DNA from: Halobellus captivus | Lineage (GTDB): Archaea > Halobacteriota > Halobacteria > Halobacteriales > Haloferacaceae | Assembly (NCBI RefSeq): GCF_007655485.1 | Contig: NZ_VJXQ01000005.1 | Coordinates: 1-64,000 of the forward strand | DNA length: 64,000 nucleotides | Direction of reading: 5' to 3' | Shown: piece after piece, positions 1 to 64,000 of the stretch | Layout: each line of letters begins with the position of its first letter | Position numbering within the stretch: position 1 is the first letter of the stretch | Made by a program: the position numbers and the translations under genes | The notes under the pieces: model-generated | Told to the model about the DNA's origin: nothing | The model's database searches: none | The model's input: only the letters and a program-made list of their open reading frames with translations

Positions 1-31
1 CCTGGCTCAATGCTCCAAACTAAACACGACC
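1..31 (+). mobile_element. Right end of an IS6-family insertion sequence (partial)
   Basis: Bases 1-20 are identical to the reverse complement of 51281-51300, the 3' end of the complete IS6-type transposase gene in this window, and encode its last residues (AWLNAPN, stop). Bases 17-31 then match the terminal inverted repeat of that element (AAACTAAACACGACC). The rest of the copy lies outside the window to the left. The boundary is set by where similarity to the complete copy stops. Confidence 0.8.
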
Positions 32-276
32 CTGTCAACCGACTTGGTGAATACGACGCGTACAGGGAACCGTACGTTACAGCCCTCACCGATCGGCAAA
101 GGGAGGTCCTTGAAACTGCACGGGAACTCGGATACTACGAAATTCCTCGACGCACCAGTGTTCGCGAAATCGCTGACGAACTCAGTTGTTCGAAAAGCAC
201 CGCTGCAAACCATCTCCGCAAAGCAGAATCTCGACTCGTAGCGCTCTATGAAGACCGGTCACGGCTGTCATACTAA
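32..276 (+). pseudogene. C-terminal fragment of a bacterio-opsin-activator-type HTH regulator, cut by the IS
   Basis: The reading frame carries the conserved end of the haloarchaeal HTH_10 (Bat-type) domain: LTDRQREVLETARELGYYEIP, RRTSVREIADEL and the recognition segment STAANHLRKAESRL. Full-length relatives are several hundred residues with PAS/GAF sensor domains before this domain. Here everything upstream is replaced by the insertion sequence. The first available ATG (base 10) lies inside the IS end and is not the native start. I infer a transcription-factor gene inactivated by IS insertion; the rest of it may lie on the other side of the element, outside the window. Confidence 0.75.
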
Positions 277-300
277 TCAGAAGATCTCTGATTTCAATCG

Positions 301-585
301 ATGAGCGGTGATTGGCTCTCGAGTTTTCTGTTTCCCGCTCTCGCGCTCCCGATCGTCGTACCTTCGGCATTTTTCTTTGGCGTCATTGGCTGCCGTTTAT
401 CGCCATCATCTTCCACGCTCACCGGGCTTATTATCGACGGCATCGGAGTCATAGCGACGGCTGTCGTATCGTTCCTACTTGTCGGGGGAGTTCTCACCGC
501 TGGAGCTGTGTTTTCACTGAGCAGTGTTGCCCTTCTGGAAGCTGCTGAAATCTTGATCGGACGGTTGGCTGTCAGTTGTAATTAG
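301..585 (+). CDS. Small hypothetical membrane protein
   Basis: 94 residues with two hydrophobic stretches, about residues 7-28 (FLFPALALPIVVPSAFFFGV) and 42-70 (a Gly/Val/Ile-rich segment with SFLLVGGVLTAGAVF). This suggests a two-helix membrane protein. It starts with ATG 24 bases after the truncated HTH gene. No family is recognised and no catalytic motif is visible. The frame is open and hydrophobic, which supports a real gene, but the base composition does not strongly discriminate. Confidence 0.45.
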   Translation: MSGDWLSSFLFPALALPIVVPSAFFFGVIGCRLSPSSSTLTGLIIDGIGVIATAVVSFLLVGGVLTAGAVFSLSSVALLEAAEILIGRLAVSCN

Positions 586-704
586 TTGATTACGCACTAT
601 TGGCTGAAGATACTTCCGTTCGTGACTACCATCTGATGTACCTGAGGTATTCCCAGAAGTGGTGACTCTCGCCCATCAAATTGGGTTGGTGAAAGCCCGA
701 GATG

Positions 705-710
705 TTTTAT
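705..710 (+). promoter_or_regulatory. TATA-like box of the amphi-Trp gene
   Basis: TTTTAT sits 23-28 bases before the ATG at 733, the spacing expected for a leaderless haloarchaeal transcript. Sequence pattern only. Confidence 0.4.
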
Positions 711-732
711 TGACTGTCGTCGTATCTCTAGT

Positions 733-1026
733 ATGGCAAACGATAAACAAGAATCCGATACCGAAGCGGAATCGGAAGACGAGGAGACGGAACGTGAGGG
801 AGAGAGGATACTGAGTCGAGCAGACGCTGCGGGAGTTCTCCGTGAAGTCGCTGATGGTGTCGAGAAGGGACGAATTGACATCGAGGGGGAAAACGGCTTC
901 ACGGTGGCAGTTCCAGAACGGGTTGAGCTGGAAGTTGAGTACGAAGTTTCCGAGGACGAGGCCGAATTCGATGTCGAACTTGAATGGCGGATGGAAGCAG
1001 GTGAACCGGTATCTGCGGACGAATAA
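733..1026 (+). CDS. Amphi-Trp domain-containing protein
   Basis: 97 residues. A very acidic N-terminus (about 1-25, mostly Glu/Asp/Ser) leads into an amphi-Trp domain: an alpha segment (ILSRADAAGVLREVADGVEKG), then amphipathic beta strands (FTVAVPERVELEVEYEV, FDVELEWRM). Amphi-Trp proteins are small and widespread in haloarchaea, often linked to amphipathic binding, but no biochemical role is established. It stands alone, with a TATA-like box about 25 bases upstream. The family call is fairly secure; the function is unknown. Confidence 0.8.
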   Translation: MANDKQESDTEAESEDEETEREGERILSRADAAGVLREVADGVEKGRIDIEGENGFTVAVPERVELEVEYEVSEDEAEFDVELEWRMEAGEPVSADE

Positions 1027-1278
1027 TACGGTTGACTGCCTCGATCGAAGCCAATCGTGAGTATTCTTCTCAGAATTGGACCTATGAGTGGTTCAGTCGC
1101 GACTCGTCTAGTCCCGCGATCTGTAAGTGGTTCCAGATCGATTCTATCCGTCATTTAATTTTTCACTTGCTCCAGAGCTTCTCAAAATCTGCATGTCACC
1201 ACTACGGAGCAAAACCTCAAACACTGCATCGCTGATCTGCCGAACAGAGATCGTTCGTACGCGAAATGGGGACGCACG

Positions 1279-1710
1279 TCAGTTATCCAAGGATGTCGTG
1301 AGTTGCTGTTGTGTTTGGAATCCGGTATGGAACCGACCGATAATCTCGGATTGGTGTTCTGGACAGGCAAGAATGCTTACTGCACCGGCACCGACCGGAA
1401 TAACGGGCTGCCGTAGAGTATGGGGAGCCAGCTGGCAACTCGGACAGCTGATACCCCCGGCGGGGCGATGCTCAACGAGCTCGGCAGTGTCATCTGTCGT
1501 GTACCCAACAATGGAGGTAAACTGTGCGAGATGCTCGGTACAGCCGACAACAGGGATTGTGAATTGATCGAGCAGTAAAAATGAGAGGTGCCGATGTTCA
1601 GGGGATTGCAGGGCAGCCGTGCAAGCTGTGCAAGGAACTGACGGCGTGTCCACAGGCTCCTGACCTTGTGGAGAGTGAGATTCTCTAGAATCCATCCTGG
1701 CTTTCTGCAT
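1279..1710 (-). CDS. Protein with two tandem CxxC...CxxH putative zinc sites
   Basis: 143 residues. Cysteine and histidine positions form a repeated pattern: C27xxC30 with C57xxH60, then C89xxC92 with C116xxH119. Each half has a hydrophobic strand before the second pair (FTIPVVGCTEH; VSILACPEH) and is followed by an IVG/IIGRF-like segment. This looks like two zinc-ribbon-like units from an internal duplication. The C-terminus is Gln/Thr-rich. I do not recognise a named family, although proteins with this layout seem familiar from other haloarchaea. Nucleic-acid or protein binding is possible but only inferred. ATG at 1710 is used; Met6 is an alternative. Confidence 0.65.
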   Translation of the reverse strand: MQKARMDSRESHSPQGQEPVDTPSVPCTACTAALQSPEHRHLSFLLLDQFTIPVVGCTEHLAQFTSIVGYTTDDTAELVEHRPAGGISCPSCQLAPHTLRQPVIPVGAGAVSILACPEHQSEIIGRFHTGFQTQQQLTTSLDN

Positions 1711-1946
1711 CCCCCTTCGTCCTCAACGGGGGTAAGTCGTGTGGACTCTATATGTGGCGTCCGAGGTGGTGGGGCGCAGCTTATCGGATGATCTCTCGGG
1801 TACCGTCACCATCTCTCAGACGTGTATATGATATTATCTTGGACAAACCCTCAGACGCTTCACTTGGGGCATATGTCCATTTTGGTTCTTTTCCATTCCT
1901 TAGCGTGGCTCTGAGGCTATTTTACCAACCGCACAGTACAGGAGAT

Positions 1947-2222
1947 TTAACTGTTGGTTGATGGATAGATAATGATCTTGTTTGAAGTAATATACGTAGG
2001 GTGGCCCCAGAATACAGCTGAGACGTGGTTAACGTTGTCTGAAGCTATTATCGTGGAAAGACTGTCAACATCGACTAATTCTTGTAGCGGATTATTCTGC
2101 ACATCCCGTTCGCTGTCAATCTCCGCAAATCGACTTACAAGTGCCTGAAGTAGAGACTCTCCGTCGCCAATTTGGTACTCATCAAGTGGTTGCTGCTCCC
2201 TTTCGTTCAAGAGATTAGGCAT
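1947..2222 (-). CDS. HalOD1 output-domain protein
   Basis: 91 residues resembling the haloarchaeal output domain HalOD1: a helical N-terminal part (SLLQALVSRFAEIDS), the PLQELVDVDSL motif (compare PLyevvDpDaL in the family), and a final beta part with VSAVFWGHPTYIT. HalOD1 proteins are mostly stand-alone or follow response-regulator receivers and are thought to be signalling outputs; their partner is unknown. The gene is monocistronic in an AT-rich setting. Confidence 0.7.
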   Translation of the reverse strand: MPNLLNEREQQPLDEYQIGDGESLLQALVSRFAEIDSERDVQNNPLQELVDVDSLSTIIASDNVNHVSAVFWGHPTYITSNKIIIYPSTNS

Positions 2223-2663
2223 CTAACTATGTATTAGAATATTTTGCTAATAAATTGAGGTGACTCTTCACTGGCTTAACCGCGAATTAATAACGGCTAT
2301 TCTTCGAACGGTCATTATCCAAGCGTCGCTTCGCGGTTGATTCAGCAAATTTTCAGCTCGGCCCGCTCTAAATTGCTCAGTAGAGAGTATGACTTGACCA
2401 TAACGACTCTTCTTATTTCATCAAAAATAGCCAACTGTCTAGGGCACATCGGATTGAGTACACTAAATTAGTGGTTTTTCAACTTCGCCTCCAGTCCTCG
2501 GTAGACGTCGCCAGACCGGCAAAAATATTCCATAGAACGATCCCAGAATGACTGAAATTGCAGACACAATCGATTTCAACGGAACTGAGGTCGGGTGAAT
2601 ACGAGCCCCCTCGCTTTCTCGATTCCTATACGTTCAAAACGGTCGCCTGCGTGGATCGATATA
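2223..2663. other. Intergenic region
   Basis: About 440 bases between HalOD1 and PfkB, AT-rich on the left. A 16-codon open frame from 2548 (MTEIADTIDFNGTEVG, stop) could be the start of a truncated gene but is too short to call. A TATATA-like segment near 2625-2632 could serve the kinase. Confidence 0.4.
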
Positions 2664-3593
2664 ATGCCAGCTCCAGCTGTTGTTACGGTGGGGAGCGCGG
2701 TGCTTGACCAGATCTACACGCTTTCAAATTTGCCGGAACCCGACGGTGGGGCGTTTGTCCGCGACCATACGACCGCTGTGGGTGGTGTCGCTGCCAATGT
2801 CGCCTCTGGGCTTGCTGGGTTCGGGACGGGAACGGGAATCATCACACGATTTGGTGGTGACTCGGCTTCTGAGATCAAAACCGATCTCAACGCTCGTGGG
2901 ATCGACTGCACACGGGGTCGAACTGGGTCTGAAGAATCCTCATACACGTTAGTGCTGCGTGGCCCGGACGGCGGTCGAATGATTGTCGCCGGCGGGGAAA
3001 GCGTCCCGAACTTACGGCTTGCTGATGCCGATCTTGAGTATCTGAGCGATGCCGAGGTCGTCTTCACCAGTGCCTACGCACCCGATGCGGTGGTCTCAAA
3101 GCTCGTGACTGCGCGTGAACGCGGGGTCATTTCGACGCTCGTCTTCGACCTCGCGGGCCCTCTCTCGGAACTCGAAGGCCGCGGGACCGCTCCATCGACC
3201 ATCGATCGGATCCTTTCGGTCGGTGATCTCTTTGTGGTTGGCACGGTCGCCGCTCGATCATATTTCGGCGGCGAGATCGAGGACGCCGTTGATGCCCTCG
3301 CTGAACGATCGGTCTCTCGGGCAGCTGTCACGCAGGGAAATGACGGTGCCATCCTGCTTGAGGGGGATACAGTGACTCCGATCCCGGCCTTTGAGGTGGC
3401 TATCGAAGATACGACCGGCGCTGGTGATGCCTTCACTGCGGGCCTCATTCAGACGTGGCTCCTCGAAGAGAGTCCGGCACGTGAAGCAGGGCGGTTTGCC
3501 GCCGCGGCAGCGGCCCTCAACTGTACGACGGCACACGCCCGAAAGCAGCTCCCGACTGATTCAGATATCCGAGAGTTTCTTACCAATCACTGA
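2664..3593 (+). CDS. PfkB-family carbohydrate (or nucleoside) kinase
   Basis: 309 residues from ATG 2664, chosen because the ribokinase fold begins right after it (MPAPAVVTVGSAVLDQIY). The upstream in-frame extension is not conserved in character. The substrate-binding GG motif (VGGVAANVASGLAGFG) is near residues 52-68. The PfkB signature DTTGAGDAFTAGL near 249-261 supplies the anion hole and catalytic Asp. The family phosphorylates sugars, sugar phosphates or nucleosides with ATP; substrate cannot be read from sequence. It overlaps the convergent BtpA-family gene by 7 bases. In haloarchaea such pairs suggest a shared catabolic module, which is inference. Confidence 0.9.
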   Translation: MPAPAVVTVGSAVLDQIYTLSNLPEPDGGAFVRDHTTAVGGVAANVASGLAGFGTGTGIITRFGGDSASEIKTDLNARGIDCTRGRTGSEESSYTLVLRGPDGGRMIVAGGESVPNLRLADADLEYLSDAEVVFTSAYAPDAVVSKLVTARERGVISTLVFDLAGPLSELEGRGTAPSTIDRILSVGDLFVVGTVAARSYFGGEIEDAVDALAERSVSRAAVTQGNDGAILLEGDTVTPIPAFEVAIEDTTGAGDAFTAGLIQTWLLEESPAREAGRFAAAAAALNCTTAHARKQLPTDSDIREFLTNH

Positions 3594-4384
3594 GGGACGG
3601 CCTCGATAAGTCGCTTGACCGCCGCTTCATCGACTGGATTGGTCGTCTCGCTCTGTTGTTTGAGCGCCGTCCCGACGATCGCCCCATCTGCGATCGAGAG
3701 CAACTCGGGTGCGGTATCGGGTGTCACACCGCTACCGAGCAGCACTGGTGCGTCGATCCCACGTTCGTCCCGGGCCTGGACCACTTGTTCAAGAACGGTG
3801 GTATCGACAGCTTCGCCGGTTCCGGCCCCGCTGACAACAACGGCGTCGGCCCTGCCGCGTTCGACCAGCTCACTGACCACTTCCCCGTGGGCGCGTTCGG
3901 TAAGCGGCGCCGAATGTTTCACATCGATGTCTGCAAGAATCGTCACGTCAGCATCGAGTTGGTCGCGAAGACGGAGCGTTTCGTGTGCCAATCCCTCGAT
4001 GAGACCTTGATCAGTTAGCCGAGCTCCGGTATGGACGTTCACGCGAACGAATTCGCCACCCGTTGCAGCGGCGACCCCTAATGCACTTTGGACGTCATTC
4101 CGGAGGATATTCACACCAAACGGAACTGACACCTCCTCACGAAGCGTGGCCGCCAGTGCTGTGACGTCCGCAACGACGTGGCGCGGGACTCGGTCCGGAT
4201 AGAAGGGCGCATCACCAAAGTTTTCGAGCATAATCCCGTCGACACCCCCCGATTCGAGTGCTGTTGCGTCACGGCGTACTCGCTCGCGAAGGGCGCATCG
4301 GTCACCATCGAACCCGGGTGCACCCGGAAGCGGCGGTAAATGAACCATCCCAATAACCGGTGTCTCCGTGCTGCAAATATCCAT
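3587..4384 (-). CDS. BtpA/SgcQ-family TIM-barrel protein
   Basis: 265 residues starting MDICSTETPVIGMVHLPPLPGAP, the hallmark N-terminus of the BtpA family. Further family signatures are GGVDGIMLENFGDAPF (about 46-61), VPFGVNILRND (about 87-97), FVRVNVHTG, ILADIDVKHS and the C-terminal phosphate-binding loops (VLLGSGVTPDTA, DGAIVGTALK). BtpA was named for effects on photosystem I in cyanobacteria. Archaeal members are thought to be TIM-barrel enzymes acting on phosphorylated sugars or nucleosides, with true activity unknown. Its tail-to-tail overlap with a PfkB kinase fits a phosphosugar role. A GATTAAG-like box lies about 25-30 bases upstream of the ATG. Confidence 0.88.
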   Translation of the reverse strand: MDICSTETPVIGMVHLPPLPGAPGFDGDRCALRERVRRDATALESGGVDGIMLENFGDAPFYPDRVPRHVVADVTALAATLREEVSVPFGVNILRNDVQSALGVAAATGGEFVRVNVHTGARLTDQGLIEGLAHETLRLRDQLDADVTILADIDVKHSAPLTERAHGEVVSELVERGRADAVVVSGAGTGEAVDTTVLEQVVQARDERGIDAPVLLGSGVTPDTAPELLSIADGAIVGTALKQQSETTNPVDEAAVKRLIEAVPQ

Positions 4385-4728
4385 ATTTTGCGTGGCGCTC
4401 CCAGCGACTTAATCGTACAGATATCCACTCTCTATCGCGTTCCTGCAAACGATGCTCTGCTACTTCTGTCGGGCTGCCGACCTCGCATCGGTGTCGGTGT
4501 CGTCAGAAGCGGTTCAGTAGAAGGTAGAAGAGCGAACGCAACGCGCTGTCGCTGACCGTGCCCGTAGAGCGTAGCGGCCGGATAGAGATAACGGCATTCG
4601 TGCGATCGCGGTCACGACACCAGGCGTAATGCTCTGTCATCAGGAGTCCGTACCTCGCTGGCGGGAACAGTTCGAACGCATCCAATCACCCGGTGACTGG
4701 TTGCTGGGTAATCTCTGTCGTTCACTCC
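4385..4728. other. Intergenic region
   Basis: 344 bases between the BtpA gene start and the recombinase stop. A 60-codon leftward open frame (4503-4685) has no recognisable features. No tRNA gene or attachment-site repeat was found by eye, although the neighbouring recombinase makes this a place to look. Confidence 0.35.
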
Positions 4729-5958
4729 TCATCCATCAATCTCTGAGAGTGCCTCTGTTGCAACATCACCAAGTTCGCCAGCCTCAATGTGGGAGTACCG
4801 CTCACGGACCATCCCCTCGGAGTTGTCGAGATAGCGAGCCGCAACAGTATACCCGAACGCGCGGACGAGCACCTCACCCATTCCACGTCGACCTCCGTGC
4901 GGAGCAAGGTAATCGTGTTTTGGATGGTCGATGTCGACGTCTGCGGCTTCCGAGAGTCGCTGGAGAATCGACCGGGCACCATCGGTCGTGATCGAGGGGG
5001 GTCGAACATCCCTATCGAGCGCCAACAGAAGGTCACGAGCGTACTCGTTACGTCGCTCGTCGATTGCGTTCGGCTGTTCCCCTCGATCGGCCAACCCCTC
5101 CTGTACGACCGTCGCCAGCGTCCGCTGGTCGAACGTCGGGAACACTGGCCACCGCTCTGTGGGTGGATCTATCAGATTCCGATAGCTCCGAAGCGGCGAG
5201 ATCACCGGATCGGGGAGACTCGCCGCGTCCCACTGCTGTTTCTTCCGGTAGACATCCATACTCCCGTCATCGAGTGAAATCTCTCCCCAGCGGACCCCGC
5301 GCCGGCGCGGGTCGTTCGGGTCCCGGAGAAATTCCCCAACGCGGACGGCTGTGTACGCGAGGACGAACACGAGGGCGCGGTCACGGGCAGCCTTCAGCGC
5401 CTCATAGCGTGCTCGCTGCTTGTCGAGGGGGTCAGTACCCTCCGGGAGTGTCGTGTACGCCTCGATTGCGTCGCGGGCCCGTTCGTCGACGTGGCGGGTG
5501 AGCGCGTGGCGCTGCTCGGACGTCCAGGCCTGCTGATCGCCGGGCTTGCGGCCGTCGTCGTCGGGAAGCGGCGCCATCGCGCTCGCCCGCTGAGCGTAGT
5601 GCACTTCGAGATAGCCTTCGTTGACACACCACCCGCACCACGCAGAGATATAGCGGTAATAGGTTTGTACAGTGTTCTGTTTGAGTCCACGGTCACCAGC
5701 GAGATGCCGGGCGTACTCCCGGAAGACACGTTCGTTGAGGTCCTCAAAGGTGGGATCGCGGTCGACGTCGTCGGGAACGATCCCGGTCCAATCGTCGTCA
5801 CCGTGGTCACCAGCAGTCCACTCGGCGAACCGATTGAGCTCACGTGCTGCGTTACGTCTGTAATTCCCGCCGTCGCCTCCGCGGCCCTTTCCCTTGTCCT
5901 GTAGGTAGCGCTCGAAGGACTCGGTGAGTGACTGATCAGCGCGTTCTCGAGGTGTCAT
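4729..5958 (-). CDS. Tyrosine recombinase (phage-integrase family)
   Basis: 409 residues. The N-terminal half is a SAM-like core-binding domain (LTESFERYLQDKG; FREYARHLAGDRGLKQNTVQTYYRYI). The catalytic domain shows the first Arg in AYTAVRVGEFL (about 207), the HxxR box in APHGGRRGMG (about 354-357) and the nucleophile Tyr in VRERYSHIEAG (about 388). Such enzymes cut and rejoin DNA through a 3'-phosphotyrosine intermediate. It is the last gene of a tightly packed leftward operon: its ATG overlaps the preceding stop by 4 bases. The role could be integration of the element or plasmid resolution. Confidence 0.9.
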   Translation of the reverse strand: MTPRERADQSLTESFERYLQDKGKGRGGDGGNYRRNAARELNRFAEWTAGDHGDDDWTGIVPDDVDRDPTFEDLNERVFREYARHLAGDRGLKQNTVQTYYRYISAWCGWCVNEGYLEVHYAQRASAMAPLPDDDGRKPGDQQAWTSEQRHALTRHVDERARDAIEAYTTLPEGTDPLDKQRARYEALKAARDRALVFVLAYTAVRVGEFLRDPNDPRRRGVRWGEISLDDGSMDVYRKKQQWDAASLPDPVISPLRSYRNLIDPPTERWPVFPTFDQRTLATVVQEGLADRGEQPNAIDERRNEYARDLLLALDRDVRPPSITTDGARSILQRLSEAADVDIDHPKHDYLAPHGGRRGMGEVLVRAFGYTVAARYLDNSEGMVRERYSHIEAGELGDVATEALSEIDG

Positions 5959-6413
5959 AGTTCCTCGTTCGCGTACTGGTAGGTCGGACGGACGTCCTCA
6001 AGGAGCTCTTCGACGAGTTCCCAGAGAATCAGGGAGGGAGTCCCGTGTTCGAATGTGATCCCCCAGCGGTCCTCCGTATCGGCGACAGAGTACTGGAAAT
6101 GCGTCCGTCCCAGATCGGGATGGTCTTCGTCCTGGTGCCAGCCAGCGTGAAAGCCCGTGTTCGGGTCGGTGTAATTGATACGGAACCAATCGTGTGGGTC
6201 CTGCCGATACCACTTGACGGTCAGTTCCGGTGAATCGGGGCCTGTCGGGGGATCCAGGCGGGCCGGATCGAAAGTTGCCCGCAGCTGCTTTGCCTCGATA
6301 TCGTCAGGAACGTACTCGACGGCCGTGATCTGTGGAACACGGTCGAGGACGTCTCGCTTCAGCTGGGCGTAGAGGTTCGCGTTCGGATCACCACCTGGAT
6401 GTGGGACCGACAT
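5955..6413 (-). CDS. Small acidic protein of unknown function, partner of the HTH and recombinase genes
   Basis: 152 residues, acidic, rich in Trp, His and Asp (HDWFRINYTDPNTG; WHQDEDHPDLGRTHFQY), ending in a helix (LILWELVEELLEDV). The core resembles haloarchaeal domains of unknown function and has a faint similarity of layout to TumE-type toxins (His-rich strand followed by a short helix). I cannot confirm that assignment. It lies 3 bases after the HTH gene stop and overlaps the recombinase start by 4 bases, so translation of all three is probably coupled. Confidence 0.7.
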   Translation of the reverse strand: MSVPHPGGDPNANLYAQLKRDVLDRVPQITAVEYVPDDIEAKQLRATFDPARLDPPTGPDSPELTVKWYRQDPHDWFRINYTDPNTGFHAGWHQDEDHPDLGRTHFQYSVADTEDRWGITFEHGTPSLILWELVEELLEDVRPTYQYANEEL

Positions 6414-6416
6414 CCG

Positions 6417-6956
6417 TTAGCTGCTGGCCTCAGCGGGCTCTGTCGTCGGCGCGAGGAAGTCCCATTCGCGGATTGCGAAGCCGACGATCTGGATACGCCG
6501 TTGAAGGTGCTCCCACTCACGGGCGATCTCACGACGCCGATCTTCCTCATCAGCGTCAAGCGACTCGTCAGCGAGCATCCCGCGAAGCTGGTTCGGTGAC
6601 TCGACACAGAATTCGTCCTCCCAGTCGCGAATCTGCGTCTTCATATCAGCGAGACGGTCCGTGAGCTCCTCGACAGTGTGCCCGCTGTCTCGAAGACGCA
6701 TCGCCTCCTGCATCGCTTGGCGGCGGTAATCAGGGTAGTACGTCGTGTGAGTACCGCTTTCGTCACGATGGAGGATGCCATCGTCGACGAGGCGTTCGAG
6801 GACGCGCTTAGTTGGTTCGTGTGACCAGCCCGCTTCGGAAGCGATCCAATTGACCGTCTTTGGCTCCGACAGCTGCCGAGCAACCATCCGCACGCGGTCT
6901 TCACCCGTGGTCTGGCGTTCCATCAGGCCCTTGGAGTTCGATTCATCTTCGGTCAT
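6417..6956 (-). CDS. Winged-helix DNA-binding protein (haloarchaeal, DUF7342-like)
   Basis: 179 residues from ATG 6956. The winged-helix part (about 15-75) includes VRMVARQLSEPKTVNWIASE, SHEPTKRVLERLVDDGIL and the wing HRDESGTHTTYYPD. It is followed by a long helical segment (about 76-165: EEDRRREIAREWEHLQRRI). I recall this layout as a common haloarchaeal regulator family next to small unknown proteins. The start was chosen because a TATA-like box (6979-6989) lies about 25-30 bases upstream; an in-frame extension to 7136 looks like noncoding sequence. It probably autoregulates the three-gene operon with the recombinase. Confidence 0.8.
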   Translation of the reverse strand: MTEDESNSKGLMERQTTGEDRVRMVARQLSEPKTVNWIASEAGWSHEPTKRVLERLVDDGILHRDESGTHTTYYPDYRRQAMQEAMRLRDSGHTVEELTDRLADMKTQIRDWEDEFCVESPNQLRGMLADESLDADEEDRRREIAREWEHLQRRIQIVGFAIREWDFLAPTTEPAEASS

Positions 6957-6978
6957 ACTACACCGTTCGAGCTTTATC

Positions 6979-6989
6979 TTAATATAGGT
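6979..6989 (-). promoter_or_regulatory. TATA-like box of the HTH-recombinase operon
   Basis: On the minus strand CCTATATTAAG lies 23-33 bases before the ATG at 6956, standard spacing for a leaderless archaeal promoter. Confidence 0.45.
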
Positions 6990-7460
6990 TGAGGTCATTA
7001 GTTCTATATCGAATATTGCCGTTCGCCATCGCTTCAATCTTAGCTGTGGAGCGCAGGAGCGAACTCGAACCCCATTCTCGACGGCACTCCCCGGGGAAAG
7101 CGCCGTCGTGAGGTGGTTGCAGCATTCGTGCTTCACCGACGGCGGCGGGGTACTTCAAACTGGTCGTGATTATTAGGGTAATCAGGACCAGAAAACAAAG
7201 TTGATATATTGGCCAATTTCCGGTTATAGTGGTCTTGTACGCTAGGTTTCCATTGAGTAGCTCTTTTTTTAAACTATATTATGCTATATGAAATTCTATC
7301 TCTGGTGGGAATTGAGACTACAGCAGTATAGCGGGGCTAACGCGTTGTTTTGGACAAATTGAAGGCCAGAAGATGCTTCAATTAGCCTTCATCGAAGTGT
7401 CTCATTTTCCACGTCCATTCGACGGGTTTCCTACGCCGGTAAGTGGTGTTGTCATTCAGG

Positions 7461-7668
7461 AATTAGCTTTTGTGGTGGCTGCTTCGCTGTCCAATTTCAG
7501 TTCCGTTTCGGCAGTCTCATCCATATTGTCTGCCGTCACAATCGACGTATCGTTCTACTCGCTAGTCATTTGACCTGCACAACCAAACCCACCAGTCACC
7601 AGAGTGAGAACAGGAGTTACTTCAACGCAGGACAAAGTGAAACAACTAGCGACTGACCTCCTTTGAAC
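7461..7668 (-). pseudogene. Possible decayed lipoprotein gene
   Basis: On the minus strand one frame reads VLTLVTGGFGCAGQ, which resembles the end of a lipoprotein signal peptide with its lipobox cysteine. After four more codons it hits a stop and then reads on as an acidic/Thr-rich segment (DETAETELKLDSEAATTKANS), as expected of a lipoprotein linker. No clean start is in frame. This is weak evidence for a relic; it could be chance. Confidence 0.25.
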
Positions 7669-7928
7669 TCATCGTTGTCATATTTCGTTGGTCGATTTGT
7701 AGACACTCTTGATTCTCCAGCTGTCATCGTAGTCAGTGGGGTTCCCGTTCTCTCCAGCAGTCACAACACCGGAGATCAGCAATAAGTGTATCTCGATCAT
7801 CTGTGAGTTATATCTGCACCATATGCCACATACTATTGTAACAGGGATATGTGCCCGATATACAGAACAGACAGTAGATACTGATATAAGTAACAAGTAT
7901 ACGTTGCAGACATCAGTTATAGAATTTA

Positions 7929-7963
7929 GTTACAGAGATATACTACAGACAGAAGTCTGTAAC
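7929..7963. repeat. Nested inverted repeat, candidate partition site or operator
   Basis: Outer arms GTTACAGA (7929-7936) and TCTGTAAC (7956-7963) enclose inner arms ACAGAC (7945-7950) and GTCTGT (7955-7960). Related words recur nearby (TGTAACAG around 7838, ACAGAACAGACAG around 7862). The site lies about 70-100 bases before the ParA-like start. Position and repetition suit binding by the partition partner protein or autoregulation; this is inference. Confidence 0.5.
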
Positions 7964-8001
7964 GTATGTCACAAACTGCTGTAAATAACGTCTGACACAG
8001 A

Positions 8002-8007
8002 TTTATA
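8002..8007 (+). promoter_or_regulatory. TATA-like box of the parA-like operon
   Basis: TTTATA, 25-30 bases before the ATG at 8032, with no Shine-Dalgarno-like sequence in between; consistent with a leaderless transcript. Confidence 0.45.
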
Positions 8008-8031
8008 CTCTAGCAGAGATTACGGGCGCGT

Positions 8032-9027
8032 ATGATCACTGCAGTAGTCTACTCCGAATCGGGAGGGACATACAAAACAACAATGACGGCTAATATTGCC
8101 GTCGCGTTGGAGCGGATGGGGCAAAATACACTCGTACTGGATTTAGATCCGCAAGAAGGGAATTTAACCAGTCTCTTCGATGTGGGATCGAACCGAAGTA
8201 ATCCCGATGCGGATAATTTAGTGAAACACATCCTAGATATGCCTGATGGTGAGTTTTCAAATCTCATCGAAACAACCGCAGAAGGGGTCGATATCATTCC
8301 AAGTCACGATATGCTCGGTGACTTCACATCAAATCTAGAACAGAAAATCTCGTACGAAACGGGAATGCAGAATATGAGTCGTGAGGAGTATCCCCGATTC
8401 GAGTTGCTCTATGACCTTCTGTGGAACAAACAGCAACTTCAGAAACAGTACGATGCAATCCTTATCGATCCGAACGCCCGTGCTGAGGATCTTCTATATA
8501 ATGCAATTTATGCATTACGCACCCTCATTGCCCCAGTTAAACCGGCAGGAAAAGGCAATCTGAGCTTGGAGGGCCTCGAAGAACTCGTTGGAAATATGGA
8601 ATCCCAGTTAGATATCGAGGTCGGCTTATCTTGTGTTGTCCCTTCCGGCGTCGGACAAACTAACGCGCACCAGCAATACCAACAACAGTTCCAAGATACG
8701 GAGGCATTCGCCACACCGGTTACAATCGGAAACCGCGAGAGTTTGATGGACGCGATGTGGGAAGCACGAGGCTCTGCTTTCAAAGTCGTTGAGGAACGGT
8801 GGAAGACTTTCGAGCAGGAGGGTGAAATGAGGAGCGAACCTGGACACCGACGTATCCGAGACAGAGAAGTTGAAACACTTCGAGATCTGTATACCCTTGC
8901 TCACTTCATCGCAACGGAGACCTTTGACGCGGACGTAGCACCTGTTCTCGAACTGAATATCCAAGATTCTGAACCGATTAGAATCGATCTTACAGAAGGG
9001 ACTCAAACGGAGGTGACTACAGTATGA
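8032..9027 (+). CDS. parA: ParA/MinD-superfamily partition ATPase with a divergent P-loop
   Basis: 331 residues. The Walker A region reads SGGTYKTT (10-17) where ParA/MinD proteins normally have KGGxGKTT, so the signature lysine is Ser10 and the Gly before the catalytic Lys15 is Tyr14. The switch I/A' motif LDLDPQEGNLTSLF (about 36-49) and a Walker B-like strand (YDAILIDPNA) are present. The C-terminal third (about 230-331) is charged and specific to the haloarchaeal group. ParA proteins drive plasmid or chromosome segregation with a DNA-binding partner. The next gene overlaps by 4 bases, forming a two-gene partition operon. This suggests a present or past extrachromosomal origin for this part of the window. 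Confidence 0.85.
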   Translation: MITAVVYSESGGTYKTTMTANIAVALERMGQNTLVLDLDPQEGNLTSLFDVGSNRSNPDADNLVKHILDMPDGEFSNLIETTAEGVDIIPSHDMLGDFTSNLEQKISYETGMQNMSREEYPRFELLYDLLWNKQQLQKQYDAILIDPNARAEDLLYNAIYALRTLIAPVKPAGKGNLSLEGLEELVGNMESQLDIEVGLSCVVPSGVGQTNAHQQYQQQFQDTEAFATPVTIGNRESLMDAMWEARGSAFKVVEERWKTFEQEGEMRSEPGHRRIRDREVETLRDLYTLAHFIATETFDADVAPVLELNIQDSEPIRIDLTEGTQTEVTTV

Positions 9028-9479
9028 GTAATTTCAAATCAGGATCTGGAAACCTCAATTTCGGTGAGGATGATGGTGACAAGCAGGATGATCCATCTCA
9101 AAGTGCCAACTCACATACACCGACCGGGTCTGATTCAGTCACCAAATCACCGGACGCACCTGAATCAGAGACATCCGCACCAGTCACACAAGATTCGTCA
9201 GAACAGTCTGATAACCAAGAAGATCCCGCTACAGAGACGTATCCCTATTTTGTTCGACGGAGTAACGTCGGTGACGAGCGTGATACACGTCTGGAGATCC
9301 ACGTCCGAGATGAAGTCGCTACGCAAGAGGCACAATTCCGAACTGCCCTTGCCGAGCATCTTGATACGGACGAAGTTTCAAAAACCGATGCACGGGAATT
9401 TGCCTTACTCGCTGCGTTCGAGAACCCAGAATCGGTTGCGGAATTAATGCGAGACGAGGGCTTCGGGATGTTCGATTAA
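9024..9479 (+). CDS. Partner protein of the ParA-like ATPase (probable partition adaptor)
   Basis: 151 residues. The first about 75 are low-complexity, rich in Asp, Ser, Gln, Pro and Thr and probably disordered. The C-terminal half (about 75-151) is folded: PYFVRRSNVGDERDTRLEIHV, a helix (VATQEAQFRTALAEHL), then VSKTDAREFALLAAFENPESVAELMRD. It shows no ParB/Spo0J nuclease-like motif. Position after parA with a 4-base overlap suggests the DNA-binding or adaptor partner. A ParA-contacting flexible tail would be expected near the N-terminus. Function is inferred from context only. Confidence 0.75.
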   Translation: MSNFKSGSGNLNFGEDDGDKQDDPSQSANSHTPTGSDSVTKSPDAPESETSAPVTQDSSEQSDNQEDPATETYPYFVRRSNVGDERDTRLEIHVRDEVATQEAQFRTALAEHLDTDEVSKTDAREFALLAAFENPESVAELMRDEGFGMFD

Positions 9480-9567
9480 TCATCCGGTGGCCTACCCCCT
9501 GCTGTGCCTGTTGTTGTATCCTAAAGAGTCGCTACCGGTTCGACTGGAGCGTAGTTGCAGGACATCA

Positions 9568-10797
9568 TCACTGGAGCTGTTCGAGCGGTGAGACGCGAGA
9601 CACCCGCCACCCAGCGACAAATGCCCCACCGATCCCGATGAGGAACGCACAGACGATCCCGGAAAGCAAGATCCACGGTTGGACGCTTACAACATTCTCG
9701 AACCCCACGATCGTTTCGGCAACGATATTCAAGACGCGGATCGCTGGGACGGTCACTGCCGCCCCGAGGATGCCTCCCACGAAACTGAGGAGGATTGCCT
9801 GCGTTCCGACCACCCCGACTAGTGTCGATGCTGCCGCACCCTGGGCGCGAAGCGCTGCGAGGATCCGTCGTTGCTGATAGACCAACGAGAGGAGGAGATT
9901 TGTCGTGAGCGTAATACCAGCGAGGGCGGCGAAGACAACGAGACTGCCACCGGCAGCAAGCAGTACCGCTTGTCGCTCGAGCGTCGCCTGTAACTGCTCG
10001 CGGTTGGTCCGGACGTCATATTCCGGGTACGCTGCCTGAATTTCCGCTTCCACCTGGCTAAGATCTGCATCATCATCGACGTCGACAGTGATCATCGTTG
10101 CTCTGTCGTTTGCCGTCTGGCCAGTGATCGTTTGGAGCTCGCTCAGGTGCAACACGACAGTAGGCGTACCGAGGAATTGCGAGAACGTCGGTGAGATACC
10201 GACAATTCGGAACTCGTTATTCTGCGCGCTCCCGATAGAGCCGCCAAGATACAGTGTATCGTTGACCCCAACGTCATAGCGTTCGGCAGTCTGCGGTGAA
10301 ATCACCACTTCGTGACTCATCGGGCCATCGTATGAACCGCCAGCATAGTGCTGATCTTGGGATGAGAACGACTCTCCTTGAGTAATCCGTACGGATCCAC
10401 CTCTTGCAGGTGCACCTGTTCCGATGAGCGTATCGAACTCGGACCCGTTCGGAGAGACGTATACCGTCTGGAAGGCCAACGGTACCGCAGTGGTAACATC
10501 ATCTCGCTGTCCGATCTCCGCCGAGATTTGGTGGGCGTCGTAGACCGTATTCTCGAAGCCGCCGACGGAACCCGGAGCAAGCTGGACCGGGCCTCCCGTA
10601 ATCCAGAGATCTCGCCCGGATTGGTCAAACTTCTCCTCACCAGTTTCAATCACGCCGAGGCCAACGCTTCCGAGCAGCGTCATCGACAACACGGCGAGAC
10701 AGATTCCGAGGACAGCCAAGACAGTCCGGCCACGGTCGTGCCGCAGCTGCTGGACAGCGATGCCGACTACCGCACGAAATTTTGAGAGTAACAACAT
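9568..10797 (-). CDS. ABC transporter permease, FtsX/MacB type (second copy)
   Basis: 409 residues. An N-terminal membrane helix (about 18-40: TVLAVLGICLAVLSMTLLGS) is followed by an extracellular MacB-like core domain (about 45-275) and an FtsX domain with three helices (about 283-310, 328-352, 374-400: e.g. LLAAGGSLVVFAALAGITLTT). The end of the protein (WRVSRVSPLEQLQ) is the usual FtsX terminus. Such permeases work with a LolD/MacB ATPase as mechanotransmission machines that move lipoproteins, peptides or signals rather than conventional import. The start codon overlaps the upstream permease stop by one base; last gene of a three-gene operon. Confidence 0.9.
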   Translation of the reverse strand: MLLLSKFRAVVGIAVQQLRHDRGRTVLAVLGICLAVLSMTLLGSVGLGVIETGEEKFDQSGRDLWITGGPVQLAPGSVGGFENTVYDAHQISAEIGQRDDVTTAVPLAFQTVYVSPNGSEFDTLIGTGAPARGGSVRITQGESFSSQDQHYAGGSYDGPMSHEVVISPQTAERYDVGVNDTLYLGGSIGSAQNNEFRIVGISPTFSQFLGTPTVVLHLSELQTITGQTANDRATMITVDVDDDADLSQVEAEIQAAYPEYDVRTNREQLQATLERQAVLLAAGGSLVVFAALAGITLTTNLLLSLVYQQRRILAALRAQGAAASTLVGVVGTQAILLSFVGGILGAAVTVPAIRVLNIVAETIVGFENVVSVQPWILLSGIVCAFLIGIGGAFVAGWRVSRVSPLEQLQ

Positions 10798-12029
10798 CAG
10801 CCGAGCACCTCCAACACATCGGTCCGACGGGTGAGCCAGACGGGGTAAATTGAGGCCGCCGCGGCAATGACCACTGCGACAGCACCCGCTGTCAATACGA
10901 GTACGGGGTCAAATATGGCCACCGACTGTACACCGAGATAACGCGTCGCGAGCGCGTTCGTCGCAGCGATTCCGGTGAGTCCCAATCCGACGCCTACGAA
11001 GGTGCCGATCCCTGTCAAAATGAACGTCTCGGCCACGACGAGGAACGCCTGCGAGCGCATCCGGTAGCCGATCGCCGAGAGTACGGCCAGCCGCTGACGA
11101 TCGGCGTGTAACTCCAGTCCCATCATCGTCGCGACAAAGAGTGTTCCGACAACGACAGCCGTCAGGACGGCGGTCAACGCGACGGCAACCGGCAGACTCG
11201 ACGTCGAGACGCTTTGCTCGGCGAACCCGCCCTTCGAGACTACCGTCGACTGCGGGTAGAGCGATTCGAGCTCGGGCCTGACGTCGGACGACTTCGTACT
11301 CACGAGAATCTGATCGGCAGGATCGCCATCAGTCGCACCGGTAATGGCTTGCAGTTCGCTCTGGTGAAGAACGACGATCGGGAGCGGGCCAGCTCCGGTA
11401 TTGTAGCTTCCCGTTGAAATGTTCTCAACGTGGAGCGACCGGTTCGAGTCCTGCCGGGGCATCGTGAGCGAATCTCCGACTTCGGCCGATAGCAACTCTG
11501 CGGCCGGTTCGCTCGCGACGATTTCCCCCGTCCACCGTCCGTCGTAGGTTCCGTTCGCGTAGAAGGGATCACCTGGCGTCAGCGCTCCCGTCGAGACGCC
11601 GAGGACCTCACGGTCTCCACCGTCAGGGACAACGCCTGCGACGATAATATACTCGGAAGTGTCTGATGCAGGGGCCCGTAACTGAACGACACGGAGCAAA
11701 ACGGGGGTTGCATAGTCGATCTGTGGGTTCGTATTAAGCTCGGCAGTTATGTCGTGGGTTCCCCCCAGCTGTGGCCCATCGACGGATACAGCGATGGAGG
11801 ACGCCGTCCGATCCTCTGGAACGATCCAGTAATCGACGTTGTCGCCTTGGATGGCTGACTGAGAGGCGAGCCCGAGGGCGACGCCCCCAACGGTGACCAT
11901 CAGCATAATAGCGATCGCAACACCGAGAACGCTCACCGCAAGTTGTTTGCCTTCTCCACGTCGGAATCGACCGACAAGCCGACCGACTGCGATGCCGAGG
12001 AGACCGATGTATCGATGGCGGCTATCCAT
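10797..12029 (-). CDS. ABC transporter permease, FtsX/MacB type (first copy)
   Basis: 410 residues with the same plan as the downstream gene: N-terminal helix (about 30-55: LAVSVLGVAIAIMLMVTVGGVALGL is split across it), extracellular domain to about 270, then three C-terminal helices (about 275-305, 325-350, 372-398) and the end LTRRTDVLEVLG. The two permeases are paralogues and presumably form a heterodimer, as LolC/LolE do. Both contain a matching segment, VVLHxSELQxITG, just before residue 220. It overlaps the ATPase gene by 8 bases. Confidence 0.9.
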   Translation of the reverse strand: MDSRHRYIGLLGIAVGRLVGRFRRGEGKQLAVSVLGVAIAIMLMVTVGGVALGLASQSAIQGDNVDYWIVPEDRTASSIAVSVDGPQLGGTHDITAELNTNPQIDYATPVLLRVVQLRAPASDTSEYIIVAGVVPDGGDREVLGVSTGALTPGDPFYANGTYDGRWTGEIVASEPAAELLSAEVGDSLTMPRQDSNRSLHVENISTGSYNTGAGPLPIVVLHQSELQAITGATDGDPADQILVSTKSSDVRPELESLYPQSTVVSKGGFAEQSVSTSSLPVAVALTAVLTAVVVGTLFVATMMGLELHADRQRLAVLSAIGYRMRSQAFLVVAETFILTGIGTFVGVGLGLTGIAATNALATRYLGVQSVAIFDPVLVLTAGAVAVVIAAAASIYPVWLTRRTDVLEVLG

Positions 12030-12753
12030 CGCTCACGAGTCGTCCATCGTGGAGTCGGATCACCCGATCTGTCCGTTCGAGAACGCGCTCGTCGTGGGAA
12101 GCTACGACGACAGCACGATCGCTGCTGCTCGCACTGAGCGCGTTGATGATCTGTTCGCCAGTCTCGGTGTCGAGTTCACCAGTGGGCTCATCAGCGATCA
12201 GTACCTCCGGATCCGTCACGAGCGCTCGAGCGATAGCGACGCGTTGTTGTTCACCACCGCTCAGCTCTCCCGGTTTGTGCGTCGTGCGATCCTCGAGACC
12301 GACTTGGTCAAGCAGCGCCGTTGCCTTCTCACGTCGCGTCGATCTTCCGATACCGTACTCGACGAGCGGGAGGGCGACGTTGGCCCGAGCGGAAATCGAC
12401 GGCAGCAGATAGAAATGTTGGAAGACGATACCGACGTGTTCGAGTCGGAGTCGCGCGCGACGTTGTTCTGAGAGGCCGATGGTAGACGTCCCCGCCAACG
12501 TCACGTCCCCGTCTGTCGGCGTGTCGAGTCCGGCGAGAAGATGCAGTAGGGTTGACTTACCGCTTCCACTGGGTCCCGCGATGCCGACGAACTCGCCGGG
12601 ACAAATGTCGACCGACACCGAGTCGAGCGCGGTCACAGTCGGCCGCGGTTGGTTCGCGAATTTAGATTTGGATCCCCGAATGTACTGCCGCGTCACGTCC
12701 CGGCAGGTGACGACGGGGGGCTGGTCGGAGGGCGGCTGGGCGGCCTGTGCCAT
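12022..12753 (-). CDS. ABC transporter ATP-binding protein, LolD/MacB type
   Basis: 243 residues with all nucleotide-binding motifs: Walker A GPSGSGKST (60-68), Q-loop GIVFQHFYLLPS, signature LSGGEQQRVAIARAL, Walker B VLIADEPTGELD with catalytic Glu, and switch His in VVVASHDERVLE. The TGELDTETGEQI stretch is typical of the LolD/MacB/FtsE clade. It is the first gene of the leftward operon with both FtsX permeases. A TATA-like TTTAAATAG lies about 30 bases upstream of the ATG. Cargo is unknown; export or handling of surface lipoproteins would suit the neighbouring surface-protein genes, but that is speculation. Confidence 0.93.
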   Translation of the reverse strand: MAQAAQPPSDQPPVVTCRDVTRQYIRGSKSKFANQPRPTVTALDSVSVDICPGEFVGIAGPSGSGKSTLLHLLAGLDTPTDGDVTLAGTSTIGLSEQRRARLRLEHVGIVFQHFYLLPSISARANVALPLVEYGIGRSTRREKATALLDQVGLEDRTTHKPGELSGGEQQRVAIARALVTDPEVLIADEPTGELDTETGEQIINALSASSSDRAVVVASHDERVLERTDRVIRLHDGRLVSDG

Positions 12754-12780
12754 CGTGTATTCTGAGTGTTCCGTTGGATC

Positions 12781-12789
12781 TATTTAAAT
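12781..12789 (-). promoter_or_regulatory. TATA-like box of the ABC transporter operon
   Basis: The AT-only run around TATTTAAAT lies 28-36 bases upstream of the ATG at 12753 on the minus strand. Confidence 0.45.
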
Positions 12790-12796
12790 CCTATCT

Positions 12797-12828
12797 CGAT
12801 ATAGTATTTAAATTAATTATCGATATAG
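12797..12828. repeat. Direct repeat CGATATAG x2, possible operator
   Basis: CGATATAG occurs at 12797-12804 and 12821-12828, 24 bases start to start, just upstream of the transporter TATA-like box. The spacing, near two helical turns, would suit a dimeric regulator or basal-factor binding; no other evidence. Confidence 0.35.
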
Positions 12829-13202
12829 ATAATTGGAATACTGATAGATGATGAAATGGTGTAAAACTGCAGTATACGGGCTGAAATGGGTATTGAAGTT
12901 ATATAAGCACTCATCGAGGACATCATATTTGACCCTAATTATCAACCTGAAGATTTGTCGGTAATCCAGGAGTATGGTGGTATGAGTTGATCCAATTACT
13001 CCGAGTTCCACGTGCGACCACAGGATCACCGAATCGTTCGGTAGCCACCAGAAATTCGGGCAGGATCACTAGTTAGGGACTGTATAACTGCATATTAGGA
13101 TGTGATTACCTACCAATTTTTTCCACCAGATCCACAGAGGTGGCACACTTTTCTCATCCGGAGTACCCGGTGAATTAAATACGAAGTATTATAAACAAGT
13201 CA

Positions 13203-16200
13203 ATGATTATACGAATTATGAGCGGCATAACCATTAGTGGGGGGACTTTTACAGGAATTTTCCTGGTAGTCCTAGTCCTGCTTTCCCCGATTGGGAACGC
13301 AGCGACGATCGCATCGCCAGCATCAGCCGCAGTTGATTCGGGGTCCGCAGAGCAATCGGACCTTGACGCTGATGGTGCAATTCAACAAGAGATCGACTGG
13401 GAGAATGAAGACAATGTGTTTGGAGCCTCAGACAATACTTCCATTTGGGGTCCCGGAGTGAACGCGCTTCGAACTAGCTCAGAACCAGTTCATTCTTCGG
13501 GTAATATTGTCACAACTGTTGATTCTCTTGGGTTCAATGCACCACTAAACAAACCAGAGATCAAGTTCTACTCCGCAGGCGAGGAGGTTCAACTTGATTT
13601 TAACCCTTCCACTTACCCTGATAACACAGATCTCGAGGAGGTACAACTAGTCACTGCTCGTGTTGAATCGGGTTCCGAAATCCCACGTTCAATGAGCGGC
13701 CTCTCCTCCTTTTTGCAAGATAATTCCTCTGCTAATTATAGCGTCACATCGCAGACCACCTCTTCCTTCGTTACCGTTGATGGACTCTCATTTACCCCTG
13801 AACAATCGGGCCAATATGTGGTCTTTCTTGCTGATCCAGAAGCTGGTGCAAGCGGATTCACTGCGACTGACGGAGATCTGAGCCAAGACGGGAACGTCAC
13901 ATTGCTCGGGATGGACACAGTGATGGTACAAAAAGATCTATCAGATGTTACACCACCAGCAGACGGATCAACCGGAAGTGATGTGACATTCAATGTGAAT
14001 GCGGGTAATCTACCTGGAGATGAGAATGCGAGTCATGCAATAGTTCTGTATGATGAGCAGACTCTCAGCTCCGAGACCCAAACAATCACTATTTCCGGAC
14101 TTGATTCTGGCTCTACTAACATCTCTCACTCAACGAGCATCCAGTCGGTAAACGGTGAGTTCCGGATAACAAACGAACCGACAGCGTTCGGTTTCTCGCC
14201 GTCCGACCGCGAAATCACACGACCCCTCGACCCAGCGGCCTTCATTGAGACGCTGGCGGGCGACCAACTAAACAGCTCGTCCACTGGTGACGCCGTTCTG
14301 AACGCGTCGGTCACCGTAGAGAAGACCGGCCAACAGGCCGAGATCACGGTCGGCGTTCCGGCCGACTGGCCGACGACCACCGACTACCGCTGGATTCACG
14401 TCGCATCCGCAAACAACAGCACCGAGATGGTCGCGAACTCAGGCGACCTCACGCTCGGGAACGGCATCCCGCTCGAGCTAACTGCCAACGAGACGGACGA
14501 TATCGCGCCGGGAGCAAACGTCACCTTCACCGTGCGGGACGACGAGGGCAACCTCGTCGACGGCGCGACTGTCACGGTCGGTGAAGAGAGCGGAACCACC
14601 GACAGTAACGGAACCGTCACGCTTCCCGTCGAATACGTAAATGACGGGCAGGTGACGGCGACGGCGACAGCAGACGGTCCCGAAGGCGATGGAACGTATC
14701 TGGACACCTCACTCGACCTGACCGTCCGCAATCCGAACGCGCTGGTGTACAGTGACGTGTCGATTACGCCGATAGAGACCGTCGTCGACGAAGACGTCTC
14801 GATCAACGTCACCCTCACGAACAACGGGAACGTCGACCGAGAGTACAACGCCGCCGTCTACGCGAACGGCGAGGCGCTCGACGCCGGAAACGTCAGCGGC
14901 GATCTCACGGGCACGATTGGAGCCAGCGAATCGACCGATCTCCAACTGACCGCCGCGTTCGACAGGGCCGGTGACCTGAACGTTTCCGTTGGCGACTCTG
15001 AGTTCGATAGCGCGGTGCGTAGCACGCCGACACTGATACGGGTGAACCGCCAGACGGTCGAGTTGAGTGTCTCTGCAAACACCTCAGAAGTCACTGAGGG
15101 AGAGACGGTCAGATTCGACGTGACACGCGAAAGCGACGGAACTCCGGTGAACGCGTCGCTGACTGTCGACGGAACGCAACAGTGGACCGGCGCGGACGGG
15201 AGCGCGAACGTCACCTTCGAGCAGGCCGGTGACTTCACCGCGACCGCGACCAAACCGGAGACGTCGAGAGAGACCTACGTCGATGATTCTACGACGGTTC
15301 GGGTCAACGCGCCAGCGAATATCACGGTGACCGACGTCCAGCCGCTCCCGACCAACCTCTACACGGGTGACACGCTCACCGCTCTCGTGACGGTCGAGAA
15401 TCAGGGCGACCTCAACGACACTGTCCCGGTGAACTTCAGCTTCCAGGGGACGCCGGACAATCGCACTGTCTCGCTGAATGGCAGCGAGAGCCAGACCCTC
15501 AACTTCAGCGCCGAAGCGACAAGCGCGGGCGAACACGACATAGTCGTTAACGGAGACACCTTCCCGGTCACTGTCGACCGCGCGATCGTCGTCGACAGCC
15601 TCTCCGTTCCGCCGACCGTGACGATCGGCGATGATCTCGTCGTGACCGCGACCGTCGTGAACCGAGGGAGCACCGACCGCACCCGGGCTATCCCGTTCTC
15701 CGTCGACAGCGATCAGGACTCAAAAGAAGTGGACGTGAACGCGAGTAGCTCCAAAGACGTCGAGTTCATCTGGAGCTCAGACGGTGCGGCGATCGGACCC
15801 AAGACCGTCTCCGTCGACGACCTCGACGCGAGAACGGTGACCGTCGAGCGGCAGAGCGTCGGGCTCGAAATCGCCACAAACGTGACGGCGACAACAACAA
15901 CGGGTGGACCGGTCGCCGTTTACGTGAACGATTCGAGCGGTTCGCCGGTGGACGCGAATGTCACCGTCGATGGCAACCGACTCGAAACAGGTCAGGACGG
16001 CGTTGTGAACTACACCTTCGATGAAGCAGGCCGATACACCGTCCGCGCCACGAAGGCGGACACGTCCACGGAGACCTACGATCCGGCTTCGACCGGCATC
16101 AGGATCAGAGCGCCCGCGAACGTTTCGATCACGGACGCCTTCCTCCCCTCCCAGCAGGCTTACGTGGGTGACGACGTCGAGATCGGCGTCGCCGTCGAAA

Positions 16201-19200
16201 ACGACGGCGGAGTCGCTGGCGACCTCGAACTGGTCGCCACGAACGAATCGGGCGATGAGATCACAAGGAGGACCGTTAGCCTCAGCGCGGGCGAGTCTCG
16301 TACCGTCACGCTAACGACGCAGTTCGACGCCCCGACCGAAGACGAGCAGATCACCGTCGGAAGTGTCTCTGCTGGCAACCTCACTGTCGATCCCCAGTCG
16401 GTGGTGACCGAGGCTTCGCTGAACGCTTCAGCGATGACAACCGCGGACGTCGTGCGCGTGAGTGCGACGGTGGAGAATCGCGGTAGCACCACGGATGACG
16501 GAATCACTGTCAGCTTCGGAGCCGGTGAGCAGTCGGCAACTAACGGAACGGGGTCGATTGCTTCCGGTGAAACCGTCACCGTCTCGGAGACGTTCAGCTT
16601 CGGCACCAACGGCGACTACGACGTAAACGTCAGCGGCCCGACCAACGAGTTCGACGTCGGAACCGTCACCGTCGCACAGAACGTCACGGATCTTGAACTG
16701 ACTGTCGACGAACCGACGGTCACGACCGGAGAGGCGCTCGAATTCGAGGTAAATCGTACGGACGATGAATCCCTCGACACGGCGACGATCACGATCGACG
16801 GAACCGAGTACGAGGTTACCGATGGCACGGCAAGCATCGATGATCTCGACGCAGGGACGTACACCGCGGTCGTCACGAAGCCCGAGGACGAGGACGGGAC
16901 GAGCTTCAACAGCGACTCGGTGGATGTGACGGTTCAAGCGCCCGCAGACATCAGTGTCGAGAACGCCTACCGCGAGACGACGCAGGCGTACACGGGCGAC
17001 AACGTGACCATCGAAGCGGTCGTCACGAACGACGGGGACCTGAACGGGACTACGACGGTCAACCTCACCGCGGATGAGGGAGTTAAAGCGAGCGAAGAGA
17101 TCAGAGTCAACGGTAGCGAGCAGAAGACGATCACCCTGAACGCCACCTTCGACTCGCCCGGCACGCGGACGCTCTCGGTCGTTGACGAGTCCGGCGAGGA
17201 GACGGTGGCCGGAGACGTCGAGGTCGACCCACAGACCGCAGTGACTGACTACACGGTCTCGTCGACGTCGGTGACTGTCGACAACACGGTCACCGTCAAC
17301 GCGACGGTCCGAAACCGCGGGACGACCGACGATACGGACGGGCTCACGGTCGCGCTGAACAACGCGACCGGCGAGGAGCTTGAGAACAAGACAGTCGACG
17401 AGCTCGGCGCTGGAAACGTGACCTACGTCGAGTTCACGCCAACGCTTGATACCGTCGGGACGACGGAACTCTCGGTCAACGACTTGCAGGCCACGAGCGT
17501 ACTAGCCACCGAGCGGATCGTTGACCTCTCGGTCGACGTCGAGACTGAGAACCCGACGACCGAGGACGACGTCGTGTTAAACGTCACCAACAGCACGGGC
17601 GCCCCCGTTGAGGACGCGACAGTCACCGCTGGCGGCGTGACGCTCGAAACGAACGCATCCGGGCTAGCGAACCACACCTTCACCAGCGCCGGGACGCTCT
17701 CGGTGTCGGTGACGAAGGACGGGCCGAAGACGTCGTACAACCCCGCGGACGCGACGTTCACCGTGTACAACCCCGCAGAGGTGACGATCCTCGGATCGAC
17801 CGTTACGACTGGGGAAACGGTGTACGCGGGTGATCAGGTCTCCGTCGACGTCGATCTCCTGAACGTCGGCGGCGTTGCGGGCGATCGGAACGTCACGCTC
17901 CAGGTTGACGGAACGACGGAGGATTACTCCGTCGAGTCCGTCGATCCGGGCACTCGAAAGACGGTGACGCTCTCGACGCAACTCAACGAGACCGGTGAGA
18001 GGGTGCTCGATGCTACGCACAACGAGACCGACGTGATCAGTCGGTCGACGGCCAACGTCCAGAAGGCAGCGACGGTCGCGAACTACACGCTGAATCGGAC
18101 GGCTGTTGCAACTGGTGAACCGATTCGGGTGCAGGCGAACGTCACGAACCGCGGTGGGATCGAAGATACCGTCGAGGTGAATCTCTCGGTTGGAGGCGAG
18201 CAGACAGAGACCCGATCTGTCACCGTCGCCGACAGCGAGACCGAGTCCGAGAACTTCACGGTCTCATTTGAGGAGAACGGGTCGAGCACCGTCGAGATCA
18301 ACGACCTGGATCCGACAACGGTGTCTATCGCGCTGCAGCAGGCCTCGCTGAGTCTGACCACCTCGACGCCAACAGTCTCGGCCGGTGAAACGGTCGTGTT
18401 CAACGTCGAAGACGAGAACGGCGACGCAGTCGAGAACGCCGTTGTCGCAATCGGGGATCAGCGCGTCTCGACCGATCAGTTCGGGAGCGCGACGACGTCA
18501 GTCAGGGTGAACGGAACGTACACCGCCGTCGCAACGAAGACGACGACCGATGGGGTGGCCTACGAGCGCGACTCCGTCGGGGTGACGGTCACCGATCCGC
18601 TTGCGGTTCCGGACACGGCTGACTTCGGCGAGGCTGATGCCGCGCCGAATGGCGGGGACGAAGAGACACTCACTGTCGAGATCGCGAACGACGGCGGACG
18701 CCCGATTTCGCTCGGGAGCGCCAGCATCATCGGATCTAACTCGAGTCAGTTCGAGGTCCGTCAGGCCCCCGAATCGGTCGCCGCCGGTGAGTCCGCTGAG
18801 ATGATCCTCGCGTACACGCCCGCGACGCGCGGTGAAGTCTCCTCGACGCTCCGGTTCCGTGCGGACACCCCGCGGAACCCGGTTCGGACGGTCGATCTAT
18901 CCGGCACCGGCGTCGCCCCGGGAATCAGCGTCAACGAATCGTCGCTGGCGTTCGGAAACGAAACTGCCATCGGCGAAACAGCGACGGAGACAGTCGAGAT
19001 CGAAAACACCGGTAACGCCGACCTCTACGTCTCCTCCGAATCGATGGGTGACGGCTTCTCGCGGTCGCTGAGCGGAACAACCACGATCGCGCCGGGCGAT
19101 AACGAGACGGTCGATGTCACGTTCTCCCCGGACGCTCCGCAGGAGTACGGCAGCCAACTCCGTCTGTCCTCGAACGATCCGTTCAGCGGAACGGTGACCG

Positions 19201-22200
19201 TGGGAGCCAGCGGCACCGGACTCGGCGGCGAACTGCTGGTCTCGCCAGCACCCGACGACACTGGAGCCACCGACATCTCGCTCGGTTCCGTGACCCAGGG
19301 ATCGTCGTCGACCGCAGACGTCCTGATCGAGAACACCGGAACTGACGACCTCGCGGTCACCCCCGTGATCGCGAACGACGACACCAACGACTTCGCGATT
19401 CGCAACAGTAGCGGGAGCGTCAACGACTCCTCGATCACGCTGGCGTCGGGGGCATCGGAGTTCCTGACGATCAACGTGACACCGTCGACGGCAGACTCCC
19501 CCACGGCGAACATCACGTTTAACAGCGCGGACGAGAGCCCGCGGATCGACGTGGCAGCGACGACGCTCACGCCGACTGCCGAGGTCACGCCTGACCCGAC
19601 CAGCGAGTCCCTCAACTTCAGCGGAGTCGCGGTCGGCGGTTCGACGACCAACGCGACCGTCATCGAGAACACGGGCGACGCGGCCCTCGAAGTCGACACC
19701 ACGGACGCGATCCCGTCCGGATCGCCGTTTGAACTCGTCGACTCACCCGGAACGATCACGATTCAGCCGGAGGAAACGCGCGAGCTTCCGGTTCGGTTCA
19801 GCCCGACGAGTCCGGGCGAGAAGAATGGAATTCTGACGGTCGAGACGAACGATCCGAGCAACGAAACGATCGAGCTCCAACTCCGGGGCGACGGCGAACG
19901 CAGTAGTCTCACCGGCAGTACCGGAACTGTCGAGTACGAATCGATCGGTGAAGACGTGTCGTCGACGGCGACGGTCACTCTCACCAACGACGGCACTGAG
20001 GAACTCACCGGCCTCCGCGTCGATTCGAAGACCGGAAGCGGCGCAGGACAGTTCGCGGTCGATTCCAGCACGCTCCCCGACTCGCTCGACGCGGGTGAGT
20101 CGACAGACGTCACGATCAAATTCGCGCCAACCGAGGACGGAAGCCACGCGGCGACCGTCACGTTCGCGGCATCCGGCGACGTCGCTGGATCCAGCCAGTT
20201 CGCGGTCTCGCTCTCCGGCGATGCGATGCCGCCGGACGTCTCGGTTGACGCGGACACGCTCCAGTACGGGTACGTCGACATCGGCGGTGAAGATGCGAGC
20301 GAATCCGTCACGATCTCGAACGACGAGCCCGGAACGAACCTCACTGTCGAGAGCGTGTCGATCACCGGTTCGGACGCCGCCGCGTTCACGGCTTCTGACG
20401 CGCCGTCTGCGGGAACCGACATCTCCGGAAGCGGTTCGGAGACGTTCGACGTCGAGTTCAACCCGACGGAGACCGGCCAACAGACCGCAACGCTGACGAT
20501 CGAGACCGACGATCCCGACGAGGACACCATCGAGGTAACGCTCGTCGGTGTCGGCTCCGCGCCGAGTGCCTCGGTCGACCCGAGCGCGATCGGCTTCGGG
20601 CAGGTCCCGATCGACTCGACGAGCGATTCCGAGACGATCGAGATCACGAACGACGGCGGCGAGGCGCTTGAGATCTCGGATCTCGCCCTCGTCGGACCCG
20701 ACTCAGAGCAGTTCAACGTCACGAGCGGCGATGACAGTGACTCCGCCATTGTCCCAGGTGCTACTCGGGCGGTCACAGTCGTCGCAACGCCGACAAGCAC
20801 GGGAGATCTGACAGCGAACCTGACTGTCAAATCGAACGCACCTGCTGATACGAACGTGACGCTTACTGCGACGGGTACTGCTCCCGACCTCAGCGTCACA
20901 GAGGACCTGGATGGAGCGTTCGGCGATGTTCGCACTGGTAGCTCCGAACGGCGTTCACTCACCGTCACTAACGACGGCAACGCGACGCTCGAAATCCAGC
21001 GACCGACAACGAGCGGATCCGACGCGTTCAGCGTCGTGAGCGGTGGAGCGACAACGCTCGCACCGGACGAAAGCACGACGTACGCGGTCGCCTTCGCGCC
21101 GGACGAACAGACCGACGACTTCGAGGGAACGTTCAACCTGACGTCGAATGACCGTGACCTCACGGTCGATCTCAACGGCTCGGGCGTCGAGGGCGAAGCG
21201 TCACTCGATCCGTCCACGTACGACTTCGGTGACGTCCAGATCGACAGCGCGACTGAGGAGACGTTCTCCTTCACCAACGATGGCGACGCTTCGCTGACAA
21301 TCACGAGCGTTTCCGTCACGGGCGACGACGCGTCCGCCTTCTCGGTCAGCGGACTCTCGACCGGCACGGTCGGAGTCGATGAATCCGAGACCTTCTCAGT
21401 GGAAGCCTCACCGAGCGTGACGGGCAGCGCGTCCGCACAACTCGAAATACAGACGAGTGACTCTGGCACGACGACAGCCAGCCTCGGCGCGACCGGCGTC
21501 GAACAGGACATCGATCTCGGGACACAGAGCGTCACGTTCGACCGGACGCGACTCGGGACGACCACGACCGCGACGTTCACCATCTCGAACCCCGGCAACG
21601 CGCCGCTGAACGTGTCCGACCTCACGCTCGCCGGAACCGATTCCGACCAGTTCGAGGTTGTTGAACCGTCCGTCTCCGGTGGCTCACCGCTGACAATTGC
21701 GCCGCAGAACAGCCGCGAAGTCACTGTTGAATTCGCACCTCCGACGGACGATGTGCAAGAAGCGAAAGACGGCACTGCCCAGACCGCGACGCTGCTCGTT
21801 CAGAGCGACGATCCCGACGAGGGAACGCTCCAAGTCGACCTCAGCGGAACGGGCAAGACGCCAGAACTCCGCGTGAGCAGTGACGCGATCCGATTCGGAT
21901 CGACGTCTATCGGTGACACGTCCACGCGGACGCTGACGATCAGGAACGACGTCAGCGCAACCGCCAACGTGAACCTCCGCGCTGTGGCCGCCTCTGGCGG
22001 GATCGGCAACGAGTTCACCGTGACCGACACGGGTGATGACGTCCTCGAACCGGGCGAGTCGACGACTGCCACCGTCGAGTTGACGCCGCAGGTTCCCGGA
22101 CCGAAGTACGGTTCGCTAAACGTCATCACGGGTGACCCGCGTCAGCCCGGGAAGTCGGTGTTCCTCTCGAACTCCGAGACGATAGTCACCGTCGAGTACG

Positions 22201-23903
22201 GCAGCGTCGATCTCTCCTACGAGAACGTGGAGTCCGGACTTCAGCCGGAGCGCACGTTCCGGCCGTACCCGGACGCCGACGCTGAAGTGACCGGCACGCA
22301 GCCGTACGTCCAGACGAGCGATGACTTCGAGCTCCGGATCGACGGTTCGTCCGATGCGTTCGGTGCGGAAGTCAACTCAAAGGAGTACGGTGCTATCCGG
22401 TACGTCTCGGCGACGAAGTCGAACATTTCGTCGAGCTCGCTTGAGAACAATACCTTCACATTCCGCGTGAGTAAGGCCAAACTGGCTGACTTAGATGCGA
22501 GTAAGTCGGACGTCGAGCTCCTCCGGTACGACGGAACGAGTTACGAACCCGTAAGCGGTGGAACGACGCTCGAAAGCGAGGAGCAGACGGACTACGTCTA
22601 CGAGGCGACTACCGATAGCTTCTCGCAGTTCGCAATCGTCGTGGATGATCCGCAGCCCAACCTCGGCGTCGTCAGTGGAAGTGCAAGCCTGAACACTTCG
22701 TCTGTCACGGTGAACAATCCGGTGGCGCTCACTGTCGAAGTCGAAAACACCGGTGCCGCGGACGGCACGGCAGACTTCGACCTCACCCTTGACAAAACGA
22801 CTGAAAAGACCGAATCCGTCTCCGTCCGCGCAGGCGATACAAGAGAGGTCACGATCGAGTTCACCCCAGCTTCGACGGGATCGTTCAACGTTGCATTCGG
22901 CGGTGAATCCGCTGGAACGCTCGATGTGACCGAAGCTGGCGACCCGGACGATTCAACCGATACGACCAGTCCGGGCAGTTCGAGTGGCTCCAGTGGAGCA
23001 ACGACCCAACCTGCTTCAGTCGACGTGACCGTCCAAGACGGCACCGCTGAGGTGTCGATTTCCGGTGCGAGTGCTGATCAGCCAGTGACGATCGAACCCG
23101 GCGTGACCGGTGAAGGCGACGCGAGTCCGCGACTCGATTCGCTGACCGTGGGCTTCAGTCAGGACGTCGAGAGCACATCGATGTCCGTTAGCGGCTCACC
23201 CGGTGACACGCCGCCCGTGAACGCGGACCAGGATCTCGGCTACTTCAACATCGAGCACGAGTTCACCGACGAACAGGTCGGTGACGTGACGTTCGACTTC
23301 ACGGTCGACCGCGACCGTCTCGAAGAACGCGGGGTTGCGCCGGAAGATGTCGTACTCTACCGCTACCACGACGGCTCGTGGGATGCCCTTGAGACGTCAC
23401 AGTCGGGTAGCAGTGATGGATCGGTGCAGTTCCAAGCCACCTCTCCCGGCCTCTCCGTGTTCGCTGTGAGTACCGCACAGGCCCAACAGCCCGCGTTCTC
23501 GGTGACCGATGCGAACCTCGAATCGACTGAGATCGCAACGGGCGATTCCGTCGACGTCACAGCAACCGTTGAGAATACCGGGAGCAGTTCCGGAACGTTC
23601 ACAGCGAACCTCACTGTTGACGGGGAGGTCGTCTCCCAGGAGTCAGTGACTGTTGACGCCGGAAGCTCAGAGACGGTGACGTTCAGCCAGACGTTCGAGA
23701 GTGCTGGATCCTACGATATCAGTGTAAGCGGCACGACCGCGGGTACGCTAACGGTCACGGAAGAAACGTCACCCACGACTACAACAACCCAACCCGATGA
23801 TGAGCCCGAACAGGATGGCATCAACTTCGCCCTCCTCGGGCTACTCGTGTTGGTTATTGCAGTGCTCATCGGCGTCTTCGTCTACTGGCGTCGAGAGCAA
23901 TAA
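13203..23903 (+). CDS. Giant surface protein of CARDB/Ig-like and choice-of-anchor repeats
   Basis: 3566 residues. A signal peptide (about 15-45: IFLVVLVLLSPIGNAA) is followed by: a unique region (about 45-420); alternating CARDB and Ig-like modules (about 420-1795; recurring APANITVTDV / AYTGDNVTI and ETVRFDVTRE patterns); eleven choice-of-anchor D (HYDIN/ASPM-like) repeats of about 105-120 residues (about 1800-2990; e.g. SLAFGNETAIGETA, VDLSGTG); a PGF-pre-PGF-like domain, a CARDB domain, a second PGF-pre-PGF domain (about 3270-3425) and a last CARDB (about 3430-3510). A Thr-rich linker and a single helix with a basic end (VFVYWRREQ) close it. No PGF tripeptide precedes that helix, so it is probably a plain membrane anchor. 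NxS/T sequons are abundant. Likely an elongated, glycosylated adhesin or scaffold. The first about 940 bases are AT-richer than the rest. ATG 13218 is an alternative start. Confidence 0.93.
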   Translation: MIIRIMSGITISGGTFTGIFLVVLVLLSPIGNAATIASPASAAVDSGSAEQSDLDADGAIQQEIDWENEDNVFGASDNTSIWGPGVNALRTSSEPVHSSGNIVTTVDSLGFNAPLNKPEIKFYSAGEEVQLDFNPSTYPDNTDLEEVQLVTARVESGSEIPRSMSGLSSFLQDNSSANYSVTSQTTSSFVTVDGLSFTPEQSGQYVVFLADPEAGASGFTATDGDLSQDGNVTLLGMDTVMVQKDLSDVTPPADGSTGSDVTFNVNAGNLPGDENASHAIVLYDEQTLSSETQTITISGLDSGSTNISHSTSIQSVNGEFRITNEPTAFGFSPSDREITRPLDPAAFIETLAGDQLNSSSTGDAVLNASVTVEKTGQQAEITVGVPADWPTTTDYRWIHVASANNSTEMVANSGDLTLGNGIPLELTANETDDIAPGANVTFTVRDDEGNLVDGATVTVGEESGTTDSNGTVTLPVEYVNDGQVTATATADGPEGDGTYLDTSLDLTVRNPNALVYSDVSITPIETVVDEDVSINVTLTNNGNVDREYNAAVYANGEALDAGNVSGDLTGTIGASESTDLQLTAAFDRAGDLNVSVGDSEFDSAVRSTPTLIRVNRQTVELSVSANTSEVTEGETVRFDVTRESDGTPVNASLTVDGTQQWTGADGSANVTFEQAGDFTATATKPETSRETYVDDSTTVRVNAPANITVTDVQPLPTNLYTGDTLTALVTVENQGDLNDTVPVNFSFQGTPDNRTVSLNGSESQTLNFSAEATSAGEHDIVVNGDTFPVTVDRAIVVDSLSVPPTVTIGDDLVVTATVVNRGSTDRTRAIPFSVDSDQDSKEVDVNASSSKDVEFIWSSDGAAIGPKTVSVDDLDARTVTVERQSVGLEIATNVTATTTTGGPVAVYVNDSSGSPVDANVTVDGNRLETGQDGVVNYTFDEAGRYTVRATKADTSTETYDPASTGIRIRAPANVSITDAFLPSQQAYVGDDVEIGVAVENDGGVAGDLELVATNESGDEITRRTVSLSAGESRTVTLTTQFDAPTEDEQITVGSVSAGNLTVDPQSVVTEASLNASAMTTADVVRVSATVENRGSTTDDGITVSFGAGEQSATNGTGSIASGETVTVSETFSFGTNGDYDVNVSGPTNEFDVGTVTVAQNVTDLELTVDEPTVTTGEALEFEVNRTDDESLDTATITIDGTEYEVTDGTASIDDLDAGTYTAVVTKPEDEDGTSFNSDSVDVTVQAPADISVENAYRETTQAYTGDNVTIEAVVTNDGDLNGTTTVNLTADEGVKASEEIRVNGSEQKTITLNATFDSPGTRTLSVVDESGEETVAGDVEVDPQTAVTDYTVSSTSVTVDNTVTVNATVRNRGTTDDTDGLTVALNNATGEELENKTVDELGAGNVTYVEFTPTLDTVGTTELSVNDLQATSVLATERIVDLSVDVETENPTTEDDVVLNVTNSTGAPVEDATVTAGGVTLETNASGLANHTFTSAGTLSVSVTKDGPKTSYNPADATFTVYNPAEVTILGSTVTTGETVYAGDQVSVDVDLLNVGGVAGDRNVTLQVDGTTEDYSVESVDPGTRKTVTLSTQLNETGERVLDATHNETDVISRSTANVQKAATVANYTLNRTAVATGEPIRVQANVTNRGGIEDTVEVNLSVGGEQTETRSVTVADSETESENFTVSFEENGSSTVEINDLDPTTVSIALQQASLSLTTSTPTVSAGETVVFNVEDENGDAVENAVVAIGDQRVSTDQFGSATTSVRVNGTYTAVATKTTTDGVAYERDSVGVTVTDPLAVPDTADFGEADAAPNGGDEETLTVEIANDGGRPISLGSASIIGSNSSQFEVRQAPESVAAGESAEMILAYTPATRGEVSSTLRFRADTPRNPVRTVDLSGTGVAPGISVNESSLAFGNETAIGETATETVEIENTGNADLYVSSESMGDGFSRSLSGTTTIAPGDNETVDVTFSPDAPQEYGSQLRLSSNDPFSGTVTVGASGTGLGGELLVSPAPDDTGATDISLGSVTQGSSSTADVLIENTGTDDLAVTPVIANDDTNDFAIRNSSGSVNDSSITLASGASEFLTINVTPSTADSPTANITFNSADESPRIDVAATTLTPTAEVTPDPTSESLNFSGVAVGGSTTNATVIENTGDAALEVDTTDAIPSGSPFELVDSPGTITIQPEETRELPVRFSPTSPGEKNGILTVETNDPSNETIELQLRGDGERSSLTGSTGTVEYESIGEDVSSTATVTLTNDGTEELTGLRVDSKTGSGAGQFAVDSSTLPDSLDAGESTDVTIKFAPTEDGSHAATVTFAASGDVAGSSQFAVSLSGDAMPPDVSVDADTLQYGYVDIGGEDASESVTISNDEPGTNLTVESVSITGSDAAAFTASDAPSAGTDISGSGSETFDVEFNPTETGQQTATLTIETDDPDEDTIEVTLVGVGSAPSASVDPSAIGFGQVPIDSTSDSETIEITNDGGEALEISDLALVGPDSEQFNVTSGDDSDSAIVPGATRAVTVVATPTSTGDLTANLTVKSNAPADTNVTLTATGTAPDLSVTEDLDGAFGDVRTGSSERRSLTVTNDGNATLEIQRPTTSGSDAFSVVSGGATTLAPDESTTYAVAFAPDEQTDDFEGTFNLTSNDRDLTVDLNGSGVEGEASLDPSTYDFGDVQIDSATEETFSFTNDGDASLTITSVSVTGDDASAFSVSGLSTGTVGVDESETFSVEASPSVTGSASAQLEIQTSDSGTTTASLGATGVEQDIDLGTQSVTFDRTRLGTTTTATFTISNPGNAPLNVSDLTLAGTDSDQFEVVEPSVSGGSPLTIAPQNSREVTVEFAPPTDDVQEAKDGTAQTATLLVQSDDPDEGTLQVDLSGTGKTPELRVSSDAIRFGSTSIGDTSTRTLTIRNDVSATANVNLRAVAASGGIGNEFTVTDTGDDVLEPGESTTATVELTPQVPGPKYGSLNVITGDPRQPGKSVFLSNSETIVTVEYGSVDLSYENVESGLQPERTFRPYPDADAEVTGTQPYVQTSDDFELRIDGSSDAFGAEVNSKEYGAIRYVSATKSNISSSSLENNTFTFRVSKAKLADLDASKSDVELLRYDGTSYEPVSGGTTLESEEQTDYVYEATTDSFSQFAIVVDDPQPNLGVVSGSASLNTSSVTVNNPVALTVEVENTGAADGTADFDLTLDKTTEKTESVSVRAGDTREVTIEFTPASTGSFNVAFGGESAGTLDVTEAGDPDDSTDTTSPGSSSGSSGATTQPASVDVTVQDGTAEVSISGASADQPVTIEPGVTGEGDASPRLDSLTVGFSQDVESTSMSVSGSPGDTPPVNADQDLGYFNIEHEFTDEQVGDVTFDFTVDRDRLEERGVAPEDVVLYRYHDGSWDALETSQSGSSDGSVQFQATSPGLSVFAVSTAQAQQPAFSVTDANLESTEIATGDSVDVTATVENTGSSSGTFTANLTVDGEVVSQESVTVDAGSSETVTFSQTFESAGSYDISVSGTTAGTLTVTEETSPTTTTTQPDDEPEQDGINFALLGLLVLVIAVLIGVFVYWRREQ

Positions 23904-24610
23904 CACCCGGACTGGGTCGTTTCGGCTACTATCGGCTGCTTCATCGTTTTGCTGTTTGTCTTCGTTTTCGTCCGTGTCCCGACTAGTCATCAGTCGCTTC
24001 AGTCGTCAGGAAAACGTCTGCCGTAAGCTACTGGGAAATCAACGGCCGTAGTCTGCTCGTTGTCTCGAACGATTGGATCCATCCGGTACATACTCGAACT
24101 CGCTGATTGTTCGTGAGTTGATCTCCCTTTTGGCCCACTGGATCAGCACGAACACGGAGACTGTAACTCGATTGGGGCGCTGTACCAACTCAGTTGAGAA
24201 TATTGCGGAGTTCGCGGATGACGGGAAGCTGAAAGTTGCTTCTCTCGCTACGAGAGCGACGAAGGACGGTGCCAGTTGCGGAGGATGATTTCCCCAGGTG
24301 TCACATCTCATATTCTCAGAAATTAAACTTGGAAACAACTGTGATTTGATATATGTGTGTGAGATTTTAGAGCCCGATAGATCGGTAGAACAACATTTCG
24401 CATTATAATTACCATTTTAAATATGTTTTTGTTATCAAAGTCAAAAATACATCGCCTAAATGGCCCCTCCCGTTAGATTTTTACATATTCCTTATCTGAT
24501 ACAGTACGATGCTACACAGTGGGGGCTCAACAGCAACGGGACTGATTACAGACGGGGTACACACCGGTCGTCGGGGACGACCGCGAATCACAGTGGGGAA
24601 GTGGTGAGCT
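23904..24610. other. Intergenic region between the two giant genes
   Basis: About 700 bases. T-rich runs after 23930 could end transcription of the first giant gene. Hairpins are visible at 24244-24258 (CTCTCG/CGAGAG) and 24374-24385 (CCGAT/ATCGG). The AT-rich stretch 24340-24460 (TTATAATT, TTTTAAATA) is a probable promoter for the second giant gene. Open frames here (e.g. 24039-24338 minus) lack recognisable features. Confidence 0.45.
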
Positions 24611-27600
24611 ATGCGTGCACCGATCTCACGATACGGCCGGGTTGCGATTGTGTCGTTGGTCTGCGTGCTCCTCGTTGTCAGTCCAATAGCCAGCGTTGCG
24701 ATGGTACCGGGACTCGGCGCCCAAGAGTCGCTCCCGGGCAGCGTCAGCGCCCAGAGCAGCGGCTCAGCTCCCGTCTGTTCGGACGTAAGCTACGCCGGGA
24801 GTGGGACAGAATCGAATCCATACCAAGTTACAAACGTCTCTCAACTCCAATGCATCGAGTCGTGGAACCTCAGTGCGCACTACGTTCTCACCGCCGACAT
24901 CGACGCATCGGGGACGAGTGAATGGAACAGTGGTGCCGGGTTCGATCCGATCGGGGATTTCTCACCAGCATTCAACGGGACTTTCGATGGGGATGGACAC
25001 ACAATTTCAGGCCTATCGATTGACCGTCCCTCCGAACTCGGAGTCGGGCTGTTCGGGATCGTGAAAAACGGTGGAACCGTCGAGAACGTTCATCTCCGCG
25101 ATGCGAACGTTAACGGTGGAGACGGAAGCGGTCTTCTCGCGGGCAATGTTAATGTAGACGGTCTCGTCCGATCAACCTCTGTGAGCGGGAACGTGACCGG
25201 GAGCACTTTTGTCGGCGGTGCTGTCGGATCTGTGAACGGCGGGACGCTGGAAAACGTCTCGGCAAGCGGGGACGTCCAAGGGAGTGAGTCCATTGGGGGT
25301 CTCACTGGCGACGTCAGTGGTTCCGGTCTCGTCGAGGGATCAGAAGCAGAGAGTACTGTGAACGGCCAAACTGCGGTCGGCGGGTTCGTCGGGTCAATGA
25401 CAGGCCGCCCAGCAACTGTAACTGGCTCGACAGCAGAGAGTGACGTCAACGGAACGAGTAACGTCGGCGGATTCGCCGGACTGGTCGAGGCGAGCACGAT
25501 CAAATTGTCATCGGCGACGGGCAGCGTTACGGCTTCCGAACGTGTCGGTGGCTTCGTTGGAAACGTCACCACTGACACGAACGGATACGAGGGCCAAGTC
25601 GTCAATTCATACACGACCACATCAGTTGAAACGATCGAAGAGACACAAGAGGCCGGTGGATTCGTGGGTGTCCTTCGAAGCGGCAGCGTCATCACGTCGT
25701 ACGCGGCCGGGTCGATCACCGGCGCGGCGACGGAAACCGGCGGTCTCGTCGGGCACAGTACCGATGGAACGGTCACTGACTCCTATTGGGACACTGACGT
25801 AAGCGGCGTGTCGGCATCTGAAGGTGGGACGGGCCTCACCACCTCGCAGATGACTGGAGACGACGCCAAGGAGAATATGACCGGATTTGACTTCTTCAGG
25901 GTCTGGAAGCTGACAACGACGTATCCCGAATTCAAGAATCAATATGTGACCGCTGAGATCAATGGATCGCTCTCGGGGCCTAACGGTGCGTCTCTCGCTG
26001 GCGATTCAGTCGGCGCATTTTATGAAGCCGACACAGACGATGACGATGTCGTTGGCGCAGACACCGAAATCGAAGCCGACGGAGGTTTCGAGATCAACGA
26101 TCTGCCAGCCAGCCAGACGTATAATTTGGTCTACGGCGATACGAACACCAGTGGGGAACACAACGGGGTTCCTGATCTCTACGCAATCGATCGCGTCACA
26201 CCACCGGAAACGGTCACTGAGACTCTCCCCGAAGCGCATAATGTTACAATCCGGGTTACCGATGAATATGGAAATCCGATCGAGAATGCGGATGTTCTCA
26301 TCCAGCACACCAACGGTGAAGCCTTCATCAAAGAAGGTGAGCGAAACGCGACAAACGATACTGGCTATCTGTCCGTCGGCGATTCGACATCTCTCGAATT
26401 AGTCGGAAATATCTCCGTTGAGGCGGAGTTTAATGGGGTCGAGAATTCGACCGAAGTCGAAGTTGCCAGCGATCGAATGATTACTGTCGAACTAGCCGGA
26501 GCGAGGGTCAACGGAACGCTGACATCCGCTTCCGAGTCGACGTCATTGGAGGGCGACACGGTCGGAATCTTCACGCAGACAGAAGAGGATGGCATCGAAG
26601 GCATCGACACGACTGTGGGCCAAAACGGCCAGTTCGAGATCGGTGCCGCTCTAAGTGGTGAGGAATACACGCTAGCCTTCGGCGACGACGAGGTCGGGAC
26701 GACGCCGAACGGGGTGCCCGACCTGTACGCGATCCAACGGGTCACCGCGCCTGCGGACGTCGACGAGGTAACGATTCCAAAGGCACACAACGTCACGGTC
26801 CGCGTTATCGGTCAGAACGGTGACGGGATCGAAGGTGCGGGTGTCGCGATCGGTCACGCTAACGGCGACGCTACCGTTGAGGAGGGCCAGCGAAACGCGA
26901 CGAACGAATCGGGCTATCTCACGCTTGACGGCGCGAGCACCTTCGAGCTCGTCGATGACGTCACCGTATACGCAGAGTCCAACGGACTCAACGCATCGAC
27001 GACCGTGAGCGTCGACAGTGATCAACAGATCACCGTCGAACTGACCCGTCCAGAGGTTACTGGAAGTCTCTCCGCAGAGAGCGGTACATCACTAGAGAAC
27101 GATTCCGTTAGCATTTACCGTGAGATCGATGGTGATAACGTAGAACGCATCGACGCGACCGTCGACGCGGACGGAAACTTCACTATCAGCGGCGGGTCCG
27201 CGGACGCGACGTACAACCTCGTGTACGGGGACACAAACGGGTCGACCGAGCCGAACGGCGTGCCGGACCTCTACGCGATCGATCGGGTCTCGCCGCCAGA
27301 TGACGTCGGGGAAGTTACACTCCCGGAGGCGTCCAACGTTTCGATCCGTGTTGTCAAGCCCGGTCTCCATGACGACAGTCCCATTGAAGCCGCCGACGTG
27401 ATGGTCAGCCATAGAAACGGTAGTGCTGAAATCCGAGAGGGCGAACGTCGAGCGACGAACGAGAACGGATATCTCGTCGTGAACGGATCGACGTCACTGG
27501 AACTCGTTGGTAACGTCTCCGTGTGGGCGAACTACAACGGCTTCAACAATTCCACCGATGTCGAAATCACCGGTGACCGTGAGATCACTGTCGAACTGTC

Positions 27601-30600
27601 CGGCCACGAGGTCAGTGGTACCGTTACTGCAGACGGCCAGCCTGTCTCGAACGGGACTGTTACCTATAGCGGGATTGAGGAATGGAGCGCGCCGTTCTGG
27701 AGTGAGGCCGTCACGTCCGAAGACGGAACGTACCGGACTGATCTGCTTCCGGCGCTCTACTCCGTGGAGTTCGTCCAGCGGGCGCCGACAGTGATCGGGG
27801 CACCCGCTTTCCCGACTGACAGAGTGCCGGACGTTTACGCGGCCGAGCCCACCGTTGTCGACGATCCGACACAGAACGATCTAACGCTTCCGAAGGCGAA
27901 CCGCCTCCAAGTCAGAGTGGTCGATGAATCGGGTGATCCGATTTCGGGTGAACAGCTCGGTGTCACGCACATTAACGGTGAGAACCGTGCCGGGCTGTCA
28001 ACCCTTCCGCGCACCAACGAGACCGGATGGATCAACTTCAGCGGCACGTCCAACGTCGAAGTCGTCGGCACCGTAGAACTGGATCTCAAGTCCCAGCAGT
28101 ACGTCGCCCGCGAGACGATCGAAGTAACGTCGGACGAGACGTACGTCCTCGAAGCCAAGGAGGTCGTCAACGTCACGGGGAGCATCGCCAACGCTAGCGG
28201 CGACTCCGTGGCCAACGGAACAGTGTTCGCCCGGTCGTCGGATGGATCGATGTCCGCTGATGCGCCGGTCGGCGAGAGCGGCGAATTCGAGCTCGAGCTC
28301 GCGTCGAACTCGACCTACGAACTCGGCTTCCGACAGGACGGTGAGGGAACAGAAGTGAACTTCCCAGAAGATGGCATTCCTGATATCCAATCGATCACTG
28401 TCGTCGAAACCGGTACTGAGGATGACTCGATAGGTACACAACAACTCGGTGTCGGCCACCCGCTCGACATCTCCGTTGTGGGACCAGAAGAAAATCCCGT
28501 GGATGACGTCACTGTCTTCGTCTCCGATAACAACGACGAGGAGGACTTCGCAGTTGGCCTAGGTGGTGGTGTCAACGAGACCGGTTCGTTCGTGCCGTAC
28601 GGCACCGACGAGCCAGGTATCGAGGTGAATGGTTCCATCGATGTGTACGTCGACGCGCCCGAAGACTCCGGTCTCGCCGACGCAAGTGAGCGGAATATCG
28701 TGGTTGACGGGGCGAGCTCCAGGACGATCCAGCTTCAAGAAGCGGCGTCGGTGAACGGGACAATTCTTCAACCGGACGGGGAAACGGCCGCCGATGAAGT
28801 GATACAGGTGAACGCGGTCAAGGAAGGCAGCACCGAAACCGTCTCTACTGATGCGAACGGCTACTTCGATGCGCGTGTCGCCGCCGACGGTGCCTACTAC
28901 GTGGGATTCGTACAGGGCGACGCGGACAGCCCGTTCGGTCCGCCCTATCCACAGGACGGCATCGTTGACGTCTACGCCATCGAGAACGTGACGAGCGCAG
29001 AAGCGGCCGCGCTCGGACCCGTCACGCTTCCAAAAGCTCACAACCTCACCGTGAACGTCGTCGGTCCGGAAGGCAATCAGGTCGAGGACGCGACGGTTCG
29101 GCTGTGGAGCACCGAAAACGATGCGTACCAGTGGGGCGGTGAAGGGACCGTCACTGACGGCACGCTTCACCTGGAAGCCAACGGATCAGTCGATATCGAA
29201 GCATCGGCTCCCGAGGGAACAGATCTCCGAAGCGACTACGAACGCGTCGACGTGACGGAAGACGAGACCGTCAACATCACGCTCGACCGCAACGTGACCG
29301 TCTCCGGTAGCGTCGAGTATGCGAACGGAACCCCCGCGACCGGCTACACGGCGGAGCTGTTCGGTCAGGAGTCAGAGAGCGGTGACCACGGACTCACCAA
29401 CGAGACAGGGTTCTACGAGTTGAACCCCGAGCCGAATCAGTTCTACTCGCTCGGGGTCAAACAGACGGACCTCGCCGAGGAGACAGTCGACTTCCCGAAG
29501 GACGGCCAGCCCGATCTCCATACCTTCGGTGCAATCGAGGTCGAGGATGAGGACCGCAACGCTGGCGAGCGGACGCTTCCGCAGGCACACCTCGTGAACG
29601 TCACGGTCGAGAACGAGAGCGGTGAGCCGGTGTCCGACGCCGACGTCGGCATCAACGTCCTCGCGGGCTCCTTCGGCGCGCACCACCCGGCGACGACCAG
29701 AGGCGACGGCGAAGTCGTCCTCGCCGGGAGCAGTACGCCCGGAGTCGAGGTGAACGGTACGCTCCGCGTGTCCGTCGCTGGAACCGACGAGTACGCCCAG
29801 AACGTGACCGAGTTCGAGGTAGACGGGGACCGTGACGTCACGCTCGTCGTCAACAACCGCGTCAACGTGACCGGCCAGCTCGTGAACGAAAGCGGATCGG
29901 ACTTGAGCGGCTACGATGTCCTGGTCGGTCAAGGTGAGACAGCATTCGTTCCCGGAGAAGCGAACGAAACCGGATCGTTCGCAGTCCCGGTCGGAGCGAA
30001 CCAGAACTACAGCGTGACCGCCGGGCAGGCCGACGGTGAGCAAGGAGTAATGGCACCGCGCGATGGCCTGACCGACTTCTACCAACTCGCGATCGTCGAA
30101 GTGGGAGACGACGACTACTCCCTCGACGAACGAACCGTTCCGGATTCGAACGGCGTGCTCAACGTCAGCGTCGAGAACGAATCCGGGACGCCCGTAGAGA
30201 ACGCACTCGTCACCGTCATCCCCACGCAGGCCGGGACGTCCGGTCCCAGTAGCGCGGGCCTCACGAGACTGACCGACGAAGGAGGGTACCTCGCCGTGAA
30301 CGACCGTCCCGGAATCGAGGCCGCGGGGAACTACACGATTCGCGTGGAACGGCCGCCGAACGCCGACCGGTTCGTCGACGAAACCCACGTGAGAACGGTG
30401 AACGTTACCAACGACGAGACCGTCGAGGTGACGCTGAACGAAGTTGAAACGGTTCCCGAACCGGACATCGGCATTCAGAGCACTTCGCTCGAATCCAGCG
30501 AAATCACTGCTGGCGACTCGGTGACCGTCGATGTTACCCTCGAGAACGCGGGCGAGGCCGACGGGACGACGTCGGTCGAGTTAACCGCGAACGGGGAAGT

Positions 30601-31183
30601 CTCGGTCCCTGCGACGGATGTCTCGGTCTCCGCCGGCGGAACAAATACTGTGACGCTAACGCAGACGATCGATGAAGCGGGGTCCTACGACCTCGATGTT
30701 TCGACTGATTCCGAAACCGAACCCGCCGGAACGGTAACCGTCGAGGAATCGTCTGATTCCACGGAGCCGTCCGAGCCGGGCAGCGGAGGGAGCGCGAACG
30801 TCACAATCGTCGATACCGAGCTCTCAGACGAAGCCATTACCGCCGGCGAAGACGTCCTCATCAACGTAACGCTGAACAACACCGCCGACGAGGAACGAAC
30901 GATCAACGTCTCGTTCTTCAAGGATGATGAGCTCTTCCACGAGCAGCAGTACAACGTCTCGGCGAACACCAATCGGACAGTATCTCTCCCGCGAACGATC
31001 ACTGACGCCGGAACGTACAACATCAGCGTGCAGAACGACGACACCGACGAGCGTTACGACGTGAGCACGGTGACCGTCAAGGAGGATGACGAGACATCCT
31101 CGGAGATGCCCGGATTTGGCATCGTGCCTGCGATCGCGGCGCTGCTCGGAGTGGTGGGTATTCTCAAACGTCAGCGACGCTGA
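24611..31183 (+). CDS. Giant surface protein: GLUG-like region, eight repeats, CARDB, PGF-CTERM anchor
   Basis: 2190 residues. The signal peptide is at about 10-45 (VAIVSLVCVLLVVSPIASVA). A beta-helix-like region with GLUG-type repeats covers about 60-440 (ADIDASGTSEWNSG, FNGTFDGDGHTISGL, repeated VGGFVG, ending DSYWDTDVSG). Then come eight modules of about 150-190 residues that combine a carboxypeptidase-regulatory-like beta fold with a VPDLYAIDRV-type motif (also IPDIQSITVV, QPDLHTFGAI, LTDFYQLAIV). Two CARDB domains follow (about 1950-2045 and 2055-2150). The tail MPGFGIVPAIAALLGVVGIL plus basic residues is a PGF-CTERM signal, recognised by archaeosortase A and replaced by a lipid anchor. 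A GGTGA ribosome-binding-like sequence sits just before ATG 24611. Likely a lipid-anchored, glycosylated adhesin. Confidence 0.93.
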   Translation: MRAPISRYGRVAIVSLVCVLLVVSPIASVAMVPGLGAQESLPGSVSAQSSGSAPVCSDVSYAGSGTESNPYQVTNVSQLQCIESWNLSAHYVLTADIDASGTSEWNSGAGFDPIGDFSPAFNGTFDGDGHTISGLSIDRPSELGVGLFGIVKNGGTVENVHLRDANVNGGDGSGLLAGNVNVDGLVRSTSVSGNVTGSTFVGGAVGSVNGGTLENVSASGDVQGSESIGGLTGDVSGSGLVEGSEAESTVNGQTAVGGFVGSMTGRPATVTGSTAESDVNGTSNVGGFAGLVEASTIKLSSATGSVTASERVGGFVGNVTTDTNGYEGQVVNSYTTTSVETIEETQEAGGFVGVLRSGSVITSYAAGSITGAATETGGLVGHSTDGTVTDSYWDTDVSGVSASEGGTGLTTSQMTGDDAKENMTGFDFFRVWKLTTTYPEFKNQYVTAEINGSLSGPNGASLAGDSVGAFYEADTDDDDVVGADTEIEADGGFEINDLPASQTYNLVYGDTNTSGEHNGVPDLYAIDRVTPPETVTETLPEAHNVTIRVTDEYGNPIENADVLIQHTNGEAFIKEGERNATNDTGYLSVGDSTSLELVGNISVEAEFNGVENSTEVEVASDRMITVELAGARVNGTLTSASESTSLEGDTVGIFTQTEEDGIEGIDTTVGQNGQFEIGAALSGEEYTLAFGDDEVGTTPNGVPDLYAIQRVTAPADVDEVTIPKAHNVTVRVIGQNGDGIEGAGVAIGHANGDATVEEGQRNATNESGYLTLDGASTFELVDDVTVYAESNGLNASTTVSVDSDQQITVELTRPEVTGSLSAESGTSLENDSVSIYREIDGDNVERIDATVDADGNFTISGGSADATYNLVYGDTNGSTEPNGVPDLYAIDRVSPPDDVGEVTLPEASNVSIRVVKPGLHDDSPIEAADVMVSHRNGSAEIREGERRATNENGYLVVNGSTSLELVGNVSVWANYNGFNNSTDVEITGDREITVELSGHEVSGTVTADGQPVSNGTVTYSGIEEWSAPFWSEAVTSEDGTYRTDLLPALYSVEFVQRAPTVIGAPAFPTDRVPDVYAAEPTVVDDPTQNDLTLPKANRLQVRVVDESGDPISGEQLGVTHINGENRAGLSTLPRTNETGWINFSGTSNVEVVGTVELDLKSQQYVARETIEVTSDETYVLEAKEVVNVTGSIANASGDSVANGTVFARSSDGSMSADAPVGESGEFELELASNSTYELGFRQDGEGTEVNFPEDGIPDIQSITVVETGTEDDSIGTQQLGVGHPLDISVVGPEENPVDDVTVFVSDNNDEEDFAVGLGGGVNETGSFVPYGTDEPGIEVNGSIDVYVDAPEDSGLADASERNIVVDGASSRTIQLQEAASVNGTILQPDGETAADEVIQVNAVKEGSTETVSTDANGYFDARVAADGAYYVGFVQGDADSPFGPPYPQDGIVDVYAIENVTSAEAAALGPVTLPKAHNLTVNVVGPEGNQVEDATVRLWSTENDAYQWGGEGTVTDGTLHLEANGSVDIEASAPEGTDLRSDYERVDVTEDETVNITLDRNVTVSGSVEYANGTPATGYTAELFGQESESGDHGLTNETGFYELNPEPNQFYSLGVKQTDLAEETVDFPKDGQPDLHTFGAIEVEDEDRNAGERTLPQAHLVNVTVENESGEPVSDADVGINVLAGSFGAHHPATTRGDGEVVLAGSSTPGVEVNGTLRVSVAGTDEYAQNVTEFEVDGDRDVTLVVNNRVNVTGQLVNESGSDLSGYDVLVGQGETAFVPGEANETGSFAVPVGANQNYSVTAGQADGEQGVMAPRDGLTDFYQLAIVEVGDDDYSLDERTVPDSNGVLNVSVENESGTPVENALVTVIPTQAGTSGPSSAGLTRLTDEGGYLAVNDRPGIEAAGNYTIRVERPPNADRFVDETHVRTVNVTNDETVEVTLNEVETVPEPDIGIQSTSLESSEITAGDSVTVDVTLENAGEADGTTSVELTANGEVSVPATDVSVSAGGTNTVTLTQTIDEAGSYDLDVSTDSETEPAGTVTVEESSDSTEPSEPGSGGSANVTIVDTELSDEAITAGEDVLINVTLNNTADEERTINVSFFKDDELFHEQQYNVSANTNRTVSLPRTITDAGTYNISVQNDDTDERYDVSTVTVKEDDETSSEMPGFGIVPAIAALLGVVGILKRQRR

Positions 31184-31198
31184 GGTTCGCAGAATTCG

Positions 31199-31222
31199 AT
31201 TCTTTTCGACCGGTCCTTTTTA
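31199..31222 (+). terminator. Possible T-tract terminator between convergent genes
   Basis: TTCTTTTCG and CCTTTTTA lie in the 36 bases between the convergent ends of the 2190-residue protein gene and the next minus-strand gene. Archaeal termination often uses T-tracts; sequence pattern only. Confidence 0.3.
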
Positions 31223-32320
31223 CCGATCGCCCTCCCGCCGAATCAGTAACACGGACACGATGAGCGCGCCAACGACGTTGAGCGGGAACATCGGCGTCGA
31301 CGCGTCCGACTCGCCCGGCTGCGTCTCCGTCGGCGTCGATGGGTCGATGACGTTCGAATCGTTCGACGTGGGCTCGGCTTCGTTATCGTCGGAACCGTCA
31401 GTCGAGGTGGAAGTGCTTGCATCCGTATGTGGTGAAACGGGCGTCACGGCGCTGGTTGTCGTATCCGGAGTCGTCCCTGGTGTCGTTGTCGTCTGCGCGG
31501 CCGTGTTCGTGGGTACCGTTGTCGTCGCATCTGTACTGGGTGTCCCTGACGAGTCATCGGAATCGGAAGTACCGGGATCAGGATCACTGCCTCCGGAGGA
31601 CTCCGTCGTCGTCTCGCCGTTAGAAGAGATCGTGAGTGTCTCGACTGAACTCACGCCGGTCACCTCGTCGCGACCGTTGACTTCATCCTCGCCGCGAGTG
31701 GCGGCGTAGATCTCGTACTCATCCGCCGCGAGGTCGTCGAAGGTGACGCTGTACGTTCGATCGTCGACCTTGGTCGCGACGTACCGATGCGTCGAGTCGT
31801 TCATCACTGCCAAATCGACGTAGTTTGGCAATTCAGTGTCGCCGGTCAGTTCGATCGTGACAGTAACGCGTTCGCCCTCAGAGACCTCGCTCGGCGCGTC
31901 GACAGCGAAGTCGTATCCGGACATCACGACCGGTTGGACGGCCTGCCGAGAGCCGTCGACAGTCAGTGCGAGTACGTACGTGCCGCGTTCGAGCGAGGTG
32001 GTGTCGTCGAGCGTGTACGTCCCGTTCTCGGTCCTTCGAACCGAGTCCATAATCTGACCGTCGCCGTTGTACAGATAGACCGTGAATATGCTGTCTCCCG
32101 GGCGCGACACCTCCACCGGGAGCGTTTCACCGACGTCTCGGTAGCCCAGCGACGAGACGGTGTACGTCTCTCCTTGTACGGAGACGGTCTTGGAGGGCGT
32201 GTCGATGCTCGTTTCGGATTCGAGCGTGTATCCCGACGACGCCACCGCCGCTCCGGCGGCGAGCAGCAGCACGGCGGCGAGAACGAGAAGACAAACGATG
32301 TGGAAGCGGGAGCGCTTCAT
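31220..32320 (-). CDS. Secreted/membrane-anchored Ig-like surface protein
   Basis: 366 residues. The signal peptide is at about 7-28 (IVCLLVLAAVLLLAAGAAVA). It is followed by beta-rich extracellular domains (about 30-220, with FTVYLYNGDGQIMDSVRR and DYEFAV-like strands), a long Thr/Ser/Asp/Pro-rich linker (about 225-335; probable O-glycosylated stalk) and a C-terminal helix (about 343-360: PLNVVGALIVSVLLIRR). No PGF motif is present. It faces the giant PGF-CTERM gene and heads the leftward side of the MoxR/DUF58 locus. Function unknown; likely a surface component of the same system. Confidence 0.85.
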   Translation of the reverse strand: MKRSRFHIVCLLVLAAVLLLAAGAAVASSGYTLESETSIDTPSKTVSVQGETYTVSSLGYRDVGETLPVEVSRPGDSIFTVYLYNGDGQIMDSVRRTENGTYTLDDTTSLERGTYVLALTVDGSRQAVQPVVMSGYDFAVDAPSEVSEGERVTVTIELTGDTELPNYVDLAVMNDSTHRYVATKVDDRTYSVTFDDLAADEYEIYAATRGEDEVNGRDEVTGVSSVETLTISSNGETTTESSGGSDPDPGTSDSDDSSGTPSTDATTTVPTNTAAQTTTTPGTTPDTTTSAVTPVSPHTDASTSTSTDGSDDNEAEPTSNDSNVIDPSTPTETQPGESDASTPMFPLNVVGALIVSVLLIRREGDR

Positions 32321-32438
32321 AGTAGATCACTCCAGTCGATCTCCTGAAAAGTGTGTCGTCCCGGCTCGCGCCGTTCCTCCCGCGGCCGGGGCGCAGTGAA
32401 TTGGATCGCACCGGGCTACCGCAACGTGCCGGGGCGAG

Positions 32439-33494
32439 CTACCCCGACCGAACGGTGACCCACAGGTGCACCTCACGATAGGCGGTTTCGACGCTCGGCG
32501 GCGACGGCGGCGCGTCCTTATAGAGCAGATAGGTCAGCCGAAGCCGTTCCCCGGTCATCGTCGGGCGGATCTCGTGGTCACGGTGCCACGTTTCGTTGTG
32601 CTCGACCCGCGGTTCGAACGTCCGGAGGCGGTCGGATTCGAGCACCGTCGTGGAGTTGTTCGCGACCTCGACCCGCTGGAGCGCCACGACGACCGTATAG
32701 TTCACCGCCCGGTGCTCCTGATTTCCCACGCCCACCACGAGCGACGCAGGCTCACCGCGCACGAGTTCCTCGGGGTAGTCGTCAGCGACGAGTTCGCCGT
32801 CCTCGCCCTCGGTGAGCAGATACAGTTCGCTGAACGATTCTCCGGGTTTCGGCATCGCAACCGCGTAGCCGACGCTCGCCGTCGCGAGAAGCACGCTCAC
32901 CACGAGCAAGACGTTCAGCGCGGCGTCAGCCCGCGAGTCGGGGTGGAAGAGTTCCTCGGTCGCCGCGTGAAACCACTGCTCGTAGGGGACCGCGAAGCGT
33001 TCGTCTTCGGGTAGCGCCTTCCGGCGAGTAGACGCGGCGGCGACGGCGACGAGCGTGAATCCGCTCACGGCGACGAGGACCGGAACGAGTCTGATCCCCC
33101 AGGGCGTGAAGTTGAGGATGAGGCCCAAGAGCGGGACGACGGCGATGCTTGTCCCGAACGAGAGCGCGACGCGTTCGATGCCGTCGATGCCGGTCGCGTT
33201 GGGATCCGTCGACCCCTCAGTCTCGGTGGTCGCGTCAGTCCCGCCCGGTTCCGCGTCTTCGGACCCCGAAACCGTCGGTCCTCGCTCGGGGAAGAGCGCC
33301 GCAACGAGGGCATATCCGGGGACGAACAACACGAACGGAAGTCCGAGGATGACCCGCAGTGGGGTCTCATTCAACCCGGGCGTAAGCGTCGTCAACAGCT
33401 GTAATCCCACAATCGCGACCACCACGGCAAGGTCGGCCGGGAGAGTCCGAACAGGTTCGGGGAGGTAGAGCCGCCAGTGTGGTCGCCCGGACAT
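32439..33494 (-). CDS. DUF1616 family membrane protein
   Basis: 351 residues. It begins with four hydrophobic segments (about 18-35, 46-66, 106-126, 132-150), including the family signature PLRVILGLPFVLFVPGYALVAALFP. A cytoplasmic loop and a fifth helix (about 192-215) lead to an extracellular beta domain (about 220-350: YTVVVALQRVEV, VTVRSG at the end). DUF1616 proteins are archaeal and often lie beside S-layer glycosylation or surface-protein genes; the activity is unknown. It sits between a secreted Ig-like protein and the DUF4129 protein, all transcribed leftwards. Confidence 0.88.
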   Translation of the reverse strand: MSGRPHWRLYLPEPVRTLPADLAVVVAIVGLQLLTTLTPGLNETPLRVILGLPFVLFVPGYALVAALFPERGPTVSGSEDAEPGGTDATTETEGSTDPNATGIDGIERVALSFGTSIAVVPLLGLILNFTPWGIRLVPVLVAVSGFTLVAVAAASTRRKALPEDERFAVPYEQWFHAATEELFHPDSRADAALNVLLVVSVLLATASVGYAVAMPKPGESFSELYLLTEGEDGELVADDYPEELVRGEPASLVVGVGNQEHRAVNYTVVVALQRVEVANNSTTVLESDRLRTFEPRVEHNETWHRDHEIRPTMTGERLRLTYLLYKDAPPSPPSVETAYREVHLWVTVRSG

Positions 33495-33559
33495 CTATCT
33501 GGCAATAGCGATCAGCACACAAAAAGTAGTTGTTCGACCGCGGCGAAAACGCCGGGCGT

Positions 33560-35794
33560 TCACTGTTGTACGTTCGCCTCGAGGAGTCCGCGCGCGGTTT
33601 CGAGCAGGGCTTCGGCCTCTCGATCGCTCACCGAGAGGCCGCTGTAGGCCGATTTCTCGTAGCCGTCGGTCAGCGTTTCGAGCGCCTCGGGATCGTCGAT
33701 ACCGCGTTCGACACACAGCTCGTAGAACTCGCGGTGGGTCGCGTCCGCGCTGGCTCCGACGCGGTCTGCGAGCGCCTGCTGGACGCCCGCATACGCGATC
33801 ACGACGGCATCGTTCGGACGGCCATCGGCGAGCGCATCAGATGCGGTTTCGACTACCGAGGCGCGCTCCACCGACGACGCGGGCTCGAGATCGGACTCAC
33901 GATCTGCGGTGCCGTCAGCCGATTCTGTCACGGTATCGTCCGCGCTGGCGGTCGGTTCATCCTGTTCGAAGAGCGACGCGAGTGCCCCGTTCCGTCGGAG
34001 GAGGAACACAGTGACGACGCCGACAACCCCGACGCCGACCACGACGCCGACCACGACGCCGAGGAGAGTGAACCGATCGGCGGACAGGTCGCCGTTCGCG
34101 TCCTCGTCCGTGCTATCGATACCAGCTTGTTCCATCGCGTCAGCCGGGTCAATGCCCGTCGAAGCCGCCGAGGAGTCGAGGTTCGTTCCCGATCCGTCGA
34201 ACGCGACCGACACCGTCGCATTCTCCTCAGCGACGGTTGCTGGTAGATCGATCGTCGTTCGATACGCGCCCGAGGCACCGGTTGTAGCTGTCTCGAGTGT
34301 CCGCCCGTCGACGGCGATGGTGATCGGTTGGGCGTCGACGACCTCACCGTCTTCTGTCCTGAGCCGTCCCTCGACAACGACGGTGTCGTCCCCGTCCAAT
34401 CGGGCGCTCACGTCGAGGTCCGTTGGCTGCGATACGATCGAAAGCGACGTCGTGCTCGGATCGAGCCGAACGGCACGATCCGAACGGTCGGTCGAGACGC
34501 CGAGATCGACGCTCCCCGCAGGGATGCGCGCGGGGACAGTGCCAGTGAGCGTCGATTGGCCGCTCGCGTTGGTCGTCGCCGCCGACAGTTGCGATCCGTC
34601 GATCGAGGCGGTGAGCGGGTAGTTCGCGACCGGAGTCCCGTTTGCGGTGACCGTCGCCGTGACCGCCAGCGAGTCCGCGTAGCCGTAGGCGTCTCCCGAG
34701 TGGTTTGTGGTCTCTACCTCCGCAGTCACTTGGGTGATATTGACGGGCACCGTCGCGTTCGATCCGCGGTACACTGAGGTAGCGGCTGGCCGATATGCGA
34801 CTTCCAGCTCGTCGGTATCGGCGTCGACGGTCGTCGGCCGATAGGTGAATTCGAATTCGCCGTCGGCGTCGACAGCCGCCTCGACAATCTGGTCGCCGAC
34901 GGCGAACTGCGCGGTTTCTGCGTCGACCGACGTACCGTTCGCAGTTTCGAGTGTGCCCGAGAGGACAAGCGGATCCCGGAAGGACACCTCGCGGTCGTAC
35001 GACCCAACCACCAACCGCGTTTCGACGAACTCCCGAGCGACGATCTCTCGACGATCTGTGTCAATGTCCGTCTGGATCGCCTCGATTCGACTGCTGCTCT
35101 CGTTGAGGTCGCTGCCGGTCGCGTTCGAAATCTGATCGTACCCTTCAAGCAGCCGATCCGACTGCGATTCCCCATCATCCGCGAGCCGACTCAGTTCGCG
35201 CGCGAGTTCCCGGGCTCGTTCGTCGTCGCCATCCGCAGCGGCGTCCTCGTACGCGCGTTGGGCCTCGCGGAATTCGCTGACAGTGTCGACGTACTCGCGC
35301 TGCGTCTCCTGGACGGTCCCGTACTCCTCGCTCGCTCCGTCCCCGTCGGTTTCGCCGTCGACGTCGACGTACTTTTCCAGTGCCTCCGAATAGTCATCGC
35401 CGACAGCTGCCTTCGCGGCATCGTACTCCGCCTGACTGAGCTGGAGCGAACTATCGCCGATTCGAGCGTTCAGATCGCCCGAGAGATACGAAGCGAGACG
35501 GTCGAGACGACTCTCACTCTCGACGTCTTCGGGGTCCTCGTGGAGCACGCTGCTGTTGTTGGATTCGGCACTGGAACCGTCGATGGGAGCGTCGTCACCG
35601 ACTTGCCGGGGATTCGTATCTATCAGTGACGGCATCGCAGACGATATTCCATCCGTCGACTCCGGTATCGCCTCAGCGGGCGTCGCCGCGGCCCCACTCG
35701 TCGCGACGAGAAGCAAGAGGAACAGACAGCTCAAGCGATGCCAGTTTCCGCGCACTATCGGAGGCAGTCGGGCGAACGTAATGGGCTTTCGCAT
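33560..35794 (-). CDS. Membrane protein with coiled-coil and Ig-like ectodomain and cytoplasmic DUF4129 domain
   Basis: 744 residues from ATG 35794, chosen because the signal peptide (LSCLFLLLLVATSGAAA, about 20-37) follows at normal distance; an upstream in-frame start would overlap the divergent gene. Order: disordered segment; alpha-helical/coiled region (about 85-245: EYVDTVSEFREAQRAYEDAA); Ig-like repeats with VRLDPSTTSL and ITIAVDGRTLET (about 260-560); one membrane helix (about 578-600); acidic linker; C-terminal DUF4129 (about 645-744: DAVVIAYAGVQQALADRVG, THREFYELC). In bacteria DUF4129 ends the transglutaminase TgpA; here it is attached to a different ectodomain. Confidence 0.85.
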   Translation of the reverse strand: MRKPITFARLPPIVRGNWHRLSCLFLLLLVATSGAAATPAEAIPESTDGISSAMPSLIDTNPRQVGDDAPIDGSSAESNNSSVLHEDPEDVESESRLDRLASYLSGDLNARIGDSSLQLSQAEYDAAKAAVGDDYSEALEKYVDVDGETDGDGASEEYGTVQETQREYVDTVSEFREAQRAYEDAAADGDDERARELARELSRLADDGESQSDRLLEGYDQISNATGSDLNESSSRIEAIQTDIDTDRREIVAREFVETRLVVGSYDREVSFRDPLVLSGTLETANGTSVDAETAQFAVGDQIVEAAVDADGEFEFTYRPTTVDADTDELEVAYRPAATSVYRGSNATVPVNITQVTAEVETTNHSGDAYGYADSLAVTATVTANGTPVANYPLTASIDGSQLSAATTNASGQSTLTGTVPARIPAGSVDLGVSTDRSDRAVRLDPSTTSLSIVSQPTDLDVSARLDGDDTVVVEGRLRTEDGEVVDAQPITIAVDGRTLETATTGASGAYRTTIDLPATVAEENATVSVAFDGSGTNLDSSAASTGIDPADAMEQAGIDSTDEDANGDLSADRFTLLGVVVGVVVGVGVVGVVTVFLLRRNGALASLFEQDEPTASADDTVTESADGTADRESDLEPASSVERASVVETASDALADGRPNDAVVIAYAGVQQALADRVGASADATHREFYELCVERGIDDPEALETLTDGYEKSAYSGLSVSDREAEALLETARGLLEANVQQ

Positions 35795-35866
35795 TCGGAT
35801 GACGGATCCCTGGTGACGGTCGCCGAACACAAACATTCAACTTCGGCGCTACGAATCAGTACCACG

Positions 35867-37288
35867 ATGCTTCCGACCCGCCGATGGGCCGTCCTCGCTG
35901 GGACTGCGTGCTTCTTCGCCGCCTTCGCCGCCATCCTCGGAGAGGCGACGCCGCTGTACGCGGCGGGCGGGCTCTCCGCGTGGCTGTTGCTCGGACAGGC
36001 CGATGCGATCCGGACGATGCGCCAGGTGGAGCGCGCGCTGTCGACGGACGTTTCGGTCGCGACCCCGAATGCGTTCGTCGGCGACCGGACGGCCGTCACG
36101 GTCGACGCGTCGCTGTCGAGCCCAGTCGATGCGCCCGTCGACGTTGAACTCGTCGCTCCGCCGAGTGTCTCCGAACCCCACCGGGACCAGCACGTCCTGA
36201 GGATCGACCCGGGGGAGACGTCCGCGACGACCACCTGCAGCGTGACGCTCCCGGTCGCCGGGCGGATCCGTTTCGACACCCTGCGCCTGACGATCGGGGA
36301 TCGTACCGGATATTTCACCGAATCGATCGAATTGGACGCAGACGCACGGGTTCTTGTCGATTCTCCCTCGGCCGCGGATCTCCACGTTGGGCAGGGCGGT
36401 CGAGCCGTCGGGACGATGTTCGGCGAGCACCCGACCGACCAGACCGGTCCGGGATTAGTGCCGCACGAGACGCGTCAGTACGTGATGGGCGATACGCTAT
36501 CACGGATCGATTGGAAGACGACCGCGCGGATGAATCAACCGTACATCCGAGAGTACGAATCAGAATCGGACTATCAGCTCTCACTGGTGTTCGACGCCGG
36601 ATCGCAGATGCGCGCCGGACCGACTGGACGGACGAAACACGCCTACGCGCGGGAGATCGCGCTCGGGTTCGTTCACGCCGCTGAATCTTACGGTGATCCG
36701 ATCCGCGCACACTTCCTCGACGACGACGGGACACACTGGCGATACGGGCCATCCACCACCTCCGACGCCTATCAGACGATTCGCAATCGACTCCTCGACA
36801 GCCGTCCGGCCGCGGGCGGCACCGGGACGGTCGACATTTCGAACCCAGTCAGCCCATCGGAGGCGCGACAGACCGGACAGTCGCTCGACGGCGACTCGCC
36901 GTTCGCGACAACGCTTCGGCCGTTCCTCGACGAGACGGCGACCTACATCTCGCGGGTCAGCGATCGACCGCTGTTCAATGCCGTCAAAACCGCGTGTGGA
37001 ACCGACAGCCGAGCGCATCTGGTCCTCATCACCGATGACACGTCGAAAGTGGAGACGTACGAGGCGATCGTCCTCGCCTCGCAGGAGAGCGAGCAGACGA
37101 GCGTGTTCCTCACGCCGAGTGCCCTGTTCGATCGGACGCAGACCGCAGGGACCGACGGGTTCGTCGAATTCGAGGCGTTCCGCCGACGGCTTAATCGGCT
37201 GCGGAACGTGACCGCCTACGAGGTCGCCCCTCGCCCGGCGGTCGAGCGGGCGCGAACCGACGCGGCCACCGCCGGAGGGGATCGCTGA
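35867..37288 (+). CDS. DUF58 domain protein (MoxR partner)
   Basis: 473 residues from ATG 35867. Two membrane helices are at about 5-45 (WAVLAGTACFFAAFAAILG; LYAAGGLSAWLLLGQA). A beta domain covers about 55-165. DUF58 proper has its signature in RQYVMGDTLSRIDWKTTARM and IREYESESDYQLSLVFDAG (about 203-245), then a von Willebrand A-like Rossmann part to the end (VLITDDTSKVETYEAIVLA). DUF58 proteins are encoded with MoxR AAA+ ATPases and are thought to act with them in maturation of protein complexes. The upstream extension to 35738 is not protein-like. The stop overlaps the next ATG by one base. Confidence 0.9.
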   Translation: MLPTRRWAVLAGTACFFAAFAAILGEATPLYAAGGLSAWLLLGQADAIRTMRQVERALSTDVSVATPNAFVGDRTAVTVDASLSSPVDAPVDVELVAPPSVSEPHRDQHVLRIDPGETSATTTCSVTLPVAGRIRFDTLRLTIGDRTGYFTESIELDADARVLVDSPSAADLHVGQGGRAVGTMFGEHPTDQTGPGLVPHETRQYVMGDTLSRIDWKTTARMNQPYIREYESESDYQLSLVFDAGSQMRAGPTGRTKHAYAREIALGFVHAAESYGDPIRAHFLDDDGTHWRYGPSTTSDAYQTIRNRLLDSRPAAGGTGTVDISNPVSPSEARQTGQSLDGDSPFATTLRPFLDETATYISRVSDRPLFNAVKTACGTDSRAHLVLITDDTSKVETYEAIVLASQESEQTSVFLTPSALFDRTQTAGTDGFVEFEAFRRRLNRLRNVTAYEVAPRPAVERARTDAATAGGDR

Positions 37289-37806
37289 TGGTGGGGGCAG
37301 GACACTCCGAGACGACATCGCTTCGACCGTCAGTGCGTTCGAATCAACTGACGCTGCTCGACGGCATCGGCGCCATCGTCCTCACAGGGGTGTTGCTGCG
37401 CTCTCACGGCGTTTGGGGGCTGCTCGTCGGCATTGGTGTCCTCGGAGCGGCGACGGCTAGTTCCGGCCCCGCAGCGTTTCTCCTCGCACAGCTTGGGATC
37501 GTCTCGCTGGTGTCCGTTGCGGAGTCGTGGACGCTCGCGGCGACACAGCTCGCAGCCGGACTCCTGTTGGCGAGCGCGGCGTACGGCCCCACACCGACAC
37601 GCGCGCAGCTCGGACGGTTCACGGCGGCGTACGTCGCCGCTCTCGGTCTCGTGTGGGGACTGCAGGCGAACCTCAGGTGGTTGTGGCAGTCCGCACTGCT
37701 GGTCGTTGCACTCGCAGCCGGTGTAGCGTACGTCCTGCACCGCTACGAACGCGTCAATCTCGGGCTCGTGACGACGCCGGACGGTTCCACGGAGGTGGAT
37801 CGATGA
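37288..37806 (+). CDS. Haloarchaeal multi-helix membrane protein
   Basis: 172 residues with five hydrophobic segments (about 24-41, 44-62, 64-80, 84-102, 110-128 and 132-150, some merged): LLVGIGVLGAATASS, FLLAQLGIVSLVSVA, AAYVAALGLVWGLQA, ALLVVALAAGVAYVL. I recall a similar haloarchaeal unknown family beside DUF58 genes but am not certain of the number. Coupled by 1-base and 4-base overlaps to DUF58 and the next gene, so it is part of the same translational unit. Confidence 0.75.
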   Translation: MVGAGHSETTSLRPSVRSNQLTLLDGIGAIVLTGVLLRSHGVWGLLVGIGVLGAATASSGPAAFLLAQLGIVSLVSVAESWTLAATQLAAGLLLASAAYGPTPTRAQLGRFTAAYVAALGLVWGLQANLRWLWQSALLVVALAAGVAYVLHRYERVNLGLVTTPDGSTEVDR

Positions 37807-38738
37807 CATCGAACGAAGCGCGGGAGCCCGAGGCGTCAGGCGAGTCCCGCAAGCGCGGTTCGCGGGATGGGCGGCCGCTCGTCGGGGGGTCACTCCGAGG
37901 GAATCGGGATGACGCCGGGGCCGCGGGACCGGACCGGGATGAACTCGCGACACTCAGGCGAGAGAACGCTCGTCTCAGACGCCGCTACGACAGCTTGCGG
38001 GGAGAGCAGTACCGAAAGACGGCGATCGCCCTGCTGGCGATAGGCGTCCTCTCACTTATCAGTGCGGTGCTGTTTCCACCGGTGAGAGACGTCCTCGTGG
38101 TCCTCGGCGCGATCGGGGTGTTCGCCGCCGCGATCACGCGGTATCTCAGCCCCGAGCAGTTCATTCCCGTGGAGATCGGGACGACGGTCTTTCGGGCGCA
38201 CGCGAAGAACCACGCGGCGATCGTCGACGAACTCGGTCTCCAAGACACGGCCGTGTACGTTCCCGATGCCGATCGGGAGACGACCCGGCTCTTCGTTCCC
38301 GAACACCGCGCGTACGCGCTCCCGTCCGCAGAGGAGCTTCGGCGAACGTTCGTCGTCACTGATGACGAGCAGCGCCGAGGGGTGGCTTTCGAGCCGAGCG
38401 GCAGCGGGCTGTTCGATGAATTCGAGCGGAGTCGGACGGGCCCACTCGGCGACGATCCCGAAACGCTCGCGCGGCAGGCGGCCGACGGGCTCGTCGAACT
38501 GTTCGAGCTCGTCGGGTCGGCCACAGCCGAGGTCGATACCGCTGACGGCCGCGTGACAGTCCGCATCGGTCAGTGCCGGTTCGGTGGTCCGACGGCCTTC
38601 GATACGCCAGTGGCGTCGTTCGTGAGCGTCACGATAGCGCAGGGGCTCGACACTCCAGTCGTCACCGAGGTCGCGGCCGAGACGGATGCGGATTTCGTCG
38701 TGACGTGCCGGTGGGAGCCCTCAGAGCGAAATGGATGA
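37803..38738 (+). CDS. Haloarchaeal membrane-associated protein of unknown function (DUF58 operon)
   Basis: 311 residues from ATG 37803 (4-base overlap with the upstream stop). Order: charged N-terminus; a short coiled coil (about 45-72: RDELATLRRENARLRRRYDSL); two membrane helices (about 78-96 and 100-116); then a mixed domain (about 120-311) with FVPEHRAYALPS, TLARQAADGLVELFELV and VTVRIGQCRFGG. The domain is conserved in outline in haloarchaeal DUF58 loci as far as I recall; function unknown. Third gene of the rightward trio. Confidence 0.75.
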   Translation: MTSNEAREPEASGESRKRGSRDGRPLVGGSLRGNRDDAGAAGPDRDELATLRRENARLRRRYDSLRGEQYRKTAIALLAIGVLSLISAVLFPPVRDVLVVLGAIGVFAAAITRYLSPEQFIPVEIGTTVFRAHAKNHAAIVDELGLQDTAVYVPDADRETTRLFVPEHRAYALPSAEELRRTFVVTDDEQRRGVAFEPSGSGLFDEFERSRTGPLGDDPETLARQAADGLVELFELVGSATAEVDTADGRVTVRIGQCRFGGPTAFDTPVASFVSVTIAQGLDTPVVTEVAAETDADFVVTCRWEPSERNG

Positions 38739-38804
38739 GTAATCGAGGGCAGCCGAGCAGATCGGCCGTTCAGCCCCAAGGGAGCCATCTCAGTCCGTGG
38801 GTGA

Positions 38805-39782
38805 TCAGTCGTCGTCCGCAGCTCGCGGAGTCTCTCGAAGTTCGTACTCCGGTGTGGAGACGGTCTCGACCACCTCGGCAGCGATCTCGCGCGGATCGCG
38901 GCCGCTGATCTCCGCTTCCGTGTCGAGCACGAGACGGTGCGAGAGGATGAGCGGTGCGAGCCGCTTGATATCGTCAGGAATCGCGTAGTCCCGGCCGCGG
39001 ATCGCCGCCGCGGCCTTTCCGGCGTGCAGGAACGCGAGAGAGGCCCGGGGCGAGGCCCCGAACTCGATGGCCTCGTGATTGCGCGTCGCGGCGACGAGGT
39101 CAAGAATGTAGTCGAACAGCTTGTCGTCGACGTGGACGTTTTCGACCTCCTGTCGAGCCGCATCGATGTCGGCCACGTCGATGACGTTCGAGATGTCCGA
39201 CGGCGTGAGCGACGGCGACTGGTCGAACCGCTGGAGGATCTCCCGCTCGGCGGATCGCTCGGGTAGATCGACGACGACCTTGAACTGGAAGCGGTCCCGC
39301 TGTGCCTCTGGGAGGGCGAACGTCCCCTCGTACTCGATCGGGTTCTGCGTCGCGACGACGATGAACGGATCGGGCAGACTGAGCGTCTCGCCTTCGATGG
39401 TGGTCTGTCCCTCTTCCATCGCTTCCAAAAGCGCCGACTGCGTCTTCGGCGTCGCTCGGTTGATCTCGTCGGCGAGCACGACGTTCGCGAACACGGGACC
39501 CTTCTGCAGCTCGAACTCGCCAGTTTTCTCGCGGTAAATGTGCGTCCCAGTGATGTCTGCGGGCAGCACGTCGGGCGTCATCTGAATCCGCTGGTACTCC
39601 AGGTTTGCCGCGTGGGCGAAGAGGTTCGCGATTGTCGTCTTGGCGACGCCGGGAACGCCCTCGATGAGGACGTGCCCGTCCGTTAGAAGAGCGATAGTGA
39701 GCGCCTCGACAGCGTCTTCGTTGCCGACGAGAAGCTGCGATGTCTCCTCGACGATCGCGTCGTAGATCGCTTCGGCACTCAT
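38805..39782 (-). CDS. MoxR-family AAA+ ATPase
   Basis: 325 residues from ATG 39782, chosen for the GGAGG-like sequence about 9 bases upstream and because MoxR homology begins here (MSAEAIYDAIVEETSQLLVG). An in-frame extension to 39920 looks unrelated. Walker A GVPGVAKT (42-49), the MoxR signature RIQMTPDVLPADITG (66-80), Walker B VVLADEINRATPKTQ with catalytic Glu (101-115), sensor I VATQNPIEYEGT and the C-terminal lid domain (SPRASLAFLHAGKA) are all present. MoxR proteins act as chaperone-like remodellers with DUF58/vWA partners. Its DUF58 partner is about 1.5 kb away on the opposite strand. Confidence 0.93.
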   Translation of the reverse strand: MSAEAIYDAIVEETSQLLVGNEDAVEALTIALLTDGHVLIEGVPGVAKTTIANLFAHAANLEYQRIQMTPDVLPADITGTHIYREKTGEFELQKGPVFANVVLADEINRATPKTQSALLEAMEEGQTTIEGETLSLPDPFIVVATQNPIEYEGTFALPEAQRDRFQFKVVVDLPERSAEREILQRFDQSPSLTPSDISNVIDVADIDAARQEVENVHVDDKLFDYILDLVAATRNHEAIEFGASPRASLAFLHAGKAAAAIRGRDYAIPDDIKRLAPLILSHRLVLDTEAEISGRDPREIAAEVVETVSTPEYELRETPRAADDD

Positions 39783-40067
39783 ACCGACGGCCTCCGGTTC
39801 GTCCACTGACTCCTGTGCGGTGGCTCGCTGATGCCCTGGCGACGAATTCGGTTTGGCGCCTGCCACGGAGGACGATAGTCCGGGTGCCGTGCGCTCGGGG
39901 ACGTGCCTTCTGCGTCCCAACGGTGGGTGCTTCCTCGAAGTGCTCTGTCGGAGATTGGGAACTGAAAGACGATCATAGGGAAATACGACGCGTAGTCGGC
40001 GTGACAGCGTTCGTTACTCATCCTGTGCGTGTGCGAGGTTTATAAGTTCGGCCTTCTCGGGTCCTAT

Positions 40068-40982
40068 TCAGCGCTCCCGGTGGCCGTCACCACGACGCGA
40101 AACGAGGGCGAGCGCTCCGAGTACCGCCCCACCGAAGAGGAATTGGAGGGCGGGTGAGCCCCGCAGGTAGTAGAGAGCGACCCACAGCGGCGGCCGTTCG
40201 CCCACGTTGGAGTAGTCCAAAAACACCGTCTCGTGAGTGCCAACAAGCGCCCGCACGAAAGCGCGGTTGTCCGGACGTTCGAGCATCGCGTTGATGAAGA
40301 GGCTCGGATCGCTCACAACGACGACGTCGCCGTCGCCAAGGGGTTCGACCGTCGCGACGGGGTACGATCGAAGGGGTTCATCGTCGTCGAGTTCCCCGTC
40401 GTCGTCGACGTCGCGGTAGGAAAAGTTCGACGAGCGGACGAGCACCGCACTCCCGTTCGGCTCAACCGTCGCCGGGTAATTCAGCGTTAGTTGCGTGACG
40501 CCGTCGGTGTAGGGGTCCTCCGCAGGTTGCGTCGCGATCGGTAACGCGCCCGATCTGTGGTTATGTCGCTCATCGCGCAGCGGCGTCTGGTTGATCCGTG
40601 CCGACGCGCCGAGACGGCCGAGGAGGTCGTCGCCGTGGGATCTGAAGTCGTCGGCGACGACGAGCGTGCCTCCGGCGCGGACGAATGACGCCAGTCGGGA
40701 CGCCTCGGCGTCGTCATAGGCCGTCTCCGGGGAGAGCACGAACGCGATCGATCCGGCGGCGTCGGCATCCGCGTAGTCACTCGTGGCGTAGATGACGCGG
40801 TGGTCGGTACCCGCGTCCGTGGCGACGGTTTTGACCCCCGACGCGCCGTCCCACGCGGGATTGTACGCGCCGTAGGTCGCCGCCGACGTACTCGCGCCGA
40901 CGGCAACGCCGAGCGCCAAGGCGAGGACGAGCCCAGCGGCGAGCAGATGCGGGTAGCCGAGTTCCAGAGAGCCGAGCCGCAT
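40068..40982 (-). CDS. DUF4350 domain membrane protein
   Basis: 304 residues. An N-terminal helix (about 9-30: YPHLLAAGLVLALALGVAVG) is followed by a DUF4350 extracytoplasmic domain related to the ThuA/GATase-like fold (LSPETAYDDAEASRLASFVRAGGTLVVADDF, about 83-113; GDVVVVSDPSLFINAML near 215-231) and a C-terminal helix (about 277-297). DUF4350 recurs in MoxR-DUF58-DUF4129 loci of bacteria and archaea; the role is unknown. The next upstream gene ends immediately before its ATG. Confidence 0.88.
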   Translation of the reverse strand: MRLGSLELGYPHLLAAGLVLALALGVAVGASTSAATYGAYNPAWDGASGVKTVATDAGTDHRVIYATSDYADADAAGSIAFVLSPETAYDDAEASRLASFVRAGGTLVVADDFRSHGDDLLGRLGASARINQTPLRDERHNHRSGALPIATQPAEDPYTDGVTQLTLNYPATVEPNGSAVLVRSSNFSYRDVDDDGELDDDEPLRSYPVATVEPLGDGDVVVVSDPSLFINAMLERPDNRAFVRALVGTHETVFLDYSNVGERPPLWVALYYLRGSPALQFLFGGAVLGALALVSRRGDGHRER

Positions 40983-41258
40983 TCAGAGCACCCCCGGTGG
41001 GAGGATTGCGAGGATCCGCCGGACGACGATGTAGCCAAAGGCGAGAAGACCAACGGCGATGAGCCAGCGGAGGCGTCGCCGCCACGTGGGCGTGACCGCA
41101 ATGGGAGCGCTGAGTTCGACGACGATGAGAAAGCCGATGAGCGAGACGACAAAGACCAGCTCGTAGGACAGCGAATCCAGGAGGACGAGCACGAGCGTGG
41201 CACCGAGCATCCACGCGAGTTGCGCGCGGATAAACCGTTCACGTCGTGCCGTCGCCAT
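40983..41258 (-). CDS. Small membrane protein of the MoxR/DUF4350 operon
   Basis: 91 residues, three hydrophobic segments (about 14-30, 33-52 and 63-82: AWMLGATLVLVLLDSL, LVFVVSLIGFLIVVELSAP, LRWLIAVGLLAFGYIVV). It starts the leftward DUF4350-MoxR unit, with zero-base spacing to the DUF4350 gene. No family is recognised; conserved position suggests a structural component. Confidence 0.7.
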   Translation of the reverse strand: MATARRERFIRAQLAWMLGATLVLVLLDSLSYELVFVVSLIGFLIVVELSAPIAVTPTWRRRLRWLIAVGLLAFGYIVVRRILAILPPGVL

Positions 41259-41612
41259 ACGCTTCGCTTCGCGTCGAGACTAACTAAACTGTCGCTTGGC
41301 CGAAACCGCCGGGGCGTCGTCCGTCGGGTGACACATTCAAGACGGAAATTGACAGCGCTCGACACAGGGAGGTGAACGACTGAATGACGCTTTAATTTCC
41401 GTTCGTACGCGGGAATGGGGGGGATAACGAAGGGAGAGGAGCGACTCCGTACTGGAATGATCTCTCAGTCCGGGATACCGGTGGCCGTTTCACCAACGTT
41501 CTCCCGGAAGCCATCACCTCGAGGGGCGACAGCAGACAGCCCGCAGAGAAGAAGACGATCTCCTGGAGCGGAACGCACTGCGCGGTGAGACACAGCACGG
41601 AGCATACAGCGT
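41259..41612. other. Intergenic region
   Basis: About 350 bases between divergent small membrane-protein genes. Moderate GC; no repeat or convincing open frame noticed. Promoters for both sides are expected, but no clear TATA-like box stands out. Confidence 0.4.
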
Positions 41613-41837
41613 ATGGGATTAAAACGACTGTTCGCGTATATTGTCGCCTTCGAGTTGATCGCAATGGGCGTGTTCTTCACGTATCTGTTAGGGGCCGTGG
41701 CTTCGGCCGGTGGCGTGGCGACTATCGATATGACTCAGTTCGGAGAGCAGTGGATCGAATACATCGTTATGGTCGTGTTGACCGCAGTCGGTCCGTACGC
41801 ACTGTACGTTCTCAACGAGCAACCAGAGAATCAATGA
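41613..41837 (+). CDS. Small two-helix membrane protein
   Basis: 74 residues: helix about 5-30 (LFAYIVAFELIAMGVFFTYLLGA), a short acidic loop (TIDMTQFGEQW) and helix about 48-66 (YIVMVVLTAVGPYALYVL). No family recognised. It lies 24 bases upstream of the next gene in the same direction and may be co-transcribed. Confidence 0.65.
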   Translation: MGLKRLFAYIVAFELIAMGVFFTYLLGAVASAGGVATIDMTQFGEQWIEYIVMVVLTAVGPYALYVLNEQPENQ

Positions 41838-41861
41838 CCCTCCAGGCCCTCGCCTCGAATA

Positions 41862-42383
41862 GTGTTCCCGATCGGCCACTTCGCGCTTGGTTACCTCGCC
41901 GTCGCCCTCGTTCGTCGCATTCGAGATCGCCCGCTTCCTGACGGGTGGCTGTTGGGGGCCGTGTTCGTTGGCTCACAGCTGCCCGACCTGATCGATAAAC
42001 CGCTCACCTACTACGGCGTGCTCGAAAGCGGCCGCTCATTCGGACACTCGCTGCTCGTGATGGGACCCGTGCTCATCGCGCTGCTCGTCGTCGCGAGGCG
42101 TCGGGGGTACGGCGAAGCGTCAGTGGCGTTGGTCGTTGCAAGCCTCGCACACTTCGTCGGTGACACGTATCGGATCGTGCTGGCGGGCGAGTGGAACGCA
42201 CTGCGCTTTCTCCTCTGGCCGGTTTTCCCGCCGATTGACTACCCGTCAGACGGAATTCCGCCGTGGATTCGCGTGTTCAACTCCCTCGGAGATCCACGGT
42301 TTCTGTTCCAGTACGCCCTCGCCGTCCTCGCGTTCGGAATCTGGCTGTCCAGTCGGTATCGGGCCGGGGCGCGCAGCGGATAA
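41862..42383 (+). CDS. YdjM/DUF457-like predicted membrane metal-dependent hydrolase
   Basis: 173 residues from a GTG start. The pattern MFPIGHFALGYL with His near the N-terminus, SQLPDLIDKP (about 41-50), RSFGHSLLVMG (about 61-71) and SLAHFVGDTYR (about 95-105) matches the histidine/aspartate layout of the YdjM/LexA-induced inner-membrane hydrolase family. Four or five membrane helices are visible. Substrate is unknown; related proteins have been linked to phospholipid or membrane stress functions. Confidence 0.75.
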   Translation: MFPIGHFALGYLAVALVRRIRDRPLPDGWLLGAVFVGSQLPDLIDKPLTYYGVLESGRSFGHSLLVMGPVLIALLVVARRRGYGEASVALVVASLAHFVGDTYRIVLAGEWNALRFLLWPVFPPIDYPSDGIPPWIRVFNSLGDPRFLFQYALAVLAFGIWLSSRYRAGARSG

Positions 42384-42910
42384 ATCGCTTGACAAACGGG
42401 TCGTCGTAGCGACTGCTACCCAGCAAAGATCCGTCCACACTAGTACGTGAACCAACATAGTTCTCTCATTTTATAGAATGATAGTTACCAGTTAATTGAG
42501 AGTCTACATACGAGTACGGACCTCGAAGTCCTTCTACCCAAAAATCAAATTTGGAAAACACAGTAAAATTACAGTTACAGTCATACTTCTGTAATTTATC
42601 TTCCTGTCTGGATATTCGCGTAACAGGTGCGTCGTGGTGGCGGTGCCTCTCGCAGTAAGCCGATCGGATTCGGACAAGATTGGGTCATTAGTCATCAACA
42701 GACCGGACTGTCTTGTAGAGAAATACTTTTATGCAAATCTCGTATTAAGATTGGTAATGGCATTCTATGGTGGGGGAGCAGCCACGCGGGACACTCGACA
42801 GACCGCATCGAGTAGGCGATGACTACCGGGACGGCAGCTTCGACGACACGATCGCATCAGCCACATAGTCGCGTCACTCTCTCCTCCAGACGACCGCCGT
42901 TTGTTTCATT
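42384..42910. other. Intergenic region
   Basis: About 525 bases; the left half is AT-rich and carries the inverted repeat at 42566-42597. Short frames between 42627 and 42822 do not look coding. The glycosyltransferase promoter presumably lies on the right, but no strong box is evident. Confidence 0.4.
42566..42597. repeat. Inverted repeat AAATTACAG/CTGTAATTT, candidate operator
   Basis: Nine-base arms at 42566-42574 and 42589-42597, with an extra direct TTACAG copy at 42575-42580. The core TTACAG...CTGTAA matches the outer arms of the repeat before the parA-like gene. Lies about 310 bases before the glycosyltransferase start. Confidence 0.4.
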
Positions 42911-44122
42911 ATGAGTTCCATCCAGACACAAGACAGTCCAGAGACGCTTTCGGGAGAGCGTGATCAGAGTCCGGTACTCCTCGACGCCGACAGCGACATC
43001 ACACCGACGGTCAGCGTCGTGATGCCGACGATGAACGAAGAGGAGGGCATCCGCGAGTGCATCGAGCGGGTCAAACGCGCCGTCGATCGATCCGGCCACC
43101 TCACAGAGGTGGTCATCAGCGACGACTCCGACGACCGCACGCCCGACATCGCCCGCGAGCTCGGAGCGATCGTCGTCGAGCCCGACGAACCGGGGTACGG
43201 CTACGCCTATCGGTACGCCTTCGAGCACTGCCGCGGCGAGTACATCATCATCGGTGACGCCGACACCACCTACGACTTCGAGCAGTTCCCGAAGCTGCTT
43301 GATCCGGTGATCCGCGGTGAGGCCGATATGGTGATGGGCAGTCGCCTGGAGGGAGAGATCGAGCCGGGTGCGATGCCAGCCCTCCACCAGTACGTGGGCA
43401 ACCCGCTTCTCACGCGCTTTCTGAACGCGTTCTACGATGCGGGCGTCAGTGACGCCCACTCGGGGTTCCGTGCGTTCCGCGCGGACATCCTCGACGAGCT
43501 CAAGTTGGAGACGACGGGGATGGAGTTCGCCTCCGAGATGATCATGGACGCCGGAGCCAGAGATCTGACGATCGCAGAAATCCCAATCGTCTACTACGAG
43601 CGCGAGGGTGAAGCGACCTTAGAGAGCTTTCGCGACGGGTGGCGGCACGTCCGGTTTATGCTCTTGAACGCCCCGAGTTACCTCTTTTCGATTCCCGGAC
43701 TCGTGATGGGACTGCTCGGACTGTTAGTGATGGTCGTCGCCGTCAGCAACGTGAGTCTCGGCGGGGCGTCTTTCGGGACGCACACGGCGATCGCGGGCTC
43801 GCTCCTGACGCTCGTCGGCTTTCAGGTGGCGAATATGGGCGCGTTCGCGACCATCGGGAGCGACCCGATCCAGCGCCCCAACGACCCCTTTACGAACGCG
43901 TTCATCGAACACGTGACGCTCGAACGGATGTCGACCCTGGGGCTGGCGCTGTTCCTTGCCGGCGCTGGCTACGCGGTGTGGCTCGTCGTCCAGTGGGCGC
44001 AGACCGGCTTTACGCGACTGCCGATGGTCGTCGGCGACGTGGTTGCGTTTACCGCGATCGTTCTTGGCGTGCAGATCGTCTTCAACGCGTTCTTTATGAG
44101 CGCGATCGCCACGCGGGAGTGA
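42911..44122 (+). CDS. Family 2 glycosyltransferase, dolichol-phosphate-sugar synthase type, with membrane domain
   Basis: 403 residues. GT2 domain (about 30-250): VSVVMPTMNEEEGI (33-46), the acid pair in EVVISDDSDDRT, and the metal-binding motif GDADTTYDFEQF (about 114-125), then MGSRLEGE and DAHSGFRAFR as in DPM1/AglJ-like enzymes. Four membrane helices follow (about 262-285, 290-318, 340-362, 375-398). Such proteins load a sugar from NDP-sugar onto dolichol phosphate for N-glycosylation or lipid glycans. No other glycosylation genes flank it directly; the sugar locus starts 8 kb downstream. Confidence 0.88.
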   Translation: MSSIQTQDSPETLSGERDQSPVLLDADSDITPTVSVVMPTMNEEEGIRECIERVKRAVDRSGHLTEVVISDDSDDRTPDIARELGAIVVEPDEPGYGYAYRYAFEHCRGEYIIIGDADTTYDFEQFPKLLDPVIRGEADMVMGSRLEGEIEPGAMPALHQYVGNPLLTRFLNAFYDAGVSDAHSGFRAFRADILDELKLETTGMEFASEMIMDAGARDLTIAEIPIVYYEREGEATLESFRDGWRHVRFMLLNAPSYLFSIPGLVMGLLGLLVMVVAVSNVSLGGASFGTHTAIAGSLLTLVGFQVANMGAFATIGSDPIQRPNDPFTNAFIEHVTLERMSTLGLALFLAGAGYAVWLVVQWAQTGFTRLPMVVGDVVAFTAIVLGVQIVFNAFFMSAIATRE

Positions 44123-44621
44123 GAGAGAACGATCGGCGGGGAGGAGTATCCATTCACGTCGTGCATTGAGAGAGTATATTTCGTGTGCTTTTTCGCCCGA
44201 CAGCGACGGTGTTAGAGCGTACTGGAATGTACGAAGCGGCCTCTCTCGCGGGACAGATCGATTCGAATTCGTTTCGAATCGGCGCCGATTCTATCGCTGG
44301 GCGTTCCTTTTCGATGGTCACTCAGACGATCTGTAACCCGACGGGCGTGGACCCGGGGATCAGTTATGTGTGGAACGCGTTCGAGGTTCTTCAGATATTC
44401 GTACACAGATCAGCTCACAGTGAACTCATCGCACAGATGAAAAGCATAGCTGATTCTCAATATTTCTGGAACTGAAGAAGGACGTAATCGGAATCCGACG
44501 CCGTCTCCCGTATCTGGTTTGTGATGAAGCGTGGTTGTATCTGCAGGGCCTAGGCCTTGACAATACGATCCGTTACTCCGGTGTTGTCTGGTGGTTAGCT
44601 AAGATAAGAAAAGTGATATGT
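44123..44621. other. Intergenic region at the left edge of the recombinase island
   Basis: About 500 bases. A 96-codon rightward frame (44185-44475) has no recognisable motif and is not called. No tRNA gene or obvious att-like repeat was seen by eye. The right end carries the recombinase promoter region (TAAGATAAGAAAAG before ATG 44622). Confidence 0.4.
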
Positions 44622-45635
44622 ATGTCGGAGTTAGAACCTATCGACCCGAGCAGAGCACTCGAATTGTACCTCGAAGATCGTAGTGGAAACCTCTCGCGAG
44701 GCACCATCATCTCCCACCGGTCGCGCCTCTCTTCGTTCGTCGAGTGGCTCGACGAGCGGGAGATAACCAACCTGAACGAACTCACGGGCCGCCTCATCAA
44801 GGAGTACCAGATCGAGGGTCGCAAGGACAGCGACTGGGCGCCAGCGACGGAGAAGGGAATGATGGACACCACCCGCGTCTTCATCCGCTGGTGTGAGAGC
44901 ATCGAGGCCGTCGAGAGTGGACTCTCACAGCGCGTTCAGTCGCCCGTTGTCAAAGACTCGAACATGGCGCGACACGAGCAACTCGACTCTCAGACCGCCC
45001 AATCAGTCCTGAATAACCTCGAACGATACCACTACTGCAGCCGGGCGCACGTGACGCTCGCAGTGATGTGGCACACGATGGCCCGGAAGGGGGCCGTCCG
45101 ATCCCTTGACGTCGAGGACTACGATGCTGACGAGCGGTATCTCCGGTTCAAACACCGACCCGACACCGACACGCCGCTCAAGAACAAGACGAAGTCCCAG
45201 CGTCACGTCGCCATTTCGGAGTCGATCGCCGACCTCCTCGACGACTGGATCGAGAACAAACGCCCCGACGTCACGGACGATTACGGCCGAGAGCCGCTCA
45301 TTACGACCAAGAGGGGGCGTATCGCTGGGAGCACGATCTCGAGGTATGCGTACAAGTGGACGCAACCGTGTCGGCACGACGGGTCGTGTCCGCTCGGGCG
45401 AGATCCGAAGACCTGTGACGCGACCGATTACGGTAATTCCAGTACCTGTCCCGAATCGGTCTCACCCCACCCGTTCCGGCGCGGATCGATCACGCACTGG
45501 TTACGGTCAGACGTCCCGTCGCAGGCCGTCGCAGGTCGTGCTGACGTCTCCGAACGAGTGATTGAGAAGCACTACGACGAACGCTCCGACCGGGAACGGA
45601 TGGAACAGCGACGGTCGTATCTGGGGAACGTCTAA
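44622..45635 (+). CDS. Haloarchaeal tyrosine recombinase (intact)
   Basis: 337 residues from ATG 44622; a longer in-frame start lacks similarity. N-terminal SAM-like domain (about 8-100: ALELYLEDRSGNLSRGTIISHRSRL). The catalytic domain has Arg in TMARKGAVRSLD (about 155), HxxR in SPHPFRRGSITHWL (about 282-285) and Tyr in EKHYDERSDRERM (about 316). A Cys-rich insert (RHDGSCPLGR, KTCDATDYG, STCPESVSP) before the HxxR box resembles a zinc-binding loop and is shared with the broken recombinase at 48-49.5 kb. Probably the integrase of this island. Confidence 0.9.
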   Translation: MSELEPIDPSRALELYLEDRSGNLSRGTIISHRSRLSSFVEWLDEREITNLNELTGRLIKEYQIEGRKDSDWAPATEKGMMDTTRVFIRWCESIEAVESGLSQRVQSPVVKDSNMARHEQLDSQTAQSVLNNLERYHYCSRAHVTLAVMWHTMARKGAVRSLDVEDYDADERYLRFKHRPDTDTPLKNKTKSQRHVAISESIADLLDDWIENKRPDVTDDYGREPLITTKRGRIAGSTISRYAYKWTQPCRHDGSCPLGRDPKTCDATDYGNSSTCPESVSPHPFRRGSITHWLRSDVPSQAVAGRADVSERVIEKHYDERSDRERMEQRRSYLGNV

Positions 45636-45904
45636 ATTGCTTGTGTCTGAGTAAATAGTATCCCGAGATCGTTTTTCTAGCCAGTCCAAATTCCACCTGC
45701 GTAAATTCTTCTCGCCGAATGTTTGCTAAACACGCTACACTACAGCTGCGTAAACGGTTCCCCCGAGACAATTACCTAGTGTGCTATTGGATTCGTAGAA
45801 CTATTTCGCGGAGTTTACTCCACAGTCTCGCAACCAAATCAGGCGTGAGAATCTACGTACGAACCAAACAGAAGCACCAGCCCGAAAGTGTGGTGTGAGA
45901 GTGG

Positions 45905-46306
45905 CTAGTCGTCGGTGAGTTGGGGATAGGCCACTTCCCAGAGATGTTCGTCGGGATCGGCAAAGTAGCCGGAATAGCCGCCCCAGAAGACTTCCTGCGC
46001 TGGTTTCACGATCCGTCCACCGGAGGCCGCTACCTCGTCAAGGACCGCGTCTACTTCCGCTTTAGTCGATACGTTGTGGGCGATAGTGATTCCAGCGAAC
46101 CCGTTACCATCCGCAGGAATGGCGGCGTCTTCGGCGAGTGATTCTCTCGGGTAGAGCGAGAGCCATGTCCCGTCGAGTGGGAAGAAGGCGACGTCGCTGT
46201 CGTCTTCCCGCTCTTGCATCGGCAATCCGAGACCATCTCGGTAGAACCGGATGGATTCCTCAAGATCTGATACACCGAGTGTCACGAGTGTAATCCGTGG
46301 ATCCAT
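45905..46306 (-). CDS. VOC-family (glyoxalase/dioxygenase fold) protein
   Basis: 133 residues from ATG 46306 (two residues shorter than a TTG alternative). Two beta-alpha-beta-beta-beta halves: ITLVTLGVSDLEESIRFYRDGLGLP (about 4-28) and GFAGITIAHNVSTKAEVDAVLDEV (about 70-93), ending GYSGYFADPDEHLWEVAYP with the metal-ligand Glu. VOC proteins bind a divalent metal and act on diverse small molecules, including resistance and detoxification; substrate unknown. It is monocistronic. Confidence 0.88.
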   Translation of the reverse strand: MDPRITLVTLGVSDLEESIRFYRDGLGLPMQEREDDSDVAFFPLDGTWLSLYPRESLAEDAAIPADGNGFAGITIAHNVSTKAEVDAVLDEVAASGGRIVKPAQEVFWGGYSGYFADPDEHLWEVAYPQLTDD

Positions 46307-46713
46307 AGTCAATAGAGGTGTACAGTAACGATAAGTCGTTCCGCTGGACTGGCCGATTCGCGATTCCCCAAAGGGGTATGGGAATCACTGGCTCTGTTGA
46401 AACCCTTCAGCGTTGACATTTGGAAGAGCGACTCTTCCAACTGGATTTAACGGATCCGATGAGAAACTAGTCTCTCAGAAAACCGCAAGACTGCAAGCAG
46501 GGCTCGTGCCTCCAGTCCTTGCGTCGCGCGTCGTCGTCGAGAGCGCGGCCCCTTCCATTCCCATCCAAGAGTGGTTTCTCGGCTGCAATCGCTTAATTAA
46601 ACACTACCGACATCTCCTCAAATAATTGAAGAGTTTGTCTGAAGCAATATCACGCCGTGACAACTCCTTTTCAGTAACCTTTATTGCGATTTGCACGCAA
46701 TTCGCTATTAAAG
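46307..46713. other. Intergenic region with a possible IS6-end relic
   Basis: About 400 bases. ATTAAACACTACCG at 46597-46610 differs by one base from the end of the complete IS6-type copy (CTAAACACTACCG on that strand), so it may be a solitary terminal repeat. A GGCTCTGTTGAAA-like word near 46390 also resembles insertion-sequence ends. The right end is the HTH-PIN promoter. Confidence 0.35.
46679..46700 (+). promoter_or_regulatory. Promoter and inverted repeat before the HTH-PIN operon
   Basis: CCTTTATTG (46679-46687) is at TATA-box distance (27-35 bases) from ATG 46714. Overlapping its 3' side is TTGCG (46684-46688) ... CGCAA (46696-46700), a 5-base inverted repeat that could be the operator for autorepression by the HTH protein. 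Confidence 0.45.
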
Positions 46714-47229
46714 ATGGCAACGAGAGAAGCAAACTGGGATACCCCACTCGATACCGGCGGCCAAGCGTTCGAGCTCCTCAGGAATCCTCGCAAAGCGTGG
46801 ACCTATACTTATATCTACCATCATCCCTCGACAACGATCCAGAATATCGTCGAGACGCTCAATCTTCCGCAGCGAACGGTCTACGAATATGTTGACGACC
46901 TTGAAATCGCAGGCTTCATCGAGCAGTCGAATGATGGGCGGCCTGCAGAGTATACGGCTCGGAACATCGACATTCAACTAGCAGAAGGCGATGCCGAACG
47001 ACAAATCACGCCAGAGCTAGTTGAGGCAATCGCCCGTCGGATCCGAGACGACGATATTGATACGTATATTGACCGCCACGGACTTGATGGACTCGCTATC
47101 GCGCTCGAATACGCTCGCGAATACGTTGACGGCTCTGTTACGCATCGGATTATGGCTCGTGAACAAGAGCTTTCACCTCTCGAAGCGGGCGTCATTCTAG
47201 ATGCCCTCCGTCCCGTCGTTGAGGATTGA
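46714..47229 (+). CDS. Winged-helix regulator, probable antitoxin of the PIN gene
   Basis: 171 residues from ATG 46714 (an upstream in-frame start would sit inside the promoter). The HTH part covers about 15-85: GGQAFELLRNPRKAWTYTYI, TIQNIVETLNLPQRTVYEYVDDLE and the wing FIEQSNDGRPAEYTA. A helical C-terminal half (about 90-171) includes LVEAIARRIRDDDIDTYIDR and LSPLEAGVILDALRP. It lies 6 bases before a PIN-domain gene. The layout is that of a DNA-binding antitoxin that represses its own promoter and binds the toxin. I know such HTH-PIN pairs from haloarchaea, but this pairing is inferred from position. Confidence 0.8.
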   Translation: MATREANWDTPLDTGGQAFELLRNPRKAWTYTYIYHHPSTTIQNIVETLNLPQRTVYEYVDDLEIAGFIEQSNDGRPAEYTARNIDIQLAEGDAERQITPELVEAIARRIRDDDIDTYIDRHGLDGLAIALEYAREYVDGSVTHRIMAREQELSPLEAGVILDALRPVVED

Positions 47230-47235
47230 TTCGGT

Positions 47236-47778
47236 ATGGGAAGTGAAGGGGCGGTCATTTTCATCGATTCGTCGGTCCTGATTAGTTGCGGTCGGCGTGA
47301 AAGCACGCGATTTCGAGCACTCGCTCGTGAAGCCCGTCAACGTGATACCGTCTTTCGTATTTCACCACAGGTATATGCCGAGGTAACCACTGATCCAGCA
47401 CTCGATGCGTATCCCTCCGATACTGCTGTCGAGGAGTCACTACAGGAGGGATGGATGAAAGTCACCGAAAGTCCGTCCTATTCGGAATCGGATGTCTCAA
47501 ATGTGATGGATCAGGCGCGGAACTTCATCGCGAGTTCGAGCGGTCGGGCAGCGGACGTTGTCGAAAAAGCGGATACGGAAATCGTGGGTCTAGCACTCGA
47601 AATGCTTCTTGATGGTTCTACTGATCGAGTTGCTGTAGTAACGAACGATATTCCACTTGGTGAGGCGGTGGAATCGCTAATACCGAAATACGGATTCGAC
47701 AACGAACAAATTACGTGGCTTACTGGTGGTGAACTCGCTGACGAACTCGCCGAAGATTTCGTTCCCGAATTCGACTGA
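47236..47778 (+). CDS. PIN-domain ribonuclease-like protein (probable toxin)
   Basis: 180 residues. The four acidic PIN residues are visible: D11 in VIFIDSSVL, E49 in PQVYAEVTTD, D113 in VEKADTEIVGLAL and D138 in VAVVTNDIPLG. PIN toxins cut RNA using one or two Mg ions. Encoded 6 bases after the HTH gene. The last codons overlap, on the opposite strand, the altered end of an AbrB-type gene. Domain assignment is strong; toxin activity and target are inferred. Confidence 0.85.
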   Translation: MGSEGAVIFIDSSVLISCGRRESTRFRALAREARQRDTVFRISPQVYAEVTTDPALDAYPSDTAVEESLQEGWMKVTESPSYSESDVSNVMDQARNFIASSSGRAADVVEKADTEIVGLALEMLLDGSTDRVAVVTNDIPLGEAVESLIPKYGFDNEQITWLTGGELADELAEDFVPEFD

Positions 47779-48019
47779 CATCACGAGGACACTCTCCTCT
47801 GAGTCGGCGCATCCGGTCGGACATCGTGTCATCGCTCTCCGCACTCCCACGATATTTTTTAAATGGGTTCTTTCCGTCCGCTATTGTTGGAACCTCCTTC
47901 CCTAACGTGTAGCCAGATTCGGTCTGTTCGAATGCGACCTCGTCTCCTAGCTCAATCCCGAGGGTCTCACGAATCCGCTTCGGAATTGTGACCTGACCGT
48001 TGGCCGTGACACGTGGCAT
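47720..48019 (-). CDS. AbrB/MazE-type DNA-binding protein with a replaced C-terminus
   Basis: 99 residues from ATG 48019. A classic swapped-hairpin AbrB domain: MPRVTANGQVTIPKRIRETLGIELGDEVAFEQ (split: about 1-32), then ESGYTLGKEVP and the haloarchaeal helix RMRRLRGECPRD. Family members end shortly after that helix and are followed by a toxin gene on the same strand. Here the recognisable sequence stops at about base 47777, exactly at the convergent PIN gene stop, and the frame runs on for 18 residues antisense to it (ending RVRQRVHHQ). This looks like a recombination junction that removed the original end and partner. An earlier in-frame start at 48061 is possible. Confidence 0.7.
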   Translation of the reverse strand: MPRVTANGQVTIPKRIRETLGIELGDEVAFEQTESGYTLGKEVPTIADGKNPFKKYRGSAESDDTMSDRMRRLRGECPRDVSRIRERNLRRVRQRVHHQ

Positions 48020-48091
48020 TGGTCGTTCTGGTATCCTGATGTAGTCCGGCATGTGTATCATGGAAATATCGCTACTCAGGATTGACCGCTG

Positions 48092-49485
48092 TTAGAGATC
48101 TTCGACGAAGGCACGCCGCGCCTCACGGCGTTCCGCTTTCGTACTCATATCGTACCAGCGTTCGATCGTGTCGGGATTGGCGTCACACCGTTTCGAGATC
48201 ACGTCCTCGGTGGGGACGCCGTTGGCCCGGAGGTGGGTGATGTAGCCTCGCCGGATCGGATGCGGTGAGACTGACTCCGGGCACTTGTAGGCGTCATCGT
48301 TCGTCTGTGCCGCCTCACACGTCTTCGGCTCTTTCCCGACCGGACAATCCGCGCCAATCGCACACGGACGGGACCAGGCATACACGTACTGGCGCATCGT
48401 GGTCTTCTGAAGACGGCCGTTCCTCGTCGTGAGCAACGGTTCTCTCCCGTAGTCGTCGGTGACAGCGTTTCGATTCGCTTGGATGTATCCGTCGAGAATC
48501 TGCGCCGCCTCGCTTGAGATGCTGATTTCGCGTTCACCCTTGGCACCGTTCTTCAGTCGCGTTCACCCTTGGCACCGTTCTTCAGTCGCGTTCCCTTGTC
48601 CTCGCGGTTGACCGCCTCGATGTAGCGCTCGGTGGCATCGTAATCGTCGAGGTCGAAGGCGTACAGGGTGGACTGCCGAATCCCCGTTTCGGCGAGGAGT
48701 GCCCAGATCACGTGCGCCTTCGAGAACGGTTTGAACTTCGCCAGGTAGGCGACGATCTCCGTTGCGTCATCGCGGGAGAGCCACGTCTCGTCCTTCCCAT
48801 CACCGTCTGAGAGCGTCGGGAGGATGATGAGCTCGTGAAAGCCACGGTCGAAGACCCCGCGGCGCTCGCAGTATCGGACGAACTTCCGCAGGGACGACAG
48901 ACACCCCTTGATCGTGGATCGGGCCCCGATCTGGGGTTGTTTGCGAAGGTAGTTGTGGAACTCGTCTATACGGGATGGCTGAATCTCTCGAAGGTTCTCG
49001 ATGTCTTGCTCCGCGCAAAACTGTCGGAAGTGTTTCAGCCGTGCCCGGTAGGAACTGATGGTGCCTTGGGCCACTCCCCACGGGTTCGTTTCGAGATAGA
49101 AATCGAGGACGTCGTTCACCGGGGCAGGCTCCGAGAACAACTCGTCCCCATCTCGGACCTCTTTGGATTTAGAATTGGTCGGCTCTTCAAGATCGGTTGT
49201 CGCCGAGGATTCGTTCGGGTCGGGACCCGGATCAGTTCGTCGGGTGGCTGTCGTGCCTGCTTTCGGTGTTCCGTGACCCGTCGGACTCTCGGGGGCTACG
49301 GTCCCATTGGAATGGCCGTTCTCGACCAATTCTGTCGTGATCGCCCCTCCGTCAGTCCGCAATTCTTGGTTTTGGTCGTCGGAGTCTGCCTCGAATTGGT
49401 CGGGACTGTTGGCCAATTGGTCGGGGTCTGTCTCCGTTTGGTCGGGGACGTCGACAGCGTCGGGGGTCTCGTTTGTGTCGGTCAC
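48092..49485 (-). pseudogene. Tyrosine recombinase broken by a 29-bp tandem duplication
   Basis: The N-terminal part (GTG 49485 to 48553, 310 codons) has a disordered DQ-rich leader (about 1-125), the SAM-like domain (VLDFYLETNPWGVAQGTISSYRARL) and the catalytic Arg in ALLAETGIRQSTLYAFDL; it stops right after LKNGAKGERD. The remainder in another frame (to 48092) has YGREPLLTTRNGRLQ, the Cys-rich insert (GADCPVGKEPKTC, YKCPESVSP), HxxR in SPHPIRRGYITHL and the Tyr box (TIERWYDMSTKAERR). Deleting one 29-base unit joins both into one frame (ERE ISISSEAAQ), giving about 454 residues. As it stands the active site is split. It may be phase-variable rather than dead. Confidence 0.88.
48530..48587. 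repeat. Perfect 29-bp tandem duplication inside the recombinase gene
   Basis: Two identical adjacent 29-base copies at 48530-48558 and 48559-48587, each starting GCGTTCACCC and ending TTCAGTC, followed by a partial third start (GCGTTC). 29 is not a multiple of three, so the extra copy shifts the reading frame. Confidence 0.95.
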
Positions 49486-49988
49486 GCGCTGATCCCTCCG
49501 GAACGCGGTTTTTTGCTCCTTGGAATGGGGATTGAGTGAGTTGTTACTGGTGTGTCGCCCCGAGTGGCCCGACCAATTTCGGAGTCAGAGACGTCTGTTG
49601 TCGGGGTGGGTTCGGGGAAGTCCATATCACACGTAGTCCGTTTTCCCCGAACAGCTCGTTCGGCGATTTCTGTGACCTGTCTCTCGACCATTTTTTCAGA
49701 GTTTGTCGACCAATTCGATCCAAAATCGCCTGTCGATGACGGCGGATATTGGTCGGTGAATTGGTGATCGATAGGTGGGAGGACCGAACGATTTCTCCGA
49801 GTATAGATCCTATACCTGTGGGTTAGTCGGTAATCCCAGGACTGTGTCTGTCCGTATTTCCCCGGGTTCGATGCGAGTCGCTCCCCGAGTGCTCTCGGCG
49901 GCGGAGTCGGTCGACGGGGAATCGTTTTGCGAGTGAATGAGACGGTCATCTTCTCTGTCCAAGTACGGTATTCGGCTCGCTTCGGCAA
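49482..49988 (-). CDS. Hypothetical protein upstream of the broken recombinase
   Basis: 168-codon open frame, basic, Arg/Thr/Pro-rich, with one regular segment (SEKMVERQVTEIAERAVRGKR, about 97-117, just over one helix). Its TGA overlaps the GTG start of the recombinase (GTGA), the only positive sign of translation. No family is recognised and composition is unlike the acidic proteins around it. It could be noncoding. Confidence 0.3.
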   Translation of the reverse strand: MPKRAEYRTWTEKMTVSFTRKTIPRRPTPPPRALGERLASNPGKYGQTQSWDYRLTHRYRIYTRRNRSVLPPIDHQFTDQYPPSSTGDFGSNWSTNSEKMVERQVTEIAERAVRGKRTTCDMDFPEPTPTTDVSDSEIGRATRGDTPVTTHSIPIPRSKKPRSGGISA

Positions 49989-50017
49989 AGTACTAACGGG
50001 TGAAAAGATATTAAGAA

Positions 50018-50036
50018 TTAGGTGTTTATATCCTAA
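50018..50036. promoter_or_regulatory. AT-rich promoter with short inverted repeat
   Basis: TTAGG (50018-50022) and CCTAA (50032-50036) flank TGTTTATAT just before ATG 50039. An ATATTAA box at 50008-50014 is at leaderless TATA distance. The repeat could be an operator covering the start. Confidence 0.35.
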
Positions 50037-50038
50037 GT

Positions 50039-50689
50039 ATGACTAACAACCCGGATCGACCGACCGACGAACTGTTCACCGGCGTCGACGACGTCACCGA
50101 TGACGACAGCGAGCGTGAGCCGCTGCTCACGCCCGAGAATCGACCACGGGGGATACTCACCCCGACTGATCGAGAATACCTCTGTGGGCTCAAGGAGTAC
50201 GCCCAGCCGCAGACGGACGCCAACCGGCGACAAGATATCCGCGAGCGGGTGGTCAACGGACTCAAGGACTTCGTGTTACTGAGTTTGTTCCTCGAATCGG
50301 ACGAGCGCGAGAAGATCTTCGAGGAGCTCGACCCCGATGAGACCGACGACGTGCTCGCCGCGATGGTCGCGTTCAGTTATCTCGGGCTCGAAGGGGACCG
50401 ACCCCGGCTCGAAACGCGTTTCGAGCACGGCGTCCTCCAGGGGGCGAACGTCGACAAACTCTTTCAATCGTCGGGGCGGGCGACCGATGTGGACGTCTCG
50501 ATCTCGGTCGAGTACAACCCCGACATCGAGAAATTGTACCGGCGTTTCGAGGACGGCCAGGAGCTGACCGATGCCGAGGTCGGTGCGCTCGTTCGGGCCG
50601 GGAAAATTGGTGGTGACGAGATCGAGGAATTGGTCGGGTCGCCTCGGGGCTTCCCCGGAGTGTTTGCTGGATGCGGGTCCGGGGACTGA
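50039..50689 (+). CDS. Haloarchaeal protein of unknown function, often near recombinases
   Basis: 216 residues, acidic. Core about 35-125: PRGILTPTDREYLCGLKEYAQ, NRRQDIRERVVNGLKDFVLL and REKIFEELDPDE. The second half has a beta segment (VDVSISVEYNPDIEKLYRRFEDGQ) and an EELTDAEVGALVRAGKI-like helix. I recall proteins with the TDREYL...RQxIRERV core as common on haloarchaeal plasmids and proviruses; function unknown. The last about 15 residues (SPRGFPGVFAGCGSGD) are unlike the rest, so a late frameshift is possible. Confidence 0.65.
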   Translation: MTNNPDRPTDELFTGVDDVTDDDSEREPLLTPENRPRGILTPTDREYLCGLKEYAQPQTDANRRQDIRERVVNGLKDFVLLSLFLESDEREKIFEELDPDETDDVLAAMVAFSYLGLEGDRPRLETRFEHGVLQGANVDKLFQSSGRATDVDVSISVEYNPDIEKLYRRFEDGQELTDAEVGALVRAGKIGGDEIEELVGSPRGFPGVFAGCGSGD

Positions 50690-51269
50690 ATCACTACCGG
50701 TTTGCAGGTTTATCCTCGTAGTCACAGTGGGTGTACACGACCTTAATGGGGTCGATAACGTTGCTCTGCAACGTAATGTGACCGCCACGGTTGCAGTTGG
50801 AACACGGCTATCTCTCGTCGACACTGCCGTCCGGAGTCGTGCGACGTGGCACTACGTTTCCGATATCCGGCTTTCGAGTTCGGATAGTTTCGATGCTATT
50901 TGGTTGGTCCGGGTGTCGATAGTCTCAACCAATTCCTCGGAGGGAAGCAACCCGCTTTCGAAGACTTCCGAGTTCCTCTTGTTGATCCTTTATCGCCACT
51001 TGTTGGTCGGTACATTGGTCGTTTAATGTATCTATCTCGGATTGGAGGTCCTCGATAATTGCGCGCTGTTCGTCGATGACGTCTCGTTGGTCTTAGACGA
51101 ATGTCCGAAGGTCGTCGAGAGATTCCTCCGCCCATCATTCAAGGTGGAAATTTGGCAATTAGCTCGTATTCCTGCCTATAGTGCTAGTCGAATGAAGTAC
51201 GTAATTAGCACTGGGGCCAATCAAAGCCTCGCGCTCTATGGCACTGTTAAATCATTGCCCTCGTCAACC
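50690..51269. other. Decayed DNA left of the IS6 element
   Basis: About 580 bases with no intact gene: the coiled-coil relic (50925-51138), TTGGTCGG-type words (51001-51010) and GGCACTGTTAAAT at 51240, which resembles the start of the decayed IS6 copy at 60329 (GGCACTGTCCAAAT) and may be another insertion-sequence end. Confidence 0.45.
50925..51138 (-). pseudogene. Remnant of a coiled-coil gene with an in-frame stop
   Basis: On the minus strand one frame reads AEESLDDLRTFV, a TAA stop (51093-51095), then DQRDVIDEQRAIIEDLQSE, IDTLNDQCTDQQVAIKDQQ and EELGSLRKRVASLRGIG before TGA (50925-50927). The text on both sides of the stop is typical coiled coil, and a single base change (CAA to TAA) would explain the stop. 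No start is visible. Probably the decayed end of a structural or recombination-associated gene. Confidence 0.5.
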
Positions 51270-51966
51270 GGTAGTGTTTAGTTTGGAGCATTGAGCCAGG
51301 CAGCAAACGCTTGGAGCCAATTTTCAGCGGTTTGCGGCTCAACGTGGCTGAAACAGTTTGAAAATGAGGATGTTCGGCGCTTGAACTCGCGGAAAATACG
51401 TTCAATGGCGTTCCGATTTCCAGTCCGTTCGGTTTGAAATCGGAGGCCAGCTCTGGCCAGCGCAGTTTGGAGGTGTTGGGCGCTATCAACCAGAAACACG
51501 GCGGATTCGACATCGTGTTTCTGGCGGAGTTCTCGCAGAAAGATCTCGGTTAATGCGGTCGTCGTTGTAGAGAAGAGCCGGAGATGCAGCAGGTCGTTCG
51601 TGTCGGGATCGGCAGCCGCGTACAGCCAGAATTGTTGGTCATTGATTCGAATCACGGTTTCGTCGAGCGCAACGTGATTCGGGCTTCGACCGTCTGCGGG
51701 CTGTAGATCGGCTTTCTGCACCCAATCGTGAATCGCTTTACGAGATCGTTCGACACCCACCTCTTCGAGAATAGAGACGGTATTCGACAGCGAGAGTCCC
51801 GCTAATTGGAGTTGAATACCGAGCTTCATCGCGTGCTCGGGTGTCCGCTGTCGTTCCACAAAATCCAAATCAATCCAGTCCGTGCATCCACTGAGGCGGG
51901 CGATTTCTGCCATAGATCAGCAAGAAATTCTCCCGCCTCACTCTTCATCCTTAACTAAACACGACC
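51270..51966 (-). mobile_element. Complete IS6-family insertion sequence with 8-bp target duplication
   Basis: About 697 bases. The ends are GGTAGTGTTTAGTT (51270-51283) and, inverted, GGTCGTGTTTAGTT (ending 51966). The flanks carry the direct repeat CGTCAACC at 51262-51269 and 51967-51974, an 8-base target duplication typical of IS6-type transposition. One transposase gene fills the element. A second copy's end is at the window start, and a decayed relative lies at 60.3-60.9 kb. Confidence 0.9.
51278..51913 (-). CDS. IS6-family transposase
   Basis: 211 residues, the short haloarchaeal IS6 type. N-terminal region with MAEIARLSGCTDWIDLDFVE, a helix-turn-helix-like part (LSLSNTVSILEEVGVERSRKAIHDWV, about 41-66), then the DDE nuclease: D84 in VALDETVIRI, D143 in AVFLVDSAQHL and E171 in NRNAIERIFREFKRR. 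It ends AWLNAPN. The gene occupies nearly the whole element and looks intact, so the copy may be active. Confidence 0.93.
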   Translation of the reverse strand: MAEIARLSGCTDWIDLDFVERQRTPEHAMKLGIQLQLAGLSLSNTVSILEEVGVERSRKAIHDWVQKADLQPADGRSPNHVALDETVIRINDQQFWLYAAADPDTNDLLHLRLFSTTTTALTEIFLRELRQKHDVESAVFLVDSAQHLQTALARAGLRFQTERTGNRNAIERIFREFKRRTSSFSNCFSHVEPQTAENWLQAFAAWLNAPN

Positions 51967-52204
51967 CGTCAACCCATTATACACCACCCACTCCGAAAAT
52001 ATAGAAGGATTGACACCATCGGGGCAGTCGAGTCAGTAATCGATATTTGATGCGTGTTAACAGATTTATTCTATCTTAAAACACGAGGAGAACGGATCAA
52101 GTGACTGATATCCCTGGACTCCCGGCGAGTATGTCGACCGTCTCAACCGGGATAGCGATCAGATTCAATAGTTTGATGAGTCCTGTCCAGTAGTTACGAG
52201 ATAG

Positions 52205-53227
52205 ATGATTGACAGCAACACTGTTCTCTTGACTGGGGGAGCAGGATCGGTTGGTCGCTCCCTTGTCCCGCGGTTACTAGACCGTGATCCACAGACCCTC
52301 CGCATCCTCGACAACAGCGAACCCGGTCTGGCATCACTGAAATCGAATGTTTCTGACGATCGCTGCCGGTTCTTCGCTGGAAACGTCCGGGATAGTGACC
52401 GCCTCTCACGAGCGATGTCTGGTGTGGATGTCGTCATCCACACGGCCGCGATGAAACACGTCGATATCTGCGAGTACAACCCCTTCGAGGCGGTGAAGAC
52501 GAACGCGCTCGGCCTCCAGAACGTCGTCGACGCAGCTATCGACGCGAACGTCGACCGCTTCGTCTTCACGAGCAGTGACAAGGCGGTCCATCCGGCCAAC
52601 ACGATGGGAACCACAAAACTACTCGGAGAGAAGCTCGTCACGGCCGGAAACACCTACAGCGGTGAGAGTGACATTGATCTCGTGTCTGTCCGGTTCGGAA
52701 ACGTGATCAAGTCCTCACAGTCCGTGATCCCGCTCTTTACTGAACAGATCCGCAATGGCGGACCGGTTACCTTGACCGACAAAAGAATGACCCGGTTCTT
52801 CCTCACGTACGACGACGTCTTCGACCTCGTTACCGGAGCAGCTGAAAAGACGACCGGCGGGGAGGTGTTCGTCTACAAGATGCCAGCGATCCGGATCCCC
52901 GACCTAGCGGACGCGATGATCAAAACGCTCGCGGCGCGATATGGATATAGGCCGGAGGATATCGAAATTGAGGTCATTGGTCCCCGTCCAGGAGAGACGT
53001 TCCACGAAGAAATTATGACCGACCGCGAGTCTCGGCGAGCATACGAGAACGGTTCGATGTACGCGATCCTCCCGGAGGCGACCGAAATCCGGACACCGGA
53101 CCTCCCCGAAGGGTTCGAGGAAGTGGACGATATCGTGCTGTCTTCGAAGAACGCCGAGAAGTTATCGAAAAGCGAAATAGTCTCACTCCTCGAGACGAAC
53201 AATTCTATCGAGGCAACCAATGAGTGA
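52205..53227 (+). CDS. UDP-sugar 4,6-dehydratase-like SDR (PglF/PseB/LegB group)
   Basis: 340 residues, soluble. Rossmann motif TGGAGSVG (10-17), AAMKHVDICEYNPFEAVKTN (about 81-100) and the active-site strand FTSSDKAVHPANTMGTTK, with D125, K126 and MxxxK (M134, K138). Met replaces the catalytic Tyr of PseB, as in PglF/WbpM-type retaining dehydratases, but the N-terminal membrane part of those is absent. It probably converts UDP-GlcNAc to a UDP-4-keto-6-deoxy sugar, the first step for bacillosamine-, legionaminic- or pseudaminic-type sugars. It overlaps the next gene by 8 bases and starts the rightward sugar operon. Confidence 0.88.
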   Translation: MIDSNTVLLTGGAGSVGRSLVPRLLDRDPQTLRILDNSEPGLASLKSNVSDDRCRFFAGNVRDSDRLSRAMSGVDVVIHTAAMKHVDICEYNPFEAVKTNALGLQNVVDAAIDANVDRFVFTSSDKAVHPANTMGTTKLLGEKLVTAGNTYSGESDIDLVSVRFGNVIKSSQSVIPLFTEQIRNGGPVTLTDKRMTRFFLTYDDVFDLVTGAAEKTTGGEVFVYKMPAIRIPDLADAMIKTLAARYGYRPEDIEIEVIGPRPGETFHEEIMTDRESRRAYENGSMYAILPEATEIRTPDLPEGFEEVDDIVLSSKNAEKLSKSEIVSLLETNNSIEATNE

Positions 53228-54173
53228 GACAGTCGCGGTCACCGGAGCTGCGGGATTCATCGGTCGCTGGGTCGTAGCGGAACTCCTCGATAGAGGACAC
53301 AGCGTTTACGGACTCGACGACTTCTCGAACGGCTCCAAACGGAATATCGAGACGTTCTCCGACGAGGAGGCGTTCCGGATCTACGAGGGAAACGTTCGAT
53401 CCCGCGAGGATGTCGATCGACTCTTCGAACACGATGTGGATGCGTGTATTCACCTTGCGGCCGAGATCGACGTCCAAGAGAGTCTTGAAGATCCGGAGGC
53501 GCACTTCGAGTCGAACGTGATCGGTACCCAGAATGTTCTCGAGGCGTGCCGAGAAGATGATACACGACTCGGACTGGTCGGCACCTGTATGGTGTACGAT
53601 ATGGTGGACTCTGAGGCCGGGATTAGTGAGAGTCATCCCACAAAACCAGCATCACCATACGCCGGATCGAAACTGGCTGCCGAAGACCTCGCAGAGGGGT
53701 ATTACCACGGATACGACCTTCCGATCACAATACTGCGTCCGTTCAATACGTACGGCCCCCACCAAAAGACCGGAATGGCAGGTGGGGTCGTGTCGATCTT
53801 CACAAGCCGGGATATTCGGGGGGAACCTCTGAAGATCTTCGGCGACGGAACCCAGACACGGGATCTATTGTACGCGACCGACTGTGCCCGCTTCATTATC
53901 AAGGGAACGTTCAGCGACGAGACGGTCGGCGAGGTGATCAATGCGGGGACGGGAACAGACGTGTCGATCAACGAGCTCGCGGAGCTGATCGCTACCGGTG
54001 AGACGGAGATCACACACGTGGAACACCACCACCCGCAAAGCGAGGTCCAAAAGCTGCTCTGTGATCCGGCGAAGGCGAAGGAGCGGCTCGATTGGGAGCC
54101 GGAGGTCACGCTCGAAGAGGGGGTCTCCCGCCTCCGGACGTGGCTCCGTGAGCGCGAGGAGACCGCAGGATGA
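53220..54173 (+). CDS. Extended SDR, NDP-sugar epimerase-like
   Basis: 317 residues. NAD motif VTGAAGFIG (7-15), D-rich loop GLDDFSNGSK, AAEIDVQESLEDP, catalytic YxxxK in SPYAGSKLAAED (about 142-153) and LRPFNTYGPHQ. At the TDE site of 4,6-dehydratases (Thr-Asp-Glu before VYG) it has Thr-Cys-Met (GTCMVYD), so the acid pair is missing and dehydratase chemistry is unlikely. Epimerisation of a nucleotide sugar is the better guess. It overlaps its neighbours by 8 and 4 bases, so it is an integral step or branch of the pathway. Confidence 0.85.
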   Translation: MSETVAVTGAAGFIGRWVVAELLDRGHSVYGLDDFSNGSKRNIETFSDEEAFRIYEGNVRSREDVDRLFEHDVDACIHLAAEIDVQESLEDPEAHFESNVIGTQNVLEACREDDTRLGLVGTCMVYDMVDSEAGISESHPTKPASPYAGSKLAAEDLAEGYYHGYDLPITILRPFNTYGPHQKTGMAGGVVSIFTSRDIRGEPLKIFGDGTQTRDLLYATDCARFIIKGTFSDETVGEVINAGTGTDVSINELAELIATGETEITHVEHHHPQSEVQKLLCDPAKAKERLDWEPEVTLEEGVSRLRTWLREREETAG

Positions 54174-55357
54174 CGGACGATCTTCCAGCACACTACGGCG
54201 GCGAACCGATCCGCGAGAACGCGTTGGGGTACGGCTCACAGAGTATCAGCGAAGAGGAGAAGCGGGAAGTCGTGGAAGCACTGGAGGGTGATTACATCAC
54301 GCGCGGGCCGACCGTCGATGCATTTGAAGAGCGGGTGGCCGATCTCGTCGACGTGGACCACGCGATCGCGACGACGTCAGGGACGACGGCGCTTCACCTC
54401 GCAGGGCGTGCAGCCGGGTTCGATTCCGGCGACGAAGTGATCACCACCCCACTGACGTTCGTCTCGACGGCGCACGCGGCGACGTACTGCGGGGCGACGC
54501 CGATATTCGCGGACATCGATCCGTATCGACGAACGCTCGATCCGGACGCGGTTCGCGACCGAATCACTCCTGAAACGGAAGCGATTGTTCCGATGCACTA
54601 CGGCGGCCATCCCGCGGACATCGAGGGGCTCCTTGAGGTCGCCGACGAACATAAATTGACCGTGATCTGGGACGCGTGTCACGCCTTCGGCGGAGCGTGG
54701 AACGCCGAGCCCATCGGTGCACAGCGTGATATGGCGGTCTTCAGTTTCCATCCGGTGAAGAACGTCACGACTGGCGAGGGCGGAATGGTCGTCACGGACG
54801 ACAACGAGCTCGCGAAGCGGCTTCGGCGACTTCGATCGTTCGAGATGGATTACAGTCCGGAGGGCCATAGGGACGAGCCCTGGTATCAGGTGTCCAAAGG
54901 GGTGGGCTACAACTACAACGTGACGGACATCCAGGCGGCGCTCGGACTCGCCCAACTGAACCGGCTCGAGGCGTTCAAGACGCGTCGTGACGAGATCATC
55001 TCGGCATACAATGCGGCGTTCGCGGACGTTTCTGGACTCCGGACGCCGCCAGAATCGACAAATTCAGACCCGATGTATCACCTGTACGCCGTCGAGATTG
55101 GCGAGGAATTCGGCTGTGACCGAAAGGAATCCGTCAACGCGCTACACGCTGAGAATCTGGGAGTACAAGTCCACTACGTTCCACTTCACTACCACTCATA
55201 CTTCCAAGAGGAGTTCGGATACGAACGAGGGGCATTCCCCGAGACGGAGAGGGTGTACGAGGGGTTGGTAAGTCTTCCCCTCCACGCGGAGATGGATGAC
55301 AAAGACGTCGAGGACGTGATCACAGCCGTGCACCGACTACACGAATACCACACATAA
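54170..55357 (+). CDS. DegT/DnrJ/EryC1-family sugar aminotransferase (PseC/LegC/SpsC-like)
   Basis: 395 residues. PLP-enzyme landmarks: SGTTALHLAGRAAG (about 70-83), PLTFVSTAHAATYCGATPIFAD (about 94-115), D168 in VIWDACHAFGG for the pyridine nitrogen, and K197 in FSFHPVKNVTTGEGG, the exact motif style of PseC. The C-terminal domain has VHYVPLHYHSYFQ. It transfers an amino group (from Glu) to C4 of a UDP-4-keto-6-deoxy-HexNAc. Translationally coupled to the SDR gene by a 4-base overlap; last gene of the rightward trio. Confidence 0.92.
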   Translation: MTDDLPAHYGGEPIRENALGYGSQSISEEEKREVVEALEGDYITRGPTVDAFEERVADLVDVDHAIATTSGTTALHLAGRAAGFDSGDEVITTPLTFVSTAHAATYCGATPIFADIDPYRRTLDPDAVRDRITPETEAIVPMHYGGHPADIEGLLEVADEHKLTVIWDACHAFGGAWNAEPIGAQRDMAVFSFHPVKNVTTGEGGMVVTDDNELAKRLRRLRSFEMDYSPEGHRDEPWYQVSKGVGYNYNVTDIQAALGLAQLNRLEAFKTRRDEIISAYNAAFADVSGLRTPPESTNSDPMYHLYAVEIGEEFGCDRKESVNALHAENLGVQVHYVPLHYHSYFQEEFGYERGAFPETERVYEGLVSLPLHAEMDDKDVEDVITAVHRLHEYHT

Positions 55358-55432
55358 CGGATATAAGAAGCACTTTTTCGGCCCATCCGCCTTGGTGACC
55401 AGATATCGAAATATCATAATTCGATCGGATGG

Positions 55433-55438
55433 TTTTAT
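55433..55438 (+). promoter_or_regulatory. TATA-like box of the NeuB-type gene
   Basis: TTTTAT 25-30 bases before ATG 55463. Just upstream is a small inverted repeat, ATCGAA ... TTCGAT (about 55405-55425), which could be an operator. Confidence 0.45.
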
Positions 55439-55462
55439 TCGTTCGCTCGTGGGAAGAACAGT

Positions 55463-56515
55463 ATGGTCGAGTTTTACATCGGAGACCGACTCGTCGGGCC
55501 GGACGAGCCAGCGTTCGTAATTGCAGAGGCGGGATCAAATCACAACGGCGATCTCGATACCGCGAAGGAGCTCATTGACGTCGCCGTCGATGCCGGAGCC
55601 GACGCGGTGAAATTCCAGACGTTCCGAGCGGAGGACCTGTACGTCGACGATCGAGATATAGTCGAAGACCCCAGCGACTCGACGTATGCACTCCTCGAAA
55701 GTCTCGAACAGCCGTATGAATGGATCCCAGAGTTATACGAATACTGCCAATCACGAGGTATTCAGTTTATGTCGTCGTCGTTCGACGAGCGATCAACTCG
55801 GGAGATCGACGAGTACGTACCAGCGTTCAAGGTTTCCTCATTTACTCTCTCACATCATCCGTTTCTCGAAGATCTCGCCACTTACGACAAACCAATAATT
55901 ATGTCGACAGGTTCGCATAAATCGGAGGAAATTTCGGAGGCCGTCAACGTACTTCGAGAGAACGGAGTAGAAGACATTGCTCTCCTCCACTGTGTGTCGT
56001 CGTATCCGACGCCACTCAATGAGATCAACGTTCGCGCAGTCAAAACACTGGAGCAAGAATTCGATACTACAGTTGGGTTTTCTGATCACACGACTGATCC
56101 TGTTACAGCTCCTCCTACTGCCGTCGCCCTAGGTGCTTCAATAGTCGAGAAACATATTACGCTCGATAAAAAAATGGAGGGGCCCGATCATTCGTTTGCG
56201 CTGGAACCTGATGAGGTACGCGAAATGGTGACGCAAATTCGAAAGACGGAACGATCACTCGGTGACGGTAGACTTTCAATTCAAGATATCGAGCGTGATA
56301 CAGCAAGGAGAGCTCGAAGGTCGCTATTTGCTTCACGAGATATCTCGCAGGGCGATATAATTTCCGAAGACGATATCGGGATTCTTCGTCGCGGTGACAC
56401 CCAAGGTAAGGGACTTTCAGCAAAATATTTTGATCAAGTTGTTGGTAAACAGGCGACCGTAGAGATCCGTGAGGGAGATTCAATTACTGAAACAGAGGTT
56501 AATTTGGAGATATAG
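55463..56515 (+). CDS. neuB: N-acetylneuraminate/legionaminate/pseudaminate synthase (NeuB/SpsE family)
   Basis: 350 residues. TIM-barrel NeuB domain (about 12-255): FVIAEAGSNHNGDLDTAKEL, DAVKFQTFRAEDL, the catalytic region LLHCVSSYPTP and VGFSDHTTDP, and EKHITLDKKMEGPDH. A C-terminal SAF antifreeze-like lid (about 285-350: SLFASRDISQGDIISEDDI) follows. It condenses phosphoenolpyruvate with a 6-carbon HexNAc-type sugar to give a 9-carbon nonulosonic acid. Which sugar it uses cannot be read reliably. It has its own promoter and ends 2 bases from the convergent operon. The first third is GC-rich and the rest clearly AT-richer. Confidence 0.93.
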   Translation: MVEFYIGDRLVGPDEPAFVIAEAGSNHNGDLDTAKELIDVAVDAGADAVKFQTFRAEDLYVDDRDIVEDPSDSTYALLESLEQPYEWIPELYEYCQSRGIQFMSSSFDERSTREIDEYVPAFKVSSFTLSHHPFLEDLATYDKPIIMSTGSHKSEEISEAVNVLRENGVEDIALLHCVSSYPTPLNEINVRAVKTLEQEFDTTVGFSDHTTDPVTAPPTAVALGASIVEKHITLDKKMEGPDHSFALEPDEVREMVTQIRKTERSLGDGRLSIQDIERDTARRARRSLFASRDISQGDIISEDDIGILRRGDTQGKGLSAKYFDQVVGKQATVEIREGDSITETEVNLEI

Positions 56516-56517
56516 GG

Positions 56518-57450
56518 TCATTCATACCCGACTGTTGGATATAGTGTCAGTATACGAGGGAACTTATCATACTCTTTAACTCTTGTAACCATCTCTTGTT
56601 GGAAAGCACGAGAGCAGATCACGACGATGTCCGGTGGATTTTCTGATATAGCATCTAGTGGGCGAACTGGGACCTCTCCTCCAGAAAGCGTCGTTCCGAT
56701 CTTGTCCGTTGATTCGTCAACGGCATACGAGACTGAAAACCTCACGGATTCCACTTCGAGAACCTCTTCGGCGTGGTTCCCAGCACCAAATAGAACTACC
56801 GATCGGTTCTGTTCCTGCCACACACTCGCACACTCGGAAATGTCAGACTGTATCCTGCGTCGACGGGAAGAACGGTATTTGGAGAGGTGTATATTGAACG
56901 GTAGTATTCTATACGAATTATAATAGAATTTGGTCCCCCTATTTATGACAAAACTAAGAGATCCATATTGTATGTAATCCAAAATTCCACATATAGTATA
57001 CCCTGATTTTTGAAAGAGTTTTTTAGAAGCGTGATTCTTAGCATCCACATCAGCGTAGATCCGTTCGATTCCTTCTGTAGTAGCGAATCGGTCAATGTAT
57101 TTTAGTACCTCCAATGCAATTCCCTGTCCCCGATATTCTGTTTCTGTCTTCACGTTGTACACATAACCTCCATTCGCGCAAATATCGATGGCTAATTCTT
57201 TTCTAGGATGCTCAAAATATTGTGAAGTAGAAATACAGGAATGATGTACTGGATGGCCTTCTTGGCGGGCGATAATACAATAATCTGCCTCACGTAATCT
57301 GTTAACATCAATACTCGAATATTTTTTAGATTCAGTATAGTATTGAAGATCTTGTGGAGACAACATACCAATATCAATATTAGCAAGATCGCAATATGTG
57401 TTAGAAATCTCTTTTCTAAAAATGAGTTCACGACTTATTTTAGTATTCAT
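56518..57450 (-). CDS. GNAT acetyltransferase fused to a Rossmann-like domain
   Basis: 310 residues from ATG 57450, which overlaps the upstream gene by 11 bases; a longer start would overlap it much more. The GNAT domain (about 1-165) shows the acetyl-CoA loop in YVYNVKTETEYRGQGIALEVL and NHASKKLFQKSGY near its end. The C-terminal part (about 205-310) reads RSVVLFGAGNHAEEVLEVE, a GxGxxA dinucleotide-type loop, then PPDIVVICSRAFQQEM. It resembles the NDP-sugar-binding N-domain of PglD-like proteins. Within this locus it is the best candidate for the 4-N-acylation step (PseH/LegH/SpsD role). The fusion is unusual. Confidence 0.78.
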   Translation of the reverse strand: MNTKISRELIFRKEISNTYCDLANIDIGMLSPQDLQYYTESKKYSSIDVNRLREADYCIIARQEGHPVHHSCISTSQYFEHPRKELAIDICANGGYVYNVKTETEYRGQGIALEVLKYIDRFATTEGIERIYADVDAKNHASKKLFQKSGYTICGILDYIQYGSLSFVINRGTKFYYNSYRILPFNIHLSKYRSSRRRRIQSDISECASVWQEQNRSVVLFGAGNHAEEVLEVESVRFSVSYAVDESTDKIGTTLSGGEVPVRPLDAISENPPDIVVICSRAFQQEMVTRVKEYDKFPRILTLYPTVGYE

Positions 57451-58480
57451 ATATTTCCTGCCAACACCGATGCATACGGATCTCTTCAAAATTTTGCTCA
57501 GTGGGAATTTCTTGATCAAGAGCATTTAAGATACCATACAAGAGGAGATTAATTCCCGAGTTGCTATTGACCGAAATAAGACCGGAGATACGTGGGTTGA
57601 TTTCATATGGTAACAGAGTTCGCGATGAGGAATTTGTGTATGCCAAATCAATATTCACGTTTTGACTAAATTCAAACGTGTCTGCTATCTCTTTCACTTT
57701 TCGTTGTATTTCTACATTATACTCAACTTCACCGACTTGAATTTGTCCCACATCAGGCTCTACTTGTCGAATAGGTATCTGATATATAGATTTTCCGTTA
57801 ATTGAAAAACTATCAACACTGTAATGTGGACCATCTAGATATTCCATCGCAAGAAGATCTGGAAACGATTCTCCATCGGTCAAAAGTTCACGTAGAACCT
57901 CATATGGAAGAGTGTGTAAACCCTTTTTATTCATAACGAGGTCTTGTGTTGGTCTTTTCTCAGATACCTTCCAAAATCCCCGAGCAGCACGCTGCCTCCG
58001 CGGTTTGATAACAATATCATTTTCTGGATATCCCAATTTATTAACAACAGAATCAAGATCAGTTAATGAATTTGGCAAAAAGAATTCCGGTACAGAAACT
58101 CCTTCATTATCCAGATATTCCAGCATTGATCCCTTATCCGACGCGATCTCTACGAGATCACCGTCAGGAGTCAATACCTCCGTATCGACTGATCGGAATT
58201 CGTCCTTGTGTTTGCTGAGAGAGCGAGTCTCCTGATCACTCAACGGGACGACGACATCAATCGTTTCAGACTCAACGATCTCCAGCACGCGCGGGATGTA
58301 CTCGTCCTCTAATCCACCAGGAACAGTATAGAATTCGTCGACGAACTTCCGACCGACCGCGTTTGGATCCATATCGACACCCACGATGTGGAAGTCGTGA
58401 TCCGGCTCACTTCGAAGACAATCGATGATTCCGGGGATGATCTGGCCACCACAACTCGTGATTGCAACCGTAATTTCCAT
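57440..58480 (-). CDS. ATP-grasp enzyme of unknown substrate in the sugar locus
   Basis: 346 residues from ATG 58480. N-terminal Rossmann-like pre-ATP-grasp domain (ITVAITSCGGQIIPGIIDCL; HIVGVDMDPNA; DVVVPLSDQET), then ATP-grasp: DKGSMLEYLDNEGVSVPEF, IVIKPRRQRAARGFW, LLAMEYLDGPHYSVD and the metal-binding end VNIDLAYTNS with LLPYEINPRISG. The nearest relatives by pattern are carbamoyl-phosphate-synthase-large-like ATP-grasp proteins. It would join a carboxylate to an amine or thiol with ATP. In a diamino-sugar locus it might add an unusual acyl group (for example an amino acid) to an amino sugar; that is speculation. Confidence 0.82.
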   Translation of the reverse strand: MEITVAITSCGGQIIPGIIDCLRSEPDHDFHIVGVDMDPNAVGRKFVDEFYTVPGGLEDEYIPRVLEIVESETIDVVVPLSDQETRSLSKHKDEFRSVDTEVLTPDGDLVEIASDKGSMLEYLDNEGVSVPEFFLPNSLTDLDSVVNKLGYPENDIVIKPRRQRAARGFWKVSEKRPTQDLVMNKKGLHTLPYEVLRELLTDGESFPDLLAMEYLDGPHYSVDSFSINGKSIYQIPIRQVEPDVGQIQVGEVEYNVEIQRKVKEIADTFEFSQNVNIDLAYTNSSSRTLLPYEINPRISGLISVNSNSGINLLLYGILNALDQEIPTEQNFEEIRMHRCWQEIYEY

Positions 58481-58517
58481 CAATTCAATTTTACACGTGA
58501 CAGTGATAATTATTCTG

Positions 58518-59510
58518 CTATAGGTCGAGACGCGCTTTTATTTCACGTGCGATTCGTTTGGACCCCTTTCCATCGACGAGTTCGGCAAATCGATCTCGGA
58601 GGGATACACGTGTTCCGTGATCTGAAACCAACGCCTGAAGATTTATCCTCAGCCGCGTACAGGAGTCAGAACGATTGAGATACGGCACGCCCACGTGTTT
58701 CGATATCTTGTCTGCCGTTTCTCGTTCGAGATTGTTTCGTGTGACTCCGACAAAGGGGGTTTTCGTCGCTATCAACTCGTACGCTGTCGTCCCGAACCCC
58801 GAGATAGCGACATCTGCGTTGAACATCTGTATCGGAAGATCATCAGGGTTTCGTTGAATATCGTACGACCCACCCAACGTGTCCCGAGTGTGGTTGATTG
58901 CCTTGATATTTTCGTTTCCGGGCCCGACCACGACTGTTACCTTCACACCAAGTCCTTCGAACGCGTTCATCGCTGCGGGGGTGAGGTTATGAGGGTCCGA
59001 TCCACCCATAAGAATGATTCCTCGTTCAAGCTCTTGCGGACACTTTTTCGAACGGGATGCTAGCGACGGGAACGGCTGTCTAAGTGGAAGGTAGTCCGGT
59101 CCGAGACACCAGATGGGTTCCTCATCGACCCATTTGTACTCCTCGTCCTTGGCGAAGAAGTGGCCGTTGACGAGGATATCGCATGCAAGCGTGTTACGCG
59201 CGCTTCCCAAAAACACGGCTAATAATGCTTCCTCACGCAAGGTCCGTTGGAGTTTGACTGGCGCATCGGGGAGATCGAGAAAGATCGCATCGGGAGAGAG
59301 CTCCCTCACAGTGGAGAGGAGTTCGTCTCGGCCATCCATTTCAATAATCTCTGCTTGATCAATACAGACTGAGGAGGCTGGCTCAGGTGTTTCAGTCAAA
59401 TACGAGACTGAAAACCCGGATTCGTGTAATGCTCTTGCGACCGTATTCGACCGGAACAAGTGTCCGTATCCCATTTTCGTGTTTCCATCTGCTCTGATCG
59501 CGACGCGCAT
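58518..59510 (-). CDS. pseG: PseG/SpsG-type UDP-sugar hydrolase
   Basis: 330 residues, GT-B-like fold. N-terminal signature RADGNTKMGYGHLFRSNTVA with G16-H17 (catalytic His) and R20. The second half has IILMGGSDPHNLTPAAM, VTVVVGPGNEN and ADVAISGFGTTAYELIATKTPF. PseG removes UDP from UDP-2,4-diacetamido-2,4,6-trideoxy-L-altrose in pseudaminic acid synthesis; SpsG is the related sporulation protein. No NeuC/LegG-type hydrolysing epimerase is present in the window. The start ATG overlaps the upstream stop by one base. Confidence 0.88.
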   Translation of the reverse strand: MRVAIRADGNTKMGYGHLFRSNTVARALHESGFSVSYLTETPEPASSVCIDQAEIIEMDGRDELLSTVRELSPDAIFLDLPDAPVKLQRTLREEALLAVFLGSARNTLACDILVNGHFFAKDEEYKWVDEEPIWCLGPDYLPLRQPFPSLASRSKKCPQELERGIILMGGSDPHNLTPAAMNAFEGLGVKVTVVVGPGNENIKAINHTRDTLGGSYDIQRNPDDLPIQMFNADVAISGFGTTAYELIATKTPFVGVTRNNLERETADKISKHVGVPYLNRSDSCTRLRINLQALVSDHGTRVSLRDRFAELVDGKGSKRIAREIKARLDL

Positions 59511-60256
59511 CAGACTAATTTTTGCTCCACGTGTTGATTAATTGTTTCAAGTGCATATTCATCAATATACTTGATCACATCTCGGACAGTCAGTAGGTCT
59601 TGGTGATCGATCTCTCTATATATCTTTTCGAGCAACTGATAATCTGCAGGTTCATCCAACGTAAGTCGGAGGTCTGTCCGGTTCTGAAGTTGTGCTTCCT
59701 GAAATAGCTCATTAGAATCAAGGTTGTACAGATCGAATTCATCAGGGTGTTCGCGGTAATACGGAGTGACGTGTTCTCGATGGTGTGGTTCGTTCGCTCT
59801 ACGACTCATTCGTTCGAACGATTCTGTAGTGAAAGCCTCACAGGTCACGCCGCGAGGGAACGTCCGTTCAAGGCCAGCACAAACGTAGTCAACATCCTTT
59901 GTCCGAATGCGTTCGACAGCTGTATCGATAAATGTCGGCGAAATAAGCGGACAATCCCCCGTTATCCGTAGGACAATATCCGGATTGTGTTTTGTCACGG
60001 CGTGTTCGAATCGACCTAGGACGTCCGACTCACTCCCTCTGATCACGTCAGCTCCGAACACCGGCGCGTACCGTTCGATAACATCATCGGGCTTCTCGGT
60101 CGACGTCGCGACGATCGTCTCCTTGACATAGTCAGCAGAGGATACTCGATCAACGACGTGATTAAGCACGTGACAGCCATCGAGCGGGTACATTACTTTG
60201 CCCGGTAGTCGAGTTGAGCCGATGCGTGCTTGGATGATCGCAGCGGTTTGATGCAT
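59510..60256 (-). CDS. SpsF/NeuA-type cytidylyltransferase
   Basis: 248 residues. Nucleotidyltransferase signature AAIIQARIGSTRLPGKVMYPL (about 5-25; ARxGSxRLPxK). Then come VATSTEKPDDVIERY, SESDVLGRFEHAV and LRITGDCPLISPTFID with the metal-binding Asp. The pattern fits the SpsF branch (COG1861-like). It would transfer CMP to the nonulosonic acid made by the NeuB homologue. First gene of the leftward operon; an AT-rich TATA-like run (60281-60293) lies 25-37 bases upstream of the ATG. Confidence 0.88.
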   Translation of the reverse strand: MHQTAAIIQARIGSTRLPGKVMYPLDGCHVLNHVVDRVSSADYVKETIVATSTEKPDDVIERYAPVFGADVIRGSESDVLGRFEHAVTKHNPDIVLRITGDCPLISPTFIDTAVERIRTKDVDYVCAGLERTFPRGVTCEAFTTESFERMSRRANEPHHREHVTPYYREHPDEFDLYNLDSNELFQEAQLQNRTDLRLTLDEPADYQLLEKIYREIDHQDLLTVRDVIKYIDEYALETINQHVEQKLV

Positions 60257-60280
60257 TAACTAGTGATCTTCCTCATTGGA

Positions 60281-60293
60281 TTTAGATATATTG
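60281..60293 (-). promoter_or_regulatory. TATA-like box of the leftward sugar operon
   Basis: CAATATATCTAAA on the minus strand, 25-37 bases upstream of ATG 60256. Confidence 0.4.
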
Positions 60294-60328
60294 ATGTGGT
60301 AACAACTAATGTACGTCGGCTGGGTCAA

Positions 60329-60890
60329 GGCACTGTCCAAATAAGGTCAAAGAGTGAGGTGAACGTAGTTTCTTGGTGCCTATGCCAGAAACCAGCCGCC
60401 TCATCGGATGTAGCGACTAGATAGAGTTAGGATTTGTGGGGCCAGAGACGGCACCCAAGTCGGCGATGAAGTTGGGTATCCACTCCATTTGGGGGTTATT
60501 GCTGTCAGATACCGTTTCGGTCATCGCTGGCCTGGGTATCGACTGGTGTCGCTCCACCGTTCACAACTGAGTGCAGAAGGGTGGCCTACAGCTCACCGAT
60601 GTCCGGTTTATGTCACAGTTGACGACACTGTGATCCGAATCGACGACCAACGATAATTGCTGTACGCTGTGGTCAACCCCCATACCAACGAATTCCACCA
60701 CGTCAAACTCGAGCCACAACAAACCACGGCCTCTCCTTAATTTCTCTTCAGCGAGTTATACAAGAAAAACGACGTCTCCGACGCCGTATTTCTCATTGAT
60801 GGCGCCCAGTGGCTCCAAGAAGCGTGCCGGTGCCACGAGTGCCGAATACCAACACAAAGCATACGGGAAAAAGAATTTATTTGGATAGTA
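60329..60890 (+). pseudogene. Decayed IS6-family insertion sequence
   Basis: From GGCACTGTCCAAATAAGG (60329; compare the intact element end GGTCGTGTTTAGTTAAGG) to about 60890. The transposase relic starts at 60382: MPETSRLIGCSD, stop, IELGFVGPETAPKSAMKLGI, then later segments VDDTVIRIDDQR, LLYAVVNPHTNEFHHVK and SDAVFLIDGAQWLQ in changing frames. These align segment by segment with MAEIARLSGCTDWIDLDF, LDETVIRINDQQFWLYAAAD and ESAVFLVDSAQHLQ of the intact copy. Multiple stops and frameshifts; the 3' third is lost. Confidence 0.85.
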
Positions 60891-60910
60891 TTCCATCATA
60901 AATCAAAATG

Positions 60911-62419
60911 TTATATATTTTTAACTATATAAGTAAAATATTCTCTAAACGGACTTGGAATATTATCGATGTTATTATAAATATCTGTTCGGTCGAGGGC
61001 ACCAGTTTTGACTGATAAAATGAAATAGATTATAAGTCCGACTGGTGGAATTAAGAGAATTGATTGGATTGGCGAAGTTAGTATTTGATCAAGAACAAAA
61101 ATAAGTATACTTGATACAATAGCAGTAGTACTTATTTGAAAGAGACGAAGATCCGTGATAGGGTTGTACCCAATCCTAAAAGAAGCATAAATATGGAATA
61201 ATGCCATCGAAAAATATCCTATCGATGTACTGACTGCGGCCCCAACCATACCAAATTGTGGTATAAATAGAATATTAAGTACAAGATTAATTCCGGCTGC
61301 AGTTCCTGTTGCAACAATTAATATTAATAGATCTCCTTTGCCTTGACCAATTGCTATTAACGGGCGTGCTATTCCATATCCGATGACCCCAGGTAGTAAT
61401 AAAATTAGTGGATAAATTGATGGAATAAACTCTTTGCCATAGTATATAGGAATGAATGAATCTGCTAACACACCTAATCCAATAGCAAGTAAAGTGATGA
61501 ATAATAAATTATATCTAGTTATTTTTGAAGACAAATCAGATATTTGATCTATTTTCTCATTAGACCATAATGTAGATGTCGAATTTAGAAGAACCACTTG
61601 AAGAGCTAAAGGACCAAACCAAAGAAATTCGGCTACTACTAGGGCTGCCTTATAATATCCTATTTGATCACTTGGAACATATATTTTTAATAATAAAATG
61701 TCTATATGGTATAAAGACATAAATAAGAGAGATAGAACTACAGTGAGTGAATTAAAACCAATTAAATTTTTATATGGGAAATCGGATGGTGTTGGGGAAA
61801 ACACAGAAAACACATTCACATGTTTCCTTACCACCATTAGACTAATTAGTATGATTATTACTCCCGCTATAATTTCACCAAGTAATACGCCTCTGAGCCC
61901 ATATCCGAGATAGGCTAAACTCAATCCGATAATCGCAAAAAGGATTTTTTTCACTACTTTCAGTGGTTCACCGATATGTTCTAGATGAAATCCATGTAAT
62001 GTACTGCGTAAAATTGAGGAAACCTGGCGAGTGAGAATAAGTCCACCCAGAAGGTAGTAGTATAATGGAGGAACTGAACTCATTGTTTCCTGGAAGAGTG
62101 AAATTTTTGGCAAAAGGGAATAAATTATAAACACTGATATAGCTAAAACAATACCCAATCGGACATAAAAACTAAAAACGGATTCCTCCCAATTTGGGGA
62201 AGAACGATTTTCTGCGATGTATTTTCTCATTCCATCATAGATACCAGCATTAATTACAACAAGAGTAAGTCCAGCTAAAGACATCAAAAAGGCATATTCT
62301 CCATACAAAGAGCTTCCTAGGAGGCGTACTAATGCTGGTGTTAAGACTAATGCTACTAATACACCCCCAATCCTTGAAGAAATGACTGCAATAAACCCTT
62401 TTCTAAGTTTAGATACCAT
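60911..62419 (-). CDS. Polysaccharide/lipid-linked oligosaccharide flippase (MOP superfamily, Wzx/AglR-like)
   Basis: 502 residues with about 14 hydrophobic helices, beginning KLRKGFIAVISSRIGGVLVA and LLGSSLYGEYAFLMSLAGL, the standard start of Wzx-type flippases. Conserved features include YGEY near residue 40, DILLLKIYVPSDQIGYYKAA mid-protein and FGMVGAAVSTSIGY. It would flip a dolichol-linked glycan across the membrane for S-layer or surface glycosylation. It is markedly AT-rich compared with most of the window, like the next gene, suggesting recent transfer. A decayed IS separates it from the nonulosonate genes. Confidence 0.9.
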   Translation of the reverse strand: MVSKLRKGFIAVISSRIGGVLVALVLTPALVRLLGSSLYGEYAFLMSLAGLTLVVINAGIYDGMRKYIAENRSSPNWEESVFSFYVRLGIVLAISVFIIYSLLPKISLFQETMSSVPPLYYYLLGGLILTRQVSSILRSTLHGFHLEHIGEPLKVVKKILFAIIGLSLAYLGYGLRGVLLGEIIAGVIIILISLMVVRKHVNVFSVFSPTPSDFPYKNLIGFNSLTVVLSLLFMSLYHIDILLLKIYVPSDQIGYYKAALVVAEFLWFGPLALQVVLLNSTSTLWSNEKIDQISDLSSKITRYNLLFITLLAIGLGVLADSFIPIYYGKEFIPSIYPLILLLPGVIGYGIARPLIAIGQGKGDLLILIVATGTAAGINLVLNILFIPQFGMVGAAVSTSIGYFSMALFHIYASFRIGYNPITDLRLFQISTTAIVSSILIFVLDQILTSPIQSILLIPPVGLIIYFILSVKTGALDRTDIYNNIDNIPSPFREYFTYIVKNI

Positions 62420-62486
62420 CAGTAAATAATAGAATATTTTAGTGGATAGTTCTCAATTCTTTGAGATTATCATATTATCCAAAATA

Positions 62487-63410
62487 CTAGGTTCTCATAT
62501 AGCCAAGAGCTGCGAGCCGTTCAGAAACCTCTTTTTTATCTAATTCTGATGAGTCCCTTGGAGATCCAGATTCAATTATCCTTCGGTTCCCGTTTGTATA
62601 TTCTAACCAAGGAACAGTTAGTAACTCGTCTACATGGATTCCAACATGATGATCCCAGTATTTGATCGGGATTGGTCGAGCTCTGCTTCCAAGCATTTCG
62701 CCGTGGTCAGACGTAACTATATGTTTACCTTCTATCTGAGACATCAACCTATCCACATATGGAAGTGCTAATTTTAAATTGTCCTCATATGCACGCCACC
62801 AGTCTTCTTTATTAGTTAGTTCTTCACCGATAAAAATCTTCCAATGTTCAAATAGCGACCTCTCTGGAGGAGGTGTCTTTCCAGGTCCGATAATGGTCCC
62901 CTTTGCTGAATCAGAAATAAATGGACCATGTGGTTGCATATAATGAACTATTATGCGTTTGTTTGGGTATCGTTGAACTGTATTTATTGCGGCCTCTGTT
63001 ACTGCTTTTGGAGGTACAGTTTGTAAATTATCATCCCAATCACTCTCCCATACAGATATTACATCATAGAATTTCGAATTCAAATGTTCTTTCCAACGAG
63101 AATACTGTGGATTTGCTGTCACATAGAGAGTATCAGTCATATTTTTGTTTCTGAAATTCCCTCGCAAAAACTCACGGGTTCCAGCGCCTCTTGAGAGCCG
63201 AGAATTAAGTGACCCCGGAAGATTACTACATTTAGCAAAAACATCATATCGACAAGAATCCAAAATAGTAAGTATATCCCAATCTTCCGATAAAACATCA
63301 ACCCCATTAGGGTAGTAGTCCGTTTGTAACCGTGAATAATGAATACGTGCGTTGAGTTCCATTGGTACTTCTTTTGGTCGACCAATTGCCTTTTTAATTT
63401 TATTTAGCAT
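62487..63410 (-). CDS. Sulfatase/alkaline-phosphatase-superfamily protein
   Basis: 307 residues from ATG 63410, preferred to a TTG at 63458 because a TATA-like run (63432-63443) sits at leaderless distance. Fold landmarks: LTILDSCRYDVF near residue 45-56 (metal/nucleophile loop), VHYMQPHGPFI (about 152-162), IVTSDHGEMLGS (metal-binding Asp-His, about 232-243) and WDHHVGIHVDELLTVPW. The family includes sulfatases and phosphoglycerol or phosphoethanolamine transferases. In a surface-glycan region, modification of glycans is plausible. AT-rich like the flippase; ends at GYMRT. Confidence 0.8.
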   Translation of the reverse strand: MLNKIKKAIGRPKEVPMELNARIHYSRLQTDYYPNGVDVLSEDWDILTILDSCRYDVFAKCSNLPGSLNSRLSRGAGTREFLRGNFRNKNMTDTLYVTANPQYSRWKEHLNSKFYDVISVWESDWDDNLQTVPPKAVTEAAINTVQRYPNKRIIVHYMQPHGPFISDSAKGTIIGPGKTPPPERSLFEHWKIFIGEELTNKEDWWRAYEDNLKLALPYVDRLMSQIEGKHIVTSDHGEMLGSRARPIPIKYWDHHVGIHVDELLTVPWLEYTNGNRRIIESGSPRDSSELDKKEVSERLAALGYMRT

Positions 63411-64000
63411 ACAGTGATGTAGCAATTCTCTTGAATAAAAATATGGTTCTATAGGCAATATTCCGTACGAGAAAAGGAGATTCCTAAGCAGCAGTCCGCC
63501 ACTCAGAATATGACAAGTGAACTACGCTCTTCAGTAGAAGATATTGGTTCTGATTTAGTCTAGTCTGCAGAAAATCGCTGACTGCTCCGGATCAACAATA
63601 TGCTACACAAGATTGAATAAACTAAAATAAAACTCACTTTAGCATATTAAATCATCTAGCGCTGAAGCAGTTACTGAAAATTATAGTGGTCCACAATTGT
63701 CTAAACCACGACGATAGTAATCCCAACTTTTCACGAATCGAAGAGCTATGATCTAACCACTAAGGTGTTACAATGACTACGGCTATACAATAATTTCGAG
63801 CGAGCAACAAATCTATGTTTTCACTCTATACATAATTATTCCATCGCCAACCACGAACGAGGGAACAATCTAGGAAATATCATAATTACCGGTGTAGTCG
63901 AATTCTATGCCATTCTTAGGTTATGTATGAATTGTAGTATTGCCAGAGGAATATATACGATTGGTTGTTGGGATTTGTATATTATATGCTTTATTATAAT
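63411..64000. other. AT-rich region at the right window edge
   Basis: About 590 bases without a recognisable gene. It holds the presumed promoter of the sulfatase-fold gene (63432-63443) and a short frame from 63511 (MTSELRSSVEDIGSDLV, stop) that may be the start of a truncated gene. The rest is AT-rich with many stops in all frames inspected. Confidence 0.4.

Follow-up and report, generated by a model that had tools for sequence, protein, structure and literature searches.

The window (the whole 64,000-nucleotide stretch of Halobellus captivus DNA that was analysed) contains, on its forward strand, one very long gene (13203..23903, from ATG to stop), encoding a putative surface protein of 3566 residues. 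The reading frame is genuinely coding, with 47-198 stops in each of the other five frames and a third-position GC of 74%, and its product lacks cysteine, carries 84 N-X-S/T sites and contains more acidic (16%) than basic (4%) residues, which fits what is expected of a secreted haloarchaeal protein. The protein starts with a predicted signal peptide region (residues 1-36, 13203..13310), read by eye from a basic start, a hydrophobic stretch and an Ala-rich end, and continues with an N-terminal head domain (residues ~36-429, 13308..14489; not in Pfam, and a beta-sandwich according to its model) and with an Ig-like/CARDB block (residues 430-1802, 14490..18608), which is longer in most other giant proteins of this type. 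A rod of eleven modules then follows: D1 (18609..18893), D2 (18894..19208), D3 (19209..19550), D4 (19551..19880), D5 (19881..20207), D6 (20208..20540), D7 (20541..20858), D8 (20859..21167), D9 (21168..21479), D10 (21480..21836) and D11 (21837..22136). The membrane-proximal part is formed by a first PGF-pre-PGF domain (22173..22640; NCBIfam stretch 22413-22640), which co-aligns with the rod in distant relatives, a CARDB-like module (residues 3151-3229, 22653..22889; a weak match of the module HMM), a second PGF-pre-PGF domain (23007..23471; NCBIfam stretch 23241-23471), a CARDB module found by Pfam (residues 3432-3509, 23496..23729) and a C-terminal membrane helix without a PGF motif (23820..23888).

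By the curated NCBIfam cut-offs, the protein belongs both to choice_anch_D (NF012200; 11 stretches, 357.8 bits, cut-off 45) and to PGF_pre_PGF (TIGR04213; two stretches, 102.7 bits, cut-off 28, the two scoring 64.5 and 43.2 bits singly), and Pfam finds HYDIN/ASH/Cep192-type modules together with six CARDB stretches. Neither TIGR04126 nor PF18204 is among its NCBIfam and Pfam matches and there is no PGF near the helix, so that the protein does not belong to the PGF-CTERM group. This anatomy agrees with an earlier note on this DNA, which had described one 3566-residue ORF with eleven choice-of-anchor D modules, two PGF-pre-PGF domains and an ordinary C-terminal membrane helix lacking the PGF motif (the helix is indeed hydrophobic and is followed by the tail YWRREQ); the conserved N-terminal domain and the conserved gene neighbourhood had been overlooked. 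An identical layout is present in other genomes, so the architecture is not unique to the window, and no described role for such a protein was found in the accessible portions of the full-text literature on its domain names. A recent tandem expansion within the gene was considered and rejected, given that a repeat search finds only short repeats, 60-82% similar.

Upstream of the giant gene, and divergent from it, lie three reverse-strand genes for an ABC transporter: the ATP-binding subunit (12022..12753), an FtsX-like permease (10797..12029) and a MacB/FtsX-like permease (9568..10797). The next gene downstream (24611..31183, forward) encodes a 2190-residue surface protein with GLUG and CarboxypepD_reg repeats, CARDB and PGF-CTERM (Pfam and NCBIfam matches), which means that both kinds of anchor are in use at one locus. 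It is followed by the genes for a 366-residue secreted-looking protein without a Pfam match (31220..32320, reverse), a DUF1616 membrane protein (PF07760, 411.7 bits; 32439..33494, reverse), a 758-residue protein that matches DUF4129 towards its C-terminus at a score under the Pfam cut-off (33560..35836, reverse), a DUF58 protein (35738..37288, forward), a conserved protein of the cluster, again with no Pfam match (37797..38738, forward), a MoxR-type AAA ATPase (PF07726, 207.6 bits; 38805..39920, reverse) and a DUF4350 protein (PF14258, 128.2 bits; 40068..40982, reverse). The block holding the giant gene and this cluster is flanked by integrase-like genes (4729-5958, reverse, and 44535-45635, forward) and several homologous loci are on plasmids, which suggests possible mobility of the block. 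At its right end (56000-64000) the window is AT-rich, with a GC of 38-49% versus 51-67% elsewhere.

Structure prediction of part of the repeat block, which the earlier note had proposed, assigns the rod modules to the ASH/HYDIN fold: a model of D5-D8 built from seven sequences has a mean pLDDT of 87.5 and a pTM of 0.61, and its best 23 Foldseek matches are all ciliary central-apparatus chains (best E 2.5e-25). A pTM of 0.61 in a four-module model does not settle the rigidity of the rod. The ciliary ASH/HYDIN-type rods of the central pair apparatus (7sqc, 9ijj) share the predicted module fold with the window rod, but they belong to intracellular, microtubule-associated eukaryotic proteins and have a sequence identity to it of 11-19%.

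The eleven modules are individually orthologous across rod proteins. Four other giants (4804 residues in genome G006, of the same genus as the window, 3691 in G013, 4381 in G224 and 4476 in G254) each show the same counts as the window protein, 11 NF012200 and two TIGR04213 stretches, and all end in a plain helix. Among these four and the window protein, which come from the same genus or family, every module finds its best match in its positional counterpart (220/220 comparisons); positional counterparts share 59% identity, against 31% for modules at other positions and 31% for modules of one protein. The rods of G009 and G271 also match by position in 11/11 modules each. The G271 giant occurs as two frames, of 789 and 3701 residues, 238 bp apart (L150, 12312-12550), as a result of gene fission, decay or an assembly error. 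The register extends to three distant rod proteins from other genera, G017 (1959 residues), G057 (3498 residues) and G130 (4224 residues), all at ~30% identity (31-33%). The best centred match is in place for 11/11 modules in G017, for 11/11 after one extra module in G057, and for 9/11 in G130. Modules 3 and 10 of G130 are weak and were assigned to the gaps left by better-matching modules, which makes its eleven less independent. The observed register was equalled by 0/2000 permutations for each of the three. The conserved unit in these distant proteins includes the first PGF-pre-PGF domain.

Choice-of-anchor D proteins (NF012200) at large share the module family with the window rod, but expanded control arrays lack its register: in G258 and G102 (L152 and L153), whose D modules were copied recently (15 in the first, at least 21 in the second; mean identity 55-58%), 1889/2000 and 1573/2000 permutations, respectively, reached the observed value. 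A 6-module array (G049) keeps the order only in part (4/2000), and for a 4-module array (G023) the value was 592/2000. The register is also absent in the D-module proteins of G076, G113 and G119 and of contig C1 of the window genome. Near full-length matches to D1-D5 occur in twelve genomes, including the window's, among 391 of the class, and the rod counts given here cover ten proteins, leaving aside G010 (3 modules in a fragment that contains an unread run) and G054 (a 28% match). The named relatives all belong to the class Halobacteria. A phylum-wide search with D10-D11-PGF-pre-PGF gave mostly single-domain matches and one more partial relative, in G076, and a plasmid search with the rod gave Variovorax and other arrays at 24-25% identity.

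The head domain is conserved on its own and reaches well beyond the giants. No Pfam family matches it in the window protein, although single members of its alignment give scattered weak matches, and a profile built from 27 members matches 90/292 genomes of the class. Most carriers are proteins of 480-1000 residues without a rod, made of the head, CARDB, often one PGF-pre-PGF domain, and an anchor. The AlphaFold model of the head (66 sequences; mean pLDDT 81.7, pTM 0.80) is all-beta except for short helices; structurally it comes closest, among PDB entries, to transglutaminases (their C-terminal beta-domains) and to further Ig/FnIII folds (Z ≤8.6), and a sequence comparison with the PDB gave nothing convincing (best E 0.006). 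An enzymatic function was considered for the head; as the Z values do not exceed 8.6 on a common fold, only a general beta-sandwich fold is claimed.

Heads and anchors are exchanged between rod proteins. Between the window protein and its G009 counterpart, identity is 20-30% over residues 1-400, 40-64% over residues 401-1800 and 55-87% over residues 1801-3100. In a tree of 84 heads, the window head groups with those of L089 (2323 residues) and L035 (747 residues), both without D arrays, and the heads of the other giants form a separate clade of their own; the AU test rejects a grouping of all the giants' heads in one clade (p 0.006), a result obtained with 26 of the 84 rows and for a group picked with the larger tree already known. 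In G057 the rod has a front made of a beta-helix and GLUG, and in G130 the front is an unrelated cadherin/Big_9/PKD region. The G017 rod protein (L147, 3157-9036, reverse) has a short or almost absent front and a PGF-CTERM end, and it is encoded as a separate gene; a head-domain gene, whose product also ends in PGF, lies ~10 kb upstream of it. Residues 529-880 of the G057 front are 39% identical to residues 63-457 of the window neighbour at 24611-31183, a similarity that is a possible Rosetta-stone link between the two proteins.

The other end of the protein is variable as well. Past the first PGF-pre-PGF domain, the window protein is 63-87% identical to that of G009 (up to residue 3500) and ~28-47% identical to most others, and this part is less alike in four of the five giants compared with the window, showing that the membrane-proximal region varies too. 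Nine of the ten examined rod proteins end in a plain helix and one in PGF, and on the tree of 84 heads the anchor type switches at least 12 times. The C-terminal ends of 83 head-domain proteins (window included) comprise 35 PGF ends, 33 plain helices, 2 PGF-like ends, 11 without a helix and 2 cut off; these classes were assigned by our own hydropathy and motif rule, and the counts are non-independent, since the set includes related genomes. The set covers the fetched part of the 90 matching genomes, several of those omitted sharing a frame length with a fetched relative. NCBIfam agrees with the rule, TIGR04126 (at E 0.001) matching 35/35 of the PGF ends and 0/33 of the plain-helix ends.

The earlier note had held that PGF-pre-PGF domains normally precede archaeosortase signals and are used here with another anchor. 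The second part is true of the window protein; the first is false in haloarchaea, where TIGR04213 matches 30/33 plain-helix members of the head-domain family versus 11/35 PGF members. Nor is a non-PGF anchor exceptional outside this family: in 89 TIGR04213 places, which are the examined share of the 114 above cut-off in 79 genomes of the class, there are 49 plain helices (some carrying xGF motifs that could be diverged signals), 31 PGF ends, 3 PGF-like ends, 1 doubtful case, 4 without a helix and 1 duplicate. The surprise expressed in the note came from the domain's name, and PGF-pre-PGF is only a name, which does not predict PGF anchoring in haloarchaea.

The genes next to the head domain are conserved together with it. 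In the fetched flanks of 82 head-domain genes we found the permease 41 times, MoxR 34, DUF4350 34, DUF1616 32 and DUF58 20, with at least one of the five present at 66/82 loci; the five were found at 0/10 control loci (three further TIGR04213 loci of the window genome and seven D-module loci without the head domain). The G009 locus reproduces the complete gene order of the window. At 52/82 loci the head-domain gene has a homologue of the 366-residue protein within 1 kb, divergently at 33, in a search that left out the low-complexity tail of this protein; the 366-residue protein is thus a candidate partner. These results tie giant haloarchaeal surface proteins to a widespread, uncharacterised MoxR/DUF58/DUF4350 neighbourhood and enlarge that neighbourhood by a new family of head domains and by an ABC transporter.

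The reading that we favour, with a probability of about 0.55, is that the giant protein is an extracellular stalk anchored in the membrane, with a rod of constant length and exchangeable heads, handled by the neighbouring ATPase and ABC proteins. The anatomy, the orthology of the modules, the exchange of heads and anchors and the conserved neighbourhood are observed; the location at the surface, the shape of the rod, adhesion or recognition and the part played by the neighbours are inferred. Such a protein would be exported through its signal peptide by Sec and then retained by a permanent C-terminal membrane helix, presenting, outward from the membrane, the two PGF-pre-PGF/CARDB units, the eleven ASH/HYDIN-type modules, the variable Ig/CARDB spacer and the head at the tip. 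Recombination would swap the head and the anchor, leaving the rod length and the module order constant. Because a constant rod is combined with an exchanged head and anchor, the most likely task of the rod is to keep a head for recognition or adhesion a defined distance away from the cell; adhesion or recognition is suggested by the head exchange and by the architecture. The MacB/FtsX-type ABC transporter and the MoxR, DUF58, DUF4350 and DUF1616 proteins would most likely export, mature or move the stalk. Several points speak against this reading: few genomes encode the giant form (about a dozen among 391 of the class), the constant module number may simply reflect modules that have diverged past the point of recombining, and the neighbourhood link is incomplete, the permease being present at 41/82 loci and absent from the G006 genome, which has a giant.

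The second of these points is the main rival on the constant module number and, in our judgement, a real possibility, though one that falls short of even odds. According to it, the giant would be an ordinary large adhesin in which drift to ~31% identity ended unequal crossing-over, so that eleven modules are inherited without selection on length. The low similarity between the modules of the window protein (31% on average, at most 42%) is consistent with this, as are a gene without long near-identical DNA repeats and the close kinship of six of the nine other examined rods, which come from the same genus or family (over D1-D5, five of them share 61-64% identity with the window and one shares 43%). 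Loss of modules by deletion, however, needs no similarity between them, and yet eleven are kept in 10/10 examined rods (one of which has one more module ahead of them), including the three at 31-33% from other genera, while the Ig/CARDB blocks of these proteins differ in length.

Repeat proteins on microbial surfaces usually vary their copy number freely. That eleven modules stay recognisable by position down to ~30% identity, with the tip and the anchor exchanged, suggests a selection on length or register that can be tested. A stronger version of the stalk reading, speculative and in our view rather doubtful, takes the rod as an extracellular molecular ruler, by analogy with the ciliary ASH rods inside cells: each of its modules would owe its positional conservation to docking a partner or setting a distance in register, and in haloarchaea one rod would be fitted with different heads (the new head domain, beta-helix/GLUG or cadherin/PKD) and anchors and built or moved by MoxR and the MacB/FtsX-type ABC module. 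If true, it would amount to an exchangeable-head surface apparatus without an earlier description.

The nearest described gene neighbourhood is that of arCOG01314, in which DUF4350, MoxR and DUF1616 proteins with Ig proteins were proposed in 2015 to form a secretion or membrane-remodelling system, itself a prediction (Makarova, Galperin and Koonin; PMC5898192, from its accessible text). The window locus shares with it DUF4350 (arCOG01314), the MoxR ATPase, DUF1616 (pfam07760) and the Ig-type surface proteins, and we tentatively take the DUF58 protein as the counterpart of its secreted vWA/Ig protein; the three-gene MacB/FtsX-type ABC transporter, the 366-residue conserved protein and the giant stalk proteins belong to the window locus only, as far as that description goes. 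The giant might accordingly be conceived as a structural or cargo Ig-type outer component of such a predicted secretion system, with no role as a recognition fibre. This is somewhat unlikely: DUF4350, MoxR, DUF58 and DUF1616 do share the locus with the giant, and predicted S-layer proteins with Ig-like domains are counted in the system in the text consulted (PMC5898192), but the giant form is optional, most head-domain proteins being of 480-1000 residues without a rod, and the heads get exchanged.

Two further known systems resemble the locus in part. The PFNA operon of bifidobacteria also combines a large FN3 surface protein with a MoxR ATPase, a DUF58 protein and a transglutaminase-like protein, but it is bacterial and includes a protein kinase, and the available part of its description has neither ABC permeases nor an eleven-module rod (PMC8430577). 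VARTIG of Thermococcales is, like the window protein, a large secreted archaeal Ig/CARDB protein with one region exchanged by recombination; in the sections consulted, it varies its C-terminal Ig domain and shuffles small downstream genes (PMC8416519), whereas the window protein varies an N-terminal head on a conserved rod. With its rod and first PGF-pre-PGF domain conserved, its head variable and its neighbours conserved, the window protein is not a VARTIG; in the same sections, the authors of that work report no counterpart outside Thermococcales and mention large CARDB proteins in Halobacteria (PMC8416519).

A different role for the ABC genes would be that the giant is the substrate or the extracellular arm of the MacB/FtsX-type transporter, which would do mechanical work on it. 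FtsEX and LolCDE do such work on their partners. The ATPase gene lies within 3 kb of the head-domain gene at 30/82 loci and within 1 kb at 20/82, the MacB/FtsX-like permease (9568..10797 in the window) has at most a single copy per genome (present in 8 of 21 genomes), and the window gene pair is divergent, all of which is in line with such a role; half of the head-domain loci, however, have no permease in the fetched flank, and we regard this role as distinctly unlikely.

As to the C-terminus, PGF signals of euryarchaea are cleaved and lipid-attached by ArtA, according to the accessible part of PMC8559796. That the window protein is a diverged archaeosortase substrate, with a sorting signal altered past recognition, is very improbable: several relatives have near-PGF ends and an E-P-G/A-G-F-like motif stands ahead of the helix in 11/49 plain-helix TIGR04213 places, but TIGR04126 separates the plain-helix from the PGF ends completely, the tail after the helix is longer in plain-helix members (median 7 versus 4), and the window protein lacks the motif. 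A similar motif, E-P-G-G-F or E-P-A-G-L, precedes the plain helix in several giants (C-termini of L085, L086, L087 and L088), where it could be an unrecognised processing signal.

Follow-up and report, generated by a model that had tools for sequence, protein, structure and literature searches.

The 64,000-nucleotide window of the Halobellus captivus genome that was analysed contains two recombinase genes, intA and intB, which converge on a stretch of variable cargo, and intA is interrupted by a perfect tandem duplication of 29 bp (Table 1). On its domains and motifs, intA is a haloarchaeal tyrosine recombinase. Pfam recognizes the core-binding SAM-like domain (Phage_int_SAM_1, PF02899; 3.7e-11) and the catalytic domain (Phage_integrase, PF00589; 5.1e-6), the latter with 26.8 bits, just under the cut-off of 27.1, while NCBIfam Xer models match weakly and the closest solved structure is 3NRW, the N-terminal domain of a phage integrase/site-specific recombinase. 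The core-binding domain and the Arg, HxxR and Tyr boxes are present in a single frame in the orthologs and in the read-through of the window gene with one unit. This is the arrangement of the haloarchaeal tyrosine recombinases/integrases (PF00589/PF02899; PMC8371274; 3NRW), in which a SAM-like core-binding domain is followed by the catalytic R...HxxR...Y; unlike these, the window intA is frameshifted within the catalytic domain and is paired convergently with a second recombinase across variable cargo. No relatives were found among viral contigs. Near-identical plasmid DNA was not found either, except for a 7% stretch at a hypothetical protein and a fragment of an IS6 transposase.

Table 1. 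Features at the intA locus. Positions are those of the window; L031 (Halobellus clavatus) and L033 (Halopenitus malekzadehii) are loci of relatives.
Feature	Position	Strand	Remarks
intB, intact partner recombinase	44535-45635	+	convergent with intA; adjoins intA also in L031, L032, L033 and L064
Variable cargo between intB and intA	45636-48091		
Cargo: glyoxalase-like ORF	45905-46312	-	by eye
Cargo: TrmB-HTH/DUF7437	46684-47229	+	
Cargo: PIN-like protein	47236-47778	+	by eye, no profile match
Cargo: AbrB/MazE-like	47720-48061	-	
Tyrosine recombinase intA, broken by the duplication	48092-49485	-	GTG start at 49485, natural end at 48092; 454 aa read through with one unit omitted
Severed 3' part of intA	48092-48436	-	longest start-to-stop ORF, TTG start, 114 aa
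29-bp perfect tandem duplication	48528-48593		units 48528-48556 and 48557-48585, plus 8-bp microhomology 48586-48593 = TCGCGTTC
Truncated intA product	48553-49485	-	310 aa, ends ...KNGAKGERD; Arg270 kept, H399/R402/Y435 lost
Fast-evolving conserved ORF upstream of intA	49482-49949	-	L031 623-1090; L033 7534-8004
Divergent 216-aa gene	50039-50689	+	no family match; adjoins intA in L031, L032 and L033

The repeat tract comprises 66 bp with a period of 29, 100% identity and 2.3 copies. It is far past chance expectation and is the sole perfect tandem with a unit of at least 13 bp in the window, and the 29-bp unit was not found elsewhere in the 3.35-Mb genome with up to three mismatches allowed. 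Since 29 is not a multiple of three, translation of intA halts after residue 310 at a frame-0 TGA (48553-48555), and HxxR and Tyr are lost: Arg270 (in ETGIR) precedes the break, H399-x-x-R402 and Y435 follow it out of frame, and in the window's own intA the three boxes no longer share a frame. The original prediction, which placed two perfect copies at 48530-48587 (exactly two units, in another register) between the first catalytic Arg and the HxxR/Tyr boxes, was thus accurate on the structure of the tract. Its expectation that omission of one unit would restore a recombinase of about 454 residues also held, the resulting ORF being seamless and of 454 aa, and its claim that the duplication switches off the recombinase is upheld as regards the frameshift, with inactivation almost certain given the loss of HxxR and Tyr.

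Intact orthologs of intA from other species carry the single unit in four of four cases: two copies in Halobellus clavatus, one (L031) with 77% amino acid identity and a length of 1365 bp, exactly 29 bp shorter than the window gene, and a second (L032) with 59% identity; one in Halopenitus malekzadehii (L033; 82%); and one in genome G301 (L064; 61%). The two-unit state was not seen in any ortholog compared. Two further orthologs are pseudogenes. That of G397 (L065) has suffered loss of the 5' part, a 1-base insertion and an in-frame stop, the insertion breaking the frame within about ten codons of the site of the window's duplication, while that of G008 (L066) has lost the 5' part and has several frame breaks. 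In all, three of the seven known intA orthologs are broken, each by a different lesion, and the unrelated lesions of the G397 and G008 pseudogenes indicate that intA decays repeatedly. The original prediction had named inactivating mutations in the same gene of related genomes as evidence against it, and these two pseudogenes come close to that description, with lesions unlike the window's.

The inferred one-unit allele of the window reads GAACGCGA, 21 bp and GAACGCGA again, that is, an 8-bp direct repeat exactly 29 bp apart. The catalytic part of the one-unit intA has no other direct repeat of at least 8 bp with copies 60 bp or less apart, all further repeats of this size in the gene lying in the N-terminal CCCGACCAA stretch, and the chance of a microhomology of at least 8 bp at a random 29-bp duplication is about 2e-4. 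Judged from the sequence, 8-bp arms at a distance of 29 bp are the signature of microhomology or replication slippage, and both marks of a microhomology-mediated tandem duplication (MTD) are found here, namely a pre-existing 8-bp repeat at both ends and a single copy in relatives. In a single-unit ancestor, GAACGCGA would have flanked the 29-bp stretch on both ends, and a nascent strand that re-annealed one repeat upstream during copying would have duplicated 29 bp, made up of the 21 bp and one 8-bp arm, the two arms having served as sites of slippage or of a microhomology-mediated template switch. The ensuing frameshift would have created a null allele, with loss of recombinase activity. The most probable reading, to which we give a probability of roughly 0.8, is consequently that a recent microhomology-mediated 29-bp duplication of the replication-slippage type frameshifted a haloarchaeal tyrosine recombinase into a null allele. 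It resembles the MTDs of fission yeast ssp1 (PMC13207564), which are likewise short, in-gene, bounded by microhomology, productive of a premature stop and reversible in principle, but differs from them as a fixed allele, known from a single archaeal assembly, that shows no sign of subclonality, selection or reversion.

The age of the duplication can be approached from several sides. The two copies show no differences (0/29), which gives a 95% upper bound on their divergence of 0.098, so that the identity of the copies is in itself a weak argument for recency. Relative to the Halopenitus ortholog, at a synonymous distance of 0.43, the dN/dS of intA comes to 0.19 for the gene as a whole and to 0.12 past the break, and no further lesion besides the duplication was found in the window gene. 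Polarising the substitutions reveals a slight nonsynonymous excess for the window lineage that is not significant (p = 0.08 when L031 serves as outgroup, 0.72 when L032 does), a result that fits both the presence and the absence of a short pseudogene phase. Owing to the low dN/dS, the lack of a second lesion and the 0/29 differences, the duplication looks like a late and fairly recent event in the window lineage. Given the synonymous distance of 0.43, it would take up about the final quarter of the branch at most. The original suggestion that the event is recent or maintained is accordingly retained in its first part, in view of the identical copies, the low dN/dS and the otherwise undamaged gene, and dropped in its second, as the identity of two 29-bp copies is no evidence of maintenance.

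That the second unit is an artefact of assembly or sequencing, the true molecule having one unit, is unlikely. The two-unit state is known from a single draft assembly in 21 contigs and breaks an otherwise well-conserved gene, as might be expected of an error; however, the tract is shorter than an ordinary read and lies far from the contig ends, 48 kb into a contig of 225 kb, which rules out a contig-edge effect, and the junction fits the biological slippage signature with its 8-bp arms. Assemblers usually collapse tandem repeats rather than add units, which also counts against an artefact. Equally, a broken frame need not abolish function if programmed frameshifting joined the two parts, or if the 310-aa fragment, in which the SAM-like DNA-binding domain and the extension at the N terminus are still present, bound DNA as a regulator or acted as an accessory protein, and the still low dN/dS would agree with this. 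Such residual function is nevertheless quite improbable, as the His, Arg and Tyr of the catalytic domain have been lost, the low dN/dS would be inherited from before the late event, and a rescuing frameshift would be confined to TGAACGCGACTGA, 13 nt including both stops. Programmed ribosomal frameshifting was rejected as this stretch has no slippery heptamer, as was internal re-initiation in the severed 3' part, where the TTG ORF has neither the N-terminal domain nor Arg I and thus yields no functional recombinase.

The original prediction further proposed a phase-variation switch, in which reversible gain and loss of the unit would turn the recombinase off and on. Perfect 29-bp direct repeats that share 37 bp of homology in all are able to contract, microhomology-mediated duplications of reversible type occur in fission yeast ssp1 (PMC13207564), and the recombinase might govern the cargo module. 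Reversible frameshifting duplications are also known from the pneumococcal capsule genes, where, according to the passages of PMC4243769 that cite Waite et al. (2001, 2003), perfect tandem duplications within the ORFs of cap3A, cap8E and tts turn the gene off and could be reversed by loss of a copy. The same passages report high-frequency phase variation of these surface-structure genes, whereas intA, a recombinase gene, is known in one state from one genome. If a switch had evolved here, an unstable repeat would be expected to be conserved, or copy number to vary, or both; in the orthologs no unstable repeat was found at the equivalent place, their counterparts of the 8-bp arms contain mismatches so that perfect arms occur in the window allele alone, and there is no two-copy ortholog, which favours an accident. 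Moreover, the tract has two copies rather than a multi-copy array, and the lesions of the other broken orthologs are unrelated and irreversible. Equivalent duplications are also common in this genome: stretches totalling 501 kb of its 3.35 Mb hold six perfect tandem duplications with a unit of at least 12 bp, about one per 80 kb, two of the six, besides the 29-bp intA duplication, having units not divisible by three, and a duplication of the intA kind is therefore unremarkable. The proposed switch was thus not borne out, and as an evolved contingency device it must be considered very unlikely. Still less credible is a genuine if infrequent on/off state of this recombinase, as one of a convergent pair that governs the exchange of a defence or toxin-antitoxin cargo; the off state would freeze the cargo and slippage revertants would re-open it. 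As with any fresh tandem duplication, a unit may in chemical terms be lost again at low frequency and the gene restored, but this possibility does not speak for a designed switch, and the duplication looks like an ordinary null allele produced by slippage. A second example of this type of mutation lies at position 3648 of L074 in the same genome, between genes or at a gene edge, where a 20-bp perfect tandem duplication, its period not a multiple of three, is associated with a 10-bp microhomology.

The genes next to intA are shared with its relatives. The upstream ORF evolves fast (dN/dS 0.47-0.69) with its frame kept in the relatives, and its stop overlaps the start of intA (GTGA/ATGA), an overlap that suggests translational coupling of the two. 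The divergent 216-aa gene adjoins intA in every locus read, with 90% identity in L033 and 71% in L032. A GACCAATT/CCGACCAA motif occurs at 49173-49760 and at 50628 of the window and is clustered at the same place in relatives. The form CGACCAATT is found eight times in the window against about 0.5 expected in all, six of the eight occurrences lying within 0.6 kb of the N-terminal coding part of intA and the region upstream. These motifs may represent binding sites of the recombinase or a regulator, or may reflect a Pro-Asp-Gln repeat in the protein.

The convergent intA/intB pair is common to the window, L031, L032, L033 and L064, and the DNA similarity among these pairs ends at, or a few bases from, the two recombinase stop codons. 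The cargo between them is absent in L032, where the two stop codons overlap, and measures 0.5 kb in L064, 1.3 kb in L031, 2.4 kb in L033 and 2.5 kb in the window. In L032 (13149-13211; 9374-10387) 63 bp left over from the 3' end of intB are found 2.8 kb past the start of intB, next to the same TrmB/DUF7437 gene that the window cargo contains; this suggests that an insertion took place at the intB 3' terminus, as at an attachment site. Convergent pairs with 0-8 kb of variable cargo were encountered in the window (44535-49485), L031, L032, L033, L064, L067 and L089-L097. All of the approximately 15 neighbouring recombinase pairs in 12 genomes, several of which were chosen for a known pair, are convergent, and in 20 genomes not chosen for pairs, seven of the nine pairs within 10 kb are convergent and none divergent (P = 0.0013 against an expectation of one quarter, shared ancestry being ignored). 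In nine of the pairs encountered in all, the cargo includes GmrSD-type restriction, McrB/McrC-like proteins, OLD/Gabija-like and Lamassu-like ATPases, a CARF protein, and an MNT-type nucleotidyltransferase next to a partner of HEPN size. Passages of a haloarchaeal study (PMC11078007) place island-borne restriction genes on integrase-containing islands; keyword searches of parts of this study and of a review on archaeal tyrosine recombinases (PMC8371274) returned no description of a convergent pair with variable cargo. Convergent pairs with cargo that is often related to defence or toxin-antitoxin functions are possibly a widespread haloarchaeal cargo-exchange module, which we offer as a lead. 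In the reading favoured here, the window intA belongs to a mobile or exchangeable module, convergent recombinases around variable cargo, whose recombinases are probably dispensable to the host and decay repeatedly.

The intA duplication offers a clear textbook case of slippage inactivating an archaeal gene, in which the pre-existing microhomology is made visible by comparison. Its context may matter more than the duplication itself, as convergent recombinase pairs are met again and again in haloarchaea with a cargo that varies and is often related to defence, and a lineage with one freshly broken partner would constitute a natural test of whether the exchange of cargo needs both recombinases.
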